Shown: positions 1 through 64,000 of the stretch, one piece after another | How positions within the stretch are numbered: position 1 is the stretch's first letter | Layout: each line of letters opens with the position of its first letter | Assembly: GCF_015773195.1 (NCBI RefSeq) | Contig: NZ_JADWYK010000009.1 | Span: forward strand, 1-64,000 | Direction: 5' to 3' | Length of the DNA: 64,000 bases | From: Hymenobacter guriensis | GTDB lineage: Bacteria > Bacteroidota > Bacteroidia > Cytophagales > Hymenobacteraceae | Translations under genes and position numbers: made by a program | Notes under the pieces: generated by a model | The model's input: only the letters and a program-made list of their open reading frames with translations | Databases searched by the model: none | Told to the model about the DNA's origin: nothing

Positions 1-71
1 TGGATGCGCATTTTCTGGCCTTCGTTCATATTGCCGCAACTATACTCTGGTTGCGCGACTGTTAACACTTC

Positions 72-1967
72 CTAGTCTGTGGCCTGTGCCTCGTCCATTT
101 CCGGCCCGGCCAGGGGTTGCTCCTCCCCTTTGTCGGCCGCACCTATCTTTTTGTAGAGCCGGGTTTTGGCCCGCCGCACACTGGCCGGGTCGATGTTGAG
201 CAGCACCGCAATTTCCTTGGTGGAAAGGTTGATGTGGAAGTAGCAATACAGCCGCTGCTCGTGCTTGGTGAGGGCCGGGTACTTGCTTTGCAGTTCCTCG
301 AAAAAGCGCGGGTGCACCTGCTCGAAATGGAGCTTGAACCGCTGCCAGTCCTCGTCCAGGTACAGGCTGGTTTGCAGGATGGACTTGATACCCGACAGCT
401 CTTTCTGGTTGCCATGCGGGCTTTGGGCACCCAGTTCTCCTATCTGCTGCTTGAGTTCGGCCAGCAGGGCATTTTTCTGCTGCACATAGAGAGATGTAGA
501 GGCCAGCTCGCGCTGGTTGGCTTCCAGCTGCTGTTGTAAATCCTGGTTGGTGGATTGCTGCTGGCGCCGGTCCTCGCTCAGCTGCTGGGAGGCCTGCTCC
601 CGGTCCTGCTGATGCTGCCGCTCCATCCGCTGGAAAGCCGCCTGGATCTGGGTGTTCTGCAGGGCTATTTCCCGGCTGCGCAGCTCCTGCTGCCGGATGT
701 CCAGGGCCAGGTTACTGGCTTCGCGCTCCTTGGCCAGCAGGCTGCGCTGCAGGTTCTGGAGGCGGATGCTGATAGCGGCCGAAAAGCACAGCGCGTGCGA
801 CACCACGGCCAGGTCGGGCAGCAGCAGCTTGCCTTCATTGTCGAAGCCCAGTATCACATGGTACACGGCCACGGCCATGATGCACAGCAGGGGCAGCACA
901 TTGGCCAGCAGGTAGGTGCGGGCCAGGGGCAGCCGCTGCCGGTAAGCCACAAAGGTGATGTACAGCAGCAGCGTTATCACCCCCAGCACCAGCAGGTTGT
1001 CGAGCAGCAGCGAGTAGTAGTTCAGATAAAATCCGCTCAGGTTCACCATCCCTACCACCACGGTGAAGCCTATGTAGCCCCGCAGGGCGTAGCGCAGCAC
1101 CTTGTCGAGCCGGGGGAGGTGGGTGGGCGTTTCCAGGTATGAGCGGGTCATCTGCCCAAACCCGATGAGCAGCAGCACCACGCTCAGGTGCATAAGTATA
1201 TTGTTGATGGAGTAGCCGTAGCTGATGCCGCTGGGCAGCACCATCAAACTGAAAACCGGCGCCGGAAACCAGACTCTGAAAAAATTCCGGAACGCCGTAA
1301 TGTACAGGGCCGCCCCTACCTGCGTGCAGATATAATACAGGGTAGTGCGGTCCGGAAAGCGGGCGTAGCCATGCAGGTTGGTGAGCAGCAGCAGCAGCAG
1401 CACCGCTATGGACACGGCCCAGGCCACGCCGAAGAACAACTCGGTATGCCGGGCCGTTGCTTCTTGCTCTATGCTTACTCCCAGGTGTATGGATGGCGGC
1501 AGCGTGGCGTGCTGGCTCAGGTGCACGTGCACGTACACGGTAGTGGTGGTGCGCCCTTGCAGTAGCAGGGGCATTTGCCCTTTCAGACGGGCACTATCCG
1601 TGGCTATGGCCAGACCAGCCCGGTGGGTACGCCACGTCTGGGCATCCGCATCGAAATAAAACAGGGTATTGTCGAGGGCAGGCAGCACCCGCAGTCGGCC
1701 AGCCTGGTCGTAGCGGCTGCGGTTGGTAACCGTGGATTTAAGCCAGAACTGGCGGGCCTGCGTGGGCCGCAGTGAGTCGGCCGGAACAAAGACCAGCGTG
1801 GAATCTGTACGAATTCTTTCCCAGCTATAGCTCTTATCGGGCAGCATGCCTTCCAGCCGTACGGTAAGGTCAGCAGCCTTACCCTTACCGGCCGCCGGCT
1901 GCGCTCCTGCGTGCAGTCCACCTGCCAGGCACAAACACAGCAGCAGTAGGTGCCGCCTTTTTAGCAC
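72..1967 (-). CDS. 7TM-DISM membrane sensor with coiled coil and C-terminal HTH
   Basis: Predicted inner-membrane signalling protein of about 631 residues. In order it shows a signal peptide (VLKRRHLLLLCLCLAGG), an extracytoplasmic 7TMR-DISMED2-like beta domain (about residues 30-180), a seven-helix 7TMR-DISM block (about 190-390), a long Gln/Glu-rich coiled coil (about 400-540) and a C-terminal LuxR-like helix-turn-helix (NLSTKEIAVLLNIDPASVRRAK). No histidine-kinase catalytic domain is present, so the HTH is the likely output. This architecture is common in Bacteroidota. I chose a GTG at 1967 because it places the signal peptide at the N-terminus; the frame stays open to an ATG at 2102, but those 45 residues are Cys/Ser-rich and unlike a leader. 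The ligand is unknown. Confidence 0.8.
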   Translation of the reverse strand: MLKRRHLLLLCLCLAGGLHAGAQPAAGKGKAADLTVRLEGMLPDKSYSWERIRTDSTLVFVPADSLRPTQARQFWLKSTVTNRSRYDQAGRLRVLPALDNTLFYFDADAQTWRTHRAGLAIATDSARLKGQMPLLLQGRTTTTVYVHVHLSQHATLPPSIHLGVSIEQEATARHTELFFGVAWAVSIAVLLLLLLTNLHGYARFPDRTTLYYICTQVGAALYITAFRNFFRVWFPAPVFSLMVLPSGISYGYSINNILMHLSVVLLLIGFGQMTRSYLETPTHLPRLDKVLRYALRGYIGFTVVVGMVNLSGFYLNYYSLLLDNLLVLGVITLLLYITFVAYRQRLPLARTYLLANVLPLLCIMAVAVYHVILGFDNEGKLLLPDLAVVSHALCFSAAISIRLQNLQRSLLAKEREASNLALDIRQQELRSREIALQNTQIQAAFQRMERQHQQDREQASQQLSEDRRQQQSTNQDLQQQLEANQRELASTSLYVQQKNALLAELKQQIGELGAQSPHGNQKELSGIKSILQTSLYLDEDWQRFKLHFEQVHPRFFEELQSKYPALTKHEQRLYCYFHINLSTKEIAVLLNIDPASVRRAKTRLYKKIGAADKGEEQPLAGPEMDEAQATD

Positions 1968-2542
1968 AAACAGACCAAGAGGTAACGGAAGCACAATAAC
2001 GGTGTGGTAGCGGGCAGAAACAGACCGGAAAGCAGCAGAACATGAGCACGCGCTACTGCCAGGTAACAGACAATAGTGCCTACACTGAAAACACGACAGC
2101 ACAGTTTAGGTACACAAGCCGCTGGAAAGCGCGGCCGTCCCCGTAAAGATAACTGACCGCACGCCCCGTTGTATACGGATAACAGAATAGTACCATATGG
2201 CGGTTTGCTCACCCGTTTGCTATCCTCGTCAGCTCTACAAAGGCCCCGCGCCAAAATATGTGAGGTTGCCTTTGCCGGTAGTGTTTTGGCAGGTATATTA
2301 CCCCCTGCTCCTCTCAACTGGCGCTGCTATGCAACCGGCCATCCATGACTAGCATTGAACTGCGACAGGCCGATTTTTGGCCTCGGCTCGGAGCAAACCG
2401 CTCTTAGCTTACCAAAATTGAAACCGCTCATGGCCCCTTGCCCGGCTCCCCCTCCCTGGCTACCCCAGGCTCCTGCTGGCTTACGCGGCACCCTACCGTT
2501 GCAGTAGGCACGGTCTATCAATTATGCATCTGTGACAATACC
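1968..2542. other. Intergenic stretch without a supported gene
   Basis: About 575 bases between the sensor gene and the palindromic terminator of the upstream fibre-like gene. Two short minus-strand frames are open here, but they have no recognisable domain, no signal peptide and biased composition. I see no RNA gene. The stretch probably holds the promoter of the sensor gene. Confidence 0.4.
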
Positions 2543-2607
2543 CTACCGTACCTACAGCAAAAGCCAGACCCCGCGTAGAGTCTGGCTTTCTGCTGTAGGC
2601 ACGGTAG
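2543..2607 (-). terminator. Long palindromic terminator after the S74 fibre-like gene
   Basis: A 65-base imperfect palindrome lies just past the stop codon of the gene ending at 2622. Its arms are CTACCGT-CCTACAGCA-AAGCCAGA and the matching complement, around a loop of about 10 bases. On the minus strand it has a short T-run in the distal arm. The position fits transcription termination; a dispersed palindrome is the alternative. Confidence 0.6.
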
Positions 2608-2621
2608 CGCGCAGGGGTGCT

Positions 2622-4931
2622 TTACCGGGCTGGAGCCGGTTCTTGGCGGGCCTGGGCGTCGGCGCCCAACAGGCGGGCCACCTGGGCTTGCAGCGTGAGC
2701 AGGCTGGCATGGTCGGCATCGGCCTGTGCCGCGCGGGCCTGAAGGGCAGCCTGCTGGCGGCGCAGCTCGGCCACCTCGGCGGCCGGCGTGAGTGAAGCAC
2801 CGGCCGCCGGGCCGGCCGCCGCTTGCAGCTGCAGCAGCAGCAGCTGCTGCTGGGCGTTTTCGGCTTCGAGCAGCAGCACGCGGCGGTACAGGGCCTGAAT
2901 GGCAATCAGGTTTACCCCGTCGAAGTCGGCCTGGTTGATGCTGATCTTGTTGCCGCTACGCCCGACACCGTCGTGGCCGAAGGCGGCGAAAAAGTCCTGG
3001 GCCATCGGGCCGTAGTGGCGCATAGTATCTGCGCTCTGGCCTATGTAGTTCCAGGAGCCCAAGCGCATGCGGTTGATGCGGGCCAGGAACAGGTTGCCAT
3101 CGGCCAGTACGCGGCGCTCCTTCTTGGTCGAGTCGGACATAAACGTCCAGGAGTTGCTGCCAGGCGTCAGCTCTGCCCCGATGGGCGTACCCAGCGCCGA
3201 CAAACCACTGGGGTCGGTGCGGGTGGCTACGGTGGTGAAGAAGCGGTAGCCCCCGGCAAAGCGCATGGTCATCTGGTTGGTTCTGGTGCTGTACACTGAG
3301 TCCTGCATGCGGTCGATGGGGGAGCCGTCGTTGATCGGCGACATGTCGGCGAAAACGAAGCTGCCGTAGAAGCCGCCGGTACGGGCGTAGTAGCCCATCG
3401 TGTAGGTGTTGCCCCGGCTGGAGCGGGAGTAGCAGCCCTGGCCAAAGGAAAAGGACGGGGGCCAGTCCGGGACGAAGCCACCAACGGTGGGGGAATAATT
3501 GGCGAGCGTTGACCCCCGTATCTTGTTCTGGTAGCCGCCGACGAAGTTGTACCAACCTTTGGGGGAGTTGCGCCCCCCCATGACCATCCCGTAAAAGGAC
3601 TGCACGATGTTGTTGTTGTTGCCCATAACCATCGTACCCTCACTGTTGCGCAGCAGGTTGTTCCAGCCGAAGGCCGAAGAGTAGAGGCTGCTGGCTTGGT
3701 TGTCGAGGCCAAAGGCGGCTGAGTACTGACCAATGGCCGAGACGCTGTTGGCTGTCTGGTTCCACCGGTCATCCGTGACGCCGCCGGCCCGGAAGGCGCT
3801 GTAGTACGAGAGCCACATCAGCCGGTCGCCAGCCCCGGTGACGGCGGGTGTCGTGTTGCCCTTGCCCTGGTCGGAGGTGATGACCACGTCCTGGTCCATG
3901 TTGAGCAGGCGTACGCCGTAGCGGGTAGTCGAGTCGGTATGAACACGGGCAGCGCCGACCGTGAGTAGACCGTTGCCATTGAGCGCTAAGCCGCCACGGA
4001 TGGCGCGGTCGGTGGTGCCGCCCACGAGCTTGTTGCCGTTCAGGTTGATGTTCTGGGTGGCCACATGGTCGCCCAGGTTGTCGCCTTCCGTGCCGGTGGT
4101 GGCCGTGGCCGTCAGGTTACCGTCAGGGTCGGCAGCCAGCAGGCGGGTGCCGGTGCCGGCCAGCCCGTTCACGTTTACCGTGCCGTCGGCGCCCACCGAG
4201 AAGGCCGGCGTGAAGGTGCCGGTGGGGAGGCCACCCTCGCTGCTCGTGCTGGGCATGCGGCCTACCACGAACTTGTCGCTCGGGTCGCCCACGTCGCCCA
4301 CCACCACGCGCAGCTCGCTCTGGTCCACGGCCGGGTTGTGGCGATAGATGCCCACCGGGTCGGAGCTTACGCCCGGCCCTACCCACTCAATGGCCTGGCC
4401 CGTGCCGGCCGCCTGGCCGCCGTTGTCGCCCAGGCGCACGTTGCCACGTACGTCCAGCCGTTGCGTGGCGGGCTGGGCCGTGGTGGTACCCAGCCCCACG
4501 TTGCCGTTGGCGGCAATGGTGAGGCCGTCCGTACCGCCGTTGCCCACCAGGGTCTTATCGGCCAGGTCCAGGTTCTGCGTAGCCATGTGGTTACCCAGGT
4601 TGTCACCGCCCAGGCGCACCCAGGCGGTGCCATCGTAAGCGTAGAGGCCGGGGGTGTTGTCGGACTGATAAATCACCAGACCGGCTACGGGCGGCGCCGT
4701 GGTGCTGGCCGTGAGGGCGTCGCGCTGGGCCAGGGTGAGGCGGGGCAGCAGCAGGCCCTGCGAGGTGCTCCTGATTTCGAGGGCCGCCGAGGCATTGGGC
4801 GCGGTGGTGCCGATACCAACTGAGCCAGACTGAGCCTGGGCAGCAAGGGGAGCCGCAGCCAGCAGAAGGGCCGTCAACGGCGCGAGCAGGCCACGATAGC
4901 GCAAAGCAGGAAAATAGTAGCAGTAAGGCAT
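2622..4931 (-). CDS. Secreted fibre-like protein with C-terminal S74 intramolecular chaperone domain
   Basis: About 769 residues from the ATG at 4931, which puts a signal peptide first (cleavage near ALAAAPLAAQAQ). The N-terminal part resembles Bacteroidota fibre proteins (VGIGTTAPNASAALEIRS, then LLLPRLTLAQRDAL). Two copies of a GDNLG-H-ATQN module occur near residues 130 and 310. The middle has trimeric-autotransporter-head-like short repeats (MVMGNNNN, MVMGGRNSP). The end carries an endosialidase-chaperone (peptidase S74) signature: MSDSTKKE, then YGPMAQDFFAAFG, then a Leu/Gln/Ala-rich coiled coil. S74 domains trimerise fibres and then often cleave themselves off. No phage genes are near, so a cell-surface appendage is more likely than a tail fibre. 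Substrate and attachment are unknown. Confidence 0.75.
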   Translation of the reverse strand: MPYCYYFPALRYRGLLAPLTALLLAAAPLAAQAQSGSVGIGTTAPNASAALEIRSTSQGLLLPRLTLAQRDALTASTTAPPVAGLVIYQSDNTPGLYAYDGTAWVRLGGDNLGNHMATQNLDLADKTLVGNGGTDGLTIAANGNVGLGTTTAQPATQRLDVRGNVRLGDNGGQAAGTGQAIEWVGPGVSSDPVGIYRHNPAVDQSELRVVVGDVGDPSDKFVVGRMPSTSSEGGLPTGTFTPAFSVGADGTVNVNGLAGTGTRLLAADPDGNLTATATTGTEGDNLGDHVATQNINLNGNKLVGGTTDRAIRGGLALNGNGLLTVGAARVHTDSTTRYGVRLLNMDQDVVITSDQGKGNTTPAVTGAGDRLMWLSYYSAFRAGGVTDDRWNQTANSVSAIGQYSAAFGLDNQASSLYSSAFGWNNLLRNSEGTMVMGNNNNIVQSFYGMVMGGRNSPKGWYNFVGGYQNKIRGSTLANYSPTVGGFVPDWPPSFSFGQGCYSRSSRGNTYTMGYYARTGGFYGSFVFADMSPINDGSPIDRMQDSVYSTRTNQMTMRFAGGYRFFTTVATRTDPSGLSALGTPIGAELTPGSNSWTFMSDSTKKERRVLADGNLFLARINRMRLGSWNYIGQSADTMRHYGPMAQDFFAAFGHDGVGRSGNKISINQADFDGVNLIAIQALYRRVLLLEAENAQQQLLLLQLQAAAGPAAGASLTPAAEVAELRRQQAALQARAAQADADHASLLTLQAQVARLLGADAQARQEPAPAR

Positions 4932-5360
4932 AGGTAAAGCTAAAAGGAAGAGAAAGAGCAACCGCACCTTGGTGAAGGCACCACCCCCGTCGGCCATGTT
5001 TTAGATGGGGAGGTGCTGCCGAGTGCATACAGGCGCTCAGCCAGCGGAAGGCAGCGAAGCCGAACCGCTCTAAGTTCCACAATAGTCCAACCAGATAGAC
5101 TCACATTCCTAAAAAGGCGCGTAGACAAAGTGTAGACAGTCTACGCAACTATCTAACAGTCAAAAGACTATTTTACACGCGCAACTCACGAAGGATACTG
5201 TATTGCCCCTTGGGCGGTGGGTGCGCGGCACAGCCCCGCTGCATAGGTTGTACGGCTTACAGCAGCGTCTTAAACGTCTGGGCAGGGGGCAAACAGGACC
5301 TATGCGCCATCAGGAACTTCTGGTAGTGCTAGGTTTTAGCCCGCCCCCGTCCAGGTGCAC
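4932..5360. other. Intergenic region with an operator-like palindrome
   Basis: This 430-base gap separates the fibre-like gene from the thioesterase gene, both on the minus strand. It should hold the promoter of the fibre-like gene. The only structure I see is the GTAGAC palindrome annotated separately; I support no coding region or RNA gene. Confidence 0.4.
5119..5146. promoter_or_regulatory. Operator-like palindrome GTAGAC-A-GTCTAC with an extra half-site
   Basis: GTAGAC at 5132-5137 and GTCTAC at 5139-5144 form a 13-base palindrome. A further GTAGAC at 5121-5126 repeats the half-site 11 bases upstream, and GCGTAGAC/GTCTACGC pair over 5119-5146. It lies about 190 bases before the start of the fibre-like gene, a plausible place for a regulator site. 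The binding protein is unknown. Confidence 0.35.
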
Positions 5361-5813
5361 CTACGCCTCCCGGGGCGCCCGCACAATGTCCTGGTAGGAA
5401 GCGTGCCGGCTGATGCCGTTCATAACGGCGGAAATTTCGGCGGGCGGCACCGCCAGCTTGCGGGCGCGCAGGTCCAGCCAGGCACCTTCCACCGTCACGG
5501 TGGCGGCCAGGCGGCCATCTTCCTTATAGATGCCGTGCACAATGTTCCAGCGGGAGCCGTCCTCATTCAGCCCCGACAGCTCGGCCGTCACGCGAATGGT
5601 TTCGCCGAGTCCCACTTCTTTCAGAAAGCGGGTGTCTTCGCGAAACAGGATGGGGCCGATGCCCAGCTGGGCAAAGCGCGCCATGGTAAAACCCTGCTCG
5701 GCCAGAAACTGTACCCGGGTATGAGCCGCGTAGTCGGTGTAGGCCGAGTGGCGCATGTGGATGTTGGGGTCGAGGTCGGCCCAGCGGACGGTATAGGTTT
5801 TGGCGTATTCCAT
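5361..5813 (-). CDS. Acyl-CoA thioesterase, 4HBT hotdog fold (YbgC/FcbC-like)
   Basis: A 150-residue single-domain hotdog protein of normal family length. The N-terminus YTVRWADLDPNIHMRHSAYTDY matches the 4HBT pattern in which an Asp near the N-terminus (D-D/H-x-N-H-x-N type) acts on the thioester; here the motif reads ADLDPNIHMRHSAY. These enzymes hydrolyse acyl-CoA or aromatic acyl-CoA thioesters in the cytoplasm. The gene lies 59 bases after the methyltransferase gene on the same strand and may be co-transcribed with it. The exact acyl substrate cannot be read from the sequence. Confidence 0.8.
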   Translation of the reverse strand: MEYAKTYTVRWADLDPNIHMRHSAYTDYAAHTRVQFLAEQGFTMARFAQLGIGPILFREDTRFLKEVGLGETIRVTAELSGLNEDGSRWNIVHGIYKEDGRLAATVTVEGAWLDLRARKLAVPPAEISAVMNGISRHASYQDIVRAPREA

Positions 5814-5872
5814 AAGAAGAGAAATCAGGCAGAGGCAGCCAGAAGCCGGTGTTGCAGGCTAAGATGAATATT

Positions 5873-6607
5873 CTAGCTTCTCAGCGTGAGGCGTACCAGA
5901 TATTGCTGCTGCTCGTCTTCGGCCAGAAACTCGACTTCGTAGCCGGCGGCTTCGGCGTAATCCTGCAAAATGCTGGCATCGGCGAACAACCAGGAAAAGG
6001 CCGCGCCGGTTTCGGATTGGTAGCTCATGGTGTACTCCACTTCCCCGTAGTAGGGGCCATTCAGGTCGAAAACCAGGGCACCTTCCTCGTCTTCATACAG
6101 GTAAGAAATGTCCGAGGAGGTAGCCAGGATCTGGCCCCCGGGGGCCAGCAGCGTACGGGCGAAAACCAGAAAACGCTCCAACCCCTCCAGGGTGCCTACC
6201 AGCCCGAGGCCGTTCATGAGCATCAGCAGCGTGTCGTAGCCTCCCGCCTCAGCTGGCACGGCAAACAGCTCGTGGCAGGCCACTTCCCGCACCCCGCGCG
6301 CCTGCATGGTTTGCACTGCCCCCACCGATACATCCACGGCTTTCACCAGGAAGCCCCGGCTTTGCAGTTCCAGGGCGTGGCAGCCGGCCCCGGCCCCCAG
6401 GTCGAGCACGCGGCCCTGGCACTCATCCAGGGCCAGGCGCTCCAGCTCGGGCATTTCCCAGAGCGAGCGGAAGAAGTAGCTGGCCGGCAGTGCCTCGTCC
6501 TCGGCTACGTTGGAGTGCACGGTGAGCGTGGCGGCGGGGTCGAGGCCACGGTGGTAGGCCAGCAGCGCGTGGCCCAGGGCATCGGGCGAAGGTACAGAGT
6601 GAGGCAT
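5873..6607 (-). CDS. Class I SAM-dependent methyltransferase
   Basis: A 244-residue protein with the Rossmann SAM-binding motif I GRVLDLGAGAGCHALEL followed by the acidic VKAVDVS strand (motif post I), and a later LLMLMNGLGLVGTLEGLERFL segment typical of small-molecule methyltransferases. The C-terminal half is beta-rich and acidic (FLAEDEQQQYLVRL). Substrate unknown. The start at 6607 is supported by a consensus -7 box TATCTTTG (minus strand, 6613-6620) only 5 bases before the ATG, implying a leaderless or nearly leaderless transcript. Confidence 0.8.
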   Translation of the reverse strand: MPHSVPSPDALGHALLAYHRGLDPAATLTVHSNVAEDEALPASYFFRSLWEMPELERLALDECQGRVLDLGAGAGCHALELQSRGFLVKAVDVSVGAVQTMQARGVREVACHELFAVPAEAGGYDTLLMLMNGLGLVGTLEGLERFLVFARTLLAPGGQILATSSDISYLYEDEEGALVFDLNGPYYGEVEYTMSYQSETGAAFSWLFADASILQDYAEAAGYEVEFLAEDEQQQYLVRLTLRS

Positions 6608-6712
6608 GGCCGCAAAGATACGGCCACGAGCCCGGAAACGCGGGCGGCGGGCATGGCACGTATCTTTTCGGGCGGGGCTGCGTTGAGAAAAGCTCGTTCA
6701 ACCTCACGCCCC

Positions 6713-7096
6713 ATGTCCAGCAACCTCGACTACCTGAACCCCGATCTGCTCCCGCTCGAAGATAAAGTGCAAGCTTACCTAAAAGCGGAAAAGGAGCTGC
6801 AGCAGGCCCGCATAACCCGCACCATGCACGAGCATCCCACCCCAACTCCAGAGTTCGACCAGCGCCCCGCTACCGGCAGCTACGACCAGCAAACCGACGA
6901 AGAGCAGCAGCGCATCAGTGCCGTGGAAGACGACCTGGCCACGCTGCGCCGCGAAATTCTGACCATGCTGCCCGTACGCGACGAATGGGTGAAAGTGAAT
7001 CTGGGCTACGGTCCCAGCCGCGTGGGCGCGTTCCGCAACGAAAATTTCGGCACTACGCCCGAGGAGGAAGAATATCTGCTCCGCGTGGTGCAGTAA
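6713..7096 (+). CDS. Conserved hypothetical protein, acidic, 127 residues
   Basis: I do not recognise the family. The frame is open far upstream, but the ATG at 6713 begins a protein-like sequence (MSSNLDYLNPDLLPLEDK). It is rich in Glu/Gln, with predicted helices (KAEKELQQARITRT, QQRISAVEDDLATLRREILTML) and a C-terminus with GYGPSRVGAFRNENFGT. It has no signal peptide or membrane segment, so it is probably a small cytoplasmic helical protein. It is divergent from the methyltransferase gene and followed by a hairpin terminator. Confidence 0.6.
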   Translation: MSSNLDYLNPDLLPLEDKVQAYLKAEKELQQARITRTMHEHPTPTPEFDQRPATGSYDQQTDEEQQRISAVEDDLATLRREILTMLPVRDEWVKVNLGYGPSRVGAFRNENFGTTPEEEEYLLRVVQ

Positions 7097-7122
7097 ACAG
7101 AATAGCCGGCGGAAAAGAGCAT

Positions 7123-7154
7123 AAAAAAAGGGCGACCAGTAGCCGCCCCCTTTT
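7123..7154 (+). terminator. Rho-independent terminator (works on both strands)
   Basis: GGGCG (7130-7134) and CGCCC (7144-7148) form the core stem, with an A-run before and CCTTTT after, giving T-rich tails in both directions. It lies 27 bases after the stop codon of the 127-residue hypothetical gene. Confidence 0.6.
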
Positions 7155-7327
7155 CCACAACCAAAACACCTAAAAACTATTCTTTCGGGACTATGTAAAT
7201 CAATCATCATGCCATAGCCGGCAAAACCTATTTCATTATTCGCATAACTTTCTTGCTTTAGGAAATAAGTTTTGTCAGTGCTGCGCCATTGCAGCGGGGC
7301 GCGTAACTTGCGCGCCCTTTTTACTTG

Positions 7328-7810
7328 ATGTGTATGCAGGCCCCCAACCCCGAGTTTATGCGGGAAGCCATCCGGCTTTCCATTGAAAAGATGCAGGCCG
7401 GCCACGGTGGGCCCTTCGGAGCAGTAATCGTAAAAGACGGGCAAATTATTGCGCGCGGCTTCAACCAGGTTACGAGCACCAACGACCCCACCTGCCACGC
7501 CGAGGTAGATGCCATCCGCAAAGCCTGCGCCGTACTGGGCACCTTTCAACTCGACGGCTGCGACCTATATACCAGCTGTGAGCCGTGCCCCATGTGCCTG
7601 GGCGCTATCTACTGGGCCCGCCCGCGCCGCGTGTTCTATGGCAACACCAAAGCCGATGCCGCCGCCATCGGCTTCGACGACCAGTTCATCTACGAAGAGC
7701 TGGACAAGCCCCTCGACCAGCGCCGCTTGCCCCTGCAGCAGCTTCTGCGGGACGAAGCTCAGGCGGGTTTCCAGGCTTGGGAGCAAAAGGAAGGACGCAC
7801 AGATTATTAA
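7328..7810 (+). CDS. guaD: Guanine deaminase, CDA-fold (GuaD type)
   Basis: About 160 residues of the cytidine-deaminase fold. The zinc site is complete: CHAEVDAI (HAE with catalytic Glu) and the PCxxC motif SCEPCPMCLGAIYWARP. The surrounding sequence (GGPFGAVIVKDG, STNDPTCHAEVDAIRKAC, FDDQFIYEELDKP, C-terminal FQAW) follows Bacillus subtilis GuaD, which deaminates guanine to xanthine, more closely than the tRNA deaminase TadA. A second in-frame ATG lies at 7334. guaA is about 46 kb away in the same window. Role: purine salvage or catabolism in the cytoplasm. Confidence 0.85.
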   Translation: MCMQAPNPEFMREAIRLSIEKMQAGHGGPFGAVIVKDGQIIARGFNQVTSTNDPTCHAEVDAIRKACAVLGTFQLDGCDLYTSCEPCPMCLGAIYWARPRRVFYGNTKADAAAIGFDDQFIYEELDKPLDQRRLPLQQLLRDEAQAGFQAWEQKEGRTDY

Positions 7811-7814
7811 TTTA

Positions 7815-8288
7815 ATGATTCATAACGCCCCTATTCTTCTGGAGCAAGTTGGCGCCACCTTGCTTGATGGTCGTGTGGATAGAATAATGGAGGAAGGAGA
7901 ATCAGGTCCTCTCATCACTTATTTGCAATTTCACCATGCCAACGGCAACCAGTGGCTAGCCATCATCTCAACCGATGAGCAGACAATGACGCATCTGGCC
8001 GAAGAAGCTGAAGTTGTCATCGGAGCTATAGACAAAGGAGGACTGGTATCTCAGATTAGCTCTATTTCCGATGTGTTTCCTGCTTTTGAGCCTTTCATTG
8101 GACGTAGATTATTAGCCGTAACGGAGCTTATCGACCATAAATGGGCTGCTTTCAGCTTTGGCGTAAAGCTCTACTTTGAGGGAGGCCTCACCTTCGCCGT
8201 TTGGAATCAGGACTATCCCATTGACCAGAACTGCTATATTTTCAATGGTCCGCTGCCTGATGTAGTTGTTGAAACACCTGTTCAGTGA
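7815..8288 (+). CDS. Hypothetical protein, 157 residues, AT-richer than its neighbours
   Basis: The ATG at 7815 follows the guaD stop codon by 4 bases, so the two are probably translated from one mRNA. The protein (MIHNAPILLEQVGATLLDGRV) is acidic with alternating beta-like stretches and aromatic patches (WAAFSFGVKLYFEGGLTFAVWNQ). I recognise no domain. The codon mix is visibly AT-richer than guaD and ffh on either side, which could mean a recently acquired gene. It may be an immunity-like or orphan protein, but nothing in the sequence proves that. Confidence 0.6.
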   Translation: MIHNAPILLEQVGATLLDGRVDRIMEEGESGPLITYLQFHHANGNQWLAIISTDEQTMTHLAEEAEVVIGAIDKGGLVSQISSISDVFPAFEPFIGRRLLAVTELIDHKWAAFSFGVKLYFEGGLTFAVWNQDYPIDQNCYIFNGPLPDVVVETPVQ

Positions 8289-8303
8289 CTTTGACTTACA
8301 TGC

Positions 8304-8343
8304 AAACAAAAAGCCCCGCCTGCAAAGGCGGGGCTTTTTGTTT
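8304..8343. terminator. Bidirectional intrinsic terminator between convergent genes
   Basis: AAACAAAAAGCCCCGCC and GGCGGGGCTTTTTGTTT form a perfect 17-base-pair stem around TGCAAA. It lies between the plus-strand hypothetical gene and the minus-strand ffh stop, with T-runs suited to both directions. Confidence 0.9.
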
Positions 8344-8355
8344 AAGCAGGCTGGT

Positions 8356-9705
8356 CTACCGCAGCGGGCCTTTCATGCCCATCATGCGGGCCATTTGCTG
8401 CATACCGCCTTTGGTGGTGCTCATCTTGTTCATGGTGCGCATCACCTTGCGCATGTCCTCGAACTGCTTCATCAGGTTGTTTACCTGCTGAATATCAGTA
8501 CCGGAGCCTTTAGCCAGGCGGCGGCGACGGGAGCTGTTCAGCAGCTCGGGCTGGGCGCGCTCCTGCTTGGTCATGCTCTTGATGATGGCCTCAATGGGCT
8601 TGAAGGCGTCGTCGTCGATGTCCACGTCCTTGATGGCTTTGCTCATGCCAGGAATCATGCCCACCAGGTCCTTCAGGTTGCCCATCTTCTTGATCTGCTC
8701 CAGCTGGGAGAGAAAGTCGTCGAAGTTGAACTGGTTTTTGCGGATCTTCTGGTTGATGCGCTTGGCCTCTTCCTCGTCGAACTGCTGCTGGGCCCGCTCT
8801 ACCAGCGAAATCACGTCGCCCATGCCCAGGATGCGCTGGGCCATGCGGTCGGGGTAGAACATGTCCAGGGCCTCCATCTTCTCGCCGGTGGAGATGAACT
8901 TGATGGGTTTCTCCACCACGGCCCGGATGCTGAGGGCCGCCCCGCCGCGCGAGTCGCCGTCGAGCTTGGTGAGTACCACGCCGTCGAAGTTCAGCCGGTC
9001 GTTGAAGGTCTTGGCGGTGTTCACGGCGTCCTGGCCGGTCATGGAGTCCACCACAAACAGGGTTTCGCTCGGGTTGATGGCCTTTTTAACGGCCTCAATC
9101 TCGCGCATCATCTGCTCGTCCACGGCCAGGCGGCCGGCGGTGTCGATGATGACTACCTTCTTGTTGTTTTTGCGGGCATACTCAATGGCATGCTGCGAAA
9201 TTTCCACCGGATTTTTGTTTTCCGGCTCCGAGAAAACTTCCACCCCAATCTGTTCGCCCAGCACTTTCAGCTGGTCGATAGCGGCCGGGCGGTACACGTC
9301 GCAGGCCACGAGCAGCACCGTGCGGTTCTGCTTTTTGATAAAGGACGCCAGTTTGCCCGCAAACGTGGTTTTGCCCGAGCCCTGCAAACCCGAGAGCAGC
9401 ACCACGGCCGGCTCGCCCTTGATGACGATGTCCTGCTTTTCGCCACCCATGAGCTGAGTGAGCTCGTCGTAGACGATTTTGGTGAGCAGCTGGCCCGGCG
9501 ACACGCTGATGAGCACGTCGCGGCCCATGGCCTCTTCCTTGATTTTGTCGGTGACTTCCTTGGCCACCTTGTAGTTCACGTCGGCATCTACCAGCGCGCG
9601 GCGAATTTCTTTTACCGTGGTGGCTACGTTGATTTCGGTGATGCTGCCCTGGCCTTTGAGGGTTTTAAAGGCTTTGTCGAGCTTGGTACTGAGATTATCA
9701 AACAT
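8356..9705 (-). CDS. ffh: Signal recognition particle protein Ffh
   Basis: 449 residues, the usual length. It has an N domain, then the SRP GTPase G domain (LSGLQGSGKTTFAGKLA P-loop, DVYRPAAIDQL, DTAGRL, TKLDGDSRGGAALS) and a Met-rich M domain ending KGGMQQMARMMGMKGPLR that binds SRP RNA and signal peptides. Ffh binds signal sequences on the ribosome and delivers the complex to FtsY. Its RNA partner, the small SRP RNA, is also in this window (52956-53043, minus strand). It has its own bidirectional terminator and lies downstream of a small coiled-coil gene on the same strand. Confidence 0.98.
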   Translation of the reverse strand: MFDNLSTKLDKAFKTLKGQGSITEINVATTVKEIRRALVDADVNYKVAKEVTDKIKEEAMGRDVLISVSPGQLLTKIVYDELTQLMGGEKQDIVIKGEPAVVLLSGLQGSGKTTFAGKLASFIKKQNRTVLLVACDVYRPAAIDQLKVLGEQIGVEVFSEPENKNPVEISQHAIEYARKNNKKVVIIDTAGRLAVDEQMMREIEAVKKAINPSETLFVVDSMTGQDAVNTAKTFNDRLNFDGVVLTKLDGDSRGGAALSIRAVVEKPIKFISTGEKMEALDMFYPDRMAQRILGMGDVISLVERAQQQFDEEEAKRINQKIRKNQFNFDDFLSQLEQIKKMGNLKDLVGMIPGMSKAIKDVDIDDDAFKPIEAIIKSMTKQERAQPELLNSSRRRRLAKGSGTDIQQVNNLMKQFEDMRKVMRTMNKMSTTKGGMQQMARMMGMKGPLR

Positions 9706-9751
9706 CGGCTGATGTGCTACTTATTGATTAGTTCTATGCTACTCGCTTCCG

Positions 9752-10114
9752 CTACGATGCCTTGCGCAGCACAATGCTTTCCAGCACTTCCAGGCGGTGA
9801 AGCATATCGGCCTGCGCCGCCTGATTTTGCTCCACGCGGGCCAGGCGCTGGTCGATGCGCTGTACGTCGGTGCGCAACTCGCCCACCTCCTGCTTGACGG
9901 CATCAATCTTTTTTTCCACCCGGATAAAGCCATCCGCCACGGCCGTGGCGAAACGGTCGAAGATGGCTTCGAAGCGGGCATTAGTCTCGGCCGCGGTTTG
10001 CCGCATTTCGGTGCGCAGCTCGTCGATTTTACGCGAGTTTTCCTCAGTTTGCCGGTCAGTGGCCCGCAGCAGGTCAGCCAGCAAAGCCAGAATTTCGGAG
10101 TTATCGGGAGCCAT
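9752..10114 (-). CDS. Small coiled-coil protein
   Basis: 120 residues, nearly all predicted coiled coil, with heptad-like repeats (ENSRKIDELRTEMRQTAAE, FIRVEKKIDAVKQEVGELR, RIDQRLARVEQN). There is no signal peptide or membrane helix. Such short proteins are common in Bacteroidota and often found only by length and coil; I assign no function. It lies 46 bases upstream of ffh on the same strand and may share a transcript with it. Confidence 0.65.
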   Translation of the reverse strand: MAPDNSEILALLADLLRATDRQTEENSRKIDELRTEMRQTAAETNARFEAIFDRFATAVADGFIRVEKKIDAVKQEVGELRTDVQRIDQRLARVEQNQAAQADMLHRLEVLESIVLRKAS

Positions 10115-10225
10115 AGAATAAAGCAGTTTACGAAACCTAAGCGCGGATCGGCCTTCAAAAGTAACCAGAAAACCCCGAAAGGCCGCTGGTGCGTACCTTC
10201 ACGGCTTCACCCTTGCCGCTGTTTT

Positions 10226-11545
10226 GTGCCCGTGTCCGTTGCCCGTCCGCTTCGCCTGCTTGTTATTACCTACTACTGGCCCCCTTCCGGCGGGGCCGGC
10301 GTGCAGCGCAGCCTCAAGTTTGTGAAGCATCTGCCCCAGTTTGGCGTAGAGCCCACCGTCATTACCGTAGACCCTGACCAGGCCGCGTATCCCGTCTTGG
10401 ATGATTCGCTGGCGGCCGACATTCCCGCCGCGGTACGCGTCATCCGGACCAGTACGTTTGAGCCTTTCGACAGCTACAAGAAACTGACAGGGCGCAAGCA
10501 GGTGCCTTACGGCGGCTTCGTGGGCGAAAGCAAAACGAGCTTCACCCAGCGCCTGTTCAAGTTCGTGCGCGGTAACGTGTTTATTCCCGATGCCCGTCGG
10601 GGCTGGAACCGCTACGTGTTGCAAGCCGTGGCCGAGCTGCTGGCCGCCGGGGAGCAGTTTGATGCCGTGCTCACGTCCTCGCCCCCCCACTCCACCCAGC
10701 TGATCGGGCTGGAGCTGAAGCGCCGCTACGGCCTGCGCTGGCTGGCCGACATGCGGGACCCGTGGACCGACATCTATTACTATAAGGAGCTCAACCACCT
10801 GTCCCCGGCCCGCTGGCTGGATGCCCGCTACGAGCGGCAGGTGCTGGAGCAGGCTGACGCGGTGCTCGTAACCAGCCTCAGCACCAAGCGCCTTTATCTG
10901 AGCAAGTCGGCGGCGCTGCGGCCAGAGAAGTTTCACGTGCTGCCCAACGGCTATGATGAAGACGACTTCCGGCATCCCAGTGCGCCGCCCCAAGATGCGC
11001 TGCTGATTACGCATACGGGTACCATCTCCGAAACCTACCACATCGGGCAGCTGCTGGCGGCCTGCGCGGCGTGCAGCCAAAAGTACCCACAGGTGCCGCT
11101 GCGGCTGCGCTTCGTGGGAAAAGTGTCACCGGGACTGCAGCAGCAAGTAGCCGAAGCAGGTTTACAGGCGCAGACCGAGTTTGTGCCCTTCGTGCCGCAC
11201 GACGAGTCAGTTGGCTACCTGTTGCGCAGCACGGTGCTGCTGATGGCCATTCCGGATGTGACCAACAACCTGGCAATTCTGCCGGGAAAAGTGTTTGAGT
11301 ACCTAGCAGCAAAAAAGCCCATCCTGTGCGTAGGGCCGCTGGGCTCCGATGCGGATACGCTGCTGACGGAATGTGGAGCCGGCCGAGCCCTGCCCTACGA
11401 TGATTATGCGGGCATGCTCGCCCGGCTAGAACGGCTGGCCACCCAGTGGCTGCAGCATCCCAACCTCGACCTACCCACCCAGCAGCACGCCAACTACTCG
11501 CGCCGCGCCCTCACCGCGCAGCTGGCTGGCCTGCTCACGGCCTAG
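10226..11545 (+). CDS. Glycosyltransferase, GT4-like (GT-B fold)
   Basis: About 439 residues from a GTG at 10226 (a second GTG is at 10232). The N-terminus LRLLVITYYWPPSGGAGVQRSLKF carries the GT4 acceptor-side glycine-rich loop, and the C-terminal half has ITHTGTISETYHIGQLL and PGKVFEYLAAKKPILCVGPLGSDA, the nucleotide-sugar side with the conserved E of the EX7E-type region. It is cytoplasmic and likely membrane-associated, adding sugars to a lipid-linked glycan. It opens the surface-glycan locus and overlaps the convergent FkbH-like gene by 4 bases. The start is uncertain because no ATG lies near the conserved N-terminus. Confidence 0.8.
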   Translation: MPVSVARPLRLLVITYYWPPSGGAGVQRSLKFVKHLPQFGVEPTVITVDPDQAAYPVLDDSLAADIPAAVRVIRTSTFEPFDSYKKLTGRKQVPYGGFVGESKTSFTQRLFKFVRGNVFIPDARRGWNRYVLQAVAELLAAGEQFDAVLTSSPPHSTQLIGLELKRRYGLRWLADMRDPWTDIYYYKELNHLSPARWLDARYERQVLEQADAVLVTSLSTKRLYLSKSAALRPEKFHVLPNGYDEDDFRHPSAPPQDALLITHTGTISETYHIGQLLAACAACSQKYPQVPLRLRFVGKVSPGLQQQVAEAGLQAQTEFVPFVPHDESVGYLLRSTVLLMAIPDVTNNLAILPGKVFEYLAAKKPILCVGPLGSDADTLLTECGAGRALPYDDYAGMLARLERLATQWLQHPNLDLPTQQHANYSRRALTAQLAGLLTA

Positions 11546-13395
11546 CCCTTATGTAGTTTTTGCCAAACGCCCCGCAGCTTAGCTGGCACCAGGCTACCCG
11601 CCCGCGCCTTCAAATCCGTCCAGGAAGAATGCGCCAGCTGCTGACCTTGCCACTGACCAATAGCAGCAGCCAGATGCTGGGCCAGAGTGCGGTACTGCTG
11701 GCGCTGATAATGCCGCAGGTTGTTGGTTACGTGGTCGGAGCTATGCACAAACTCCCGCACGTCGATGATAAAGCAGTTCGGTGCAGAAGCCACAAACGCA
11801 GCTAGTGCCTGGTTCATCACGGCATGACGCTGGGCGGCCCCGGCCTCTTCTGAGCCCGGCATTTCTACCTCGGCCCCATTCAGAAAGAAAATAGGGATTT
11901 GCCCAGGGACCTGGCTGCGCAGCCAGCGGAGGTTTTCGGCGAACTGCTCCGGGGAAATCTGGCCCTCAAAGGCATATTCCTGCTGGAACCGCTTCAGAAA
12001 CGCTTCATCCATCCCCTGAAACCGGCGCTGCGCATATCGGGTAGCCTGGGCGGCGGGGTCCACCGTCAGCAGGTTCTGGTAGCCTCCGAAGGGTATTTGC
12101 CGGCCGGTGGCTTTTTCGCGGTAAAGCTCCTGGGTGTAGTCCATCAACGGGCTATACACCAGCACGTCGTAGTTGGCAGTCCAGAGCTGGGTGCTGAACG
12201 CCTCCTGGCCCAGGAAGGGCAGCGCTGCGGCCAGACGCTGCTGCTCCGTGGCGGGCAATTCCTGCCCCGCCCGCAGCAATGTGGTGTGCTCCAGGTGCAC
12301 CGGTATCTGATGCTCGTTGTTGTAGTTGAATTCCTCCACTACCTCCAGCTCAAAGGCCTGCAGGAAGGGCGTGAGCTGGCCCAGGTCGCAGCCGCCTTTG
12401 AGCAGCACGCGCAGACGGCCACCCGCCCCGGGAGCTTCTGCGCGGGCTGAATCGTTGCCTTGCTCCAGCGTAATCCAGTCGGGTTTTTCCTGCCGATTCA
12501 GCTCCGTAGCTACTTCACCCTGGACTTCCAGCGCCGGAAAGCCCAGGTGGGCATAGGTGAACTGCTCGACGCCCAGGTGCAAAATGCGGCAGGAAAACAC
12601 GAGCTGCTCCACCCGGTTTTCCTCTAGGTTCAGGCAGTACACGCCCACCAGGCCATAGTCGCCAAAGCGGTCCTGCACGCGCACGGTGCCCCAGCGCCGG
12701 GCCGGGTCCCGCAGGCTGGCTTCCAGTTCGGCGAGCGTGACACGACGCTTGGTGAAGTTGAGCTGGTTGGAACGGTTGATGAGTTCCTCGATGCGGCCCA
12801 AATCGGATAGAATGGGCGCGCCTTCCGAGAACCGGATCCGCACCTGAGCATCGCGCAGAAAGGCCAAGTTGTCGTTGTACTGGGTGCGGGCCTGCTGCTG
12901 GCGCTCCAGCAGCTTGTATTGCTCCAGGCGGGAAAGCGCGGGGTCGGGCTTGCCGCTGGCCCGCAGCAAAGGAGCCAGGGCGGGCAGGTCAGCCGGGTCG
13001 GCTACCTGCAGGCCGGGGTTGTAGTACTGCGCTTCCGCCCGGTTGATGGGGTTATCATCCAGAAACAGCGCATTGGGCGCCCGCAACTGCATTTGCTCCA
13101 GCAGCTGCCGGATAATGGGGCCTTTGGGCTGCCAGCTGATCTGCGGAAACACGAACAGGTCGCGGATGCCCAGCTCCACCAGCTTGGCCTCGGCCGGGGC
13201 AAAGTCATTCTTGGAAACGATGGTATGCACGATGCCCCGGGCTGCCGTGTCCCGGACGAGCCGCAGGTTTTCGTCCAGCGCCTCCACGGCCCCCTCCGAG
13301 AGCGTGCCGCGCCAGAACGTATCATCCAAATCCCAGATGATGACTTTGACGGGGGCTTCAGTTGCCAGTTGTTGGTTGCCAGTTGCCAGTGCCAT
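11542..13395 (-). CDS. FkbH-like HAD-IIIC phosphatase with SGNH-type C-terminus
   Basis: 617 residues. The HAD motif I is VIIWDLDDTFWRGTLSEG (DxDxT), motif II lies near HTIVSKND, and motif III/IV is LFLDDNPINRAEA. The middle resembles a GNAT/FkbH domain (FTKRRVTLAELEASL, FGDYGLVGVY). The C-terminal part (IPIFFLNGAEVEMPG ... IDVREFVHSSDHVTNNLRHYQ) looks like an SGNH-hydrolase-like extension. FkbH proteins load glyceryl units on carriers in polyketide or glycan pathways; here surface-glycan decoration is the likely role, by context. The first 13 residues are encoded by a TTGCCAGTTG-type direct repeat, so translation may begin later. A -7-like box TACCTTTG (minus, 13464-13471) lies upstream. Confidence 0.8.
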   Translation of the reverse strand: MALATGNQQLATEAPVKVIIWDLDDTFWRGTLSEGAVEALDENLRLVRDTAARGIVHTIVSKNDFAPAEAKLVELGIRDLFVFPQISWQPKGPIIRQLLEQMQLRAPNALFLDDNPINRAEAQYYNPGLQVADPADLPALAPLLRASGKPDPALSRLEQYKLLERQQQARTQYNDNLAFLRDAQVRIRFSEGAPILSDLGRIEELINRSNQLNFTKRRVTLAELEASLRDPARRWGTVRVQDRFGDYGLVGVYCLNLEENRVEQLVFSCRILHLGVEQFTYAHLGFPALEVQGEVATELNRQEKPDWITLEQGNDSARAEAPGAGGRLRVLLKGGCDLGQLTPFLQAFELEVVEEFNYNNEHQIPVHLEHTTLLRAGQELPATEQQRLAAALPFLGQEAFSTQLWTANYDVLVYSPLMDYTQELYREKATGRQIPFGGYQNLLTVDPAAQATRYAQRRFQGMDEAFLKRFQQEYAFEGQISPEQFAENLRWLRSQVPGQIPIFFLNGAEVEMPGSEEAGAAQRHAVMNQALAAFVASAPNCFIIDVREFVHSSDHVTNNLRHYQRQQYRTLAQHLAAAIGQWQGQQLAHSSWTDLKARAGSLVPAKLRGVWQKLHKG

Positions 13396-13588
13396 GCGGG
13401 TTGGAGCCGAGGAGCGGGCACTACTGCCTGCCCTAGCGGCCTATTCAGCTAAAATTGATTCTTCAAAGGTACAATGAACCGGCAAGCTGCTGTCGGTTCC
13501 TGATTTCCGTGCCCGCAACTGACGCCGGAATGCCTACTTTTGTTTTCCTTACCCCGGCCGGCCTGGTGGCTGGCCCTGTTTTCTTCTT

Positions 13589-14614
13589 ATGGCCCTCGAC
13601 CTTAATCATAAATCTATTCTGGTAACCGGCGGCACCGGTTCGTTCGGCAAGCAGTTCGTGCAGGCTGTGTTTGAAAAGTACCCGCAGGTGAAGCGCCTGG
13701 TGGTGTACTCGCGCGATGAGCTGAAGCAGTACGAAATGTCGCAGGCGTTTCCCAGCAGCAAGTACCCGGCCATCCGCTATTTCATTGGCGACGTGCGCGA
13801 CGCGGAGCGCATGAAGCGGGCCTGCGAGGGTATCGACATCATCGTGCACGCCGCTGCCCTCAAGCAGGTGCCCGCCGCCGAGTACAACCCGATGGAGTGC
13901 ATCAAAACCAACATCTTCGGGGCCGAAAACGTGATAAATGCCGCCCTCGACTGCGGGGTGCAGGAAGTAGTGGCGCTAAGCACCGACAAAGCCGCCGCGC
14001 CCATCAACCTTTACGGGGCTACCAAGCTGTGCTCCGACAAGCTGTTTGTGGCCGCCAACAACATGAAAGGCTCCCGCAACCTGCGCTTTTCGGTGGTGCG
14101 CTACGGCAACGTAATTGGTTCCCGGGGCTCAGTGGTGCCGTTTTTCCTGCAGGAGCGGCACAAAGGGGTGCTGCCCATCACCCACCCTGATATGACGCGC
14201 TTCAACATTTCCCTGGAGGAAGGCGTGGACCTGGTGCTGTATGCCCTGGAGCACAGTTGGGGCGGGGAAATCTTCGTGCCCAAGATTCCGAGTTACAAAA
14301 TCACGGAAGTAGCCAAGGCTATTGCCCCCAGCTGCCGCCAGGAAATCGTGGGCATCCGGCCCGGCGAGAAGCTGCACGAGGAAATGATAACCGAAACCGA
14401 CGCGCTGAGCACGGTGGAGCTGGATAAATACTACGTAATCCTGCCCTTCACCCCGCGCTGGGATGTGGAAGAGTTTATCCGGCACTTCAACGGCCGCCGC
14501 GTGGAGGCCGGTTTCCACTACGATTCTTCGAACAATGCCGATTGGCTGTCGGTGGAGCAGATTCGGGAGGAAATCCGCCTGCACGTAGACGCCGAGTTCA
14601 CCCACGACTGCTAA
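13589..14614 (+). CDS. pseB: UDP-GlcNAc 4,6-dehydratase (inverting), first step to pseudaminic acid
   Basis: 341 residues, an extended SDR. The cofactor loop is ILVTGGTGSFGKQF, the PseB signature YSRDELKQYEMS follows, and the active-site region is ALSTDKAAAPINLYGATK. PseB converts UDP-GlcNAc to UDP-2-acetamido-2,6-dideoxy-beta-L-arabino-hexos-4-ulose in the cytoplasm. The partner aminotransferase PseC follows. A -7 box TACTTTTG at 13534-13541 probably belongs to its promoter. A hairpin terminator separates it from pseC, so the later genes may be expressed independently. Confidence 0.95.
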   Translation: MALDLNHKSILVTGGTGSFGKQFVQAVFEKYPQVKRLVVYSRDELKQYEMSQAFPSSKYPAIRYFIGDVRDAERMKRACEGIDIIVHAAALKQVPAAEYNPMECIKTNIFGAENVINAALDCGVQEVVALSTDKAAAPINLYGATKLCSDKLFVAANNMKGSRNLRFSVVRYGNVIGSRGSVVPFFLQERHKGVLPITHPDMTRFNISLEEGVDLVLYALEHSWGGEIFVPKIPSYKITEVAKAIAPSCRQEIVGIRPGEKLHEEMITETDALSTVELDKYYVILPFTPRWDVEEFIRHFNGRRVEAGFHYDSSNNADWLSVEQIREEIRLHVDAEFTHDC

Positions 14615-14637
14615 CTTTTTTCTTGCTCCACGGCTGG

Positions 14638-14668
14638 CAGCTGCTCCTTGGGGCAGCTGTTGGTTTTT
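14638..14668 (+). terminator. Intrinsic terminator between pseB and pseC
   Basis: CAGCTGC (14638-14644) and GCAGCTG (14653-14659) form a perfect stem with an 8-base loop, followed by TTGGTTTTT. It ends the pseB transcript or attenuates read-through. Confidence 0.7.
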
Positions 14669-14692
14669 CCGCCCGGGATGCCCGCCGTACTG

Positions 14693-14700
14693 TACATTTG
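14693..14700 (+). promoter_or_regulatory. -7 promoter box TACATTTG before pseC
   Basis: An exact TAnnTTTG box lies only 7 bases before the pseC ATG and 25 bases after the pseB terminator. The expected start of transcription is at or next to the start codon, so the mRNA would have almost no leader. No clear TTTG -33 box is visible. Confidence 0.55.
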
Positions 14701-14707
14701 AAGCCGT

Positions 14708-15883
14708 ATGCCTGACCTCGCTTTTCAGCCCACCCGCCCCATTGCCTACGGCCGCCAGCACATCACCCCCGACGACGTGCAGGCCGTGACGGAAACCCTG
14801 TACTCGGACTACCTCACGCAGGGGCCCAAGGTAGCCGAGTTTGAAGAAAAGTTTGCCGCCTACATTGGTGCCAAGTATGCGGTGGCCGTAGCCAACGGCA
14901 CAGCGGCCCTGCACCTGTGCGCGCTGGCGCTGAGTGTTGGTCCCGGACAGCGCGTCATCACCACGCCCATCACCTTTTCGGCCTCGGCCAACTGCGTGCG
15001 CTACTGCGGAGGCGAAGTGCATTTTGCTGATATCGACCCCGAAACCGCGCTGCTGGACCTGGGCGCCGTGCGTCGCCTGCTGGAAAGCCACCCCAAAGGC
15101 TACTTCCACGGGCTGATTCCGGTGGATTTTGCCGGCCTGCCCGTGAACCTGGAAGCGGCGCGGCAGCTCTGCGACGAATTCGGGCTCTGGCTGATTGAGG
15201 ATGCCTGCCACGCGCCGGGCGGCTTTTTTACCGACCCGCAGGGCCGGGAGCAGCGGTGCGGCAACGGGCAGTTTGCCGAGCTGGCCATTTTCAGCTTCCA
15301 CCCGGTGAAGCACATTGCCACCGGCGAGGGTGGCATGATTACCACCAACCGCCGCGACCTGTACGAGCACCTGCTGCGCCTGCGCACTCACGGCATCACC
15401 AAAGACCCCGCCCAGCTCACGCGCAACGACGGCGGCTGGTACATGGAAATGCAGGAGCTCGGCTACAACTACCGCATGCCCGACATGCTCTGTGCCCTAG
15501 GCATCAGTCAGCTCCGGCGCGCCGACGAAGGGCTGGCCCGGCGCCGCCAGCTGGCTGCCCGCTACGACGCCGCCTTTGCCACCCTGCCTCAGGTGCGGCC
15601 CCTGGCCGGGGCGCCCGGCCACGCCTACCACCTCTACGTGATTCAGGTGCCCGACCGCAAGGGGCTCTACGACGCGCTGCGGGAACAGCAGATCTTCGCC
15701 CAGGTGCACTACATTCCGGTGCATACCATGCCCTACTACCAGGGCCTGGGCTGGCTCCCCGGCGACTTTCCGCTGGCCGAAAACTACTACGCCCACTGCC
15801 TGAGCATCCCGCTGTTCCCTACCCTCACCGACGAGGAGCAGCAGTACGTGATTGACTGCATTCGGGCGTTTGTGGAGCGGTGA
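14708..15883 (+). CDS. pseC: UDP-4-amino-4,6-dideoxy-AltNAc transaminase
   Basis: 391 residues, DegT/DnrJ/EryC1 aminotransferase family of usual length. The PLP lysine lies in FSFHPVKHIATGEGG; the substrate side has GPKVAEFEEKFAAYIGAKYAVAVANGTAAL and EDACHAPGG. The C-terminus (VHYIPVHTMPYYQGLGW) matches PseC. It transfers an amino group from glutamate to the PseB product, giving UDP-4-amino-4,6-dideoxy-beta-L-AltNAc. Its TGA stop overlaps the ATG of the aldo/keto reductase by one base, so the two are translationally coupled. Confidence 0.93.
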   Translation: MPDLAFQPTRPIAYGRQHITPDDVQAVTETLYSDYLTQGPKVAEFEEKFAAYIGAKYAVAVANGTAALHLCALALSVGPGQRVITTPITFSASANCVRYCGGEVHFADIDPETALLDLGAVRRLLESHPKGYFHGLIPVDFAGLPVNLEAARQLCDEFGLWLIEDACHAPGGFFTDPQGREQRCGNGQFAELAIFSFHPVKHIATGEGGMITTNRRDLYEHLLRLRTHGITKDPAQLTRNDGGWYMEMQELGYNYRMPDMLCALGISQLRRADEGLARRRQLAARYDAAFATLPQVRPLAGAPGHAYHLYVIQVPDRKGLYDALREQQIFAQVHYIPVHTMPYYQGLGWLPGDFPLAENYYAHCLSIPLFPTLTDEEQQYVIDCIRAFVER

Positions 15884-16761
15884 TGCAGGACTTCGCGCAA
15901 CGACTGGCGCTGGGAACAGCCCAGCTGGGGCTGGCTTACGGCATCAACAACACCACGGGCCAGCCCAGTCTGGCTCAGGCTGCGGCCTTGCTGAAGGCAG
16001 CTCAGGAAATCGGTATTACATTGCTGGATACGGCCGCAGCCTACGGCGACAGTGAAACCCGGCTGGGCCAGCTGCTGCCGGCCCTGGCGAAGCCTTGGTT
16101 CCGGCTGGTAACCAAAGTAGCCGCCGGCTCCCGCTCAGAAGTCACCAGCCAGTTGCGCGCTTCCCTGCAGCGGCTGGGGCAGCAGCGCGTATACGGGGTG
16201 TTGTTTCATGATTTTGCGGGGCAGCAGCAATGGCCTGAGGCTTGGGGGGCGTTGCAGGCTGCGCAACAGGCGGGCCAGACGGAGCGCATCGGCGTTTCGC
16301 TCTACCACCCCTGGCAGGCCGAGTGGCTGCTGGAAAAACGGCTACCGGTGAGCCTGGTTCAACTGCCCTTAAATGTCCTGGATCAGCGCTTCGTGCCGCT
16401 GCTGCCAGTGCTGGAGGCCGCTGGCATCGAAGTGCATGTGCGGTCGGCTTTTCTGCAGGGGCTGCTATTGCGTAACCCAGAGCAGCTGTCGGCTTTCTTC
16501 GCGCCGTTGCGCGGCAAGCTGCAGCGGCTGCATCAATTGGCCGCTGACTATCAGTTGCCATTGGAAGCCTTGTTGCTGCTTTTTGCCGCGTCTTTTCCAC
16601 AGATAAGCCGCTTGGTTGTTGGGGTGGATTCGGTGGAAAATCTGCGCGAAAACGTGCAAGCAGGGCAATATCTAACGCAGTTCAACCAGGTTCGGACGGC
16701 GCTGGCTACTTTCGCGGAACACGACGACACGTTCATTCTTCCCTACGCATGGCCCCGCTAG
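15883..16761 (+). CDS. Aldo/keto reductase in the pseudaminic acid operon
   Basis: 292 residues with a complete AKR catalytic tetrad: Asp49 and Tyr54 in LLDTAAAYGDSETRLG, Lys78 in LVTKV and His109 in GVLFHDF. NAD(P)H-dependent reductases of this kind are often found in Bacteroidota nonulosonate clusters, where a side-chain or precursor carbonyl may be reduced; the substrate is not known. The C-terminus has VVGVDSVENLRENVQA, a normal AKR cofactor segment. It overlaps both neighbours (1 base with pseC, 13 bases with the SDR gene), consistent with an operon. Confidence 0.85.
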   Translation: MQDFAQRLALGTAQLGLAYGINNTTGQPSLAQAAALLKAAQEIGITLLDTAAAYGDSETRLGQLLPALAKPWFRLVTKVAAGSRSEVTSQLRASLQRLGQQRVYGVLFHDFAGQQQWPEAWGALQAAQQAGQTERIGVSLYHPWQAEWLLEKRLPVSLVQLPLNVLDQRFVPLLPVLEAAGIEVHVRSAFLQGLLLRNPEQLSAFFAPLRGKLQRLHQLAADYQLPLEALLLLFAASFPQISRLVVGVDSVENLRENVQAGQYLTQFNQVRTALATFAEHDDTFILPYAWPR

Positions 16762-17543
16762 ATCCGGCTTCTCTTTTTTCGTTGCGGCACCAGGTGGTGC
16801 TTATAACCGGGGGGTACGGTCACCTTGGCAAAGCGGTGGTGCTGGGGCTGCTGGCGCACGAAGCCACGGTGGTGGTGCTGGGCCGCCAGGAAGAGTTGTT
16901 TGAGGCTGCTTTTCAGGGAGAAGACCCCGATAAGCTGCATTTTCAGGCGTGCGACGTAGCCGATTCGGTTTCCGTGCGGGCGGCATTTGTGGCCTGCCAC
17001 GCGCAGTTCGGGGCCATTGACGTGCTCATCAACAACGCCTTTTACACCCGCGGCAGCCAGCCCGACCAACTCACCGATGAGGAGTTTGCCTTCGGACTGG
17101 ATGGTTCTGTGGGCTCGGCCTACCGCTGCCTGCGCGAAGTGCTGCCGCACCTGCGGGCCCAGGGCCGCGGTAAAATCATCAACGTGGCGTCCATGTATGG
17201 GGTGGTAGCGCCGGATTTTGCGGCTTATCACGCTACGCCGCAGTTCACCAATCCCCCACACTACGGCGCGGCTAAAGCGGGCGTCATTCAGCTCACCAAG
17301 TATTTTGCGTCTTATCTGGGGCCCGAAAACATTCAGGTGAATTGCGTGACGCCCGGTGCCTTCCCGGGCAGCGCGGCCCAGGCCCACCCCGGGTTCATCC
17401 GGGAGCTGGAGCAGCGCATTCCCTTGGGGCGCATCGGCCAGCCTGAAGATCTGGCCGGCGCGTTCGTGTTTCTGAGTTCCCGGGCCGCCGATTTCGTGAC
17501 GGGTCATAACCTGGTAGTAGACGGCGGATGGACCATTCGATAG
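16749..17543 (+). CDS. Short-chain dehydrogenase/reductase in the pseudaminic acid operon
   Basis: 264 residues, classical SDR. The cofactor loop is VLITGGYGHLGKAV, the NNAF segment lies at VLINNAFYTRG, the catalytic Ser is in NVASMYG and the Tyr/Lys pair in HYGAAKAG; it ends with the usual VVDGGW. PtmA-like SDRs occur in flagellin-glycan loci and probably modify a nonulosonate or its precursor. The gene overlaps the cytidylyltransferase gene by 16 bases. The role here is inferred from context only. Confidence 0.82.
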   Translation: MAPLDPASLFSLRHQVVLITGGYGHLGKAVVLGLLAHEATVVVLGRQEELFEAAFQGEDPDKLHFQACDVADSVSVRAAFVACHAQFGAIDVLINNAFYTRGSQPDQLTDEEFAFGLDGSVGSAYRCLREVLPHLRAQGRGKIINVASMYGVVAPDFAAYHATPQFTNPPHYGAAKAGVIQLTKYFASYLGPENIQVNCVTPGAFPGSAAQAHPGFIRELEQRIPLGRIGQPEDLAGAFVFLSSRAADFVTGHNLVVDGGWTIR

Positions 17544-18283
17544 ACTCTTCAGCTACACCGCGCGTCGGCGCCATCATTCAGGCCCGGATGGGCTCCTCCC
17601 GGCTACCCGGCAAAGCTCTGCTGACCCTGCCGTTGGGCGGAACGCTGACTATTCTCGACCACGTGATACGCCGCGCCCGGCGCAGTGGAGTAGCCGTGAT
17701 AGTGGTAGCTACGTCCACGCTGCCCGCCAATGACGCCGTAGCCGCTGCCGTCCGCCGGGCGGGCGCGCAGGTGTACCGGGGCAGCGAAACCGACGTGCTG
17801 GCCCGATTTCAGGAAGCCGCCGCCGCCCATCAGCTCGATACTATTGTGCGGCTAACCGCCGACAACCCCGCCATCGACCCGCACTACGTGCGGCAAGCCC
17901 TACAGCAGCATCACCTCAACCGGGCCGACTACACCCACACCACCGGCCTGCCACTGGGCACCAACCTCGAAATCATCAGCGGGCGGGCGCTGGCCCTGGC
18001 CCACGCTCAGGCGCAACTGCCCGACGAGCGGGAACACGTGACGCCCTACCTGCGGCGCCACCCGGCACAGTTTCAGCTGCAGGAACTGAACTTGGCCACG
18101 CAGCATCCCGGTTGGGCCGGCTTCCGCCTCACCGTCGACTACCCGAGCGACTACGCCTTGCTGCACACGCTCTACACGACGCTGCCTACGGACTTTGGAC
18201 TGGCCGAAGTAGCCGTGCTGCACGAGCAGTACCCGTGGTTGCCGCTTATCAATGCCGACAACCAACAGGTACGCGTAGCATGA
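17528..18283 (+). CDS. SpsF-type cytidylyltransferase, candidate CMP-pseudaminic acid synthase
   Basis: 251 residues. The signature VGAIIQARMGSSRLPGKAL is the CTP-binding loop of the SpsF/acylneuraminate cytidylyltransferase family, followed by VRLTADNPAIDPHYV and FRLTVDYPSDYALL. It would activate pseudaminic acid (or a derivative) to the CMP sugar before transfer, the step done by PseF in Campylobacter. It is of the Bacillus spore-coat SpsF kind rather than the standard PseF kind. The TGA overlaps the ATG of the next gene by 4 bases (ATGA). Confidence 0.8.
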   Translation: MDHSIDSSATPRVGAIIQARMGSSRLPGKALLTLPLGGTLTILDHVIRRARRSGVAVIVVATSTLPANDAVAAAVRRAGAQVYRGSETDVLARFQEAAAAHQLDTIVRLTADNPAIDPHYVRQALQQHHLNRADYTHTTGLPLGTNLEIISGRALALAHAQAQLPDEREHVTPYLRRHPAQFQLQELNLATQHPGWAGFRLTVDYPSDYALLHTLYTTLPTDFGLAEVAVLHEQYPWLPLINADNQQVRVA

Positions 18284-19785
18284 CCTCTGCCAAAACCGGT
18301 TCTCCCCGCCTCGTATTCCGGGCCGATGGCAACTCCCGCATCGGGCTGGGCCACGTAATGCGGCTGCTGGCCCTGGCCGAGATACTGCAGCCGGATTTCC
18401 CGGAGCAGCTTTTCCTGATTCGGGAGCCAGACGCGGCGCTAAAGCAGCAGCTTTGGGAGGCTGGCCTGGTGGTGCATAACCTGCCTCATCAGCCCCTGAC
18501 CGAAGAAGCAGCCTACCTCGTGCGCCACGTATTGCACCCCACGGATGTGCTGGTGCTCGACGGCTACGACTTCCGCTATGAATACCAGAACACCGTGCGC
18601 GGGGCCGTGGCCCGGCTGGTGTACCTGGACGACCTGCACGCCTTTCCGCTGGCCGCCGACCTGGTGCTGAACCCCGCCGGGGGCCTTACTGTCAGCCAGT
18701 ACCAGCTGCGCCAGCCCGGAGCCAGCCTGCTGAGCGGGCCGGCCTACGCGCCCCTGCGCGCCGCTTTCCGCACCCCGCCCGCTGTGCCGGTTCCTCCTGA
18801 TCCGGCAACCGTGCTGGTATGCCTGGGTGGGGCCGACCCTACCTACCAAACCCAGCGCGTGGCCGCCGAGCTGCTGGCATTGCCGGCCGTGCAGCGCGTA
18901 CACGTGGTGGTGGGCAGCGCTTACCTGGGCTGGGAAAGCCTGCAGGCCTGGGCGCCGGAACACCCGCGCCTGACGCTGCACCGCAACCTGCCGGCGCCGG
19001 AGCTGGCCGAGGTTATGCGCCAGTGCGGCGCGGCGGTTTGTTCAGCCAGCACCGTCAGCTACGAGTACTGCGCGGCGGCGGGCGGCTTGCTTTTTCTGCT
19101 TCCCACCGCCGACAATCAGTACGACATCGATCAGTACCTGCGCGGGGCGGGGCTGGCTCGGCCGTTTACCTCGGCGGCCAATATCCTTACTTCGCCCGAG
19201 GCCGCACGCCTGGCCGCCACCATGCAGGCGGCCCAGCGGCGAGTGTTCGACGGGCAGGCCCCCCGGCGGCTGCGGCAGGAGGTGCGGGCCCTGCTGCTTC
19301 CGCCACCCCCGTTTCACCTGCGGCCCGTCGCGCCCACCGACTCCGACCAGCTTCTGACCTGGACGAACGAGCCTTCGGTACGGCAGTTTTCTTTTAACCC
19401 CACTCCCGTTTCCCGCCCCGACCATGAGCAGTGGCTGGCCGCCCGTCTGCACGACCCAAATTCCCTGCTGCTGCTGGCTCAGGATGCGGCCAGTGGCCTT
19501 CCTGCCGGCCTTATCCGGTTTGCAGTTGATGGCGAAGAGGCGACCTTAAGCTACCTGCTGGACGCCGACTTCCGGGGCCGCGGGCTGGCACCGCTGCTGC
19601 TGCTGGCCGGAGTGCGCCGCCTGACGGAGCACTTCCCGGCCGTGCAGCGGGTGCTGGGCCACGTGCAGCCCGCCAATGTTGCTTCCGTCAAAGCCTTTGA
19701 GCGGGTGGGTTTTTCGCTGCTGAACGCGCCGCCCGATAATGTTACTGGGCCGGTTACTTTTATATGGATAACCGCTGCCGGTTAA
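18280..19785 (+). CDS. PseG-PseH fusion: UDP-sugar hydrolase plus N-acetyltransferase
   Basis: 501 residues, two domains. Residues 1 to about 335 match PseG/SpsG (RADGNSRIGLGHVMRLLALAE near the N-terminus, VLDGYDFRYEYQ, VCLGGADPTYQT, SASTVSYEYCAAAGG), which removes UDP from UDP-2,4-diacetamido-2,4,6-trideoxy-beta-L-altrose. After a Pro-rich linker (LLPPPPFHL), residues about 345-501 match GNAT acetyltransferases of the PseH type (LRPVAPTDSDQLLTWTNEP, acetyl-CoA loop DFRGRGLAPLLLLAG, NVASVKAFERVGF). In Campylobacter these are separate proteins acting in consecutive steps (PseH, then PseG). I saw no frameshift at the junction. No separate pseH is in the cluster, which supports a true fusion. 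Confidence 0.88.
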   Translation: MTSAKTGSPRLVFRADGNSRIGLGHVMRLLALAEILQPDFPEQLFLIREPDAALKQQLWEAGLVVHNLPHQPLTEEAAYLVRHVLHPTDVLVLDGYDFRYEYQNTVRGAVARLVYLDDLHAFPLAADLVLNPAGGLTVSQYQLRQPGASLLSGPAYAPLRAAFRTPPAVPVPPDPATVLVCLGGADPTYQTQRVAAELLALPAVQRVHVVVGSAYLGWESLQAWAPEHPRLTLHRNLPAPELAEVMRQCGAAVCSASTVSYEYCAAAGGLLFLLPTADNQYDIDQYLRGAGLARPFTSAANILTSPEAARLAATMQAAQRRVFDGQAPRRLRQEVRALLLPPPPFHLRPVAPTDSDQLLTWTNEPSVRQFSFNPTPVSRPDHEQWLAARLHDPNSLLLLAQDAASGLPAGLIRFAVDGEEATLSYLLDADFRGRGLAPLLLLAGVRRLTEHFPAVQRVLGHVQPANVASVKAFERVGFSLLNAPPDNVTGPVTFIWITAAG

Positions 19786-19834
19786 GTATCTTGCCAGCAG
19801 TCTTATTTCTTTGAATAGCTTACACAGTATTGTT

Positions 19835-20530
19835 ATGCTTCGGGCTAATGAACAACGGGGCCGGCTGGCCTACCTGGTCTTTGTGATTCTGACCATATTC
19901 TCCCTGGCTTTTGCCGTATTCAACGTCAGCTTCGCATACTTTCTGGACAACCTGGAAGCCGATACCATCACGTCGGGCACTTTTCAGTTTTTTGACTTAG
20001 GCAATCCGCTGGGCGCAATAGCCCATTTAGCCTTGATTCTGGCCAGCATTATCACCTTTATCCGGTGGTACCGGCGGGCCTATTACAACCTCGCTGCTTC
20101 CGGGGTTGAAACCAACTTCACCGATGGTCAGACGGTAGCTGCGTGGTTTATTCCGTTCATCAGCCTCACCCGACCTTATTACGTTGTTCGGGAAATCTGG
20201 CAGAGCACCCAGCAGCTGGGCACCGGCGTGGTTACCCCGCATACGCTGCTGAGAGTGTGGTGGGTGCTGTTTCTGCTACGGGGCTTCATCGGTGTTGTGG
20301 CTAATGCCGTTTCCGGCAGCAACAATCTGCAAGCTGTGCAAATTACGCTGCAGGTAACGGCGGCCACATTGGTGTTCGATGCCATAGCGGCGGGCATAAC
20401 GGCCTTGGTAATCCAGCGCATTATGGGGTTTGAACAGCAGCTGCAGTTGCAGGCGCAGGTGGCTACCCTGGGCGGCCCCGCCCCGGAACCCGACGATTTA
20501 CTGCTGGGCGAACAGGAAAGCTACGCGTAG
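19835..20530 (+). CDS. DUF4328-like membrane protein
   Basis: 231 residues from the ATG at 19835 (an upstream TTG is less likely). It has about five or six hydrophobic helices (AYLVFVILTIFSLAFAVF, IAHLALILASIITFIRWYRRAYYN, WFIPFISLTRPYYVVREIW, LLRVWWVLFLLRGFIGVVAN). The phrase WFIPFISLTRPYYVVREIW with a following W-x-VLF pattern is typical of the DUF4328 family. Function unknown. It sits between the PseG-PseH fusion and pseI, which interrupts the pathway order and may mean it helps export, or it was inserted there. Confidence 0.75.
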   Translation: MLRANEQRGRLAYLVFVILTIFSLAFAVFNVSFAYFLDNLEADTITSGTFQFFDLGNPLGAIAHLALILASIITFIRWYRRAYYNLAASGVETNFTDGQTVAAWFIPFISLTRPYYVVREIWQSTQQLGTGVVTPHTLLRVWWVLFLLRGFIGVVANAVSGSNNLQAVQITLQVTAATLVFDAIAAGITALVIQRIMGFEQQLQLQAQVATLGGPAPEPDDLLLGEQESYA

Positions 20531-20545
20531 CCCCGCCCGGCTTCG

Positions 20546-20553
20546 TATTTTTG
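20546..20553 (+). promoter_or_regulatory. -7 promoter box TATTTTTG before pseI
   Basis: An exact TAnnTTTG box ends 4 bases before the pseI ATG. If used, transcription would begin at the start codon. I see no clear -33 TTTG at the right spacing, so this is tentative. Confidence 0.45.
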
Positions 20554-20557
20554 CGGC

Positions 20558-21598
20558 ATGACGATTTCCTTTGGCTCCCGCCTCGTAGGCCCCGATCAGC
20601 CGCCCTTTATCATTGCCGAGCTTAGCGGCAACCACAACCAGGATTTACAGCGCGGCCTGGCCATTGTGGATGCCGTGGCCGCTGCCGGGGCCCACGCCAT
20701 CAAGCTCCAGACCTACACCGCCGATACCATGACGCTGCCCGGCGCCTACCGCATCGACGACCCTGCTTCCCTCTGGTATGGCCGGGAGTTGCACGAGCTC
20801 TACCAGGAGGCGCAAACGCCCTGGGAGTGGCACAAGCCTTTGTTCGACCGCGCCAAAGCGCACGGTATGGTAGCCTTCAGCTCGCCATTCGATGAAACTG
20901 CCGTCGACTTCCTGGAAAGCCTGGAGGTGCCGGCCTACAAAATTGCCTCCTTCGAAAATACCGACTGGCCCCTGCTGCGCCGCGTAGCTGCTACTGGCAA
21001 GCCCGTGATTATGAGCACCGGCGCCAGCCAGCTGGCCGAAGTGGCCGAGGCTGTGCAGGTGCTGCGCGAAGCCGGCTGCCGCGAGCTGGTGCTGCTGAAA
21101 TGTACCAGCACCTACCCGGCCACGCCCCAAAACACCAACCTGCGCACCCTGCCCCACTTTCAGCAGCTGTTTCCCGATACGCTGGTAGGCCTCTCCGACC
21201 ATACGATGGGCGTGGGCGCGGCTGTGGCCGCTGTGGCCCTGGGCGCCTGCGTGATAGAAAAGCACGTGACCCTGCGCCGCGCCGACGGCGGGGTAGATTC
21301 GGCCTTCTCCCTGGAACCCGAGGAAGTAGCGCAGCTGGTGACGGAAACAGAGCGGGCTTGGCAGGCCCTGGGGCAGGTGCAGTACGGGGTGCAGCGGGCC
21401 GAGGAAAAAAGCCGCCTGTACAAGCGCAGCCTTTACGTGGCCCAGGAAGTGAAAGCCGGCGAAGTATTCACCAAAGAAAACCTGCGGGTAGTGCGCCCCG
21501 GCGACGGACTGGCCCCGCGCTACCTCGACCAGCTGCTGGGCAAGCCTGCCCGCCAGAACCTGCGCGCCGGCACGCCGCTTACCTGGGAGGCCCTGTAA
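20558..21598 (+). CDS. pseI: Pseudaminic acid synthase
   Basis: 346 residues, NeuB/PseI family with an N-terminal TIM-barrel and a C-terminal SAF (antifreeze-like) domain (RSLYVAQEVKAGEVFTKENLRVVRPGDGLAP). Conserved parts include FIIAELSGNHNQDL, KLQTYTADTMT, KIASFENTDWPLL, KCTSTYPATP, GLSDHTMG and EKHVTL. It condenses 2,4-diacetamido-2,4,6-trideoxy-L-altrose with phosphoenolpyruvate to give pseudaminic acid. The stop TAA abuts the ATG of the next gene with no spacer, which implies coupled translation. Confidence 0.95.
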   Translation: MTISFGSRLVGPDQPPFIIAELSGNHNQDLQRGLAIVDAVAAAGAHAIKLQTYTADTMTLPGAYRIDDPASLWYGRELHELYQEAQTPWEWHKPLFDRAKAHGMVAFSSPFDETAVDFLESLEVPAYKIASFENTDWPLLRRVAATGKPVIMSTGASQLAEVAEAVQVLREAGCRELVLLKCTSTYPATPQNTNLRTLPHFQQLFPDTLVGLSDHTMGVGAAVAAVALGACVIEKHVTLRRADGGVDSAFSLEPEEVAQLVTETERAWQALGQVQYGVQRAEEKSRLYKRSLYVAQEVKAGEVFTKENLRVVRPGDGLAPRYLDQLLGKPARQNLRAGTPLTWEAL

Positions 21599-22897
21599 AT
21601 GGCTGCCGTATTGGCCGCTCCTACGGCCCGCCTGCGCGACATTCTGCAGCTCCGATTTACAGACTTGTTTGCGGCCCTGCCGGCGCGCACGCTCAACGGC
21701 ATTTCGCCCGCCAACCCACTGCGCCGGCTGGCCCGCATGGCCGGCTACGCGGCGCTGCGGCTGGTGGGCAACGTGTTTCGGCCCATCCGTAACCCGGAGC
21801 AGCTGCGCGGGGCGGTATGGCTCTACGTGGTCAGTCAGAACAACTACGATTCCCTGCGCTTTATCCGGGATGCCCGCCCTGATAGTGTGCTGGTAGCCGG
21901 ACAGAGCAAGCAGATCGGGCGCTACAACCAGCAGGTGAACCGTCTTTCCCTGCGTCGAAAGGGTTTGTACTACTGGCAATTTCCCTTCGTACTGGCCGGG
22001 CTGCTGCGGCTGGAAGGCCAGCGGGCCTGGCGGTTTTGCGACTTGATTTTCAACGCCATTGGCTACTACGAGGTGTACCGGCGGGCCCTGCGGCACTACC
22101 GGCCCCGTGCCGTGGTATTTGCCAACGACCACAACGACGATGCCCGCGCCCTGCTGCTGGCCTGCCGGGCCGAGGGGGTGCCCACTGCTTATGTGCAGCA
22201 CGCCAGCGTAAGCACCAACTTCCCGCCCCTGGGCTTTGACCTGAATCTGCTGGAAGGCCAGGATGCCCTAGACAAGTACCGGCAGTGTGGCCTTATCCGG
22301 GGCCGTGTGGAACTGGTAGGCATGCCCAAAGCCGATGCGTTTCTGGCCCGCCGTAACACGGCACCCGGCATCCGGCGCGTGGGCTTTGCGGCCAACCTGC
22401 TCGATGACACCCGGCAGGTAGCTGATGCCGTGGCGCACGTGCTGCGGGAACTGCCCGGCCTCACGCTCACCTTCCGCCCCCACCCCGGCGACGCCCGCGA
22501 CTTCAGCTTTCTGCGGCAGCAGCACCCTGAATTGCAGTTTTCGGATGCGCGGCAGCAGTCGGTATTTGAGTTTCTGGCCGGGCAGGATGCCCTAATTGCC
22601 GCCGACACCAGCACCCACCTCGAGGCCACCCTACTCAACCTCGCCAGCATCTACTACCGCCTGGGCAGCCCCGCCTCCTTCGACGATTACTACGGCTACG
22701 TGGCCCACAACCTGGTAGACCGCGCCGATAGCCCCGCCGCTCTGGTCGAAATACTACGCCGCTATCAGCAGCACAAGCCGCTGGATTTGTACCGGAGGGC
22801 GGCTTATTACAATGCTACCCTGGGCACTCCCGACGAAGGCCGCAGCCAGCAGCGGGCGTTGCGGATTTTGAGGGAGTGGCTGGAGTCGAGCAGATAG
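21599..22897 (+). CDS. GT-B-like protein of a glycan locus, candidate nonulosonate transferase
   Basis: 432 residues, no signal peptide. The C-terminal half looks like the GT-B fold of CDP-glycerol transferases/polysialyltransferase-like proteins: VFANDHNDDARALLLACRAEGVPTAYVQHASVS, LTFRPHPGDARDF, LIAADTSTHLEATLLNLASIYYRLG. These elements (a receptor His region, then HPGD and a DTSTHLEA loop near the C-terminus) are seen in enzymes that use activated sugars or polyols. Being directly after pseI it could transfer pseudaminic acid, but that is inference. Family membership is uncertain. Confidence 0.6.
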   Translation: MAAVLAAPTARLRDILQLRFTDLFAALPARTLNGISPANPLRRLARMAGYAALRLVGNVFRPIRNPEQLRGAVWLYVVSQNNYDSLRFIRDARPDSVLVAGQSKQIGRYNQQVNRLSLRRKGLYYWQFPFVLAGLLRLEGQRAWRFCDLIFNAIGYYEVYRRALRHYRPRAVVFANDHNDDARALLLACRAEGVPTAYVQHASVSTNFPPLGFDLNLLEGQDALDKYRQCGLIRGRVELVGMPKADAFLARRNTAPGIRRVGFAANLLDDTRQVADAVAHVLRELPGLTLTFRPHPGDARDFSFLRQQHPELQFSDARQQSVFEFLAGQDALIAADTSTHLEATLLNLASIYYRLGSPASFDDYYGYVAHNLVDRADSPAALVEILRRYQQHKPLDLYRRAAYYNATLGTPDEGRSQQRALRILREWLESSR

Positions 22898-22978
22898 TAC
22901 TGTTCAGGAATTTTTAGCCCGCAGAGGACGGGAGGTTGGCGCGGAGGGCGCAGAGTTGTTCTGATAGTACCTTGCGGC

Positions 22979-24349
22979 ATGTTACCGCCACTGCCGTCCG
23001 TGCCCGCTACTACTGCCGAAATCCGTCTGCACTACGTGCTGCTGCACTTCTGGCAGGCCTATGATGCGGCCCCAACTGTCAGCGTTGGCTATGCGGATGC
23101 GGATGTGCAGCCGCAGGTGGAGGTAGCGGCCGAAAACCACGTGTTTTTTCAGGCCGCTGCTCCATACCCTCCCGAGCCGGTTTGGCGCGAATGGCAGGGC
23201 CGAAAGCTGCCTTTTTTCTTTGACAACCAGCCCGCCAGGCCGCTGCTGGACCTGCTGCCGGAGGGCCGCGCACGTATTACCGCTGATATCATTTCGGCAG
23301 CGTTTTACCTGCTGAGTGGGTGGCAGGAGTTTTACGCTGACGAGCGGGACCAGCACGGGCGCTTTCCCTACTCCGCCAGCGTGCAGCGGCGCCACGACTT
23401 TGTGGCGGTGCCCGTGGTCAATTACTACTTCGACATTCTGAAAACGGCCGTGGAGCACGTAACAGGCCAGCCGCTACGCCCGCGCCGCTGGGCAAACGGC
23501 GCGAGTTGGGCCGCCTTCATCACCCACGACATCGACAACCTGTACAGCGCCTGGAAAGCTCCGGCCAACGCCGCCCTGCGCCAGGGCAAGCTGCTGAGCT
23601 TCGGATGGCAACTCTGGCAGCACTTTACACAGAAAGATGCCTGGGACAACCTGGCGGAGGTACAGCAAACTGTGGCCGAGTACGGCGCCAAAAGCACATT
23701 CTTCTTCCTGCCTGAGCACCGCAAAGCGGCTAATGGCACGCCCAATGCAGATTATGACATTCGGAAAGAATGGGCAAGAATGGCAACCGCCATTGGCAAT
23801 TCGGAAGTTGGCCTTCACCCCAGCTTGGGCACCGCCACGCACGGCGGCCAGTTGAAACAGGAAGAGCACCGGCTACAACGCTTGCGCAACGGCGTTAAGG
23901 CAGACGGTATTCGATTTCATTACTTGCAGTGGGAGCCGCGTATCACTCCCGTCCTTCTAACTCCCCTGCTTTACCACTACGACTCCACGTTAGGCTTTGC
24001 TGAGCATTTCGGCTTCCGAAACTCTTACTGCCTGCCTTTTTACCCATTCAACTTTCAAACCGGCGAAGCCCATAACTTCCTCGAAATTCCGCTGAACGTG
24101 ATGGATGCCACGCTGCATCACCCGCGCTACCTGCAGCTGGAACCGGCGGAAATCCTGCCGGCCCTCATGCCCATGTTCCAGGAAATCGAGCGGTTTGGGG
24201 GTGTATGTACGGTGCTCTGGCACAACGAGAACTTCGACCCGGCCAACACCCGCAACGGCCCCCGCGAGTTCCGCGCCATCATGGAGTACCTTCGCAGCCG
24301 GTCTGTGGCATTCGTGAATGGCCAGGATATTTGTGAGTGGATGTGGTAG
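22979..24349 (+). CDS. Polysaccharide deacetylase family protein (DUF7033-type N-terminus)
   Basis: 456 residues. The N-terminal 180 residues match the DUF7033 pattern of Bacteroidota glycan proteins (FQAAAPYPPEPVWREWQG, FYLLSGWQEFYADERDQHGRFPY). The C-terminal NodB/CE4-like domain has THDIDNLYSAW as the Asp motif 1, YGAKSTFFFLPEH, and GLHPSLGTATHGG as the His-containing motif 2, then VLWHNENFD. CE4 enzymes remove N-acetyl groups from polysaccharides. It lacks a signal peptide, so action in the cytoplasm or on a lipid-linked glycan precursor is possible. Confidence 0.8.
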   Translation: MLPPLPSVPATTAEIRLHYVLLHFWQAYDAAPTVSVGYADADVQPQVEVAAENHVFFQAAAPYPPEPVWREWQGRKLPFFFDNQPARPLLDLLPEGRARITADIISAAFYLLSGWQEFYADERDQHGRFPYSASVQRRHDFVAVPVVNYYFDILKTAVEHVTGQPLRPRRWANGASWAAFITHDIDNLYSAWKAPANAALRQGKLLSFGWQLWQHFTQKDAWDNLAEVQQTVAEYGAKSTFFFLPEHRKAANGTPNADYDIRKEWARMATAIGNSEVGLHPSLGTATHGGQLKQEEHRLQRLRNGVKADGIRFHYLQWEPRITPVLLTPLLYHYDSTLGFAEHFGFRNSYCLPFYPFNFQTGEAHNFLEIPLNVMDATLHHPRYLQLEPAEILPALMPMFQEIERFGGVCTVLWHNENFDPANTRNGPREFRAIMEYLRSRSVAFVNGQDICEWMW

Positions 24350-24366
24350 CGCCTCATTGCCTGCTT

Positions 24367-24400
24367 CCTCACTCACTACCTCACTACCTCACTACCTCAC
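24367..24400 (+). repeat. Short tandem repeat of CACTACCT just before the flippase
   Basis: About four near-perfect 8-base units (TCACTACC-like) fill the gap between the deacetylase and the flippase start. They hold no ATG. Similar short direct repeats occur at other gene boundaries in the window. Confidence 0.7.
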
Positions 24401-24403
24401 CTT

Positions 24404-25894
24404 TTGGGCATCGTTCAGCGGCAGGGTCTGCGCAACACTGTTATTTCCTACCTGGGGCTGGCGCTGGGGTTTCTCAACACGGCCTTTATCGTGCCGCGCT
24501 TTCTGGCCGCCGACCAGTTGGGCCTGACCAGCACGCTGCTCTCCATTGCTACCATTTACGCGCAGCTTTCCGCCCTGGGATTTGCCAGCGTGGGCATCCG
24601 GTTTTTCCCGTATTTCCGCAACCGGGAAGCCGGGCACCAGGGGTTTCTGCCGCTGCTGCTGGGCGTGCCGCTGCTGGGCTTTGCCCTGACCACGGTGCTG
24701 TACCTGAGCGGTAAGCCGCTGGTACTGAGCTTCTACGAGCATGCACCGGACCGCGCCCTTATTGGCTCCTACTATGGCTGGGCCGCGGGGCTGGCGCTAT
24801 TCATCATGCTGTACTCCCTGCAGGATGCTTACCTGAAAGGGCTGTACCACACGGCGTTTTCGTCGTTTGTGCAGGAGATTCTGCTACGGGTGCTGCAGGC
24901 CGGGGCGGCGGTGCTCTACGGGGTGGGCTACCTGTCGTTTCACGGCTACGTGCTGGCGTACATTGGCTGCATGAGCGGCATTGCGCTGCTGCTCACGGGC
25001 TACCTGGCCTACATTGACGAGCTGCACGTGCGGCCCCAGGCGGCGGCGCTGCGGGTGCAGCCGCTACGCGGTATCCTGAGCTTCGGGGCGTTTGCGTTGC
25101 TGGCCAATATCTCGGGCACCATCATCATGAACATTGACACGCTGATGGTGAGCTCCCAACTCAACCTGGCGGCGGCGGGCGTGTACAGCATTGCGTTTTT
25201 CATCAGCACGGCCCTCACCCTGACGGCCCGCTCGCTCAACAAGATTGCCTTCCCACTGCTGGCCGACTACTGGAAGGACAACGCCCTGTCGCGCATGGCC
25301 ACTTTCTACCGCGACACCACTCGCCTGAACGCCGTGCTGGGCTGCTACCTGGCCCTGGGCATTGGCTTGAATCTGGATTTCATCTATGGCCTGATGCACA
25401 ACCCGGCCCTGCAGGCGGGCACCACGGCCGTGCTGGTGCTGCTGGCCGCGCGCCTGTTCGATGGCATCACCGGACTGAATGGGCTCATCGTCGTCACTTC
25501 CCCACGCTACCGCTACGACCTGCTGTTCAACGTGTCCTTGGCGCTGATTACCGTTGGCCTGAATGCGCTGCTGATTCCGCGCCTGGGTCTCACGGGCGCC
25601 GCAGTAGCGTTTCTGCTGGCCATTGTGAGCATCAACCTGGCCCGCACCTGGTTTGTGTGGCACAGCTACCGGATGCAGCCCTTCACCGGCCGTATCCCCC
25701 TTATTCTGCTCAGTGCGGCCGTGGCAGGGACGGCCGCCTGGCTGGTTCCTCCGTTCACCTCGGCGCTGTTAGCCATGCTCGTACGCTCGGCGGTACTGAC
25801 GGTAGTGTATGCCACGCTGATTCTGCTCACCAAATCGGCCCCGGAAGCCACGGCTTTGCTGCAAAAATTTCGGAGCCGGAATCCGCTGACCTGA
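24404..25894 (+). CDS. Oligosaccharide flippase (Wzx/PST type)
   Basis: 496 residues with about 12-14 hydrophobic helices throughout (LGLALGFLNTAFIVPRFL, GFLPLLLGVPLLGFALTTVLY, GILSFGAFALLANISGT and so on), the pattern of polysaccharide-transport/MATE-like flippases that move lipid-linked repeat units across the inner membrane. There is no ATG at the N-terminus; a TTG at 24404 gives MGIVQRQGLRNTVISYLG, which agrees with the usual Bacteroidota flippase start. It is the last gene of the glycan locus and the only candidate exporter in it. I see no Wzy or ligase in the window. Confidence 0.85.
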   Translation: MGIVQRQGLRNTVISYLGLALGFLNTAFIVPRFLAADQLGLTSTLLSIATIYAQLSALGFASVGIRFFPYFRNREAGHQGFLPLLLGVPLLGFALTTVLYLSGKPLVLSFYEHAPDRALIGSYYGWAAGLALFIMLYSLQDAYLKGLYHTAFSSFVQEILLRVLQAGAAVLYGVGYLSFHGYVLAYIGCMSGIALLLTGYLAYIDELHVRPQAAALRVQPLRGILSFGAFALLANISGTIIMNIDTLMVSSQLNLAAAGVYSIAFFISTALTLTARSLNKIAFPLLADYWKDNALSRMATFYRDTTRLNAVLGCYLALGIGLNLDFIYGLMHNPALQAGTTAVLVLLAARLFDGITGLNGLIVVTSPRYRYDLLFNVSLALITVGLNALLIPRLGLTGAAVAFLLAIVSINLARTWFVWHSYRMQPFTGRIPLILLSAAVAGTAAWLVPPFTSALLAMLVRSAVLTVVYATLILLTKSAPEATALLQKFRSRNPLT

Positions 25895-26233
25895 TTGTAC
25901 TCTCACTGGTTGGCGTAAGGTCGAAGTAAGCGTCCGATACGCCGGGCACAGGGTAGCCAAGCCGAGTTGATAACGCCCATTGGAAATCATTGGGGCAGAA
26001 CTTCAAAACGGGCAAAGAAAGGTTTTTTAGGCTGGTAGCGGGGCTCTGCGGGGCGGCTGTACCAGTCAAATCGACAGTCATAGAAATTGTATTCTCACTG
26101 CATTGCCCGGCTGTCAACCAGTAGCTAGATCCGGTATTCTACCAGTAGCCATACAGCAACCACCCGAGTTAGATATTTCCACTAAATCAGCGGCTGTTCC
26201 CATTAGCTGGCCGTTACCCACGAGGAAAGAAAA
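25895..26233. other. Intergenic region before the cys leader, no gene seen
   Basis: About 340 bases between the flippase stop and the cys promoter. Two minus-strand frames stay open but look random (no domain, no signal). I see no hairpin terminator with a T-run. Confidence 0.4.
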
Positions 26234-26266
26234 TTTGGAACTATAAAATTTCGGCTCGTACATTTG
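26234..26266 (+). promoter_or_regulatory. Promoter of the cys operon leader (TTTG-N21-TACATTTG)
   Basis: TTTG at 26234-26237 and TACATTTG at 26259-26266 match the Bacteroidota -33/-7 pattern with 21-base spacing. The predicted transcription start, about 26272, lies about 23 bases before the SAM-I riboswitch P1 stem. The same geometry occurs at the permease riboswitch. Confidence 0.75.
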
Positions 26267-26294
26267 TCCTACCAATTCTTTACCCCCCAAAGGA

Positions 26295-26392
26295 TTGTTT
26301 TTATACAGAGGCGTGGAGAGACAGGCTCTACGAAGCGCCGGCAACCAGCGGACCATCCGAAACGGTGCCAAGTCCTGAACATATAAAAACAA
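26295..26392 (+). promoter_or_regulatory. SAM-I (S-box) riboswitch of the sulfate-assimilation operon
   Basis: The core matches the S-box consensus: ACAGAGGCGTGGAGAGACAG, then GCTCTACGAAGCGCCGGCAA, then CC, a P3 arm, and GGTGCCAAGTCCTG near 26364-26377. P1 is a perfect 11-bp helix, TTGTTTTTATA (26295-26305) with TATAAAAACAA (26382-26392). S-box RNAs bind S-adenosylmethionine and form P1 when bound. A second copy with the same P1 precedes the permease (42654-42752). An 8-bp helix CAATTCTT/AAGGATTG (26273-26280/26290-26297), with one G-U pair, overlaps the first 3 bases of P1 and could compete with it. Confidence 0.93.
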
Positions 26393-26398
26393 CAAGCC

Positions 26399-26494
26399 GT
26401 GAACCACTTGTCCAACTTCGCCACTGCCTCCGCCACTTCCATTGCTGTACAGCATGGGTGTTGTGCTATGATGGGCATGGCGTGTTGTTGCTAG
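26399..26494 (+). CDS. Putative Cys/Met-rich leader peptide ending CCC-stop
   Basis: A 31-codon ORF from a GTG 6 bases after riboswitch P1 to TAG. The last 12 residues are GCCAMMGMACCC, so there are five Cys (two as CC, three as CCC before the stop) and three Met in that segment. The codons of the end are TGT-TGT-TGC-TAG. In the permease leader the corresponding end is TGT-TGT-TGC-TGA, at nearly the same distance. Mycobacterial polycysteine upstream ORFs are a known precedent for cysteine-responsive attenuation. The start is uncertain: TTG at 26408 and ATG at 26468 are in frame. The A-rich P1 3' strand is placed like a Bacteroidota start region. Confidence 0.6.
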   Translation: MNHLSNFATASATSIAVQHGCCAMMGMACCC

Positions 26495-26546
26495 TTCACA
26501 CCCCTCCTTTTTCTGGTTTGTGCGCTGATTTCAGCCCCCGTCAGCC

Positions 26547-26562
26547 CCGCTATGCTTAGCGG
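26547..26562 (+). promoter_or_regulatory. Hairpin CCGCTA-TGCT-TAGCGG between leader peptide and cysH
   Basis: A perfect 6-bp stem with a TGCT loop lies 52 bases after the leader stop codon and 140 bases before cysH. No T-run follows. Its loop side GCTTAGC recurs at 26569-26576 as CGGCTTAGC, which could pair alternatively. The stretch to cysH is pyrimidine-rich, compatible with Rho-dependent control. Function is inferred only. Confidence 0.4.
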
Positions 26563-26701
26563 CCGACCGGCTTAGCACAGGCCGTTTTCGGTTCTGCCGT
26601 AGCGCCCCGGCCTGCTCACGCCCGGCTGGCTTTTGCGCAGAACGATTCTCCGCCGAACTGCTGCCTTCCGCTGGCCGGTTCTCCCTCAACTTCCCGTTTG
26701 T

Positions 26702-27475
26702 ATGCCCGCAGCCCTGGCCGCGCCGGCCGTCCCGCAGCTGGACGACCTGCGCATTCAGCTTACGCCAGCCACCGCCCTGGAGCGGTTGCGCCTCGTGGCT
26801 TCTCTGTACCCCAACTCAGCGGTTTTCTCGACCTCCTTTGGCCTGGAAGACCAGATTATCAGCCACTTGATTTTCGAGTTCGACTTGCCAATTAAGGTGT
26901 TCACGCTCGATACCGGCCGCAACTTCCAGGAAACCTACGCCACCTGGAACAAGACCCTGCTGCGGTACCAAAAGCCCATTGAGGTGTATGCGCCCCGGCA
27001 GGAAAGCCTGCAGTCCTTGCTCCTCGAAAAAGGCCCCAATTCCTTCTACGAGAGTGTGGACAACCGCAAGGAGTGCTGCCACATCCGCAAAGTAGAGCCC
27101 CTGAATCGGGCATTGGCCGGGCAGCAGGCCTGGGTGACGGGCATCCGGGCCGAACAGTCGCAGAACCGCCAAACGATGGAGCCGGTGGAGTGGGACGCGC
27201 CGCACAACCTCATTAAAGTTCACCCGCTGTTCGACTGGACCTGGGAAGAGGCCGTGGCCTTCACCCAGGAGCACGGCATCCCGGTAAACACGCTGCATAA
27301 GCAAGGCTTCGTGAGCATCGGGTGCGCGCCCTGCACCCGCGCCATCAAGCCGGGCGAAGACTTCCGGGCCGGCCGCTGGTGGTGGGAAGATCTTTCGGCC
27401 AAGGAATGCGGCCTACACGCCACTGCTCACCACAACGGCCCCGATCCGGTGGTGGAGCCGGTGCCCGCCAACTAA
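26702..27475 (+). CDS. cysH: APS/PAPS reductase of the iron-sulfur (APS) type
   Basis: 257 residues from the ATG at 26702; longer in-frame starts exist but would add an Arg-rich stretch. It has the PP-loop-like SAVFSTSFGLEDQII, the iron-sulfur ligands Cys125-Cys126 (RKECCHIRK) and Cys208/Cys211 (GCAPCTRA), and the catalytic ECGLH motif near residues 235-239. Proteins with the CC...CxxC cluster reduce APS (adenosine phosphosulfate) directly to sulfite with thioredoxin; consistently, no APS kinase (CysC) is in the operon. It is the first structural gene after the SAM-I/leader-peptide region. Confidence 0.95.
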   Translation: MPAALAAPAVPQLDDLRIQLTPATALERLRLVASLYPNSAVFSTSFGLEDQIISHLIFEFDLPIKVFTLDTGRNFQETYATWNKTLLRYQKPIEVYAPRQESLQSLLLEKGPNSFYESVDNRKECCHIRKVEPLNRALAGQQAWVTGIRAEQSQNRQTMEPVEWDAPHNLIKVHPLFDWTWEEAVAFTQEHGIPVNTLHKQGFVSIGCAPCTRAIKPGEDFRAGRWWWEDLSAKECGLHATAHHNGPDPVVEPVPAN

Positions 27476-27498
27476 GTATCAAGCAAGACCAGTTCCTC

Positions 27499-28410
27499 AT
27501 GAGTACCCCTTCCTTCGATTACCTCGACCGGCTGGAAGCCGAAGCCATTCACATCCTGCGGGAAGTAGCCGGCCAGTTTGAGCGCCCCGCGCTGCTGTTT
27601 TCGGGTGGCAAAGACTCCATTGTGCTCACGCGCCTGGCCGAAAAGGCCTTCCGCCCCGGCCGCTTCCCGTTTCCGCTGGTGCACGTGGATACCGGCCACA
27701 ACTTCCCCGAGGTGCTGGCTTACCGCGACGCGCTGGCCGAGCAACTGGGCGAAAAGCTGATTGTACGTAGTGTGGAGGACACCATCCGGCGCCAGCGCCT
27801 GCGTGAGCCGATGGGTAAGTACCCCAGCCGCAACCCGCTGCAGACGTACACGCTGCTGGAAACCATCGAGGAGTTTGAGTTTGATGCCTGCATCGGCGGA
27901 GCCCGGCGCGACGAGGAAAAGGCCCGCGCCAAGGAGCGCATCTTCTCGGTGCGCGACGAGTTTGGCCAGTGGGACCCCAAGCGCCAGCGTCCCGAGCTGT
28001 GGAACATCTACAACGGCCGCATTCAGAAGGGGGAAAACGTGCGCGTGTTCCCTATTTCCAACTGGACGGAGCTGGACGTGTGGCGCTACATCCAGCGCGA
28101 GAACATTGCCTTGCCCGACATCTATTTCGGCCATGAGCGTACCTGCGTGGTGCTGCCCTCGGGCCAGTTGCTGGGCCTTACCGAGCACATCCGCCTCGAC
28201 AAGGACGACGAAATCGTAACCCGGCAGGTGCGCTTCCGAACCGTGGGCGACTCCACCTGCACCGCTGCCGTGGAAAGTGACGCGGCCACGGTGGAAGACA
28301 TCATCCAGGATCTGCTGCTGGCCAAAGTAAGCGAGCGGGGCGCCACCCGCCTCGACGACAACATCTCCGAAGCCGGCATGGAAGACCGCAAGCGCAACGG
28401 GTATTTCTAA
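27499..28410 (+). CDS. cysD: Sulfate adenylyltransferase subunit 2
   Basis: 303 residues, normal length. The N-terminal PP-loop is LLFSGGKDSIVLTRLAEKAF, followed by LVHVDTGHNFPEVL, GGARRDEEKARAKERIFS (conserved binding loop), and the C-terminal LDDNISEAGMEDRKRNGYF that ends CysD proteins. With CysN it forms ATP sulfurylase, which makes APS from sulfate and ATP. It begins 23 bases after cysH. Confidence 0.97.
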   Translation: MSTPSFDYLDRLEAEAIHILREVAGQFERPALLFSGGKDSIVLTRLAEKAFRPGRFPFPLVHVDTGHNFPEVLAYRDALAEQLGEKLIVRSVEDTIRRQRLREPMGKYPSRNPLQTYTLLETIEEFEFDACIGGARRDEEKARAKERIFSVRDEFGQWDPKRQRPELWNIYNGRIQKGENVRVFPISNWTELDVWRYIQRENIALPDIYFGHERTCVVLPSGQLLGLTEHIRLDKDDEIVTRQVRFRTVGDSTCTAAVESDAATVEDIIQDLLLAKVSERGATRLDDNISEAGMEDRKRNGYF

Positions 28411-28502
28411 GCTAATGTGCGAAATGTGGCGAATGCGGGAATGTGATAAATGAGCCCCAAAGGCCACTCTGCCACACCCTCCACTTCGCCCCAAATCATT
28501 TT

Positions 28503-28531
28503 CCACATTTCTCACATTTCTCACATTAACC
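28503..28531 (+). repeat. Short direct repeat CACATTTCT upstream of cysN
   Basis: Three units of about 9 bases (CACATTTCT-like) lie right before the cysN homology begins. They encode HISHISHIN in the longer reading frame. A similar CACATT-rich stretch lies at about 51980-52013 before the next gene there, so it looks like spacer DNA rather than coding. Confidence 0.6.
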
Positions 28532-28542
28532 ACCTTCTCCAA

Positions 28543-29829
28543 GTGGACCTTCTTCGATTTATCACTTGCGGCAGCGTAGACGACGGCAAAAGCACCCTTA
28601 TCGGGCGGCTGCTGTACGATTCCGAATCCGTGTCGCTGGATGTGCTGGCGGCGCTGGAAAAGCGGCAGGCCTCTGGCGGCGTGGTAGACCTCGCCCTCCT
28701 GACCGACGGCCTGCGCGCCGAGCGGGAACAGGGTATCACCATCGACGTAGCGTATAAATACTTTACTACGCCCCGCCGCAAGTTCATCATTACCGATGCG
28801 CCGGGCCACGTGCAGTACACCCGCAACATGGTGACTGGCGCCTCCAACGCCGACCTGGCTATTGTGCTGGTAGATGCGCGCCAGGGCGTGATTGAGCAAA
28901 CGCGTCGCCACACCCTTATTGCCGCGTTGCTGGGCATCCGTCATTTTGTGCTGGCCGTGAACAAGATGGACCTGGTAGACTACGACCAGGCCGTGTTCGA
29001 CCAAATTGCCATCGACTACGCCGCCCTCACCAACCACTTCCACCTGCCGGCCGCCACGGCCATTCCGCTCAGCGCCCTCAACGGCGACAACGTGGTGACG
29101 CGCTCCAAACACCTGCCCTGGTACACTGGTCCCAGCCTGCTCGAACACCTGGAAAGCGTGCCCAGCGCCGTGGAAACTACTGCTGCCCCGCGCTTTCAGG
29201 TGCAGTACGTCATTCGGCCCCAGACGCCTGAGTTGCCCGACTACCGCGGCTACGCCGGCCAGATTCTGAGTGGGCAGTACCGCCGCGGCGAGCGGGTGCG
29301 GGTGCTGCCCTCCGGTCTGGAATCTGAAATCGAAGCCATTGAAGTAAATCAGGAGGAAGTGGAATCGGCCGCCGCGCCCCAAGCCGTAGTTATCCGCCTG
29401 CGCGACGACCTAGACGTAAGTCGCGGTGACGCCCTGGTTCCCGTCGCGGCCGAAGCTACAGTGACGCGGGAGTTGGAAGCTACACTTTGCTGGATGAGCG
29501 AGCAGCCGTTGTGGCCCGGCCGCAAGCTGCTCGTGCAGCACCACACCACCCTCACGAAAGCTTCCGTGTCGGCTATTCTCTACAAGGTGAACGTGCACAC
29601 GTTTGCCCGGGTATCGGCCGAGCAGGCCCAGCTCAACGACATCGTGCGGGTGCGGCTGAAAACCGCCCAGCCCCTGGCCGTGGACCTCTACCAGGAAAAC
29701 CGCGCCACCGGCTCTTTCATTCTGGTGGATGAAGTGAGTGGCGACACCCTGGCTGCTGGCCTGGTAGAAGCGTCCAACTCCGAGTACTTCACCGCCCCGG
29801 TTCAGCCCCCGGTTGCCTTTTCGATTTAA
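28543..29829 (+). CDS. cysN: Sulfate adenylyltransferase subunit 1 (GTPase)
   Basis: 428 residues from a GTG at 28543. The GTPase motifs are FITCGSVDDGKSTLIGRLLYDS (G1), ITDAPGHVQYTRNM (G3), NKMDLVDYD (G4) and ALNGDNV (G5-like); an EF-Tu-like domain 2 and 3 follow. It stimulates the sulfurylase CysD by GTP hydrolysis. An ATG at 28450 would add 31 residues made of a CACATTTCT repeat (HISHISHINH), which is not part of the family, so I prefer GTG, giving VDLLRFITCG. No CysC kinase domain is fused to the end, consistent with the APS-type cysH. Confidence 0.93.
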   Translation: MDLLRFITCGSVDDGKSTLIGRLLYDSESVSLDVLAALEKRQASGGVVDLALLTDGLRAEREQGITIDVAYKYFTTPRRKFIITDAPGHVQYTRNMVTGASNADLAIVLVDARQGVIEQTRRHTLIAALLGIRHFVLAVNKMDLVDYDQAVFDQIAIDYAALTNHFHLPAATAIPLSALNGDNVVTRSKHLPWYTGPSLLEHLESVPSAVETTAAPRFQVQYVIRPQTPELPDYRGYAGQILSGQYRRGERVRVLPSGLESEIEAIEVNQEEVESAAAPQAVVIRLRDDLDVSRGDALVPVAAEATVTRELEATLCWMSEQPLWPGRKLLVQHHTTLTKASVSAILYKVNVHTFARVSAEQAQLNDIVRVRLKTAQPLAVDLYQENRATGSFILVDEVSGDTLAAGLVEASNSEYFTAPVQPPVAFSI

Positions 29830-29883
29830 GCAGCAAGGCGATAGGCTGTCACTGACTTACTCTCCACTTCATTAGTTCACCCC

Positions 29884-30666
29884 ATGAAAACGCCCCGTCT
29901 GACCGTCCTTGGTGCCGGCCCCGGCGACCCGGAGCTGCTCACGCTCAAAGGGGCGCGGGTGCTGGGTGAAGCCGACGTAATTCTTTACGATGCCCTGGCC
30001 AACCGGGAGCTGCTGCAACATGCCCGGCCCGAAGCTGTGCTGGTATCGGTGGGCAAGCGGCGCGGCATGCGCAGTCACTCGCAGGACGAAATCAACGCCC
30101 TGATTGTAGAGTATGCACTCAGCTATGGCCACGTGGTTCGGCTAAAGGGCGGCGACCCATTCGTATTCGGGCGGGGGCGAGAGGAAATGCTTTACGCCGA
30201 AGCCCACGGCCTGCGCACTGACTACGTGCCCGGCATCAGCAGTGCGGTGGCGGCGGCGGGCAGCGTGGGCATTCCCGTCACGCACCGGGGCGCCAGTGAA
30301 GGATTCCGGGTGATTACGGCCACCACGGCCACCGGCGAGCTGGCTGCCAGCGTGGCCGAAGCCGCCCGCTCCCGCGCTACCACCGTGATACTGATGGGTC
30401 TGGGTGAGCTGCCGAGCATTGTGCGACTATTCTGCGCGCAGGGCCAAGCCGAGACGCCAGCGGCCATCATTCAGAATGGCACCCTGCCCACCGCCCGGCT
30501 GGTAACAGGCACCGTGGCCGAGCTGCCGGCCCGGGCGCTGGAAGCCGGCATCGGGGCCCCGGCCATTATCATCATCGGAGAGGTGACGCGGCTGGCTACG
30601 CCCGCAGTGCTGACGCAGGCTTTACCGACCGTTTTTGCCGACGCCTCTTACGCCGAGGTGGCCTGA
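29884..30666 (+). CDS. cobA: Uroporphyrinogen-III C-methyltransferase (SUMT)
   Basis: 260 residues. Typical SUMT motifs: VLGAGPGDPELLTLKGARVL (SAM-binding), VSVGKRRGMRSHSQDEIN, RLKGGDPFVFGRGREEM, YVPGISSAVAAAGSVGIPVTHRG, and VVSGAP-like PAIIIIGEV. It methylates uroporphyrinogen III twice to precorrin-2, the first step to siroheme for CysI. The second part (dehydrogenase/ferrochelatase) is in the fusion gene at 38303. It is in the cys operon between cysN and cysJ. Confidence 0.93.
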   Translation: MKTPRLTVLGAGPGDPELLTLKGARVLGEADVILYDALANRELLQHARPEAVLVSVGKRRGMRSHSQDEINALIVEYALSYGHVVRLKGGDPFVFGRGREEMLYAEAHGLRTDYVPGISSAVAAAGSVGIPVTHRGASEGFRVITATTATGELAASVAEAARSRATTVILMGLGELPSIVRLFCAQGQAETPAAIIQNGTLPTARLVTGTVAELPARALEAGIGAPAIIIIGEVTRLATPAVLTQALPTVFADASYAEVA

Positions 30667-30736
30667 TTTGCTTTTTCGGGCGGATTTCCGGCCGGTTTTC
30701 TTCTGACTTACCTCTACGCCGTCATCCTGTTTTGCC

Positions 30737-32578
30737 ATGTCCATCACCTCAACTTTCACGCTGCCCCTGGGTCTGGATGACGCCAGCCTGCAGCAGTTCA
30801 CGGGCGGCCTCACCGAACAGCAGCTGCTGTGGCTGAGCGGGTATTTCTACGGTCGGTCGGCAGGCGCAGCAGTGGCCCCGGCCGCTCAGTCTGCTACCTC
30901 GGTGGCCGCAGCGCCAGCCGCGGGTTCACCCCACTTGACCATTCTCTTCGGTTCCCAGACCGGCAACAGCAAGAAGGCTGCGGGCCTGGTGGCCGAAGCG
31001 GCCCGGCAGCGCGGCCTGGCCGTGGCTGTGCGCGACATGAACGACTACCCAACCAAAGAGCTAAAAAATGAGCAGCAGCTGTTGGTGGTAGTGAGCACTC
31101 AGGGTGAGGGCGACCCGCCCATTGCTGCCGAGGAGCTGCACCAGTTCCTGCTCAGCAACCGCGCGCCCAAGCTGCCCAACCTGCGCTACGCCGTGCTGGC
31201 CCTCGGCGACAAAAGCTACCTGCAGTTCTGCCAGACGGGCTTCGAGTTCGACCAGCGCCTAGCCGAGCTGGGTGGCAAGCGCCTGCTGGAGCGCGTGGAC
31301 TGCGACGTGGAGTTTGAGGCCGAAGCCCGCCGCTGGGCCGAGCAGGTGCTGGCACTGGTCGCTCAGCCGGCTCCGGCTGCCACCCCAGTTGCCACTGCGC
31401 AACCTTTCGTGCAGGTAAACCAGCTGGTGGCGGCGGGTGAGGCCGAGGTGGAAGAAAAGGTGGAATACACAAGCCACAACCCTTTCGCCGCGGAGCTGCT
31501 GGAGAAGATTCAGCTGAACGGCCGCGGCTCTACCAAGGAAACTTACCACCTGGAATTCTCCCTAGCGGGCTCCGGCATTTCCTACGAAGCCGGCGACGCG
31601 CTGATGGTGCAGCCCGTGAACCAGGAGGCCTTGGTGCAAGAGGTAATTCAGGCAGCGCGCCTGAATGCCACGGCCCCGGTAAAGCTCAACGACACGGAAT
31701 TTGACTTGCACACGGCCCTGGCCGAGAAGCTGGAGCTGTCGGTGCTTACGCGCGACGTGCTGGAGCGCTACGCCGCCGTGGCCCCGCAGCACCCCAAGCT
31801 GCGCGACATCATCACCAATAAAGCCCAGCTGCCCGACTACCTCTACGGCCGCGACGTAGCCGACCTGCTCACGGAGTTTCCGGTAGAACTATCGGGCCAG
31901 CAACTGGCGGCAGTGCTGCGGCCTTTGCCCGCCCGGGCCTATTCCATTGCCAGCTCCCTGCTGGCTCACCCTGAGGAAGTGCACCTCACGGTGGGCGCTG
32001 TGCGCTACGAAACCAACGGCCGCCGCAAGCACGGCGCCTGCTCAGCCTACCAGGCCGATGGGCTGACTGTGGGCGACACGGCCCGGGTGTGGATTGACCG
32101 CAACGAGTACTTCAAGCTGCCCCAGGATGCGGCTACTGATATCATCATGGTAGGGGCGGGTACGGGTGTAGCCCCGTTCCGGGCCTTTGTAGAAGAGCGG
32201 GCCGAAACCGGCGCGGCCGGCCGCAACTGGCTGGTGTTCGGCAACCCCCACTTCACCACCGATTTCCTGTACCAGACCGAGTGGCAGCAGCACTTGAAAA
32301 AAGGCACGCTGGACCGTCTCGACGTGGCCTTCTCCCGCGACCAGCAGCAGAAAGTGTATATCCAGCACCGCCTGCTTGAGCAAAGTGCCCGCCTCTACGA
32401 CCAGCTCGAAAACGGAGCCTACTTCTACGTGTGCGGCGACAAAAACCGCATGGCTGCCGACGTGCGCCAGGCTTTGCTTGCCGTCATTCAGCAGCAAAGC
32501 GGGAAAGATGCTGACTACGCTGCCGACTACATCAAGCAGCTGCGCAAGCAACGCCGCTACCTGGAAGACGTGTACTAG
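30737..32578 (+). CDS. cysJ: Assimilatory sulfite reductase flavoprotein (CysJ-like)
   Basis: 613 residues. An N-terminal LTEQQLLWLSGYFYGRS segment of CysJ proteins precedes a flavodoxin-like FMN domain (ILFGSQTGNSKKAAGL, VVSTQGEGDPP, LGDKSYLQFC) and the FAD/NADPH module (RAYSIASSLLAHPEEVHLTV, GACSAYQADGL, MVGAGTGVAPFRAFVEERA, LVFGNPH, YFYVCGDKNRMAADV), and it ends with RYLEDVY. It passes electrons from NADPH to the CysI hemoprotein. It is followed by a short ORF and then a TonB receptor. Confidence 0.95.
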   Translation: MSITSTFTLPLGLDDASLQQFTGGLTEQQLLWLSGYFYGRSAGAAVAPAAQSATSVAAAPAAGSPHLTILFGSQTGNSKKAAGLVAEAARQRGLAVAVRDMNDYPTKELKNEQQLLVVVSTQGEGDPPIAAEELHQFLLSNRAPKLPNLRYAVLALGDKSYLQFCQTGFEFDQRLAELGGKRLLERVDCDVEFEAEARRWAEQVLALVAQPAPAATPVATAQPFVQVNQLVAAGEAEVEEKVEYTSHNPFAAELLEKIQLNGRGSTKETYHLEFSLAGSGISYEAGDALMVQPVNQEALVQEVIQAARLNATAPVKLNDTEFDLHTALAEKLELSVLTRDVLERYAAVAPQHPKLRDIITNKAQLPDYLYGRDVADLLTEFPVELSGQQLAAVLRPLPARAYSIASSLLAHPEEVHLTVGAVRYETNGRRKHGACSAYQADGLTVGDTARVWIDRNEYFKLPQDAATDIIMVGAGTGVAPFRAFVEERAETGAAGRNWLVFGNPHFTTDFLYQTEWQQHLKKGTLDRLDVAFSRDQQQKVYIQHRLLEQSARLYDQLENGAYFYVCGDKNRMAADVRQALLAVIQQQSGKDADYAADYIKQLRKQRRYLEDVY

Positions 32579-32627
32579 TCAGCACATAAACCAATTGATA
32601 ACCAACACTATTTAATCCTTTAAACAG

Positions 32628-32666
32628 ATGCGCGTTTCGCAAAGACGATGTTGTAGTAGCCGGTAA
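32628..32666 (+). CDS. Short ORF MRVSQRRCCSSR, possible Cys-sensing leader peptide
   Basis: A 12-codon ATG-initiated ORF lies between cysJ and the TonB receptor, 141 bases before the receptor start. Its residues 8-9 are Cys-Cys. The A-rich TTTAAACAG before the ATG is a plausible Bacteroidota start region. A hairpin (GGAAGC-CCCG-GCTTCC, 32721-32736) follows before the receptor start. I infer a leader peptide from the Cys pair and the sulfur operon; a 12-codon ORF may arise by chance. Confidence 0.4.
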   Translation: MRVSQRRCCSSR

Positions 32667-32720
32667 AAGCCGCCGTGTGCCTGACCCGAGCCGCTTGCCG
32701 CTACGCCCCCAAGGCACCCT

Positions 32721-32736
32721 GGAAGCCCCGGCTTCC
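32721..32736 (+). promoter_or_regulatory. Hairpin GGAAGC-CCCG-GCTTCC before the TonB receptor gene
   Basis: A 6-bp perfect stem with a CCCG tetraloop, followed by CTCCTTTCC rather than a T-run. It may act as a weak attenuator with the short ORF upstream. Confidence 0.35.
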
Positions 32737-32806
32737 CTCCTTTCCTGCTGGCTCCCACCAGCCCAGCCTACTCCCTTCTCTTTCTCCTCCAAACGCCTTT
32801 TCTGTG

Positions 32807-35695
32807 ATGAAGAAGTACTACGCTTCTTTCTGGATTCTCCTGATCTTATTATTCGCCAGTCTGATGGCCGCTCAGGCCCAGGACCAATTAATTTCCATCA
32901 GCGGTACCGTCCGCGAAAAAGACACGCAACAGCCCCTGCCCGGCGTGAGCGTGAACGTGAAAGGTGGCTTGATGAGCGCCCAGAGCGACGCCAGCGGCAA
33001 GTTTGTGCTCCAGGCCCGCCTGAGATTTCCGTTTACCATCGTCTTCAACATCATTGGCTACGAGCCCCGAGAGCTGGAAATTGCCAGCGGCAGCCAGCCC
33101 ATTGCCGTGCAGCTGGAATCGAAGCCGGTGCTGGTGAACGAGGTGGTCGTGTCGGCCTCCCGGGTAGAGGAAAGCCGCCTGAAGTCGCCAGTAGCCATTG
33201 AAAAGCTCGACATCCGCGCCATCAAGGAAACGCCCGCACCCAGCTTCTACGATGCCCTGGAAAACGTGAAGGGCGTGCAGATGACCACCAGCTCGCTCAC
33301 CTTCAAAGTGCCTAATACCCGCGGCTTCAACATCCCCAACAACTTCCGCTTTATGCAGCTGGTGGATGGGGTAGACATGCAGGCGGCTACGCTGGGCGTG
33401 CCCTTGGGCAACGCCATCGGGCCCACGGAGCTGGACATTGCCTCCGTCGAAATCACGCCCGGTGCCGCCTCGGCCCTCTACGGCATGAACGCCATCAACG
33501 GCATGGCCAACCTCACCACCAAAAGCCCTTTCACCTACCAGGGCCTGAGCGTGTACCAGAAAGTGGGCGTCAACCACGTAGATGGCAAGGACCGGGACCC
33601 CAGCGCCCTCACCGAAACGGCCGTGCGCTACGCCCAGGCCATTGGCAGCCGCTTTGCCTTCAAGCTCAACGGCTCCTACTTGCGCGGCACCGACTGGCTG
33701 GCCGACACCCAGATTGACCAGAACCCGCAAAGCCTGAACTCGGCCAACCCCCGCTTCCCGGAGTTGAGCGGGGCTAACAACCCCGCCGCCGACCTCTGGA
33801 ACCGCTACGGCGACGACCGCAGCGGCAATGTGGCCATTCCCATCACCTACCAGGGCAAGACGGAAACCTTCAACGTGCGTCGCACGGGCTACTACGAGAA
33901 GGATCTGATTTCGCCCACCGTGCGCAACCTCAAGTTCGACGGCGGCCTGTTCTACAAATTCACCGAGAAGCTGGAGCTGAGCTACGGCTACCGCTACGGG
34001 CTGATGGACGGCATTTTCCAGCGCGGCAACAAGATTCAGCTCAAGGACGTGACCGTGCAGAACCACAAGCTGGAGCTGCGCGGCGCCGACTACTACGTGC
34101 GCAGCTACGTGCTGGTGGAAAACACCGGCAACTCCTACAACCTGAACCCGCTGGCCCTGAACCTGGATTTGCAGAACGGCGCCACGGCCCTCACCACCGG
34201 CTCCGGCCCCAAAACCAGCTGGGCCGATAAATTCCAGGCCGAGCTGCAAAGCCAGGTGAATGCCGGCATTGACCTCGCCACCGCCATGCAGGCAGCCCGC
34301 GCCGCAGCCGATGCCGGGCGGGCCCAGCCCGGCACCGCCGCCTTCGAGCAGCTGAAAAACACCATCACGGGCATCAACAACTGGGACAGCGGGGTGAACG
34401 TGCCCGGCGCCCCTGCCACCGGCGGGGCCGCCCTCTGGCAGCGCAGCCGCACCTACCACAACGAGGCGCAGTGGAACCTGGGCCAGCGCATCAAGTTTGC
34501 CGATGTGGTAATGGGCGCCGACGCCCGCATCTACGAGGTGATTCCCGACGGCAACAACTTTGTGGACTTCTCCAAGTCCCTGGCCGACCGCAACACCCCC
34601 GGCGGCCAGAACCTGTACTACAAAAAGTACGGCGCCTTTGCTCAGGCCACCAAGCTGCTGTTCCAGGACCGCCTCAAGCTGAACGCCTCCCTGCGCGTGG
34701 ACTACAACCCCGAGTTCAATCCCAAGCTGAACCCGCGGGTGGCCGCCGTGTACACCATTGCCCAGCGCCATAACCTGCGCGCCTCCTTCCAGAACGGCTG
34801 GCGCTTCCCGGCGTTGTTTGAAGCCCTGTCTTTTGTGAATAATGGCAACGTGCGCCGCGTAGGCGGTCTGGCCCGCGTGAACGAAGGCCTCGGCTTCCTC
34901 GAAAACTCCTACACGCTGACTTCGCTCGACAACTTCACGGCCGCCGTGAACAAGGATGTGGCCGCCGGCCTGGCCCGCAACGACGCCGCCCTCAAAAACC
35001 GGGACGTGCTGCAGGTAGCCAACCTGCCCACCGAGGAGCCCGAGCACATCAATGCCTTCGAGGTAGGCTACAAGAGCGTGCTGCTCGACAACAGCTTGGC
35101 CCTGGACATAGACGCCTACTACAACGAGTACTCCGGCTTCCTGGGGCAGGTGGAAGTGGCCGTGCCGAAAACCGGGCCGGTGCTGACGGACGCATCCGTA
35201 CTGGACATGCTTTCCCGCTCTAAGCAGGACCGCTACCGCGTGTACACCAACGCCCGCAACACTTACCGCAGCTATGGCTCGGCCCTGGGCATCACCTATA
35301 ACTTCTACCAGAAGTACACGGTGGCCGGCAACGTGAACTACAACAACATTGCCGCCAACGAAGAGAAGGATGTGTTCATCACCGGCTTCAACACGCCCAA
35401 GTGGACCACGAACCTAAGCTTCGGTAACCGCGAAGTTGTGCGCAACGTGGGCTTCAATGTGGTGTGGCGGCGCCAGGATGCTTTCTACTGGGAAAGCCAG
35501 CTGGCCAACGGCCAGATTCCGGCCTACTCCACCGTGGATGCCCAGGTGAACGTACGCATTCCGGCTCTGAAATCGACCATCAAGCTAGGTGGCACCAACC
35601 TGCTCAACAACCGCTACATCCAGTACGCGGCCGGCCCGACCATCGGCGGCCTGTACTACGTGGCCCTCACCTTCGATAACAACATCATCCGCTAA
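32807..35695 (+). CDS. TonB-dependent outer-membrane receptor in the cys operon
   Basis: 962 residues from the ATG at 32807, which gives a signal peptide (MKKYYASFWILLILLFASLMAAQA). An N-terminal CarboxypepD_reg-like domain (ISGTVREKDTQQPLPGVSVNVKGG) is followed by a plug domain (VVVSASRVEESRLKSPVAIEKL, GFNIPNNFRFMQLVDGVDMQAAT) and a 22-strand-type barrel ending in aromatic-rich YVALTFDNNIIR. There is no SusD partner next to it. Its place in a sulfate-assimilation operon, between cysJ and cysI, suggests uptake of a sulfur source across the outer membrane. The ligand is not known. Confidence 0.88.
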   Translation: MKKYYASFWILLILLFASLMAAQAQDQLISISGTVREKDTQQPLPGVSVNVKGGLMSAQSDASGKFVLQARLRFPFTIVFNIIGYEPRELEIASGSQPIAVQLESKPVLVNEVVVSASRVEESRLKSPVAIEKLDIRAIKETPAPSFYDALENVKGVQMTTSSLTFKVPNTRGFNIPNNFRFMQLVDGVDMQAATLGVPLGNAIGPTELDIASVEITPGAASALYGMNAINGMANLTTKSPFTYQGLSVYQKVGVNHVDGKDRDPSALTETAVRYAQAIGSRFAFKLNGSYLRGTDWLADTQIDQNPQSLNSANPRFPELSGANNPAADLWNRYGDDRSGNVAIPITYQGKTETFNVRRTGYYEKDLISPTVRNLKFDGGLFYKFTEKLELSYGYRYGLMDGIFQRGNKIQLKDVTVQNHKLELRGADYYVRSYVLVENTGNSYNLNPLALNLDLQNGATALTTGSGPKTSWADKFQAELQSQVNAGIDLATAMQAARAAADAGRAQPGTAAFEQLKNTITGINNWDSGVNVPGAPATGGAALWQRSRTYHNEAQWNLGQRIKFADVVMGADARIYEVIPDGNNFVDFSKSLADRNTPGGQNLYYKKYGAFAQATKLLFQDRLKLNASLRVDYNPEFNPKLNPRVAAVYTIAQRHNLRASFQNGWRFPALFEALSFVNNGNVRRVGGLARVNEGLGFLENSYTLTSLDNFTAAVNKDVAAGLARNDAALKNRDVLQVANLPTEEPEHINAFEVGYKSVLLDNSLALDIDAYYNEYSGFLGQVEVAVPKTGPVLTDASVLDMLSRSKQDRYRVYTNARNTYRSYGSALGITYNFYQKYTVAGNVNYNNIAANEEKDVFITGFNTPKWTTNLSFGNREVVRNVGFNVVWRRQDAFYWESQLANGQIPAYSTVDAQVNVRIPALKSTIKLGGTNLLNNRYIQYAAGPTIGGLYYVALTFDNNIIR

Positions 35696-35706
35696 CGCTT
35701 CGCTCG

Positions 35707-36480
35707 ATGCCACGCGCCTTTTTTGTTCTACTAATTCTATTGCTCGCGGCCGCGCCGCTGCGGGCACAGAAGCAGTATGTGCGGGAGCAGCAGACCTGGC
35801 TGGGAGTGTTCAACCAAACGCGGTTTTCGCAGCGCTGGGGCTCCTGGACCGACCTGCACCTGCGCCTACACGACCACTTCGTGCGGGAGAAATTTCAGGC
35901 CCTGGCCCGCGTCGGCCTCACCTATTACCTCACGGATGACGTGCGCCTGACCGGCGGCTACGCCTACGTGTACCATTACCCCGATGGGGCCCGCACCGTG
36001 GGCCAGCCCGAGCACCGACCCTGGCAGCAGGTGCAGTGGTTTACCAAGTTTCCCAAAGCCCGCTTGATGCAGTGGGTGCGGCTGGAAGAGCGGTTTCGGC
36101 GCACTATTCAAAACAATGAGCGCACCGACGACTTCGATTTCAACTACCGCACCCGCTACAACGTGGCCTTGTTCCTGCCGCTCACCAAACGCGGCTTCGA
36201 GCCGGGCGGGGTACAGTTCCTGCTTAACAACGAGGTGATGATGAACTTCGGCAAGGAAATCCGCTACAACTACTTCGACCAGAACCGCTTCTTCGCTGGG
36301 CTGGCCTACCAGGTAAGCAAGCACGGGCAGCTGCAGGGCGGCTACATGCACCTGTTTCAGCAGCTGCCGGCGGGCAGCACCTACCGCAATCAACACACCA
36401 TCCGGCTGTTCTACTTCCACAATTTCGACTTGCGGCCTACGCCCCCGCCCGTCCCCACTCCTAGTCCCTCACAACCGTAA
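35707..36480 (+). CDS. DUF2490 family outer-membrane-like protein
   Basis: 257 residues with a signal peptide (MPRAFFVLLILLLAAAPLRAQ). The family signature is an N-terminal W-x-G-(V/A)-F-N-Q-like stretch (QTWLGVFNQTRFSQRWGSW) and RTRYNVALFLPL with many aromatic beta strands (FFAGLAYQVSKHGQLQGGYMHLF). DUF2490 proteins are predicted outer-membrane beta-barrels of unknown function. Only 11 bases separate it from the TonB receptor, and its stop overlaps the cysI start (TAATG), so it is transcribed with the sulfur genes. Confidence 0.8.
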   Translation: MPRAFFVLLILLLAAAPLRAQKQYVREQQTWLGVFNQTRFSQRWGSWTDLHLRLHDHFVREKFQALARVGLTYYLTDDVRLTGGYAYVYHYPDGARTVGQPEHRPWQQVQWFTKFPKARLMQWVRLEERFRRTIQNNERTDDFDFNYRTRYNVALFLPLTKRGFEPGGVQFLLNNEVMMNFGKEIRYNYFDQNRFFAGLAYQVSKHGQLQGGYMHLFQQLPAGSTYRNQHTIRLFYFHNFDLRPTPPPVPTPSPSQP

Positions 36481-38195
36481 TGGCTGATACCCTCAAGCTC
36501 TCCGAAGTTGAACACGTGAAGGATGCCAGCAACTTTTTGCGTGGCACCCTGGTCGGGAGCGTGCAGAACCCAATTACCGGCGCCCTGTATCCCGACGATA
36601 CCCACCTTATCAAGTTCCACGGCTCCTACCAGCAAACGGACCGCGACCTGGACTCGGAGCGGAAACGCCAGAAGCTGGAGCCGCTCTACTCCTTCATGAT
36701 TCGAGTGCGGGTGCCGGGCGGGGTGGCTACGGCCGACCAGTGGCTGCGCATGGACGAGCTGGCCGACGCCTACGGCAACCACACGCTCAAGCTCACCACG
36801 CGGCAGGCTTTCCAGCTGCACGGGGTCCTCAAGCGCGACCTGAAGTCGACCATTCAGGGCTTCAACGACGTGCTACTGGACAGCATTGCCGGCTGCGGCG
36901 ACGTAAACCGCAACGTGATGTTCAACCCCAATCCGCACCTCTCGCGGGTGCACGAGCAGGTGTACGAAGTCACGAAAGCTATTAGTACCCACCTCACGCC
37001 GCGCACCTCGGCTTACTGGGAGCTGTGGCTCGATGGAGAATCGAAGTACAGCAGTGTATTAAATGATGGCGAGGGTGACTTTGAGCCGATTTACGGCAAA
37101 ACCTACCTGCCCCGCAAGTTCAAGATTGCGCTGGCCGTGCCGCCTTACAACGACACCGACATCTTCGCCAACGACCTGGGGCTGATTGCCATTGAGAAAA
37201 ATGGCAAGCTGCTCGGCTTCAACGTAGCGGTAGGTGGCGGCATGGGCATGACGTTTGGCATGCCCGACACCTACCCGCGCCTGGCCGATATCATCGGCTT
37301 TGTGCCCGCCAACAAAGTGGTGGAGGTCTGCGAGCAGGTGGTAACCATTCAGCGTGACTGGGGCAACCGCGAAAACCGCAAGTTCTCCCGCCTAAAGTAT
37401 ACCCTGGACCGCGTGGGCCTCGACGTGTTCCGGGACGAGCTGAACCGCCGCCTGGGCTTCGACCTGGAACCCGCGCGCCCCTACACCTTCCGCTCCTCCG
37501 GCGACGCCTTTGGGTGGAGTACCGGCCCCAATGGCGCCCGCCACCTCACGCTGTTTGTAGAAGGCGGCCGCGTGCAGGACACCGAAGTCAGCCGCCTGAA
37601 AACGGCCCTGCGCGAAATTGCCCGCTTCCATACCGGCGACTTCCGCCTCACCGGCAACCAAAACCTGATGCTGGCCAACGTGGCACCCCAGCACGAGTTA
37701 GTGGTGCAGGCCATTCTGGCCGAGCACGGCGTGCTGGCGGAAGCCAACGACGTGCACACGGGCCTGCGCCGCGGGGCTTTAGCTTGCGTAGCCTTGAACA
37801 CCTGCTCGTTGGCTTTTGCCGAGGCCGAGCGTTATCTTCCCCAGCTTTTAGCTAGATTAGAGGAAGTAATTCGCGCGCAGGGTCTGGCCCAGGATGATAT
37901 TCTGCTGCGGATGACGGGCTGTCCCAATGGCTGCGCCCGCCCCTACCTGGGCGAAATCGGGTTGGTGGGCCGCGCCGTGGGGCGCTACAATCTGTACCTC
38001 GGCGCCGCTTTCAACGGGGAGCGGATGAACAAGCTGTACCGGGAAATGGTGGACGAAGACGGCATTGTGCGGGAGCTCACGCCCCTGCTCGCCGACTACG
38101 CCCAGAACCGCCAGCCCCAGGAGCGGTTCGGGGATTTTGTAGTCCGCCAGGGCTATGTAAAGCCTACCCTCAGCGGCCTCACCTTTCACGAGTAA
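36480..38195 (+). CDS. cysI: Assimilatory sulfite reductase hemoprotein subunit
   Basis: 571 residues, normal length for CysI. Both siroheme/4Fe-4S ligand pairs are present: C-x5-C in ACVALNTCSLAFAEAERYLP and C-x3-C in MTGCPNGCARPYLGEIGLVG. Other hallmarks: LKLTTRQAFQLHGVLKRDL, GCGDVNRNVM and VAVGGGMGMTFG. It reduces sulfite to sulfide with electrons from CysJ. The start codon shares a base with the DUF2490 stop. A dispersed palindrome lies right after the stop. Confidence 0.97.
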   Translation: MADTLKLSEVEHVKDASNFLRGTLVGSVQNPITGALYPDDTHLIKFHGSYQQTDRDLDSERKRQKLEPLYSFMIRVRVPGGVATADQWLRMDELADAYGNHTLKLTTRQAFQLHGVLKRDLKSTIQGFNDVLLDSIAGCGDVNRNVMFNPNPHLSRVHEQVYEVTKAISTHLTPRTSAYWELWLDGESKYSSVLNDGEGDFEPIYGKTYLPRKFKIALAVPPYNDTDIFANDLGLIAIEKNGKLLGFNVAVGGGMGMTFGMPDTYPRLADIIGFVPANKVVEVCEQVVTIQRDWGNRENRKFSRLKYTLDRVGLDVFRDELNRRLGFDLEPARPYTFRSSGDAFGWSTGPNGARHLTLFVEGGRVQDTEVSRLKTALREIARFHTGDFRLTGNQNLMLANVAPQHELVVQAILAEHGVLAEANDVHTGLRRGALACVALNTCSLAFAEAERYLPQLLARLEEVIRAQGLAQDDILLRMTGCPNGCARPYLGEIGLVGRAVGRYNLYLGAAFNGERMNKLYREMVDEDGIVRELTPLLADYAQNRQPQERFGDFVVRQGYVKPTLSGLTFHE

Positions 38196-38210
38196 CCGAC
38201 AGTGTGCTTT

Positions 38211-38249
38211 GTCATGCTTCATCTGGCGTCCGCGGAGTCGAAGCATGAC
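38211..38249. repeat. Palindrome GTCATGCTTC...GAAGCATGAC
   Basis: Two 10-base arms (38211-38220 and 38240-38249) flank 19 bases that include CGGAGTC. It lies between cysI and the siroheme-synthase fusion gene. The form is that of a dispersed palindromic repeat, similar in type to those near 43593 and 46261; it has no T-run of its own. Confidence 0.6.
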
Positions 38250-38302
38250 GCTTACAACCTCGCTTAGGGTTGTCCTCTTTTCTCTCCTCCGACCACAACC
38301 AA

Positions 38303-39814
38303 ATGCCTCTAACTTCCAACAACGTTCTACCTCAATCGGAGCCGCCGCCCCAGCCGGATGTCAACCGGTTGTTTCCGGTGTTTCTGAAGCTGGAGCAGCT
38401 GCACGTACTGCTGGTGGGCGGTGGGGCCGTGGGCTTCGAGAAGCTGTCGGCTATGCTGGCCAACAGCCCCGGCGCGGCCATAACGGTGGTGGCTACCTGG
38501 TTTTCGCCGGAGCTGCGGCTGCTGGCCGAGCGGCACCCCGCCGTGCAACTGCGCGAGCAGCCCTACCACCCCACCGACCTTGTGGGCCACGACCTGGTGA
38601 TTGTGGCTACCAACGACAAGAAACTGAACCTGAGCATCAAGGCCGACGCCACGCGCCAGCGCCTGCTCTGCAACGTAGCCGACACGCCCGCGGCCTGTGA
38701 CTTTTACCTGGGCTCCATCGTGCAGAAAGGTGACCTGAAAATTGCCATCAGCACCAACGGCAAGTCGCCCACCATTGCCAAGCGCCTGCGCGAAATGCTC
38801 ACCCATGCCCTCCCCGACGAGCTGCACGACGTGCTCCAGCGCATGGCCGTGATTCGGGAGAAAGTGGGCGGCGACTTTGCCCACAAGGTAAAATCCCTGA
38901 ACGCCGTGACGGCCGAGCTGACGGGCGGGCCGGCGTATGAGTCGCCGGCTGCTACCCGCTGGCGCAAGATTGCCACGGCCTCGCTGCTGGCGTTTGCGTC
39001 CATGCTGGTGTTCAACATTCTCTCTTACTACTTCACCTGGCAGCAGGTGTGGGACGTGGCCAGCTCTTCCCAGACGTTCTACATCTTCGTGGCCATCGGC
39101 TTCGGGGCCCAGCTGATTGACGGGCTGCTGGGCATGGGCTATGGGGTGGTTACGGCCATCAGCCTGATGACACTGAACATTTCGCCGGCGGCCGTCAGCT
39201 CCAGCATTCACACCGCCGAAATGTTTGCCAGCGGGGCCTCGGGCTACCACCACTACCGCTTCGGCAACGTGAACAAGAAGCTATTCAAAGTGCTACTGAT
39301 TCCGGGGGTGCTGGGCGCTATTCTGGGGGCATTTCTGCTATCGAAGTTTGGCGAGCAGTATGGGGGCTACGTGCGGCCCTTTCTTTCAGTTTACCTGCTG
39401 CTGCTGGGTATCCGCATTATTTCGAAGGCCTTTGCCAAGCCCGGGCCGCGCAAAAAGCACAAGAAGCTGGGCTTCCTGGCGGCGGCTGGCGGCTTTCTGG
39501 ATTCGTTTGGCGGGGGCGGCTGGGGGCCATTGGTTACCAGCACACTCATTGCCGGGGGCCGCACGCCGCAGTATGTTATCGGCTCGGTAAGCGTCACGGA
39601 GTTCTTCGTCACGTTTGCCAGCGCCCTCACATTTTTCGCCACCATCGGCATTTCACACTGGCAGATTATTCTGGGGCTGATTGTGGGCGGTATTGCCGCC
39701 GCGCCGTTTGCCGCCCGCCTGGCCGGCCGCATTCCCACCCGCTGGATGTTCGTGGGCGTGGGCCTGATGGTTATCGTATGGAGTATGTGGTCGTTGCGCA
39801 AGCTGTTTATGTAG
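38303..39814 (+). CDS. Fusion: precorrin-2 dehydrogenase/siroheme synthase domain plus TSUP permease
   Basis: 503 residues. The N-terminal ~200 residues match the CysG-N/Met8 siroheme-synthase domain (LHVLLVGGGAVGFEKLSAML, LVIVATNDKKLNLSI, ISTNGKSPTIAKRLREML), which oxidises precorrin-2 and inserts iron. The C-terminal ~270 residues carry about eight membrane helices of the TSUP/TauE family (IGFGAQLIDGLLGMGYGVVTAI, GVLGAILGAFLL, GWGPLVTSTLIAGGRTP), which export or import sulfite, sulfate or sulfoacetate-type anions. The TSUP hallmark of two homologous halves (LLGMGYGV and FGGGGWGPL) is visible. No frameshift is seen at the junction. An ATG at 38303 is preferred over an upstream TTG. Confidence 0.88.
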   Translation: MPLTSNNVLPQSEPPPQPDVNRLFPVFLKLEQLHVLLVGGGAVGFEKLSAMLANSPGAAITVVATWFSPELRLLAERHPAVQLREQPYHPTDLVGHDLVIVATNDKKLNLSIKADATRQRLLCNVADTPAACDFYLGSIVQKGDLKIAISTNGKSPTIAKRLREMLTHALPDELHDVLQRMAVIREKVGGDFAHKVKSLNAVTAELTGGPAYESPAATRWRKIATASLLAFASMLVFNILSYYFTWQQVWDVASSSQTFYIFVAIGFGAQLIDGLLGMGYGVVTAISLMTLNISPAAVSSSIHTAEMFASGASGYHHYRFGNVNKKLFKVLLIPGVLGAILGAFLLSKFGEQYGGYVRPFLSVYLLLLGIRIISKAFAKPGPRKKHKKLGFLAAAGGFLDSFGGGGWGPLVTSTLIAGGRTPQYVIGSVSVTEFFVTFASALTFFATIGISHWQIILGLIVGGIAAAPFAARLAGRIPTRWMFVGVGLMVIVWSMWSLRKLFM

Positions 39815-39851
39815 CAGTTTCGCACTACTCAAATCACCTTAGAAACCTCGT

Positions 39852-39888
39852 AAAAAGCCTCACCTCATGCATGAGGCGAGGCTTTTTT
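39852..39888. terminator. Intrinsic terminator at the end of the cys operon
   Basis: AAAAAGCCTC-A-CCTCAT paired with ATGAGG-C-GAGGCTTTTTT, loop GC, followed by a T-run. It lies 38 bases after the fusion gene and 21 bases from the end of the convergent CPBP gene, so it can serve both. Confidence 0.88.
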
Positions 39889-39908
39889 ACCTACAGCCGG
39901 CTACTGTA

Positions 39909-40784
39909 TCAACCCACTTGCGGTAACGTAACTTCAACGGACTCCTCCCGGATGGAAGCCGAGTGCGCTGGTACTGTGGTTTGCTGCACGCGCCGCAGCA
40001 GCCAGCACAGCACCAAAGCCCCAGCGGCCACTGCACCGGCATACGCCCACCAGGAGCCAAACACGTCTACCACCGATTTTTCGGCCAGCTCCTGACCACC
40101 AACTACCAGACCCAGAAAAGCCAGCAGGTTATTGAGGGCGTGCGTAGCCATGCACAGCCACAAGGATTGGGTTCGGTAGTAGAGCCACCCCAGCAGCAGG
40201 CCAATCAGCCCGGTCCCTACCATCTGCGCCGGGTTGCCGTGGATCAGGCCAAACAGCAGCGCCGATTGACCAATGGCCATCCAGGGCCGCTGCGGGTAAT
40301 TGCGCAACAGCCCCGCCAGCAGTACGCCCCGAAACAGTAGCTCTTCCAGCACGGGCGCCGCCACACACAGCACCACAAAAGCCAGCACGGGCGCTTTGGC
40401 CAGCTCTTTAAAGGAGGCGTCGGCCCAGTTGGGCAGATGCAACAAATCCAGCAGGGAAAGCACCATCACCATTGCCAGCACCAGTAGGGGCAGCGCCGCA
40501 TACAGCCAGACCTGCTCCTTACCCAGGGGGCGGACGGGTACCCAGCGGCTGCCGGCCCGCCGACGCAGCACACCCAGCAAGGCCAGGTTGCTACTGATCG
40601 TGACGATGACCAGCGTGGCCGGGCGGGAAAAATTGAGCGCTTTTTCGCACAGCAGGAACACCGGTACACCTACCACCAGCATCACCAGCAGATACCACCC
40701 CAGAAAGGCCCAGCTTTCCTTGATTGTCGGATAAGCTGATGGCTTGTGGATTGGCGCTGGCGGCTCGGGTACACTTGTTTCCAT
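39909..40784 (-). CDS. CPBP family intramembrane metalloprotease
   Basis: 291 residues with about eight hydrophobic helices. The CPBP motifs are PVLEELLFRGVLLAG (EExxxR), LIHGNPAQ and CMATHALNNLLAF (the later His/Asn). CPBP (CAAX/Abi) proteins are membrane-bound proteases or immunity-like proteins of uncertain substrates. It is convergent to the fusion gene across the terminator and divergent from nothing close. No bacteriocin gene is near. Confidence 0.85.
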   Translation of the reverse strand: METSVPEPPAPIHKPSAYPTIKESWAFLGWYLLVMLVVGVPVFLLCEKALNFSRPATLVIVTISSNLALLGVLRRRAGSRWVPVRPLGKEQVWLYAALPLLVLAMVMVLSLLDLLHLPNWADASFKELAKAPVLAFVVLCVAAPVLEELLFRGVLLAGLLRNYPQRPWMAIGQSALLFGLIHGNPAQMVGTGLIGLLLGWLYYRTQSLWLCMATHALNNLLAFLGLVVGGQELAEKSVVDVFGSWWAYAGAVAAGALVLCWLLRRVQQTTVPAHSASIREESVEVTLPQVG

Positions 40785-40891
40785 GCGTGAGGAAGGCTGA
40801 TAAGGAAAGACAGGTCGGGAGTAAAGCTAAGTAGCGCCCCGGCATAAAACAGAATGGGCCGAGGTTTTCACCCCGGCCCGTAGCTGTCAAT

Positions 40892-42367
40892 TCACTTCAG
40901 CTGCTTGCTTAGCCCGCTCGTTGCGCCGCTTGCTTGCAGCCCCAGCTTGCTGTGCTTGCGGCCGTATCCGAAGTAGATAGCCAGCCCGATGGCCAGCCAC
41001 ACAGCCAGACGTAACCACGTTTCCCAAGGTAAGGACAACATCATGACCAAGCAGGTGACGATACCCAGAATGGGCACCAGCGGCACCAGCGGCGTGCGGA
41101 AGCCGCGGAGCGCGTCGGGCTCTTTTTTGCGCATGATGAGCACGCCCACGCACACCATCACGAAGGCCAGCAGCGTACCGATGCTCGTCATCTCACCCAC
41201 TACCGAAATCGGCACAAAGCCCGCGAACAAGGCGATAAACAAGCCCAGCAATAGGTTCGACTGCAGGGGCGTGCGGAACCGCTCGTGGATGCGGGCGAAA
41301 ACCGGGGGCAACAGTCCGTCCTTGGCCATAGAGAAAAACACCCGGCTCTGACCCAGCAAATCCACCAAAATCACAGAGGTGTAGCCAATGATGATGGCCA
41401 GAATAACCGCCGAGGAAAGCCAGGCGTAGGGCGTTTTTTCGATGGCAATAGCCACCGGTGCGGCGCTGTTCTTGAACTCGGTGTAGTTGGCTAGGCCCGT
41501 CATCACGTGGCCGAACAGCACGAACAGCACGGTGCAGATCAGCAGGGAGCCGATAATACCGATGGGCATGTTGCGCTGCGGGTTCTTGGTTTCCTGGGCC
41601 ATGGTGGCCACAATATCGAAGCCGATGAACACGAAGAACACCACGCCGGCCCCGCGCAGAATGCCGCTCCAGCCAAACTCCCCGAACACGCCGGTGTTCT
41701 GCGGGATGTAAGGTTGGTAATTGGCCGGATCGATGTACTGCCAGCCCAGGGCAATGAACACCAGCACCACGGCCACCTTCAGCGTAACCACCAGCGCGTT
41801 AAACCAGGCCGAGCCCGAGGTGCCCCGAATAATGATAAGCGTAATGGCCAGCACAATGAGCATGGCGGGCACGTTCACGAAGCCGTGCACGGTGCTGCCA
41901 TCGGCCAGCGCGGCCGTTTCAAACGGCGACATCACCAGCTGAGGCGGCAGATGAACGCCGTATTTGCTCAGGAATTTGAGTAGGTACTGGGACCAACTGA
42001 TGGCCACCGTAGCGGCGCCAACCGAGTATTCCAGCACCAAATCCCAGCCGATAATCCAGGCGAACAACTCGCCCATGGTGGCGTAGGCGTAGGTATAAGC
42101 CGAGCCGGCTACCGGCACCATGGCGGCAAACTCGGCGTAGCACAGGGCGGAAAAAGCGCAGCCCACGGCCGCCACCACGAAGGAAAGCGTCACGGCCGGA
42201 CCAGCGTTGTTGGCCGCCGCAATACCTGTTAGCGAAAACAAACCCGCACCGATGATGACACCGATGCCGATAGCAATAAGGTTGAAACCGTTCAGGGTAC
42301 GTTTGAGCGTGCCCGCGCCGGTTTCGGCGGCTTCTAGCCGCAAGAGTTCCAGGGACTTTTTAAGCAT
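40892..42367 (-). CDS. APC family amino acid permease under a SAM-I riboswitch
   Basis: 491 residues from the ATG at 42367, with 12 predicted helices and the APC N-terminal signature LNGFNLIAIGIGVIIGAGLFSLTGIAAA, then PVAGSAYTYAYATMGELFAWIIGWDL. It is of the cationic-type amino-acid permease size (YfnA/CAT-like). A SAM-I riboswitch and a CCC-terminated leader ORF lie upstream (minus strand, 42543-42752), with about 175 bases from the leader stop to the start. By that link methionine, cysteine or a related sulfur compound is the most likely substrate; the sequence alone does not give it. A small GAAGC-CTGA-GCTTC hairpin (42382-42395) lies 15 bases before the ATG. Confidence 0.88.
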   Translation of the reverse strand: MLKKSLELLRLEAAETGAGTLKRTLNGFNLIAIGIGVIIGAGLFSLTGIAAANNAGPAVTLSFVVAAVGCAFSALCYAEFAAMVPVAGSAYTYAYATMGELFAWIIGWDLVLEYSVGAATVAISWSQYLLKFLSKYGVHLPPQLVMSPFETAALADGSTVHGFVNVPAMLIVLAITLIIIRGTSGSAWFNALVVTLKVAVVLVFIALGWQYIDPANYQPYIPQNTGVFGEFGWSGILRGAGVVFFVFIGFDIVATMAQETKNPQRNMPIGIIGSLLICTVLFVLFGHVMTGLANYTEFKNSAAPVAIAIEKTPYAWLSSAVILAIIIGYTSVILVDLLGQSRVFFSMAKDGLLPPVFARIHERFRTPLQSNLLLGLFIALFAGFVPISVVGEMTSIGTLLAFVMVCVGVLIMRKKEPDALRGFRTPLVPLVPILGIVTCLVMMLSLPWETWLRLAVWLAIGLAIYFGYGRKHSKLGLQASGATSGLSKQLK

Positions 42368-42542
42368 AACAGGGGTGGCGAGAAGCCTGAGCTTCCCAGG
42401 TAAGTGAAGAAAACAGTGCACCCTGATTCCTGACGGCAGAAAGACAGGCTGGCCCGGCCAGTTGGATTCGACCGGAGCAACTGCGCAAAGTGAGCAACAG
42501 AGAAAGGGAGCCGAAAATGATTAGCTCAGGCCCGCAGGCAGC

Positions 42543-42647
42543 TCAGCAACAACACCACGTGCTACAACAGGCCTCAGCAGCCCCATATGGACACACGGAG
42601 GCAGCAGCAAAAACAGGTAGGGCAGTAAAGCAGGGCGGAAAGTCCAC
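42543..42647 (-). CDS. Putative Cys-rich leader peptide ending CCC-stop, before the permease
   Basis: A 34-codon ORF from a GTG lying exactly 6 bases after P1 of the riboswitch (42654), to TGA. Seven of its residues are Cys, and the end is EACCSTWCCC. The codons are TGT-TGT-TGC-TGA, as in the cys-operon leader (TGT-TGT-TGC-TAG). Both leaders share the pattern CC-x(3-6)-CCC-stop and GCC-GTG at the start. The start codon is not certain: a second GTG at 42596 gives 17 codons with the same end. A second frame here is also rich in TGC, so the composition must be considered. Confidence 0.6.
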   Translation of the reverse strand: MDFPPCFTALPVFAAASVCPYGAAEACCSTWCCC

Positions 42648-42653
42648 GGCAAC

Positions 42654-42752
42654 TTGTTTTTATATGGTCAGGAGTTGGCACCGTTCCGCGGGGTGCGGGT
42701 GGTTGCCGGCGCGTCGTCGAGCCTGTCTCTCGGCGCCTCTGTATAAAAACAA
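42654..42752 (-). promoter_or_regulatory. SAM-I (S-box) riboswitch before the APC permease
   Basis: On the minus strand it reads P1 TTGTTTTTATA (42742-42752), ACAGAGGCGCCGAGAGACAG, GCTC, then GCGCCGGCAACC, a C-rich P3 arm, GGTGCCAACTCCTG, and P1' TATAAAAACAA (42654-42664). P1 and most of the core are the same as in the cys-operon copy, with P3 diverged. It should bind SAM and switch the permease on when SAM is low. Confidence 0.92.
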
Positions 42753-42780
42753 TCCTTCGGGCTAGAAAGAATTGATGCTG

Positions 42781-42812
42781 CAAAGGTAGCCCCGGATTCC
42801 GGGGCCCGCAAA
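42781..42812 (-). promoter_or_regulatory. Promoter of the permease leader (TTTG-N20-TACCTTTG)
   Basis: On the minus strand, TTTG (42809-42812) and TACCTTTG (42781-42788) are separated by 20 bases. The predicted start of transcription is about 42775, about 23 bases before P1, as in the cys-operon copy. Confidence 0.75.
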
Positions 42813-42849
42813 CCGCCGGTCTTGGTTCAGTATTCAGACCATCAATTGC

Positions 42850-42909
42850 GGTAATACCCTGTTAAACACGGCCCTGTATTACCCGATACTAATCTAAACC
42901 GAAGGTTTA
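42850..42909. promoter_or_regulatory. Pair of palindromes upstream of the Spy-like gene
   Basis: GGTAATAC (42850-42857) and GTATTACC (42876-42883) form an 8-base inverted repeat, and TAAACC-GAA-GGTTTA (42895-42909) a second one. An AT-rich AAAATTTAAATTTT follows. They lie between the permease promoter and the gene at 43064 and could be operators or mRNA hairpins. No regulator is identified. Confidence 0.35.
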
Positions 42910-43063
42910 ACCCGAAAATTTAAATTTTTTCAGAAGGCGTTTTAGGCTGATTTGGCCGAAACTGGCACCGGAGTTGCAAACCAGCTGCGGGAAGCCGGTT
43001 TTGCTGTTCCAGCCGGACGCAGGCTTCTCTTCCTCAGTTGCACAATTCACTTCTTTCCGCGTT

Positions 43064-43525
43064 ATGAAAAAGCTTCTTGTAATCCTCCTCGCCTTCTCGT
43101 TTTCCGCCGGCGTAGCTTCGGCCCAGACCACCACGGCTCCGGCCGGCCCCGCCAAAATGCACCGCGGCCACAAAGGGCAAAAAGCCAACCTCACGCCCGA
43201 GCAGCGCGCTGACAAAGCCGCTAAGAAAATGGCGAAAAAGCTGAGCCTCTCGGCTGCCCAGACAACTCAGGTACGTCAGCTGCACCTGGCCCGTATCCAG
43301 GAAATGCAGGCCCACAAAGGCCAGGCCGGCACCACCTCGGCTCCCGCCGAAAAAAAGCAGCACCACGCTGCTATGAAAGCCGGCAAGCAGCGCTACGAGG
43401 CACAGCTCAAGCAGATCCTGAGCGCCGAGCAGTACGCCAAATACACCCAAATGCAGGCTGAGCGGATGCAAAAGCGCAAAGCCCACCGCCAGAACATGGC
43501 ATCCCCACAGCAAGGCAAAAGCTAA
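43064..43525 (+). CDS. Periplasmic Spy/CpxP-like (LTxxQ-type) protein
   Basis: 153 residues with a clear signal peptide (MKKLLVILLAFSFSAGVASAQ). The mature part is Lys/Gln/Ala-rich and helical; it holds ANLTPEQRADKAAKKMAKKLSLSAAQTTQVRQL, the LTxxQ-like motif twice (LTPEQ, LSAEQ), as in CpxP/Spy periplasmic chaperones. Family assignment rests on composition and that motif. It may help envelope stress. It stands alone, with palindromes upstream and an intrinsic terminator after it. Confidence 0.65.
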   Translation: MKKLLVILLAFSFSAGVASAQTTTAPAGPAKMHRGHKGQKANLTPEQRADKAAKKMAKKLSLSAAQTTQVRQLHLARIQEMQAHKGQAGTTSAPAEKKQHHAAMKAGKQRYEAQLKQILSAEQYAKYTQMQAERMQKRKAHRQNMASPQQGKS

Positions 43526-43542
43526 GCTGCCGATTCACGCAT

Positions 43543-43577
43543 AAAAAGGCCCCGACGGAAACGTTGGGGCCTTTTTT
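43543..43577 (+). terminator. Intrinsic terminator of the Spy-like gene
   Basis: AAAAAGGCCCCGAC-GGAAAC-GTTGGGGCCTTTTTT, a GC-rich stem (with one G-U pair) and T-run 17 bases after the stop codon. Confidence 0.9.
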
Positions 43578-43592
43578 GTATTCTATGCGTGT

Positions 43593-43670
43593 GTCATTCC
43601 GAGCTCAGCGAGGAATCTGAGAAAACCAACAGAGAGGCTTACCCAGATTCCTCGCTGAGCTCGGAATGAC
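43593..43670. repeat. 27-bp perfect inverted repeat with GTCATTCCGAG ends
   Basis: Arms of 27 bases at 43593-43619 and 43644-43670 are exact reverse complements around a 24-base loop; the outer ends are GTCATTCCGAGC. The element abuts the stop codon of the EcsC-like gene (43675). It is like a REP/MITE-type dispersed palindrome. The element at 46261-46313 shares the GTCATTCC-type core. Confidence 0.8.
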
Positions 43671-43674
43671 AGGG

Positions 43675-44430
43675 TCAAGTTGGCCCCACTGTATTTGCAA
43701 GCCGCGCTTCATCCGCAAGCCAGCGCAGGCGGTAGCAATTGATGGCAGTTTCGCCGAGCTGCTCCACCAGCTTGTAGTTGGCCACCGCTCCCACGGCCGC
43801 CCCGATGACGGGAATGAGCTGGGCCAGCTTGGCCAGGTCGATGTAGTCGCGGTACTCCTGCTGGAAGGTGCGCCAGTCGAACTCGTTGACGTCGGTGGGC
43901 AGGGTGTGGCGGTAGGTTTCCCAGGTGGCGACGCGCTGGTAGATTTCGTTGCGGGTGTGCTGGGAGCTGAACGCGAGCTGGAAGATGTGCAGCAGGAACA
44001 GCCGCTCGGAAAAGTCGCGCACATCGTGGCCGTAGAGGGCCGCTACGTCGAAAAGAAGCTTGAGCTTGAGGCCGAGCAAGAGGGGAAAATCGGCGAGGCC
44101 GAGCAGGAAGCCACCGGCGCCGGTGGCGGCTCCTTCGGCCGCGGCCGTGTTGCGGTAGTAGCGGATGCGGGTGCGCACCAGAGCTTCGCGCTCGGCCAGG
44201 GCCGTATCGGTGAGGGGCTTGCGAGTGGTGTGCATGGAGCCGAACAGGACGCCCTGCACCATTTTCTGGATGGCGACGGTGAGGGCCTTGTGCAGCTTTT
44301 CGGGCAGCAGGGCGTTGAGACGCGCTTGCACCCGGCGGGTGAGGCGGCCCAGCAGCGTGGGCTTCCGCTGCATCCGTTGCTGCCAGGCTTCGAAGTCAGG
44401 TAGGGCTTGATGGTCGTAGGGGCTAGGCAT
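43675..44430 (-). CDS. EcsC family protein
   Basis: 251 residues. It has basic amphipathic N-terminal helices (RRVQARLNALLPEKLHKALTVAIQKM) and the EcsC-like core (GAATGAGGFLLGLADFPLLLGLKLKLLFDVAALYG, ending with IPVIGAAVGAVANYKLVEQLGETA). EcsC-type proteins are associated with membrane/ABC transport regulation in Bacillus, but the molecular role is not settled. It is adjacent to the dispersed palindrome and downstream of an AT-rich hypothetical gene. Confidence 0.78.
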   Translation of the reverse strand: MPSPYDHQALPDFEAWQQRMQRKPTLLGRLTRRVQARLNALLPEKLHKALTVAIQKMVQGVLFGSMHTTRKPLTDTALAEREALVRTRIRYYRNTAAAEGAATGAGGFLLGLADFPLLLGLKLKLLFDVAALYGHDVRDFSERLFLLHIFQLAFSSQHTRNEIYQRVATWETYRHTLPTDVNEFDWRTFQQEYRDYIDLAKLAQLIPVIGAAVGAVANYKLVEQLGETAINCYRLRWLADEARLANTVGPT

Positions 44431-44431
44431 T

Positions 44432-45115
44432 CTATCGTATCGTAAGTTGCAGGTACTTGTATTTGCTTGCCGGCAACCTTGCTAACTGCCCCGCTTCCTT
44501 TTCGGCAACTGCTGCCGGGACTACTTTTAAAAGCACTACTTGGCTACCGCTCCAACATAAATCTATTGGTACCCAATCCTGCTGATCAATGGTTATTAAT
44601 GGCTTTACCCTTCCGTTTACCATCTTATATATCTGCACGCCGTTGATTTCCTCCATACCCCAGCCAGCGTATAGGGAGGCCATTCTGGTAAGATCAGGCG
44701 AAAGTGAGGGAGTGGCCCATAAGGTATCTACCCGACCACTCTGCTGATCGACAATGTATGTTCTGGAAGATTCCCAGTATTTACAGCGGACCAAGCACTT
44801 ATGAATAGCGGCTATGCTACCTGCATAACTGAACTCTTCCTGATCAACCTCATATTTCTCCGCCGGCTTTCCTACAAAGCTTACGGCTTTACCATTACTT
44901 AATTTTATTCTTACTGATTTCTTAGAAACTGTTACGTTGTGCCAATTCATTACAATGCTGGGTTTTGCCAAATAATGCGCCTTATCAAATGCAGCTTTTG
45001 TACTGATTTGTAACGTGTATCCTGGCTTCGCCTGCAACACGGATGGCTCCAGAACTGCAATACTGGGATTAATGCCTGTTAAGAAGCCCAGCCATAAACT
45101 CAAAATTATCTTCAT
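44432..45115 (-). CDS. Hypothetical secreted protein, AT-rich
   Basis: 227 residues beginning MKIILSLWLGFLTGINPSIA, a plausible signal peptide. It is beta-rich with TSKKSVRIKLSNGKAVSF and WATPSLSPDLTRMASLYAGWGMEEINGVQIYKM, similar in look to a beta-propeller-type fragment (TLWATPSLSPDL). I do not recognise a family. It is visibly more AT-rich than both neighbours, with different codon use, so it may be acquired. It ends 1 base before the EcsC-like gene start, so the two are probably co-transcribed. Confidence 0.6.
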   Translation of the reverse strand: MKIILSLWLGFLTGINPSIAVLEPSVLQAKPGYTLQISTKAAFDKAHYLAKPSIVMNWHNVTVSKKSVRIKLSNGKAVSFVGKPAEKYEVDQEEFSYAGSIAAIHKCLVRCKYWESSRTYIVDQQSGRVDTLWATPSLSPDLTRMASLYAGWGMEEINGVQIYKMVNGRVKPLITIDQQDWVPIDLCWSGSQVVLLKVVPAAVAEKEAGQLARLPASKYKYLQLTIR

Positions 45116-45139
45116 TGAATAAGTGTTTCTGGATAAGAG

Positions 45140-46165
45140 TTATTTCAAGCTATACACCCGCTCTATCATTTCCACCACCTTCAAGCCTTCCAAGGCATTC
45201 GTGGTAGCCAAACCGCCGTTCTGCAACGTCTCCAGCACGTTTTCGATGACGTGGACGTGGTTGGCGGCGGAGCCCTGGTAGGCGCCGTAGTGGTTGGCGG
45301 GGTTAGTGGGCGGCAGAGCGGGCAGCTGGTAGTCGCGGAGGTGGCAATGCTCTACTTTGTCCATGTACTGGCCGCCGAGGCGCAGGCTGCCGTGCTCGGC
45401 TACCACCGTGAGGGAGCTTTCGAGGTTCTGGTCCCACACGGCGGTGCTGTACTGAAGCGTGCCGCTGCCCCCGCTCACGAGGTCGAAGGTGACGAGGCCG
45501 GAATCTTCGAACTCGGTGAGGTGCTGGTGGTTGAAGTCACGAAAGCGGGCCGATATGTTGGTGATGTCGCCGAACACCCAGTAAAGCAAGTCTACGAAGT
45601 GGCTGAACTGGGTGAAGAGTGTGCCCCCATCCTGCTGGCGGGTGCCGTGCCAGGAGCCGGGCGTGTAGTACCGCTCGTCACGGTTCCAGAAGCAGGTGAG
45701 CTGCACGAGGTAAATCTGGCCAAGGCGACCTTCGTCGTAGATGCGCTTAAGCCAGGCGGCGGGCGGCGAGTAGCGGTTTTGCATGACGCCAAACACGCGG
45801 CGACCGGTGGCCTGGGCGGTGTCAACAATAGCCTGAGCATCCTGGGTGCGCAGAGCCATCGGCTTCTCGACTACCACGTGCAGGCCGGCCCGCAAGCCCT
45901 GAATGGCCTGGGGCGCGTGCAGGTAGTTGGGCGTGGCTACGGTGAGCACGTCGGCGGGGGGACCAGCCTGCAGGTACTCCTCCAGCGATGGGAAGAAGGG
46001 TACGCCGGGAAACTCGGCGGCCAGGGCAGGCTGCAGCTCCATGCGGATATCAATGAGGGCGACGAGCTGGGCACCGGGCTGGCGGGCCACCAGGGAGGCA
46101 TGACGGCGGCCAATGTGGCCCACGCCGCAGATAGCGAATCGAACGTCAGGTAAACAATCGGCCAC
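45140..46165 (-). CDS. Gfo/Idh/MocA oxidoreductase, WlbA/WbpB-like
   Basis: 341 residues. The N-terminal Rossmann motif is FAICGVGHIGRRHASLVAR, the EKP motif is VVEKPMAL, and the C-terminal part has LTCFWNRDERYYTPGSWHGTRQQDGGTLFTQFSHFVDLLYW, which is the pattern of WlbA-type UDP-GlcNAcA 3-dehydrogenases. Such enzymes form a 3-keto-UDP-sugar that a DegT-family aminotransferase then aminates. That type of aminotransferase is encoded at 47673-48821. The assignment to that reaction is by likeness and context. Confidence 0.78.
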   Translation of the reverse strand: MADCLPDVRFAICGVGHIGRRHASLVARQPGAQLVALIDIRMELQPALAAEFPGVPFFPSLEEYLQAGPPADVLTVATPNYLHAPQAIQGLRAGLHVVVEKPMALRTQDAQAIVDTAQATGRRVFGVMQNRYSPPAAWLKRIYDEGRLGQIYLVQLTCFWNRDERYYTPGSWHGTRQQDGGTLFTQFSHFVDLLYWVFGDITNISARFRDFNHQHLTEFEDSGLVTFDLVSGGSGTLQYSTAVWDQNLESSLTVVAEHGSLRLGGQYMDKVEHCHLRDYQLPALPPTNPANHYGAYQGSAANHVHVIENVLETLQNGGLATTNALEGLKVVEMIERVYSLK

Positions 46166-46260
46166 GGACTAGGTTGGCAGGGTACAGGATGAACGCGCAA
46201 GCTGCGAAAAAACCGGCGGTTGTGGGGCAGAGGGATTGGGGAACGTCATAAAGAACGGCG

Positions 46261-46313
46261 TTCCGGGTATAACGTCATTCCTCGGCAAGCTCGGAATGAC
46301 GTTATACCCGGAA
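46261..46313. repeat. 21-bp perfect inverted repeat (GTCATTCC type)
   Basis: TTCCGGGTATAACGTCATTCC (46261-46281, 21 bases) is exactly mirrored at 46293-46313 with an 11-base loop. It lies in the gap before the metallopeptidase gene. The arm shares GTCATTCC and the CCGG(A/G)ATGA-type unit with the element at 43593 and the 21-bp repeat at 47303. Confidence 0.75.
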
Positions 46314-46401
46314 TGACGGCGCCGCTCAGCATGACGGCTAACGGCGCGGACAGCGGGCGGGGACAAGCCCCGCCCCTACCTTTGCAAAAACAACTCGTGG
46401 T

Positions 46402-47121
46402 ATGGCCTTGACGCAGCTGGCTGGTATGGAAGTGGACTTAGTGCGCAAGCGGATGCGCAGTCTGCGGCTGACGGTGTACGCCGCCGGGCGCGTGCGCGTG
46501 TCGGCACCGCTGCACACGCCGCTGGCGGCCGTGGAGGAGTTTGTGCGGGCGCGCCGGAGCTGGATTGAGAAGCACCAGCAGCAGTTTGCAGCCCGCACCC
46601 CGGCGCCACAGCTGCTTTATGAAGCCGGCGAAACGCACTTCTACCAGGGTAAGGTCTACACGCTGGCCCTGCACGCCGCCGACCGGCCCCGCGTGGAGCT
46701 GCACCCCGAAGCCCGGGAGCTGCACCTTTATTTGCCGGCCGAAGCCACAGCGGAACAGCGCGCGGCCTTGCTCACGGCCTGGTACCGGCAGCAGTTGCGG
46801 GCGCTGGTGCCCCAGCTGCTGGCTAAGTGGGAGACGGTGGTGGGTCGGCAGGCAGCGGCCTGGGGCATCCGGCAGATGCGCACCCGCTGGGGTACCTGCA
46901 ACATTGGGGCCCGGCGCATCTGGCTGAATCTGGAGCTGATTAAGCGGCCCCTCCCCTGCCTGGAGTACGTGGTGGTGCACGAGCTGAACCACTTGCACGA
47001 GCGACTCCACAACGCCCGCTTCTGGGGACTGATGGATGGGTTTATGCCCGATTGGCGCGTTTATAAAGCCGAGCTGAACCACGTCCATCTCACGCCGGGC
47101 GCCCCGCCGGATGCCGATTAG
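46402..47121 (+). CDS. YgjP/SprT-type zinc metallopeptidase (DUF45)
   Basis: 239 residues. The zinc-binding motif is VVHELNHLHERLHNARFWGLM (HExxH with a further His), and IRQMRTRWGTCN and IWLNLELIKRPLPCLEYVVVHEL precede it as in YgjP proteins. A cytoplasmic protease whose substrates are unknown. A -7 box TACCTTTG (46377-46384) lies 17 bases upstream of the ATG. It is unrelated in sense to the sugar-dehydrogenase gene upstream. Confidence 0.85.
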   Translation: MALTQLAGMEVDLVRKRMRSLRLTVYAAGRVRVSAPLHTPLAAVEEFVRARRSWIEKHQQQFAARTPAPQLLYEAGETHFYQGKVYTLALHAADRPRVELHPEARELHLYLPAEATAEQRAALLTAWYRQQLRALVPQLLAKWETVVGRQAAAWGIRQMRTRWGTCNIGARRIWLNLELIKRPLPCLEYVVVHELNHLHERLHNARFWGLMDGFMPDWRVYKAELNHVHLTPGAPPDAD

Positions 47122-47302
47122 GCCAGGGTGAAAACGCCGAATGGGCGGGGCTTGCCACCGCCCGTCGTTGCCCGGCCCAGGGCGGATTTTGGGCATTGAA
47201 AGGTGGAAACAGGCCCCTTTCCTACTTCCTGTATTGAGGACGCGAAAAGCGGCTTTCTTCCGCACGAAACCAGTGACTATACCCGCAACGACTGCGGCGG
47301 GG

Positions 47303-47449
47303 CCCGGAATGACCGGTACATCACCCGGAACGACCGGTGCAGCACCCGGAACGACTGGTGCAGCACCCGGAATGATCAGTACATGACCCGGAACGACCTG
47401 TACATGCCCCGGAACGATTGATACATGACCCGGAACGACTGATACATCA
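47303..47449. repeat. Seven 21-bp tandem repeats (minisatellite)
   Basis: Units begin CCCGGAAYGA and vary at a few positions (Y = C or T), followed by -CNNRTRCAKNN-. Seven units of exactly 21 bases run without gaps, and a partial unit follows. Because 21 is a multiple of 3, several frames are open through it, producing heptapeptide arrays such as TRNDLYM. No start region, signal peptide or family supports a gene. The unit end CCCGGAATGA is also part of the palindrome at 46261. Confidence 0.8.
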
Positions 47450-47672
47450 GCCGGGACTTTTGGTAACAGGGGGAGGGACTTTTCGCGAAAAACAGCGCAT
47501 ATTAACCGCCGCCTACTGGTATACAACCTGTTACGCGCAGAGGGTGCGGGTCTTATCTCCGGCCATCAATGCACGCACTCGGCCTTGGAGTCGGGCAAAG
47601 GTGAGCGGTGGCAAGCCCCGCACCTACGGCGTTTTCTTCACTTCGGCGACAACAATACCGGGCTGCGCCGCC
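47450..47672. other. Intergenic stretch without a supported gene
   Basis: About 220 bases between the minisatellite and the end of the aminotransferase gene. Frames continue through but show no recognisable sequence; I see no hairpin with a T-run. Confidence 0.35.
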
Positions 47673-48821
47673 TCAGAAAGCCTGTAGCACCTCTCCGATA
47701 TACGCCTGCTCTGCTTCGGTGAGCGTGGGATGGACGGGCAACGACAGCACCGTGCGGCAAAGACGCTCGGCCAACGGAAACTGCCCGGCGCGGTGGCCCA
47801 GGTACTGATAGGCCGGTTGCTGGTGCACGGGCAGCGGGTAGTACACGGCGCTGGGCACGCCGTGCTGGTGCAGGTGCTGCTGCAGGGCGTCGCGGCGGCC
47901 GGGCTCATCGGCCACGGTGATGGTGTATTGGTGGAAGACGTGGGTGCTGCGCGCGTCGCGGGCCGGAATGGTGAGGCCGGGGATGCCTTCCAGCAGGGCA
48001 TCATAGCGGGCGGCCACGCGCTGGCGGGCGGCCGTCCAGGCCGGCAGGTGGGGCAGCTTCACGCGAAGCAAGGCCGCCTGGAGGGTATCGAGGCGGGAGT
48101 TAAGGCCCACGTGCTGGTGGTGGTACTTGCGCGTCTGGCCGTGGTTGGCGAGCTGGCGCAGGTAGGCGGCACGGCTTTCGTCGCGCGTGAAGAGGGCGCC
48201 GCCGTCGCCGAAGCCTCCAAGGTTTTTGCTGGGGAAGAAAGAGGTGGTGCCTACTTCGCCCACGGTGCCGGCCAGCCAGGCTTCCTGCGGGTTTGGTTGA
48301 AACGTGGCCCCAATGGCCTGGGCATTGTCTTCGATCAGCGCTACGCCGTGCGCGTCGGCCACCTCGCGCAAAGCCTGTAAATCGGCGCACTGCCCGAACA
48401 GGTGCACGGCTACGATGGCGCCGGTGCGGGGCGTGAGGGCGGCCTGCACGGCGGCGGGGTCGAGGTTGAAGGTATCGGGGAGTACGTCGGCAGGTACGGG
48501 GCGCAAACCCAGCACGGCGGCCGCTTCGAGGGTGGCCACGTAGGTGAAAGCGGGCACAATGACTTCGGCGCCGGCGGGCAGGTTCAGGCTCATGAGGGCC
48601 AGCTGCAGGGCGTCGGTGCCGTTGGCGCAGGGCACCACGTGGGCGCCGCCGAGGTACTGGCTAAGCTCCCGGGCAAACTGTCCCACGGCGGGCCCCTGAA
48701 TGAAGGCGGCTTCGGCTAACGTCTGGCGCACCGCGGCTTCCAGCTCGGCCTGAATAGGCGCATGCTGGGCAGCTAAATCGAGCAGCTGAATGGGGGCGGC
48801 AGGGCGAGGTACAGTAGGCAA
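47673..48821 (-). CDS. DegT/DnrJ/EryC1 sugar aminotransferase, WbpE-like
   Basis: About 382 residues from a TTG at 48821 that precedes the family start PIQLLDLAAQ. The PLP-lysine is in TSFFPSKNLGGFGDGG; other motifs are VPCANGTDALQLALMSL, GAIVAVHLFGQCADL and ALIEDNAQAIGA. It probably aminates a 3-keto-UDP-sugar made by the WlbA-like dehydrogenase. The frame is open to an ATG at 48899, but the added residues are Arg/Leu-rich and unlike the family. A separate PseC is in the glycan locus. Confidence 0.82.
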   Translation of the reverse strand: MPTVPRPAAPIQLLDLAAQHAPIQAELEAAVRQTLAEAAFIQGPAVGQFARELSQYLGGAHVVPCANGTDALQLALMSLNLPAGAEVIVPAFTYVATLEAAAVLGLRPVPADVLPDTFNLDPAAVQAALTPRTGAIVAVHLFGQCADLQALREVADAHGVALIEDNAQAIGATFQPNPQEAWLAGTVGEVGTTSFFPSKNLGGFGDGGALFTRDESRAAYLRQLANHGQTRKYHHQHVGLNSRLDTLQAALLRVKLPHLPAWTAARQRVAARYDALLEGIPGLTIPARDARSTHVFHQYTITVADEPGRRDALQQHLHQHGVPSAVYYPLPVHQQPAYQYLGHRAGQFPLAERLCRTVLSLPVHPTLTEAEQAYIGEVLQAF

Positions 48822-48973
48822 TGTGAGGCAGGAAATGAATAGTGGCCTTAAAGATAGACGAGAGCGGGCAAGCGGGCCCACCGCAACCCCGGGCGGCACA
48901 GCGTCGTTATGGCAGCAGTCCAGCTCCTGAATGAGCTGGCTGTTTCCCGTTTACCTTTCTCCTCCCTTCTGCC

Positions 48974-49870
48974 ATGTTCAAAAAATTCATCACCCTGCCC
49001 GCCCTGGCCGCTTTGTTGCTGGCCGGCGCTGCTACCCAATCCAGCTGCTCGCGCACCGAAAACGCCGAGGTAGCCCAGGACAGTGAGCAAGCCTACTCTG
49101 ATTTCCGCACCTTCGTGACCAACGCCGAAACCAACGCCGAAATGGTGGGCGACAAAACCGAAGAGCAGTGGAACCAGGAAACCGCCCAGCTGAAAACCGA
49201 TTACGATGCCCGCGTGGCCGCCGCCGAAGCCGGCATGTCGGGCTGGGATGAAGCGCGCCGCACCGAATACGACCAGCTGAAAACCCGCTACACCACGGCC
49301 TACGACAAGCGCGCTGCCGCCTGGAGCAGCCGTGCCGGGGCTACGGCTACTTCCGGCACGCCCACCAAGCTGGGCAAATACTATAAGCCCTCCTCCCCCG
49401 CCGCGCAGATTACGGCCGCCAATGCCCGTGCTACCTACGAGGCCTTCGTGAACAACATCAAGGCCAACGAAAACCAGTACGACATCGACGACTGGCGCAA
49501 CATCAACGCCGAGTGGCGCGCCCTGGATGAGGCCTACGACAAAGTAAAAGGCGACATCCCGGCCAAAGATCTGGCCGAAATCCAGAAGGAAAAGTTGAAG
49601 TACGCCGCCTTTAAGTCATACGACAAAGCCGAAGCCCGCACGGCCCAGGGCGCCGACGCTGTAAGCGGCGAAGCCAAGGAGCTTAGCGCCGAAACGGCCG
49701 ATGAGCGCAGCAAAGTAGGCCAGGCCGCCAGCAACACGGCTTCTGATGTGAAGGATGCCGGCAAAACCGTGGGCCAGAAGATTGGTAACGCCGCCAAAAA
49801 AGTGGGCGAGAAAACCAAGGAAGGCTACAAGGAAGTAAAGTCGGAAGTTAAAAACACCGATAACGACTAA
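48974..49870 (+). CDS. Secreted, helical, LEA-like stress protein
   Basis: 298 residues with a signal peptide (FITLPALAALLLAGAATQSSC; a Cys near residue 26, but the -3 to -1 residues QSS are not a classic lipobox). The mature part is Ala/Lys/Glu/Asp-rich with long helices (EEQWNQETAQLKTDYDARVAAAE). It ends with a LEA/YtxH-like tail (DVKDAGKTVGQKIGNAAKK, then VGEKTKEGYKEVKSEV). No enzyme motif. Envelope-stress or desiccation protection is a guess from the composition. A 16-bp inverted repeat hairpin follows the stop. Confidence 0.6.
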   Translation: MFKKFITLPALAALLLAGAATQSSCSRTENAEVAQDSEQAYSDFRTFVTNAETNAEMVGDKTEEQWNQETAQLKTDYDARVAAAEAGMSGWDEARRTEYDQLKTRYTTAYDKRAAAWSSRAGATATSGTPTKLGKYYKPSSPAAQITAANARATYEAFVNNIKANENQYDIDDWRNINAEWRALDEAYDKVKGDIPAKDLAEIQKEKLKYAAFKSYDKAEARTAQGADAVSGEAKELSAETADERSKVGQAASNTASDVKDAGKTVGQKIGNAAKKVGEKTKEGYKEVKSEVKNTDND

Positions 49871-49877
49871 GAACTTG

Positions 49878-49923
49878 TTGGTTGATTCTGGTCATTCGAG
49901 AACAAACGACCAGAATCAACCAA
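49878..49923 (+). terminator. Hairpin after the LEA-like gene
   Basis: TTGGTTGATTCTGGTC (49878-49893) and GACCAGAATCAACCAA (49908-49923) pair perfectly over 16 bases with a 14-base loop. There is no T-run. Placed between two convergent genes, it may block transcription from both sides. Confidence 0.5.
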
Positions 49924-49949
49924 TAGACAAGGAATAGCCCAACGCTACC

Positions 49950-50906
49950 TCAGCCGCCAGCCTCCACCGGGTTGGCGGTTTTTGTTTGGGGCCGGTGAGT
50001 TTCGGGGCGGCCCAGCGCCAGCAGCAGCCAGTACAGCTTGAGCGCATCAAATTGGCGTAAACTGCCGGGCCGCGCCAGGAGCACCTGCCGCCGCACCCGA
50101 CGCTGCACCAGCGCGAAGCCCTGGCAGTAGGCCTGGTCCAGCCCCAGGCGGCGCAGGCGCAAGGCCGAGCGCAGGAGTTTGGTATCGGTGCCCAGCCCTT
50201 CGGATCGGAACAGCTGCGCGAGGTTGAGCACCGCCTGCCGCGACTTGCGCAGAAACTCCGGGGCCGGCTCCAGCCCATCGTGCAGCACCGGGTTGTTGAG
50301 GTGAAGCACCGGCACCTGCCGGGCACGCAGGGCCCAGCCCAGCTTGGTATCCTCGTGCCCGTAGCGCGTCAGGTGTTCATCGAGCCCGATGCTGCGAAAC
50401 AGGTCAGCGCGTATCAATATATTATTGATGGTTAGCTGACTGTAGGCGTTGCGCTGGCGCACGGATGCCGAACGCGCCTCGCGCTGGAGGCCATACAGCC
50501 AGCGCAGGCGCAGTGCCGGGTCGGATGGCTCTGCCGGCTCGTAGGTAGTGCCGCCCACCAGCACGGGCGCGGTGGCACGCGCAGCCACGTAGCGAGCCAG
50601 AAATTGCGCGTCGGGCAGCAGACTATCATTGTCGAGCAGCAGCAGCCAGGCGTGGCGGGCAGCAGCCGCTAACCGGTTTCGAATGGCTGAGCGCCCAACG
50701 TTATGGGGCAGTTCGTGGTACAACACTCCGGGCCACGTCTGCACCACGCGGTTTGTCTGGCGCGTAGCTTCCCCAGAGCCATCATCGTAGCACAGAATTT
50801 CGACCGGGCCGGGCCAGTCGGGTGCCTGCCGGACAAGCGCGGCCACCAGCCGGGTTACGTCCCGGTTATAGATAGGCAGCAAAACCGACAGGCCGGGCAT
50901 AGGCAA
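49950..50906 (-). CDS. Family 2 glycosyltransferase
   Basis: 318 residues. The GT-A motifs are LSVLLPIYNRDVTRLVAALV (donor binding), ILCYDDGSGE, and AWLLLLDNDSLLPD (DxD-type metal site). The later LTRYGHEDTKLGWALR has the ED acid pair of the GT2 inverting enzymes. It is cytoplasmic and uses a nucleotide sugar. It lies 30 bases after ftsE on the same strand, but no related glycan gene is in that operon. Confidence 0.85.
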   Translation of the reverse strand: MPMPGLSVLLPIYNRDVTRLVAALVRQAPDWPGPVEILCYDDGSGEATRQTNRVVQTWPGVLYHELPHNVGRSAIRNRLAAAARHAWLLLLDNDSLLPDAQFLARYVAARATAPVLVGGTTYEPAEPSDPALRLRWLYGLQREARSASVRQRNAYSQLTINNILIRADLFRSIGLDEHLTRYGHEDTKLGWALRARQVPVLHLNNPVLHDGLEPAPEFLRKSRQAVLNLAQLFRSEGLGTDTKLLRSALRLRRLGLDQAYCQGFALVQRRVRRQVLLARPGSLRQFDALKLYWLLLALGRPETHRPQTKTANPVEAGG

Positions 50907-50936
50907 AAAGCGTAGGGAATAAAGAAAGTACAGCCG

Positions 50937-51629
50937 TTAGCTGCCGCTCAGCTCCAGCGGTACCTTGGCCGAGTCGAGCAAGTGGCCGTCCTTGCACTGC
51001 AGCACCCGCTGGGGGTACTGGCGCAGCAGCTGGTAGTTGTGGGTAGCCATGAGCACGGCCGTACCCGCGTGGTTGATTTCCACAAACAGCCGCATAATAC
51101 TATCGGCCACGTCGGGGTCGAGGTTGCCCGTGGGTTCGTCGGCCAGCAGCAGCAGGGGCTCGTTGAGCAGGGCACGGGCAATAACCACGCGCTGCTGCTC
51201 GCCACCGGAAAGCTGGTGAGGCATTTTGCCAGCCACGTTGGCCAGCCCTACTCGCATCAATACTTCCGAAATGCGCTGTTTTTTGCGGGCCTTGCCCGTC
51301 CAGCCGGTGGCATTCAGCACAAACAGCAGGTTATCGGCCACGCAGCGGTCGAAGAGCAGTTGAAAATCCTGGAAGATGATGCCCAGCTTACGGCGCAGCT
51401 GCGGCACCTGCCCGCGGCTGAGGCGCTGCAGCGGCACCCCGGCTACCGTGGCAGTGCCGCCGCCCAGGGGCAAATCGGCATAGAGGGTTTTGAGCAGGGA
51501 GCTTTTGCCCGAGCCCGTCCGGCCCACGAGGTAGGCGAATTCGCCTTTTTCCAGCCGAAACGACACCTTTTGCAGCACGGTATTCACCTCCTGCATAATG
51601 TACGCGTCGTGCAGCTCAATTACGGACAT
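50937..51629 (-). CDS. ftsE: Cell division ATP-binding protein FtsE
   Basis: 230 residues, an ABC ATPase. Walker A is [15 protein letters not shown], the Q-loop [16 protein letters not shown], the signature [15 protein letters not shown] and Walker [17 protein letters not shown]. FtsE pairs with the membrane protein FtsX to activate peptidoglycan hydrolases at the septum. ftsX is not next to it in this window. A tandem AGTGCTT repeat lies immediately upstream of the start. Confidence 0.92.
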
Positions 51630-51635
51630 GCGTGT

Positions 51636-51661
51636 AGTGCTTAGTGCTTAGTGCTTAGTGC
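51636..51661 (-). repeat. AGTGCTT tandem repeat just upstream of ftsE
   Basis: AGTGCTT occurs 3.7 times in a row (51636-51661) directly before the ftsE start. Variable copy number here would change the distance between promoter and start codon. Confidence 0.75.
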
Positions 51662-51717
51662 CGGGGGCTCAGGTTCACTTGTGAACCGATGGTCTGCACC
51701 AATAGCAAAGGTTACAG

Positions 51718-51921
51718 TTAGACTTCGAGCTTTTGCAGTTTGCCAAACGCCAGCTGCTCGATGACGGCGGCCAGCGGAGTTTCCTTGCCTTCCAGGCCGT
51801 AGCGGTGCAGGTCCTTCAACGGGCGGTCGGCGCGGAAATAGGCAATGAGCACGAAGTTTTCGTCGCGCAGCTGAATATAATCCGGAATCTTGGCCTTGCC
51901 TTTTACCTTGATGATGTACAT
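51718..51921 (-). CDS. Small conserved hypothetical protein (67 residues)
   Basis: MYIIKVKGKAKIPDYIQLRDE is followed by a beta-alpha sequence to the stop, with no signal peptide. It lies 97 bases after the end of fsa on the same strand, and the region between holds a CACATT-rich repeat. The phrase NFVLIAYFRADRPLKDLHRYGL looks folded. I do not know a function. Confidence 0.6.
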   Translation of the reverse strand: MYIIKVKGKAKIPDYIQLRDENFVLIAYFRADRPLKDLHRYGLEGKETPLAAVIEQLAFGKLQKLEV

Positions 51922-52017
51922 GGCGGCTAATGTGGGAAACGTGAACGTGTGAAAAATGTGAAAATGAAGCAGTATGACTCACATTCAACACATTTTTCAC
52001 ATTTCACACATTATCAA

Positions 52018-52674
52018 TTATGCGTTAACGCGCTTGTGGTCGGCCAGAAAGGTGGCGAGTCCTTTATCGGTGAGCGGGTGGTGGAGCAGGCCGGTGATGA
52101 CGCTCAACGGGCAGGTAACTACGTCGGCGCCCAGCTCGGCGCACTGGATCAGGTGGGGCACGTGGCGCACTGAGGCCGCCAGCACCTGCGTGGGGTAGCC
52201 GTAGTTGCTGAAAATATCGACAATCTGCTGCACCAGCTGCAGGCCGTCGTGCCCGATATCGTCGAGTCGGCCCACGAAAGGCGACACGTAGGTAGCCCCG
52301 GCCTTGGCCGCCAGCAGGGCCTGCCCGGCCGTGAAAATCAGGGTACAGTTGGTTTTAATGCCTTTGTCGGCGAAGTAGCGGATGGCTTTCACGCCGTCCC
52401 GGATCATGGGTACCTTCACTACAATGTTGGGGTGCAGCTCGGCCAGGGCCTCGCCTTCCCGGATGATACCGTCGAAATCGGTAGCAATAACCTCGGCCGA
52501 TACGTCGCCTTCCACCATCTCGCAGATTTGCCGGTAGTGGCGCATCACCGCGTCGGTGCCCTTGATGCCTTCCTTGGCCATCAGGGAAGGATTGGTAGTG
52601 ACGCCATCGAGGACGCCCAACTCTACGGCTTCCTGGATTTCGCGCAGGTTGGCGGTATCAACGAAGAATTTCAT
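52018..52674 (-). CDS. fsa: Fructose-6-phosphate aldolase (transaldolase-like)
   Basis: 218 residues from ATG 52674 (a TTG two codons upstream is less likely). The TalC/Fsa-type motifs are [41 protein letters not shown] with the Schiff-base lysine, [29 protein letters not shown] and [13 protein letters not shown]. It belongs to the short transaldolase-like family, about 220 residues, that includes fructose-6-phosphate aldolases and small transaldolases; the reaction in vivo (transaldolase or aldolase) is not certain. Confidence 0.9.
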
Positions 52675-52955
52675 ACGCAACAGGTGGGTTAGGACGATAA
52701 GAGAAGCAGCGGCACCTTACGCCAGCAAATGGTAGCGTGTGGTGCCGCAAAAGACGGTACCCCAAAGCTACTCACGGATTAACTCCTGTGGTAGCCGATT
52801 GCGGGTATTTTATGACTACATCCAGCATAAATCAGTATTTGAACAGGCCTGAAAAGCAAGAAAGCGGCCCGCTTGGGCCGCTTTCTTACGCATAGTCCAG
52901 CTACAAAAATCCGCAGCACCAGCCGCAATCCGAGCTCATTCACGGACAAAAAAAA
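52675..52955. other. Intergenic region between fsa and the SRP RNA, with one terminator
   Basis: About 280 bases. Apart from the hairpin at 52858-52887 I find no supported gene or RNA. The fsa promoter should be here. Confidence 0.35.
52858..52887 (-). terminator. GC-rich hairpin with T-tail
   Basis: AAGAAAGCGGCCC and GGGCCGCTTTCTT form a 13-bp perfect stem with a GCTT loop. It lies on the 3' side of the SRP RNA (minus strand) as a possible second terminator before fsa. Confidence 0.75.
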
Positions 52956-53043
52956 GCGAACCAATATCGCACCGCTCAACCACCTACCCTTGCTACCTTC
53001 CGGTCCTGGGGGAGTTCAGCAGGAGCTGGTCGTACTGATTCGC
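52956..53043 (-). ncRNA. ffs: Small signal recognition particle RNA (4.5S RNA)
   Basis: On the minus strand the sequence contains the SRP RNA apical domain: CTGAACTCCCCCAGGACCGG, then AAGGTAGCAAGGGTAGG. The ends GCGAATCA and TGGTTCGC close the helix (one G-U). The transcript core is 88 bases, the length of bacterial small SRP RNAs, and a run of nine T bases right after the end is an intrinsic terminator. A consensus promoter lies just upstream. It binds Ffh (encoded at 8356-9705). No other RNA family fits this apical loop. Confidence 0.9.
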
Positions 53044-53048
53044 CACTG

Positions 53049-53080
53049 CAAATATACGCAGGTTTTTCTGCCCGATGCAA
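53049..53080 (-). promoter_or_regulatory. Promoter of the SRP RNA (TTG-N21-TATATTTG)
   Basis: On the minus strand TATATTTG (53049-53056) and TTG (53078-53080) have 21-base spacing. The first base of the RNA helix (53043) is 6 bases after the box, as expected for a transcription start. Confidence 0.8.
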
Positions 53081-53133
53081 GGTTTCCTGCCCCTTCACCC
53101 GTTGAAAGGCGCCATCTATCTGAATCAGAAGCC

Positions 53134-53160
53134 CAAAAAGGAGCACCTCGGTGCTCCTTC
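53134..53160 (-). terminator. Intrinsic terminator of the CarboxypepD_reg gene
   Basis: On the minus strand AAGGAGCAC-CGAG-GTGCTCCTT is followed by TTTGGG, a 9-bp stem after the stop codon at 53219. Confidence 0.85.
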
Positions 53161-53218
53161 CGGACTGTTTTCATAGCATCGAATCAGGTTCAGCCAGCGT
53201 TCCTCAAGTGAGCCGGCG

Positions 53219-53683
53219 TTATTTCTTTCTGGTGGTTTGCGGAGCAAGGCTTACGTTGACGGGCAGGTAGTTGCTGGCGTCAATTTCCTTGTCGGCGTAG
53301 CCCCCATAGCTGAAGAGCAGCTTATTGACGCCGGCTGGCACCTGCAGAGAGTAAAAGCCCTTGGCATCGGTGCTGGCGGCCACCCCGGCGCCCCGCACGT
53401 ACACGGTAGCCCCAATCAGCGGCTCGTTTTCTTCGTTCATCACGCGGCCCTTCAGCGTCACCTTCTCGGCCAGGGGCGCGGCGGACAGAATCGAGTCGGC
53501 CGTTAGTTCTTCCTCACTGCTGAGTACCGGGTCCCGGATTTCATCGGGCGGCGTAGTGGGCTTGAGCAGCGCAGCCATATCCAACGTGGTGGGCGGGGCG
53601 GGCGCGGGAGCTGATTGTGCCTGGGCGGCCCCGATTGGCAGCGCAAACCCAAGTAAACCGAAAACGAGAGTAGCGTAACGCAT
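53219..53683 (-). CDS. Small secreted protein with CarboxypepD_reg-like domain
   Basis: 154 residues from the ATG at 53683, with a signal peptide (MRYATLVFGLLGFALPIGAAQA). A Pro/Ala-rich linker (SAPAPAPPTTLDMAALLKP) precedes a CarboxypepD_reg-like fold: VTLKGRVMNEENEPLIGATVYVRGAGVAASTDAKGFYSLQVPAG. This domain is usual as the N-terminal part of TonB receptors; here it stands alone. The partner is unknown. It ends with ...SLAPQTTRKK. Confidence 0.8.
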   Translation of the reverse strand: MRYATLVFGLLGFALPIGAAQAQSAPAPAPPTTLDMAALLKPTTPPDEIRDPVLSSEEELTADSILSAAPLAEKVTLKGRVMNEENEPLIGATVYVRGAGVAASTDAKGFYSLQVPAGVNKLLFSYGGYADKEIDASNYLPVNVSLAPQTTRKK

Positions 53684-53972
53684 GCGGACAAGGGAGTAAG
53701 AGTGAACAGGGAGCAGTTCAAAGGTGGCGGTATCCCCGGCTGGTTTCAAGGTAGATTGTGACGTGGACGTGACGTGAACCGTCCGCACAAATACTTGCAT
53801 AATTCTAATGACAATATTCCTGCATAAGAGCAAGCGCGGCAGCTTCACTGCAGTTTTCGGGTAATGGGCGAGTAGTTGTGACAGCGCCACGCCTGAAACC
53901 TGCTGGTAGCCGCCCGCAAGAATTCTTCCGCTGGCACCTCGAAAACCTGCGGCCGGTCTGAAATCTGCGCTT
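53684..53972. other. Intergenic region before guaA, no gene seen
   Basis: About 290 bases between two divergent genes. Direct repeats of GACGTG occur near 53760-53780. I find no purine riboswitch pattern and no supported RNA or coding sequence. Confidence 0.35.
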
Positions 53973-53980
53973 TACCTTTG
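53973..53980 (+). promoter_or_regulatory. -7 promoter box TACCTTTG before guaA
   Basis: An exact TAnnTTTG box ends 3 bases before the guaA ATG. No -33 TTTG at 19-21 bases is clear. If used, the transcript is leaderless. Confidence 0.45.
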
Positions 53981-53983
53981 CCC

Positions 53984-55516
53984 ATGCCTCAACAGATTCT
54001 CATTCTCGATTTTGGGTCGCAGTACACCCAGCTCATTGCCCGACGCATCCGGGAGCTGAATGTTTACTGCGAAATCCATCCGTATAATCACGCCCCGAAC
54101 CTCACTGAGGATATTCGGGGCGTGGTGCTTTCGGGCTCCCCCTGTTCCGTGCGCGACGCCGACTCGCCCAACCCCAACCTGAGCCGCTACCTGGGCCAGG
54201 TGCCCGTGCTGGGCGTGTGCTACGGGGCCCAGCTGCTGGCCCACCAGCAGGGCGGCGAAGTGCTGCCGGCTACCATTCGCGAGTATGGCCGGGCCCGCCT
54301 GGCCCGCGTGAACCACGAGTCGCCGCTGCTGCACGGCGTGCCTACCGAGTCGCAGGTATGGATGTCGCACGGCGACACGATTAAAAGCCTGCCCGCCGGG
54401 TTCGACAGCATTGCCAGCACCCCGGAAGTGGCCGTGGCAGCCTTTAAAATCGAGGGGCAGGAAACCTACGGCATCCAGTTTCACCCCGAGGTAACGCACT
54501 CCACCGACGGCAAAACCCTGCTCCAGAACTTCGTGGTGAACATCTGTGGGCTGGACCAGAGCTGGACCCCGGAGCATTTCGTGGACTCGATGGTAGCTAC
54601 CCTGCAGCGCACCATCGGGGAGGAAGACCAGGTGATTCTGGGCCTTTCCGGCGGCGTGGATTCCAGCGTGGCCGCGCTGCTGCTGCACAAGGCCATTGGC
54701 AAGCGCCTGCATGGCATTTTCGTAAACAATGGCCTGCTGCGCAAGGACGAGTACGAAGATGTGCTGCACTCCTACAAAGACCTCGGCCTGAACGTGCGCG
54801 GCGTGGATGCCTCCCAGGAGTTTTACGCGGCCCTCACCGGCCTCACCGACCCCGAACTGAAGCGCAAAGCCATTGGCCGCACCTTTATTGAGGTATTCGA
54901 CCGCGAAGCCCAGAAAGTAGACGGCGCCCGCTGGCTGGCCCAGGGCACCATTTACCCCGACGTAATTGAGTCGGTATCGGTGAAAGGCCCGGCCGTGACC
55001 ATCAAGAGCCACCACAACGTGGGCGGCCTGCCTGAGAAGATGAACCTGCGCATTGTGGAGCCGCTGCGGGCCTTGTTTAAGGACGAAGTGCGCGAAGTGG
55101 GCCACACCCTGGAGCTGCCAGTGAACATTCTGCACCGCCACCCCTTCCCCGGTCCCGGCCTGGGCATCCGCATCCTGGGCGACATCACGCCCGAGAAAGT
55201 GGACTTACTGCAGCGCGCCGACGCCATTTTCATCAACGGCCTAAAAGAGCACGGCCTCTACGAGAAAGTGTGGCAGGCCGGCGTGATGCTGCTGCCAGTG
55301 CAAAGCGTGGGCGTGATGGGCGACGAGCGAACTTACGAGCGGGTAGTAGCCCTGCGCGCCGTGACGAGCATAGACGGCATGACGGCCGACTGGGCCCACC
55401 TCCCCTACGAGTTCCTGGCCGAGGTCAGCAACAAAATCATCAACCAGGTGCGCGGCATCAACCGCGTGGTGTACGACATCAGCTCCAAGCCCCCGGCTAC
55501 GATTGAGTGGGAGTAG
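53984..55516 (+). CDS. guaA: GMP synthase (glutamine-hydrolysing)
   Basis: 510 residues from the ATG at 53984. The class I amidotransferase part has [20 protein letters not shown], the nucleophile Cys in GVCYGAQLL and the His/Glu pair in FHPEVTHS. The PP-loop ATP-pyrophosphatase part is [19 protein letters not shown], and the C-terminal dimer domain includes [19 protein letters not shown] and ends PPATIEWE. It makes GMP from XMP, ATP and glutamine. The full-length family pattern is intact. Confidence 0.98.
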
Positions 55517-55684
55517 GAACCACGGATTCGCACGGATTTTTCGGATTCCACTGATTTCGTGGATGATTCGCCGGGCCGTAGCGCCAACTTTGTAGTTCAC
55601 GCCCCCGCGCCGTTTGGCTGGCATGTGTTGCGCAGTTTGCGTTACAGCAAAGGCAAATCTGAAGCGAAGTTGACACTACACTCC

Positions 55685-55713
55685 CAACCGCCCGGCTATT
55701 GGTCGGGCGGTTG
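55685..55713. terminator. Bidirectional terminator-like hairpin
   Basis: CAACCGCCCG and CGGGCGGTTG pair over 10 bases with a 9-base loop between guaA and the convergent DUF4153 gene. There is no clean T-run, so efficiency is uncertain. Confidence 0.6.
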
Positions 55714-55718
55714 ATGGT

Positions 55719-57602
55719 TTAGGGCTGGGTTATTTCCAGTAATGCTTGGGCGTCAAGATTATACCGAACAGTATCTTGTTGTTGACGGCGGGTTAGCTCC
55801 CGTAAAAACAGCTGGAGGCTAATGTTGCCGGCCGTGGCCCGCAGCGTGAGGCCAGTGGCCGGCAACTGCACGTTTGCGCGCTGGTTGCGGCCGTGCTTGA
55901 GGGCCAGTGAGTCAGCTGCGCGGCCGGGAAACACGGAAAGGCAGGTCTGCCAGCGTTGGTCGGCCCGCAGCTGCTCCAGTAGCAGTGTACGGCCGCGCTT
56001 CTCGGCGCGTAGCCGGAACGTTCCTTCCCGCACGGCGGCCGTGGCTACTACCTTGCTGGTCGAATCGTCTACATAGTGCATCAGATTCACGCTGTTCCAC
56101 CAATAGCGGCCGTTTCCGAGGTTCTGAAATTCCACTTGGGCTGCTTCAAAAGTGACTGAAAGCTCCTGGGCATGGTCAGTGGCATATGGGCCTACCCGGT
56201 TCATTAGGCTCACGGCAAACAACCTGTTGGATTGCCACTGCTTCCGCTCCCACATCGTGCTTGCCAGCAAGGAATCGGGCAGTTGCAGCGAAGCGGCAAA
56301 CAGAGGCTGTAAGTGCGCAGTGGCATTGCGCTGAGCAAAGAACTCAAATAGGGAAGAAAGGCGCTGCCGCACCGTGAAAGGTAGATAGGGCACCCGCTCC
56401 CCGGCCCCGTCCAGCTTGCCATTTTGTAAAAGCTTGTATCGAGCACTAATTTCCTGCAGCTGCCCGAGCTGGCTGCGCCGGGCCACGGCAAATGCACTCA
56501 AAGGGCCTACAGCGGCTAGAAAGGCTACCAGCGCCAGGGAGGCCGGAATCCAGATGATGCCTTGGCTGCGCCGCACCAGAAAATACACGGCCATGCAGAA
56601 CAACCACGCGGCCAATATCAGCACGAAGTACCGCTCCTCGGTGATGCCGTAGGCCAGGACGCGGGTGCCAATGGCCACCGCCAGCAGCCCCAGCAACGGG
56701 AAAAGCGCCAGGTAAAACCAGCGAACAAATGTGCGAATCCAGGTGTTTTCGGCGGCTTGCCGGATGGGATGAATAAGCAGCAGCGCGAAAATACCCGCCA
56801 CGGCCAGCGCTAGTACCAGCGTAGAAACCCAGCCTTTGGGCAGCGTCCAGAGCACCAGGATGCGGGCCATATAGGCGTACAAAATCACCAGATACAGCAC
56901 CACCAACGGCAGCAGCACAAACTGCGTGAACAGCTTCAGTCCTTTAGGATAAGCCGTTTCCTGTTCCAGCGCCGCAAAATCCCGGGGCACGCCGGCCAGG
57001 AAAAACCACGTGTTGAATACCGTGGCCAGCAGCACGAACAGGTAGCCGTAGAGGTGCGTATTCACCTTCACATCAAACAGATTATCAACGGCTACCAGCG
57101 CCAGGGCGCACCCCGCAAACAGCACTCCGGAGTACAAGCCGGCCGTGAGAATGCGCAAAAACAGGGTTTCGTTGTAGCGCCAGAAGCCGGGAGTATCGGC
57201 CGGTCCGCGTAGCTCCGAAAGGTAAGGCCCCGCCGCTACCAACAGGTGCAACCCCAGCAGCAGCAGCGCCAGCCGCATTACCCAGATAAAGTCCGGCTGG
57301 GCCGGCACCAGGACATACCACACGCCCAGCAAAGCCAGCGCCCCGGCCATAGTGCCCCGGCGCACCCACGGCCGCCACTGATGCCGCTCGGCGGTGAGGG
57401 CCAGGGCCAGCGTGAGCGAGAGGCCCAGTCCGGCGGCCGAAAGTGCCGGGAAAATCCATTGTACCTCCTCTACCGGGGTATCTAGCTGGACTATGTATAG
57501 GCCCGTTGTGCACAGCGCAAAGGCGCACAAGAGAGTTAGCGGAAACCGCTGCACCACGCGGGCTGCTTCGGAGGTGAGGCGTTGCAGAGAAGGTAATTCC
57601 AT
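55719..57602 (-). CDS. DUF4153 family membrane protein
   Basis: 627 residues, with about 12 hydrophobic helices in the N-terminal two thirds (LTLLCAFALCTTGLYIV, AGLGLSLTLALALTA and others) and a C-terminal globular part (residues about 420-627). The helix string with GFWRYNETLFLRILTAGLYSGVLFAGCALALVAVDNLFDVKV is the pattern of DUF4153. The function of the family is not established. Its stop lies 5 bases from the end of the terminator-like hairpin. Confidence 0.85.
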   Translation of the reverse strand: MELPSLQRLTSEAARVVQRFPLTLLCAFALCTTGLYIVQLDTPVEEVQWIFPALSAAGLGLSLTLALALTAERHQWRPWVRRGTMAGALALLGVWYVLVPAQPDFIWVMRLALLLLGLHLLVAAGPYLSELRGPADTPGFWRYNETLFLRILTAGLYSGVLFAGCALALVAVDNLFDVKVNTHLYGYLFVLLATVFNTWFFLAGVPRDFAALEQETAYPKGLKLFTQFVLLPLVVLYLVILYAYMARILVLWTLPKGWVSTLVLALAVAGIFALLLIHPIRQAAENTWIRTFVRWFYLALFPLLGLLAVAIGTRVLAYGITEERYFVLILAAWLFCMAVYFLVRRSQGIIWIPASLALVAFLAAVGPLSAFAVARRSQLGQLQEISARYKLLQNGKLDGAGERVPYLPFTVRQRLSSLFEFFAQRNATAHLQPLFAASLQLPDSLLASTMWERKQWQSNRLFAVSLMNRVGPYATDHAQELSVTFEAAQVEFQNLGNGRYWWNSVNLMHYVDDSTSKVVATAAVREGTFRLRAEKRGRTLLLEQLRADQRWQTCLSVFPGRAADSLALKHGRNQRANVQLPATGLTLRATAGNISLQLFLRELTRRQQQDTVRYNLDAQALLEITQP

Positions 57603-57676
57603 AGCCAGCCGGTAGATAGGCCCGACAAGAACGGTGCTTTTGCGGAGTTTCCGGTCAAGCCGATGCCGCCTTCGCG

Positions 57677-57988
57677 CTACTGCAGCAACTCCTCTACTTC
57701 CAGCAGCAAAGCCGTATTTTCGAGAATTTCCCGGAGTTGCGTGAGTTCAACCAGCGAAAACACCAAAGCCAGCCGGCAAACCGGCGTCCGCAGAGCAATG
57801 CAGCGGGCTTCAGGGTCGTGGGAGTGCAGGCAGTAATGCTGCCAAGTACGCGCCACGTAGCTCCGAAACTCGGCAAACTCCACAGTAGTAGTGGCTAGAG
57901 CCACATTTCCAAAGCACACGTGCAAGTGGCGCGTATGCGGGCAGCGCGCGCAGTAGCCATACTCATTGTGATGAAAGAACTGCGCCAT
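57677..57988 (-). CDS. Small Cys/His protein, DUF6686-like
   Basis: 103 residues. An N-terminal His/Cys group (HHNEYGYCARCPHTRHLHVCFGN) is followed by EFAEFRSYV, a second Cys, and a C-terminal LVFSLVELTQLREIL. This order (CxxC, FGN, EF-x-x-F, YV, LVFS-x-x-EL) is like the Bacteroidota DUF6686 family as I recall it; I cannot check this. The CxxC/His group suggests a metal or heme site. A DtxR/MntR-like palindrome lies 41 bases upstream of the start. Confidence 0.65.
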   Translation of the reverse strand: MAQFFHHNEYGYCARCPHTRHLHVCFGNVALATTTVEFAEFRSYVARTWQHYCLHSHDPEARCIALRTPVCRLALVFSLVELTQLREILENTALLLEVEELLQ

Positions 57989-58028
57989 ATGCCACTTCGG
58001 TTGAGGTGATGAGACGGCAAGTATAACT

Positions 58029-58047
58029 ATTTAGAATTTGTCTAAAT
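58029..58047. promoter_or_regulatory. DtxR/MntR-like palindrome ATTTAGA-N5-TCTAAAT
   Basis: A perfect 7-base inverted repeat with a 5-base spacer lies 41 bases before the DUF6686-like start (minus strand) and about 190 bases before the AsmA-like start (plus strand). It resembles manganese- or iron-responsive DtxR-family operators. No such regulator is encoded in this window. Confidence 0.5.
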
Positions 58048-58232
58048 ATTAATTTCGTTTATTTGACGAAGTTTTGCTGGCTGATATAAGGCTTCGGACT
58101 GACCTTGCTTGCCCACTGCGCCGACTGGCAGCTTGAAAGTTATTAAACTGCGGGCTGCCTTGCACTAGCCGTGCGGAGGCTCCCCTGCGTAAGACTGTTC
58201 CAACCTGTTGCTGCCCTTCTCTTCCTGTTTGC

Positions 58233-61200
58233 ATGAAACGCTCTACCATTCCACGGCTGCTGGCTTTGCTTGTGCTGTTGGTGCTGTTGGTGGTAGTGGG
58301 CGCGGCTTGGCTGCTGGGCACACGCTGGGGACAGCGGCGGGTAGAAACCCTGGTGCGCGAGCGGGTAGCAAGGCAGTCGGCGCTGGTGCTGGCGCCGTTT
58401 GAGGTGCGTTTTTCCCTGCTGCGCGACTTTCCCCACCTTACCGCCTCCCTGCACCACCTGAGTCTGACGGATACGTCCTACGGCCAGAGCGTAACCGTGC
58501 TGCGCGTGCCCCGCGCCGATGCCCGCCTGGAAGTCAGCAAGATCTGGCGGGGCGAGTTCCGGGTAAGCCGCCTGACGGTGCGCGATGCCGAGTTCCGGCA
58601 GTACACCGATTCCCTGGGCCACGACTGGGGTCTGCGTGGCAAAGGCCCCCACAAGACGACGCCCTCGGCCCCGCCCCCCTTCGAGCTGGATTCCCTGATC
58701 TTGGTCAACTTCCGGGTATCGGAGCGGAACGAGCTGCACCGAAGCAGCTTTGCGGCCAACGTGCAGCGCGGCAGTCTGCGGGCCCACGTGCGCAAGGGCA
58801 TAGCGCACGTGCAGGGGCAGCTACAGGGGCAGCTGGAGTATTTGCGTAGCGGCCGCGGTACGCTGTTTGAGCTGGAGCCGATGGTGGCGCAGGTACATTA
58901 TCAGTACAACTTCCGCCGGCGCCAGGGCACGTTTCTGCGCACCAGTTCCACCCTCAACGGCGACACAGTGCTGCTGAGCGGCACGCATCAGGGCGCGGCG
59001 CCCGGTCAGCCCCGGGGCACCCACCTCAATTTGCGCTTTGCGGGCCGGCAGCCGCTGCTGGAGGTGCTGCGGGTGGCTTTCCCGCCGGGCCTCGACCGGT
59101 TTCTGACCGGAGCCCGCAGTGCCAGTCACGCCCAGATCTGGTATTCCATTCAAGGGGTGAGTGGCCCCACTACCCGGCCGCGCACCATCCTGCGGTTTGC
59201 CCTCCAGAATGCGCAGGTGCAGTGGTCCGACTCGGCACGGCGCATCCGGCGCTGGGATGCCCGGGGCGTGTTCGACAACGGCCCCAGCCACTCAGCCCGC
59301 ACCACTTCCCTCACCTTTGAACAATGCCGGCTCTACTCCCGGGCCGGGGAGCTGGATGCCCAGCTGAAAGTAACCGACTTCACCCGCCCCCACCTCTACG
59401 GGCGCATTCGGGGCCGCACCGAGCTCCAGACCCTGGCCACCGTGCTGGTACCGCGGCTCTGGCGCGCCCGCCAGGGACAGGTTGCCCTGGATATTCACCT
59501 GAACGGCACCCTGCCAGTTATTCCGCGAAGGCGGGGCCTGCGCCCGCGGCGCCCGACTTCTCAACGCCCACCCATTGCGGTGCGCGGTACGGTTCAGCTG
59601 GAAAACGCCTTCTTTCTGGTTCCGGGGCGCCGAGCCGATTTTAGCCACCTCAATGTGCGCGTACGCCTGCGCGACAGTCTGTGGACGCTGGAAAACCTGA
59701 AGGGCGAGTTGAACGGGATGCAGGTGCAGGCCAACGCTACCACTACCTACCTGCTGGCATACTTCAGCGGGCAGCACCGCACCACTACCATCACCGGCAC
59801 CTTTGCGGTGGATGAACTCCGGCTAACCGAGCTGCGCCGCCTGCTGGCCCCACCGGTGCGCCGCCCGCCCCGAAGGCAGGCACGCCCCGGCCGCCCTCAG
59901 GATGTGGCGTATCGGGCCCTGAACCTTCTGCCCGCTGGTTTGCAGCTCAATATCCGCCTCACGTGCGGGCGCCTGGTGCTGGCTACCGACACACTGCTGC
60001 AGCTGGCCGCTACCGTGCGGCACAACGGGCAGCGGGTGCAGATTTCCGATTTGCGCGGCCAGGCCTGGGGCGGCGACGTACGCGGAGCCGTGAGCTGGCT
60101 GACGGATACAACCCGGGAGCAGCCCGTAGCGGCGCGGCTGGCGGTGCACTTCAACCAGCTCAACTACCAGCGCCTGCTCAACCGCGCCACGCAGGCCCCG
60201 CGCCGCGCCGCCAAAGCCCCCACCGACCCCTCGCTGCGGGAACTGCTGCTGGCAGCTAACGGGCAGGTGACGGCCGACATCGACCAGCTGCTGCTGCCGG
60301 GTGGCGACCAGCTGTCGGCGCTCCGGCTGCGCATGGAGAAAAACGGGCCCGACTTTCGGGTACCTAGCCTCACGTTCCGCACGAGCACGGGTGGTACGGG
60401 CGAGCTTTCGGCGGCGGCCAGCCTGCGGGGCCACCACCTGCTGCGGGCCCATACCGAGCTGGATTTGCGCTACGCTACCCTCGATGTGCAACACCTCCTG
60501 CAGCTGATGGCGGCCCTCAGCTCCCTGCCCGAACCGCCCGACACGCCCCGCCGCCGGGCCGCTCGTCAGGCGAACCGGCATTCGCCCCTGCTGGATGGTA
60601 CCATCACGGGCCGGGTGCGCGTGCAGGCCGAGTCCATTCAGTATGGGGTGCTGCGGGGCCGGCAGTTCCGGGCGCGCAGCAGCCTCGAAACCGGCCAGGT
60701 GCTGCTCGAAGAGTGCTCGTTGCAGGCGCTGGGAGGCAGTATTCACCTGCGCGGGCAGTTCCAAACGGAGAGCGAAGCCGGACAGCATCCGCTGCACACG
60801 CAGGTGCGGCTGGAAGATATTCAGCTGTCTGAACTGTTTGGGCTGGCGTCGGTGCTGGGGCTGGATGTACTGAGGCCCGACAACATCCGGGGCACGATGA
60901 ATACCGAAGCCGATGTGCGTACCATGCTGGATGCCACCTTTCTTCCCCGGTTGGCTCAGACGAAGGCCTTCCTGCGTACCGACCTGCGCAATCTGGAGCT
61001 GCTGGAAGTGGAAGCCGTGATGCAGACGCTGAAAATGCTGCGCAAGCGCCGCACCAGTCACGTGTACTTCGAGCCGGTCCGGTCCCGGTTTATCCTCGAC
61101 GGCAACCGACTGCTCATTCCCGGCCTGAGCCTGAGCAGCAACCTCACCGATATGGCCGTTACTGGCGAATACTACCTCGACGGGCGCGCCAATCTGTACG

Positions 61201-61463
61201 TAGGCCTCAGCCCGCTGCAAACCCTGCTCGGCGACAACCGCCAGCGCGTGAGCCGCGTGCAGACCGGTGAAGCAGCCCAGCGCCGCAGCCGGGGCCTCAT
61301 TTACCTGAACCTGAGCCGCACGCCCGGCAGCCGCTACCAGGTAAAGCCTTTCCAGAAACTAGCCCAGCGCCGCTACCAGACCGATATACTCCAGCAATAC
61401 CAGGACCTGCTGCGAAGCCAGGCCCTGGACACGACCCTGCAGATGCTGCAAACCTTCGAGTAG
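58233..61463 (+). CDS. AsmA-like / intermembrane-transport-type protein
   Basis: 1076 residues. One N-terminal transmembrane helix (RLLALLVLLVLLVVVGAAWLL), then a long beta-rich region with repeated beta-strands, among them FSLLRDFPHLTASLHHLSLTD, the typical AsmA opening, and a C-terminal part with SSNLTDMAVTGEYYLDGRANLYVGLSP. AsmA-like proteins form beta-groove bridges between the inner and outer membrane and carry lipids. It is predicted as periplasmic, anchored in the inner membrane. The Arg-rich region (RRPPRRQARPGR) in the middle is odd. Confidence 0.78.
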   Translation: MKRSTIPRLLALLVLLVLLVVVGAAWLLGTRWGQRRVETLVRERVARQSALVLAPFEVRFSLLRDFPHLTASLHHLSLTDTSYGQSVTVLRVPRADARLEVSKIWRGEFRVSRLTVRDAEFRQYTDSLGHDWGLRGKGPHKTTPSAPPPFELDSLILVNFRVSERNELHRSSFAANVQRGSLRAHVRKGIAHVQGQLQGQLEYLRSGRGTLFELEPMVAQVHYQYNFRRRQGTFLRTSSTLNGDTVLLSGTHQGAAPGQPRGTHLNLRFAGRQPLLEVLRVAFPPGLDRFLTGARSASHAQIWYSIQGVSGPTTRPRTILRFALQNAQVQWSDSARRIRRWDARGVFDNGPSHSARTTSLTFEQCRLYSRAGELDAQLKVTDFTRPHLYGRIRGRTELQTLATVLVPRLWRARQGQVALDIHLNGTLPVIPRRRGLRPRRPTSQRPPIAVRGTVQLENAFFLVPGRRADFSHLNVRVRLRDSLWTLENLKGELNGMQVQANATTTYLLAYFSGQHRTTTITGTFAVDELRLTELRRLLAPPVRRPPRRQARPGRPQDVAYRALNLLPAGLQLNIRLTCGRLVLATDTLLQLAATVRHNGQRVQISDLRGQAWGGDVRGAVSWLTDTTREQPVAARLAVHFNQLNYQRLLNRATQAPRRAAKAPTDPSLRELLLAANGQVTADIDQLLLPGGDQLSALRLRMEKNGPDFRVPSLTFRTSTGGTGELSAAASLRGHHLLRAHTELDLRYATLDVQHLLQLMAALSSLPEPPDTPRRRAARQANRHSPLLDGTITGRVRVQAESIQYGVLRGRQFRARSSLETGQVLLEECSLQALGGSIHLRGQFQTESEAGQHPLHTQVRLEDIQLSELFGLASVLGLDVLRPDNIRGTMNTEADVRTMLDATFLPRLAQTKAFLRTDLRNLELLEVEAVMQTLKMLRKRRTSHVYFEPVRSRFILDGNRLLIPGLSLSSNLTDMAVTGEYYLDGRANLYVGLSPLQTLLGDNRQRVSRVQTGEAAQRRSRGLIYLNLSRTPGSRYQVKPFQKLAQRRYQTDILQQYQDLLRSQALDTTLQMLQTFE

Positions 61464-61480
61464 CCTGTTGTCAGTTGATA

Positions 61481-61531
61481 GTTGCCCGTTGTCAGCCTCC
61501 AGATAAACTCCTTTTACTGACAACGGACAAC
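61481..61531. repeat. Imperfect inverted repeat GTTGCCCGTTGTCAG / CTGACAACGGACAAC
   Basis: Arms of 15 bases (61481-61495, 61517-61531) with one mismatch and a 21-base loop lie between the convergent AsmA-like and dgt genes. A similar TTGCCAGTTG-type repeat is at the start of the FkbH-like gene. It may end transcription from both sides. Confidence 0.5.
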
Positions 61532-61538
61532 CAGCAAC

Positions 61539-62963
61539 TCAGAATACCTTGGGCAGGTCGATGCCGCGAATGGTCCGGAACAGGCTGAGCGCATTCTGAT
61601 CGGTGAGGCCGCCAATGTAGTCGGTGAGCAGGATGATCTGCTCGTAGGCGGTGGCGTGCTGCTGCTGCCCGACGGCCCGGAACTGCTCGGGCAGCAGTTG
61701 CAGGAGCTTGCGGGAACGGGCACTGCCCTGCGGGTCGAAGGTGGCAGCGAGAAACACGTCGAGCAGGCCGGCCAGCACCTCGAAGCCGGCAGCCTCGATT
61801 TCCAGCACCGGGCGGCTGCGGTAGAGGTGCTCCACGGTAAGCTCGTGCATGTGCTGGAGCTGCTCCCAGCAGTCGAGCTGGCAGACGAGGGGCTCATCGG
61901 CGCGGCCGAGCAGCAGCGCGGGGGCGCGGGTGGCAAACAAACGGGCCGTTTGCAGCACCAAATGATTGATAAGGCGGGCACGCAGATAGCCCAGCTCCTC
62001 GCGCCAGTCGCGCCACTCCACGGAGCCACGCCGGTCCGGGGCGTCTCCCAGCATCTCGCGCAGCAGCTTCAGGCCGGCTTTCCGGGGAATCAGGCCCAAC
62101 TTCAGGCCATCCTCAAAGTCAATAATACGGTAGCACAGGTCGTCGGCCGCTTCTACCAGAAACGCCAGCGGGTGCCGGTAAAAGCAGCCATCGGCCGCGC
62201 CTTCCTCTACCGACTTCGGTCGCAAACCCAACTCTCGCGCCACTTCCTGAAAGCGGGCTGCTTCGGTCTGAAAGTATCCGTAGCGCTTTTCGCTGGTGCC
62301 CTGCGTCAGGCGAGTGTTTGGAACCAGCGCCGGTCGCGGATACTTGCTGAAAGCACCAAGCGTGGCATAGGTGAGCCCCAGACCCGCTGTGCCGCTGCTG
62401 TGGGCGGCATAGGTATGCGTGAGCACCCGGAACCCAGCGGCGTTGCCTTCAAACTGTTGCAAATCGGCGCGTTGGGCGGGGTTGAGCACGCGCACGAAAG
62501 GCTCGGCGGCAGCACTCCGGAAGTAAGCCGAAATAGCGTCTTCGCCACTGTGCCCAAAGGGCGGGTTGCCGATGTCGTGGGCCAGGCAGGCAGCAGCTAC
62601 TATGTCGCCGAAGTCACTGTCGAGGTAAGGCAGCGTCTGGGCCAGCCCTTCGGTTTCTTCGAGCAGCAGCCGGCCCCCGAGGCGGCCGAGGGAGCGGCCC
62701 ACGCAGGCCGTTTCGAGGGAGTGCGTGAGGCGGGTGTGCACGAAGTCGGTTTCGGGCAAAGGCATCACCTGGGTTCTGCGCTGCAGGCGCCGGAAAGCCG
62801 AGCTGAACACCACCCGGTCGTAGTCCTGCACGAAGGCCCCACGCACGGGCGGCGCATCCGTAACAACGTGCAGCTGGGGCTGCTCGGGGTAGCGGCGGCG
62901 GCTCAGGAGTTGCCCCCACGTCATGGCGGGCGCGGCGGCGGAATCGGGCTGGAGGTGCATCAT
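61539..62963 (-). CDS. dgt: Deoxyguanosinetriphosphate triphosphohydrolase-like protein
   Basis: 474 residues. The HD-domain metal ligands are seen in VHTRLTHSLETACVGR (H...H) and ACLAHDIGNPPFGHSGEDA (HD, second His), with further conserved FSSAFRRLQRRTQVMPLP at the N-terminus. Dgt removes triphosphate from dGTP and is cytoplasmic, lowering dNTPs. Length fits the longer bacterial dGTPases. The start at 62963 has two consecutive ATG codons. Confidence 0.92.
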   Translation of the reverse strand: MMHLQPDSAAAPAMTWGQLLSRRRYPEQPQLHVVTDAPPVRGAFVQDYDRVVFSSAFRRLQRRTQVMPLPETDFVHTRLTHSLETACVGRSLGRLGGRLLLEETEGLAQTLPYLDSDFGDIVAAACLAHDIGNPPFGHSGEDAISAYFRSAAAEPFVRVLNPAQRADLQQFEGNAAGFRVLTHTYAAHSSGTAGLGLTYATLGAFSKYPRPALVPNTRLTQGTSEKRYGYFQTEAARFQEVARELGLRPKSVEEGAADGCFYRHPLAFLVEAADDLCYRIIDFEDGLKLGLIPRKAGLKLLREMLGDAPDRRGSVEWRDWREELGYLRARLINHLVLQTARLFATRAPALLLGRADEPLVCQLDCWEQLQHMHELTVEHLYRSRPVLEIEAAGFEVLAGLLDVFLAATFDPQGSARSRKLLQLLPEQFRAVGQQQHATAYEQIILLTDYIGGLTDQNALSLFRTIRGIDLPKVF

Positions 62964-63002
62964 CGGAAAGGCAAGGTAGTAGATACAGGGCTTTCCGGGC
63001 CG

Positions 63003-63767
63003 CTAGTGGTGATGCGACGGGGGTGGGGGCAACTCGGCCGCCGCCCGGGGCAGCAGGGCCGTGGGCACCCGGGGGTAGTGGTGATGCAGGTGATGGAAGG
63101 CAAAGGACGATAGCACCGGCGTCCAGAAAAGCGCCGTGGCGGCGGCGGCCCGCACGGCCGGGTTGCGCTCGGCCAGTTGGTGCGGCAGGTAGGCCGCCCA
63201 AATGGGAAGCGTAGCACTCATTACAAAGGCTACGCCCCAATACACCAGCCCCACCGGGCTTCCCCACCAGTAATACAGCCCCACGAACACCCCCAGCAGC
63301 AGCAGCGTCAGCGCGGTTTCAACGAGCTGAATGGAGCGCGTGTGCGGAGCCATGCGCAAGGATTCGCGGCGCAGCATCAAAATATGGTAGGGCCCCTGCC
63401 ACACCACCCGCCAGAATGCCCAGGTGGCGGGGGCACCCTCCGGGTCATCGGCGCGCAGGCAGTGCGCGTGGTGGCGCAGGTGCGTCACTTGCAGGCCGTG
63501 GCCGCTCTTCAAAAGCAGCAGTCCGCTGAGCGTGAGCAACCGGTCGTTTTGCTGCTTGGACAGCCCCAGCGCCTGGTGCATGGCATCGTGCGTCTGCACA
63601 AAACCCGACAGGCACACAGCTACCGCCAGGGGGACAGCCACCCACCACCAGCCCAGGCTGGCCGTAGTAACGTAGCCCGCCAGCAACACCCAGGGGCGCA
63701 TCAGTTCCAGCCACTGCTGGGTAGGTGAAAGGCGCAGGTGCGCTGCGGCGGCATTCGGACGGAGCAT
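63003..63767 (-). CDS. Membrane fatty-acid desaturase/carotene-modifying superfamily protein
   Basis: 254 residues with four to five hydrophobic helices. The three His clusters of the membrane di-iron family are present: THDAMHQALGL (HxxxH), HLRHHAHCLRADDP (HxxHH) and FHHLHHHYPRVP (HxxHHx). This could be an acyl desaturase or a carotenoid ketolase/hydroxylase, both plausible in a pigmented Cytophagales; the His spacing does not separate them. It ends in a His/Pro tail. A gene cut by the window end follows upstream on the same strand. Confidence 0.8.
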   Translation of the reverse strand: MLRPNAAAAHLRLSPTQQWLELMRPWVLLAGYVTTASLGWWWVAVPLAVAVCLSGFVQTHDAMHQALGLSKQQNDRLLTLSGLLLLKSGHGLQVTHLRHHAHCLRADDPEGAPATWAFWRVVWQGPYHILMLRRESLRMAPHTRSIQLVETALTLLLLGVFVGLYYWWGSPVGLVYWGVAFVMSATLPIWAAYLPHQLAERNPAVRAAAATALFWTPVLSSFAFHHLHHHYPRVPTALLPRAAAELPPPPSHHH

Positions 63768-63811
63768 AAAATAGTAGCAGAGAAGTTATTCGCGCAATTC
63801 CAGGCTGGTCT

Positions 63812-64000
63812 TCAACCGACCGGCGCAGGCTCTGCCTCCCCTACGCGGCCCATCAGGCGCACGGTAGCATAGCCCAGCAGCAGAAATGCCCCGAATAGCA
63901 GCGTGACGCCCCAGGTACTGAGGTGGGCAGTTGGATGGACGAGCCGGTTGAGAATATCGTAGAACAGCGTGAGCGGGTTGGTAACAATGTCCCAGCTATT
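63812..64000 (-). CDS. C-terminal part of a membrane protein, cut by the window end
   Basis: The minus strand reads a 62-codon open frame from the window edge to TGA at 63812-63814. It holds SWDIVTNPLTLFYDILNRLV, a hydrophobic helix (WGVTLLFGAFLLLGYATVRLMG) and an acidic/Pro tail (EAEPAPVG). The start is beyond the window. I do not recognise the family. Because the helix is near the C-terminus, it is a membrane protein whose tail faces one side. Confidence 0.6.
   Translation of the reverse strand, partial: NSWDIVTNPLTLFYDILNRLVHPTAHLSTWGVTLLFGAFLLLGYATVRLMGRVGEAEPAPVG

Follow-up and report, generated by a model that had tools for sequence, protein, structure and literature searches.

Pairing of a SAM-I riboswitch with a cysteine-run leader ORF in sulfur-gene leaders of Bacteroidota: a proposed multi-input sensor

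Two leaders of the same build in one Hymenobacter window

The stretch of DNA analysed here, 64,000 nucleotides of Hymenobacter guriensis and referred to as the window, carries a sulfate assimilation operon whose first gene, cysH, is preceded by a leader (positions 26234-26701) in which a promoter, a SAM-I (S-box) riboswitch and a short ORF with a GTG start follow one another (Table 1). These three parts had been picked out in an earlier sequence-only reading, and all of them are borne out. The aptamer matches RF00162 with 73.2 bits, a score that, like the 69.3 bits of a second match in the window, exceeds the gathering score of 44.4 bits. The predicted promoter, TTTG-N21-TACATTTG, fits the Bacteroidota type, for which the consensus of the -7 element is TAHHTTTG (PMC6847099; this and the other papers given by PMC number are cited from excerpts of their text), and no sigma-70-type match is present. 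The ORF of 31 codons, translated as VNHLSNFATASATSIAVQHGCCAMMGMACCC-TAG, indeed ends with three Cys codons before the stop, and its tail reads CCAMMGMACCC; it is proposed to encode a Cys/Met-responsive leader peptide. Two ORFs on the opposite strand (26114-26455 and 26269-26478) have no Pfam match and were treated as spurious.

Between the stop codon of the leader ORF and the start of cysH lie 207 nt. The genes downstream of cysH, which include cysD, cysN and a NIR/SIR reductase gene, would belong to the same operon, judging by their order and strand.

Table 1. Positions of leader parts and genes in the window
Feature	Position	Strand	Basis
Promoter, Bacteroidota type: TTTG (26234-26237), N21 spacer, -7 element TACATTTG (26259-26266)	26234-26266	+	match to TAHHTTTG
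SAM-I (S-box) aptamer	26298-26389	+	RF00162, 73.2 bits, E 3.1e-15, model 1-108
P1 strands of first SAM-I: UUUUUAUA; UAUAAAAA	26298-26305; 26382-26389	+	RF00162 match
Putative leader-peptide initiation region (P1 3' strand, 9-nt linker, GTG)	26382-26401	+	inferred gating by SAM-stabilised P1
Leader ORF, 31 codons, GTG start 9 nt past P1, TAG stop	26399-26494	+	sequence
Candidate RNA hairpin ACAGCA-UGGG-UGUUGU within the ORF; 3' arm is Cys codons 21-22	26449-26464	+	pairing read from sequence; TACAGCATGGGTGTTGT identical, with zero synonymous change, in 10 of 10 GTG loci selected for encoding QHG
Post-stop hairpin CCGCUA-UGCU-UAGCGG, without U run	26547-26562	+	sequence
Weak terminator-like stem, 6 pairs, then TTTTCGG	26568-26584	+	loose terminator scan
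cysH, first gene of the sulfate assimilation operon, ATG start 26702	26702-27475	+	PF01507
cysD	27499-28410	+	Pfam/NCBIfam
cysN	28450-29829	+	Pfam/NCBIfam
Uroporphyrinogen-III methyltransferase	29884-30666	+	Pfam/NCBIfam
Flavoprotein reductase	30737-32578	+	Pfam/NCBIfam
TonB receptor	32675-35695	+	Pfam/NCBIfam
DUF2490 protein	35707-36480	+	Pfam/NCBIfam
NIR/SIR reductase	36480-38195	+	Pfam/NCBIfam
ORF with TauE and siroheme-synthase domains	38270-39814	+	Pfam/NCBIfam
Amino-acid permease behind second leader	40892-42367	-	PF13520/PF00324
Second leader ORF, GTG 9 nt past P1, VDFPPCFTALPVFAAASVCPYGAAEACCSTWCCC-TGA	42543-42647	-	sequence
Second SAM-I riboswitch	42657-42749	-	RF00162, 69.3 bits, E 4.1e-14
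-7 element TACCTTTG of second leader	42781-42788	-	sequence

A second leader of the same build, on the minus strand, precedes an amino-acid permease gene. The distance from the -7 element to P1 is 39 nt in both leaders of the window, and the tail of the second ORF, ACCSTWCCC before the stop, is a Cys run without Met. Three of the five SAM-I matches in the genome of the window carry a Cys-run ORF, with a MetY-cluster gene following the third of these leaders; a SAM-I of this genome without such an ORF (L003) stands before a homocysteine methyltransferase gene (PF02574).

The P1 helix and the start of the Cys-run ORF

The tandem of an S-box and an ORF of the CCC-stop type, described by the sequence-only reading for the cysH leader, occurs at 166 loci with 111 distinct peptides, contrary to the absence behind homologous S-boxes that would have told against that reading. 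The genera named for 80 listed matches to a frame-blind DNA pattern, described below, are Hymenobacter, Pedobacter, Mucilaginibacter, Pontibacter, Nafulsella, Cesiribacter, Thermoflexibacter, Pararhodonellum and others, and several MAGs of Flavobacteriales are named there as well. A -7 element is located within 100 nt on the 5' side of P1 at 80 of 109 distinct loci, compared with 8 on the opposite strand and a mean of 4.7 in shuffles (L037 and L135 were dropped from these counts, as from those of P1 energy and anti-P1 sequences given below).

The riboswitches were divided by the 3' end of P1 into class B, which ends in TATAAA or TATAAG, and class A, which comprises the rest and is mostly GATAAG-like; by this rule L005 of the window genome counts as class A despite its Cys run. 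A sample of 68 loci from the order to which the window belongs, made up of 28 of the 29 new loci returned and 40 further places taken by rank and blind to ORFs, with the rows of the genus Hymenobacter and some others left out, contained 39 class B and 29 class A riboswitches. An ORF with its start no more than 30 nt from P1 and with three or more Cys among the last nine residues is present behind 24 of the 39 and 3 of the 29, respectively (Fisher p 1.7e-5; L037, on a truncated contig, was dropped before the ORF counts), and dinucleotide-shuffled class B stretches yielded such an ORF in 10 of 3900 (p 1e-44 against the real 24/39). Accordingly, 15 of the 39 TATAAA-type riboswitches of this sample do not carry the run. 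The proportion of 15/20 in a genus-level sample is biased, because the places were chosen at about 90-95 nt and this length is linked to type. In a phylum-level sample of 90 loci (30 returned and 60 picked from the list, all among the best-scoring), 87 are class A and none is followed by a Cys-run ORF, so that the trait is restricted; class B, being lower-scoring, may be under-represented in this sample.

The start codon of the ORF lies 5-12 nt past P1 at 107 of the 111 distinct loci (at 9 nt in 42, at 7 nt in 30 and at 8 nt in 15), and the 3' strand of P1 therefore falls within the initiation region of the ORF. An ATG ORF of 15-60 codons starting 4-15 nt past P1 is found at 35 of the 39 class B loci and 5 of the 29 class A loci in the order sample, and these class B loci thus outnumber the 24 with a Cys run. 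Among the 82 loci with an ATG start, A is often found at positions -3 (60%), -6 (72%), -11 (66%), -12 (78%), -13 (52%) and -14 (73%), and the A-rich positions -11 to -14 are the 3' strand of P1 itself. In Flavobacterium johnsoniae, A at -3, -6, -12 and -13 is linked to higher initiation (PMC6847099). A is also common at -10 to -14 in the GTG set, but -3 is G there; in the cysH leader of the window, positions -3 and -6 are G and C, respectively. The GTG of this leader is predicted to be mostly paired in the free RNA (unpaired, 0.03-0.07). The P1 helix is weaker in class B than in class A, with median duplex energies of -2.5 (66 loci) and -6.0 kcal/mol (145 loci), respectively.

Because the 3' strand of P1 lies in the initiation region and P1 of class B is weak, SAM, by holding P1 together, should hide part of the region in which translation of the leader peptide would begin. 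This placement of the start codon, where P1 could hide it, goes beyond the sequence-only reading. An anti-P1 sequence of the kind found in transcriptional S-boxes was detected at 1 of 66 class B loci (1.75 in shuffles), and such copies are also rare in class A (7/145), which makes the test insensitive.

It is conceivable, if unlikely, that the riboswitch and the peptide are independent modules, the peptide attenuating through its Cys and Met codons and SAM-I acting otherwise, for example through Rho or RNA decay, without gating the ORF. Cys-run leader ORFs without an Rfam SAM match (E up to 0.05) do exist in Bacteroidota, and they precede a gene for a sulfate-binding protein (NF008022; L400), a PhyH gene (L397) and a gene with a resemblance to the latter (L407) in the phylum set, and a gene that looks TonB-related, going by resemblance, in the order set (L363). 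The peptide module can thus stand alone, and the Cys-run leaders of Bacteroidota seem to be a module with this ability. The element alone was searched for as five Cys codons followed by TAA or TAG in 118 genomes of the order and 148 of the phylum, and 47 loci were taken; in the order set, 13 of 30 were ATG ORFs of at least 20 residues, and a SAM-I lies upstream of 12 of these 13 (recognised in 11 from a GGTGCYA motif no more than 330 nt away and in L369 by Rfam, several of them already counted above). Independence of the modules is disfavoured by the narrow range of distances from P1 to the start codon, by the retention of an ATG ORF near P1 at more TATAAA-type loci of the order than have the run, and by the weakness of P1 in class B. 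Gating of the ORF by SAM is the reading followed below.

Codons of the leader peptide

A DNA pattern that combines TATAAA with a piece of the aptamer core and three consecutive TGY, and leaves frame, start and stop free, matched at least 119 stretches. In 119 of 119 matches listed, the earliest TGY run shares its frame with the start of the leader ORF. This start is the ATG nearest downstream of P1 in 94 and the nearest GTG in 25 (Hymenobacter type); GTG was taken as the start at loci with the P1 strand TATAAAAA, and a TTG precedes it in 17 of the 25. Counted from the stop in the distinct peptides, Cys occupies position -1 in 71%, -3 in 92% and -4 in 78%, and the Cys codons of the tails are TGT in 351 cases and TGC in 209. 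In 35 independent pairs of loci, 34 of 212 Cys codons and 346 of 1066 other codons are changed. Cys codons show less non-synonymous change than the others (23/212 vs 261/1066; p 5e-6), which together with the frame supports the sequence-only reading of the run, and synonymous change is alike (11/212 vs 85/1066; p 0.20). The comparison of synonymous conservation that the sequence-only reading had pointed to gave no such support, as the synonymous fraction of the changes at Cys codons (11/34) is not above that elsewhere (85/346; p 0.31). The case for coding rests accordingly on the frame, the shuffles and the non-synonymous rate.

Met codons, which the sequence-only reading had noted in the cysH leader, are also enriched next to the Cys run in the group, a second point that goes beyond that reading. 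Of the non-Cys residues, Met accounts for 114 of 750 within the final 12 positions, compared with 19 of 2329 in the rest (15% vs 0.8%; p 6e-53), the enrichment of ATG in the tails is confined to the reading frame, and 60/508 and 15/1562 are the corresponding counts after removal of the Mucilaginibacter and Pedobacter types. The first genes at 163 loci are those of the MetY cluster (99), amino-acid permeases (20), CysH (15), RimK-like ATP-grasp proteins (11), MetX-like proteins (10), NIR/SIR reductases (3) and five others (TM_HPP twice, a Na+/H+ antiporter type, a pyridine-nucleotide oxidoreductase and a TonB receptor), so that MetY, MetX, CysH, NIR/SIR or an amino-acid permease is first at 147 of the 163. 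The gene clusters were named from one representative each; that of MetY is above the TIGR01326 cut-off, and the best family of the MetX-like one, TIGR01392, is matched below its cut-off. As judged from these sequences, the order of predicted promoter, SAM-I, in-frame Cys-run ORF and sulfur gene recurs across the group, with a narrow spacing between P1 and start codon and an enrichment of Cys and Met codons.

The presence of Met in the tail depends on the downstream gene: it is found before MetY in 52 of 66 cases, MetX in 5 of 6, CysH in 5 of 6, ATP-grasp in 5 of 6, NIR/SIR in 1 of 3 and permease in 3 of 19, that is, in 68 of 87 before the named genes other than the permease and in 3 of 19 before the latter (p 5e-7). 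Within the GTG-start set, which is one lineage, the counts are 9/10 for non-permease genes and 3/19 for permeases (p 2e-4). Reading of charged tRNA by the ribosome would explain Met codons that depend on the gene, and we know of no other simple reason for them to track it.

Runs of Cys can bind metals or form disulfides, and the peptide might on this account be an arrest peptide whose nascent chain reads redox or metal state through its thiols or bound metal rather than tRNA charging. In one group of the Hymenobacter type, QHG followed by CC is encoded in 10 of 10 GTG loci, which were selected for encoding QHG. This explanation is nevertheless very improbable, because the length and context of the run vary, 261 of the 346 changes at codons other than Cys are non-synonymous (a plain count, not a neutrality test), the run is at the extreme C-terminus and would still be within the ribosome tunnel, and gene-dependent Met codons accompany it. 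Even less credit is due to the view that a small Cys-rich protein with a function of its own is the product of the ORF and is co-transcribed by coincidence: the ORF is found in many genomes, but non-synonymous changes prevail outside the Cys run, none of the four leader peptides tried matched an NCBIfam family, and the position of the ORF is tied to the riboswitch across differing genes. That the run is an untranslated TGY repeat which stands behind the riboswitch by chance deserves hardly any weight. Such repeats are common in the window genome (237 matches to TGYTGYTGYTRR vs 51 to the reversed pattern), which would favour chance, but the shuffles and the constant frame given above refute this for the group as a whole.

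RNA structures, proposed mechanism and known systems

Strong intrinsic terminators were sought by a strict scan from -40 to +110 relative to the ORF stop, which covered 80 of the 111 distinct peptides, and at 90 class A loci. They are present at 37 of the 90 class A riboswitches (shuffles, 5/180) and are not enriched in Cys-run leaders, with 5 of 80 against 5 of 160 in shuffles; neither leader of the window is among the five. This lack of enrichment speaks against a strong intrinsic terminator as the common last step, and Rho-dependent termination is favoured for this reason. A loose scan of 26200-26760 gave three terminator-like sites compared with a shuffle mean of 0.8, two of which overlap Cys and Met codons (26458-26484), and the third, the weak stem of Table 1, is the sole such site between the ORF stop and cysH. 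A weak intrinsic terminator in this leader is therefore possible, and it would make Rho dispensable there.

Structures of other kinds are found around and behind the stop codon. In 22 leaders of the Pedobacter type, four helices can be drawn with 96% of cells paired; the number of cells changed on both sides (20) and the covariation score exceed those of all 500 shuffles, and two further measures are not clearly above them (46/500 and 86/500). The signal comes mainly from helix 4, helices 2 and 3 show no covariation at all, and in helix 1, the one around the Cys codons, a single pair is changed on both sides. A stem that starts a few nucleotides past the stop in 45 leaders of the Mucilaginibacter type (L186 was left out) is 86% paired, compared with 12-62% for slid partners, but its covariation is not above shuffles (58/500). 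The post-stop hairpin of the cysH leader has the same letters in one related leader (L108), and six more have hairpins of different letters at a similar place, so that the letters differ in 6 of 7 relatives. The strongest hairpin between +35 and +95, determined for 60 of the 111 distinct peptides, is more stable than in mononucleotide shuffles (-7.7 vs -5.0; p 6e-7), and that between 0 and +60 is weakly so (p 0.027). A pyrimidine-rich stretch behind the stop, of the kind a rut site for Rho would need, is seen in ATG leaders only, where pyrimidines make up 71-74% at +10 to +29; in the GTG set, C is about as frequent as G behind the stop. A ribosome stopped on the final Cys codons would overlie the place of such a post-stop hairpin.

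It is likely, on the arrangement described above, that the leader is a multi-input sulfur sensor in a single mRNA, in which SAM gates translation of a peptide that senses charged tRNA-Cys and tRNA-Met. The combination of SAM-I with the Cys-run peptide would thus probably let cells read the supply of SAM, cysteine and methionine through one leader. Translation of the ORF, stalling, control of initiation by SAM and the last regulatory step are what we infer. With SAM bound, P1 would conceal the region where translation of the leader peptide begins; with SAM scarce, P1 would open and its A-rich 3' strand would become part of this region. If charged tRNA-Cys or tRNA-Met is short, the ribosome would pause at the Cys and Met codons beside the stop; the RNA folds in this neighbourhood would be covered or remodelled, and the operon would then be expressed. 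Rho-dependent termination is the favoured guess for the last step. Complete repression by SAM under Cys shortage would be odd, unless gating is partial. The TATAAA-type riboswitches of the order without a Cys run, its absence from the phylum sample and the pairing predicted for the GTG of the cysH leader also count against the proposal.

A broader form of this proposal, for and against which the scales seem to us about level, holds that the start site of the peptide is the expression platform of a SAM-I subtype. SAM would set translation of the peptide, its Cys and Met codons would set expression of the operon through tRNA charging, and the mix of codons would be tuned to the gene, with Cys and Met before biosynthetic genes and Cys alone before the permease, so that a relay from riboswitch to ribosome recurs in Bacteroidota. 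If this is right, it shows how a phylum naturally without Shine-Dalgarno sequences builds a riboswitch that controls translation, the A-rich strand of P1 doubling as part of the initiation region. The combination of a riboswitch signal with tRNA charging on one RNA would become testable, and the role of a downstream transporter or enzyme could be read from the codons of the peptide.

The components of this arrangement are known, namely Cys-run leaders in Actinobacteria, a riboswitch with a leader peptide in mgtA, and a SAM-I with a tRNA input in Xanthomonas. In the open literature, with subscription journals mostly outside it, no report was found of a SAM-I paired with a Cys-run ORF or of a Cys-run leader peptide in Bacteroidota, and neither the arrangement of P1 and start codon nor the spread of SAM-I/Cys-Met leaders in Bacteroidota was found there.

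Going by the title of a study of Cys-run leaders in mycobacteria, the ORFs are reportedly leaderless there. The ORF of the window would not be, as a 92-nt aptamer lies between its predicted promoter and the ORF. In Actinobacteria, cys operons are preceded by a short ORF in which Cys codons are clustered in a run close to the stop; no conserved terminator hairpin is present, much as strong terminators are not enriched here, and Rho termination has been suggested, as in tna (PMC1262725). The excerpts on the actinobacterial and mycobacterial leaders mention no riboswitch, whereas here a SAM-I precedes the ORF, Met codons are present as well, and the phylum is another one. A second input linked to tRNA is shared with the SAM-I of Xanthomonas campestris, which also binds uncharged initiator tRNA (PMC7270179). 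There, the riboswitch RNA itself binds the tRNA and a Shine-Dalgarno sequence becomes free, whereas in the leaders described here the ribosome would read charging; the text of that paper contains neither the term leader peptide nor the term ORF (PMC7270179).

The leader ORF has the form of an amino-acid attenuator, being a short ORF with repeated codons of the pathway before a gene of the pathway. A well-known leader peptide of E. coli, encoded by tnaC, senses tryptophan. Stalling in a short ORF is tied to Rho-dependent termination in both tnaC and toiL of E. coli (PMC5021804, PMC12121999); tnaC differs from the present leaders in that it has no aptamer (PMC5021804), and toiL in that it senses antibiotics and likewise has none (PMC12121999). 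The uORFC-8-2 upstream of cysS in Rhodobacterales is alike in having tandem Cys codons that were read as ribosome-mediated attenuation, and differs in that it has two Cys codons and a U run fitting an intrinsic terminator, with no riboswitch described in the excerpt (PMC8632094). The mgtA leader of Salmonella combines, as is the case here, a riboswitch and a short peptide, the proline-rich MgtL, and its last step is Rho-dependent (PMC5021804). The ligand, peptide and phylum differ from those of mgtA, and here the aptamer is upstream of the ORF, with P1 adjoining the start codon. In architecture, the layout of the mgtA type, with a riboswitch and an ORF of amino-acid codons in one leader, is thus present in the window.

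Possible sequence constraint within the leader ORF

The segment TACAGCATGGGTGTTGT of the window leader ORF is identical, with no synonymous change, in all ten leader ORFs compared, which had been selected for encoding QHG. Because the final Cys run varies across these same ORFs while this segment does not, the comparison suggests that TACAGCATGGGTGTTGT is under constraint at the RNA level.

Genes associated with Cys-run leaders

In the sulfate assimilation run of the window, the genes for the flavoprotein reductase and the NIR/SIR reductase are separated by two others, one for a TonB-dependent receptor and one for a DUF2490 protein. Further along, a single ORF possibly encodes a siroheme-synthase/TauE fusion, judging from its domain matches.

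Features of the window
Feature	Position	Remark
TACAGCATGGGTGTTGT	26449-26464	inside leader ORF
TonB-dependent receptor	32675-35695	inside run of sulfate assimilation genes
DUF2490 protein	35707-36480	inside run of sulfate assimilation genes
Single ORF	38270-39814	siroheme-synthase (NAD_binding_7, Sirohm_synth_M) and sulfite exporter TauE domain matches

Elsewhere, a RimK-like ATP-grasp gene (locus L181, 3572-4765, and its cluster) lies downstream of 11 Cys-run leaders, and this placement suggests that its product is a thiol or sulfur compound.

Cys-run leader ORFs also occur at loci with no SAM-I match, ahead of genes for a sulfate-binding protein (L400, stop at 1518), a PhyH protein (L397), a protein resembling the latter (L407) and, by resemblance, a TonB-like protein (L363). 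Cys-run leaders may serve as a general Cys-sensing module in the phylum. The tandem of SAM-I and Cys-run leader is also borne by a contig titled Candidatus Kuenenia, of another phylum (L210), the leader peptide of which is approximately equal to that of L197, from a Flavobacteriales MAG; the Candidatus Kuenenia label is probably a binning error.

Riboswitch subtypes

Eight class B SAM-I loci (L046, L049, L052, L063, L070, L081, L091 and L093) have a start-proximal ORF that lacks a Cys run, and the genes behind them are MetY- or MetX-like in appearance. Such an ORF may be a platform in its own right. The class A riboswitch L021 is followed by a strong terminator, the loop of which contains the P1 5′ strand sequence (ACTTATC) a second time; L021 is a classical S-box switch, and the unusual kind of SAM-I is present in the same genus.
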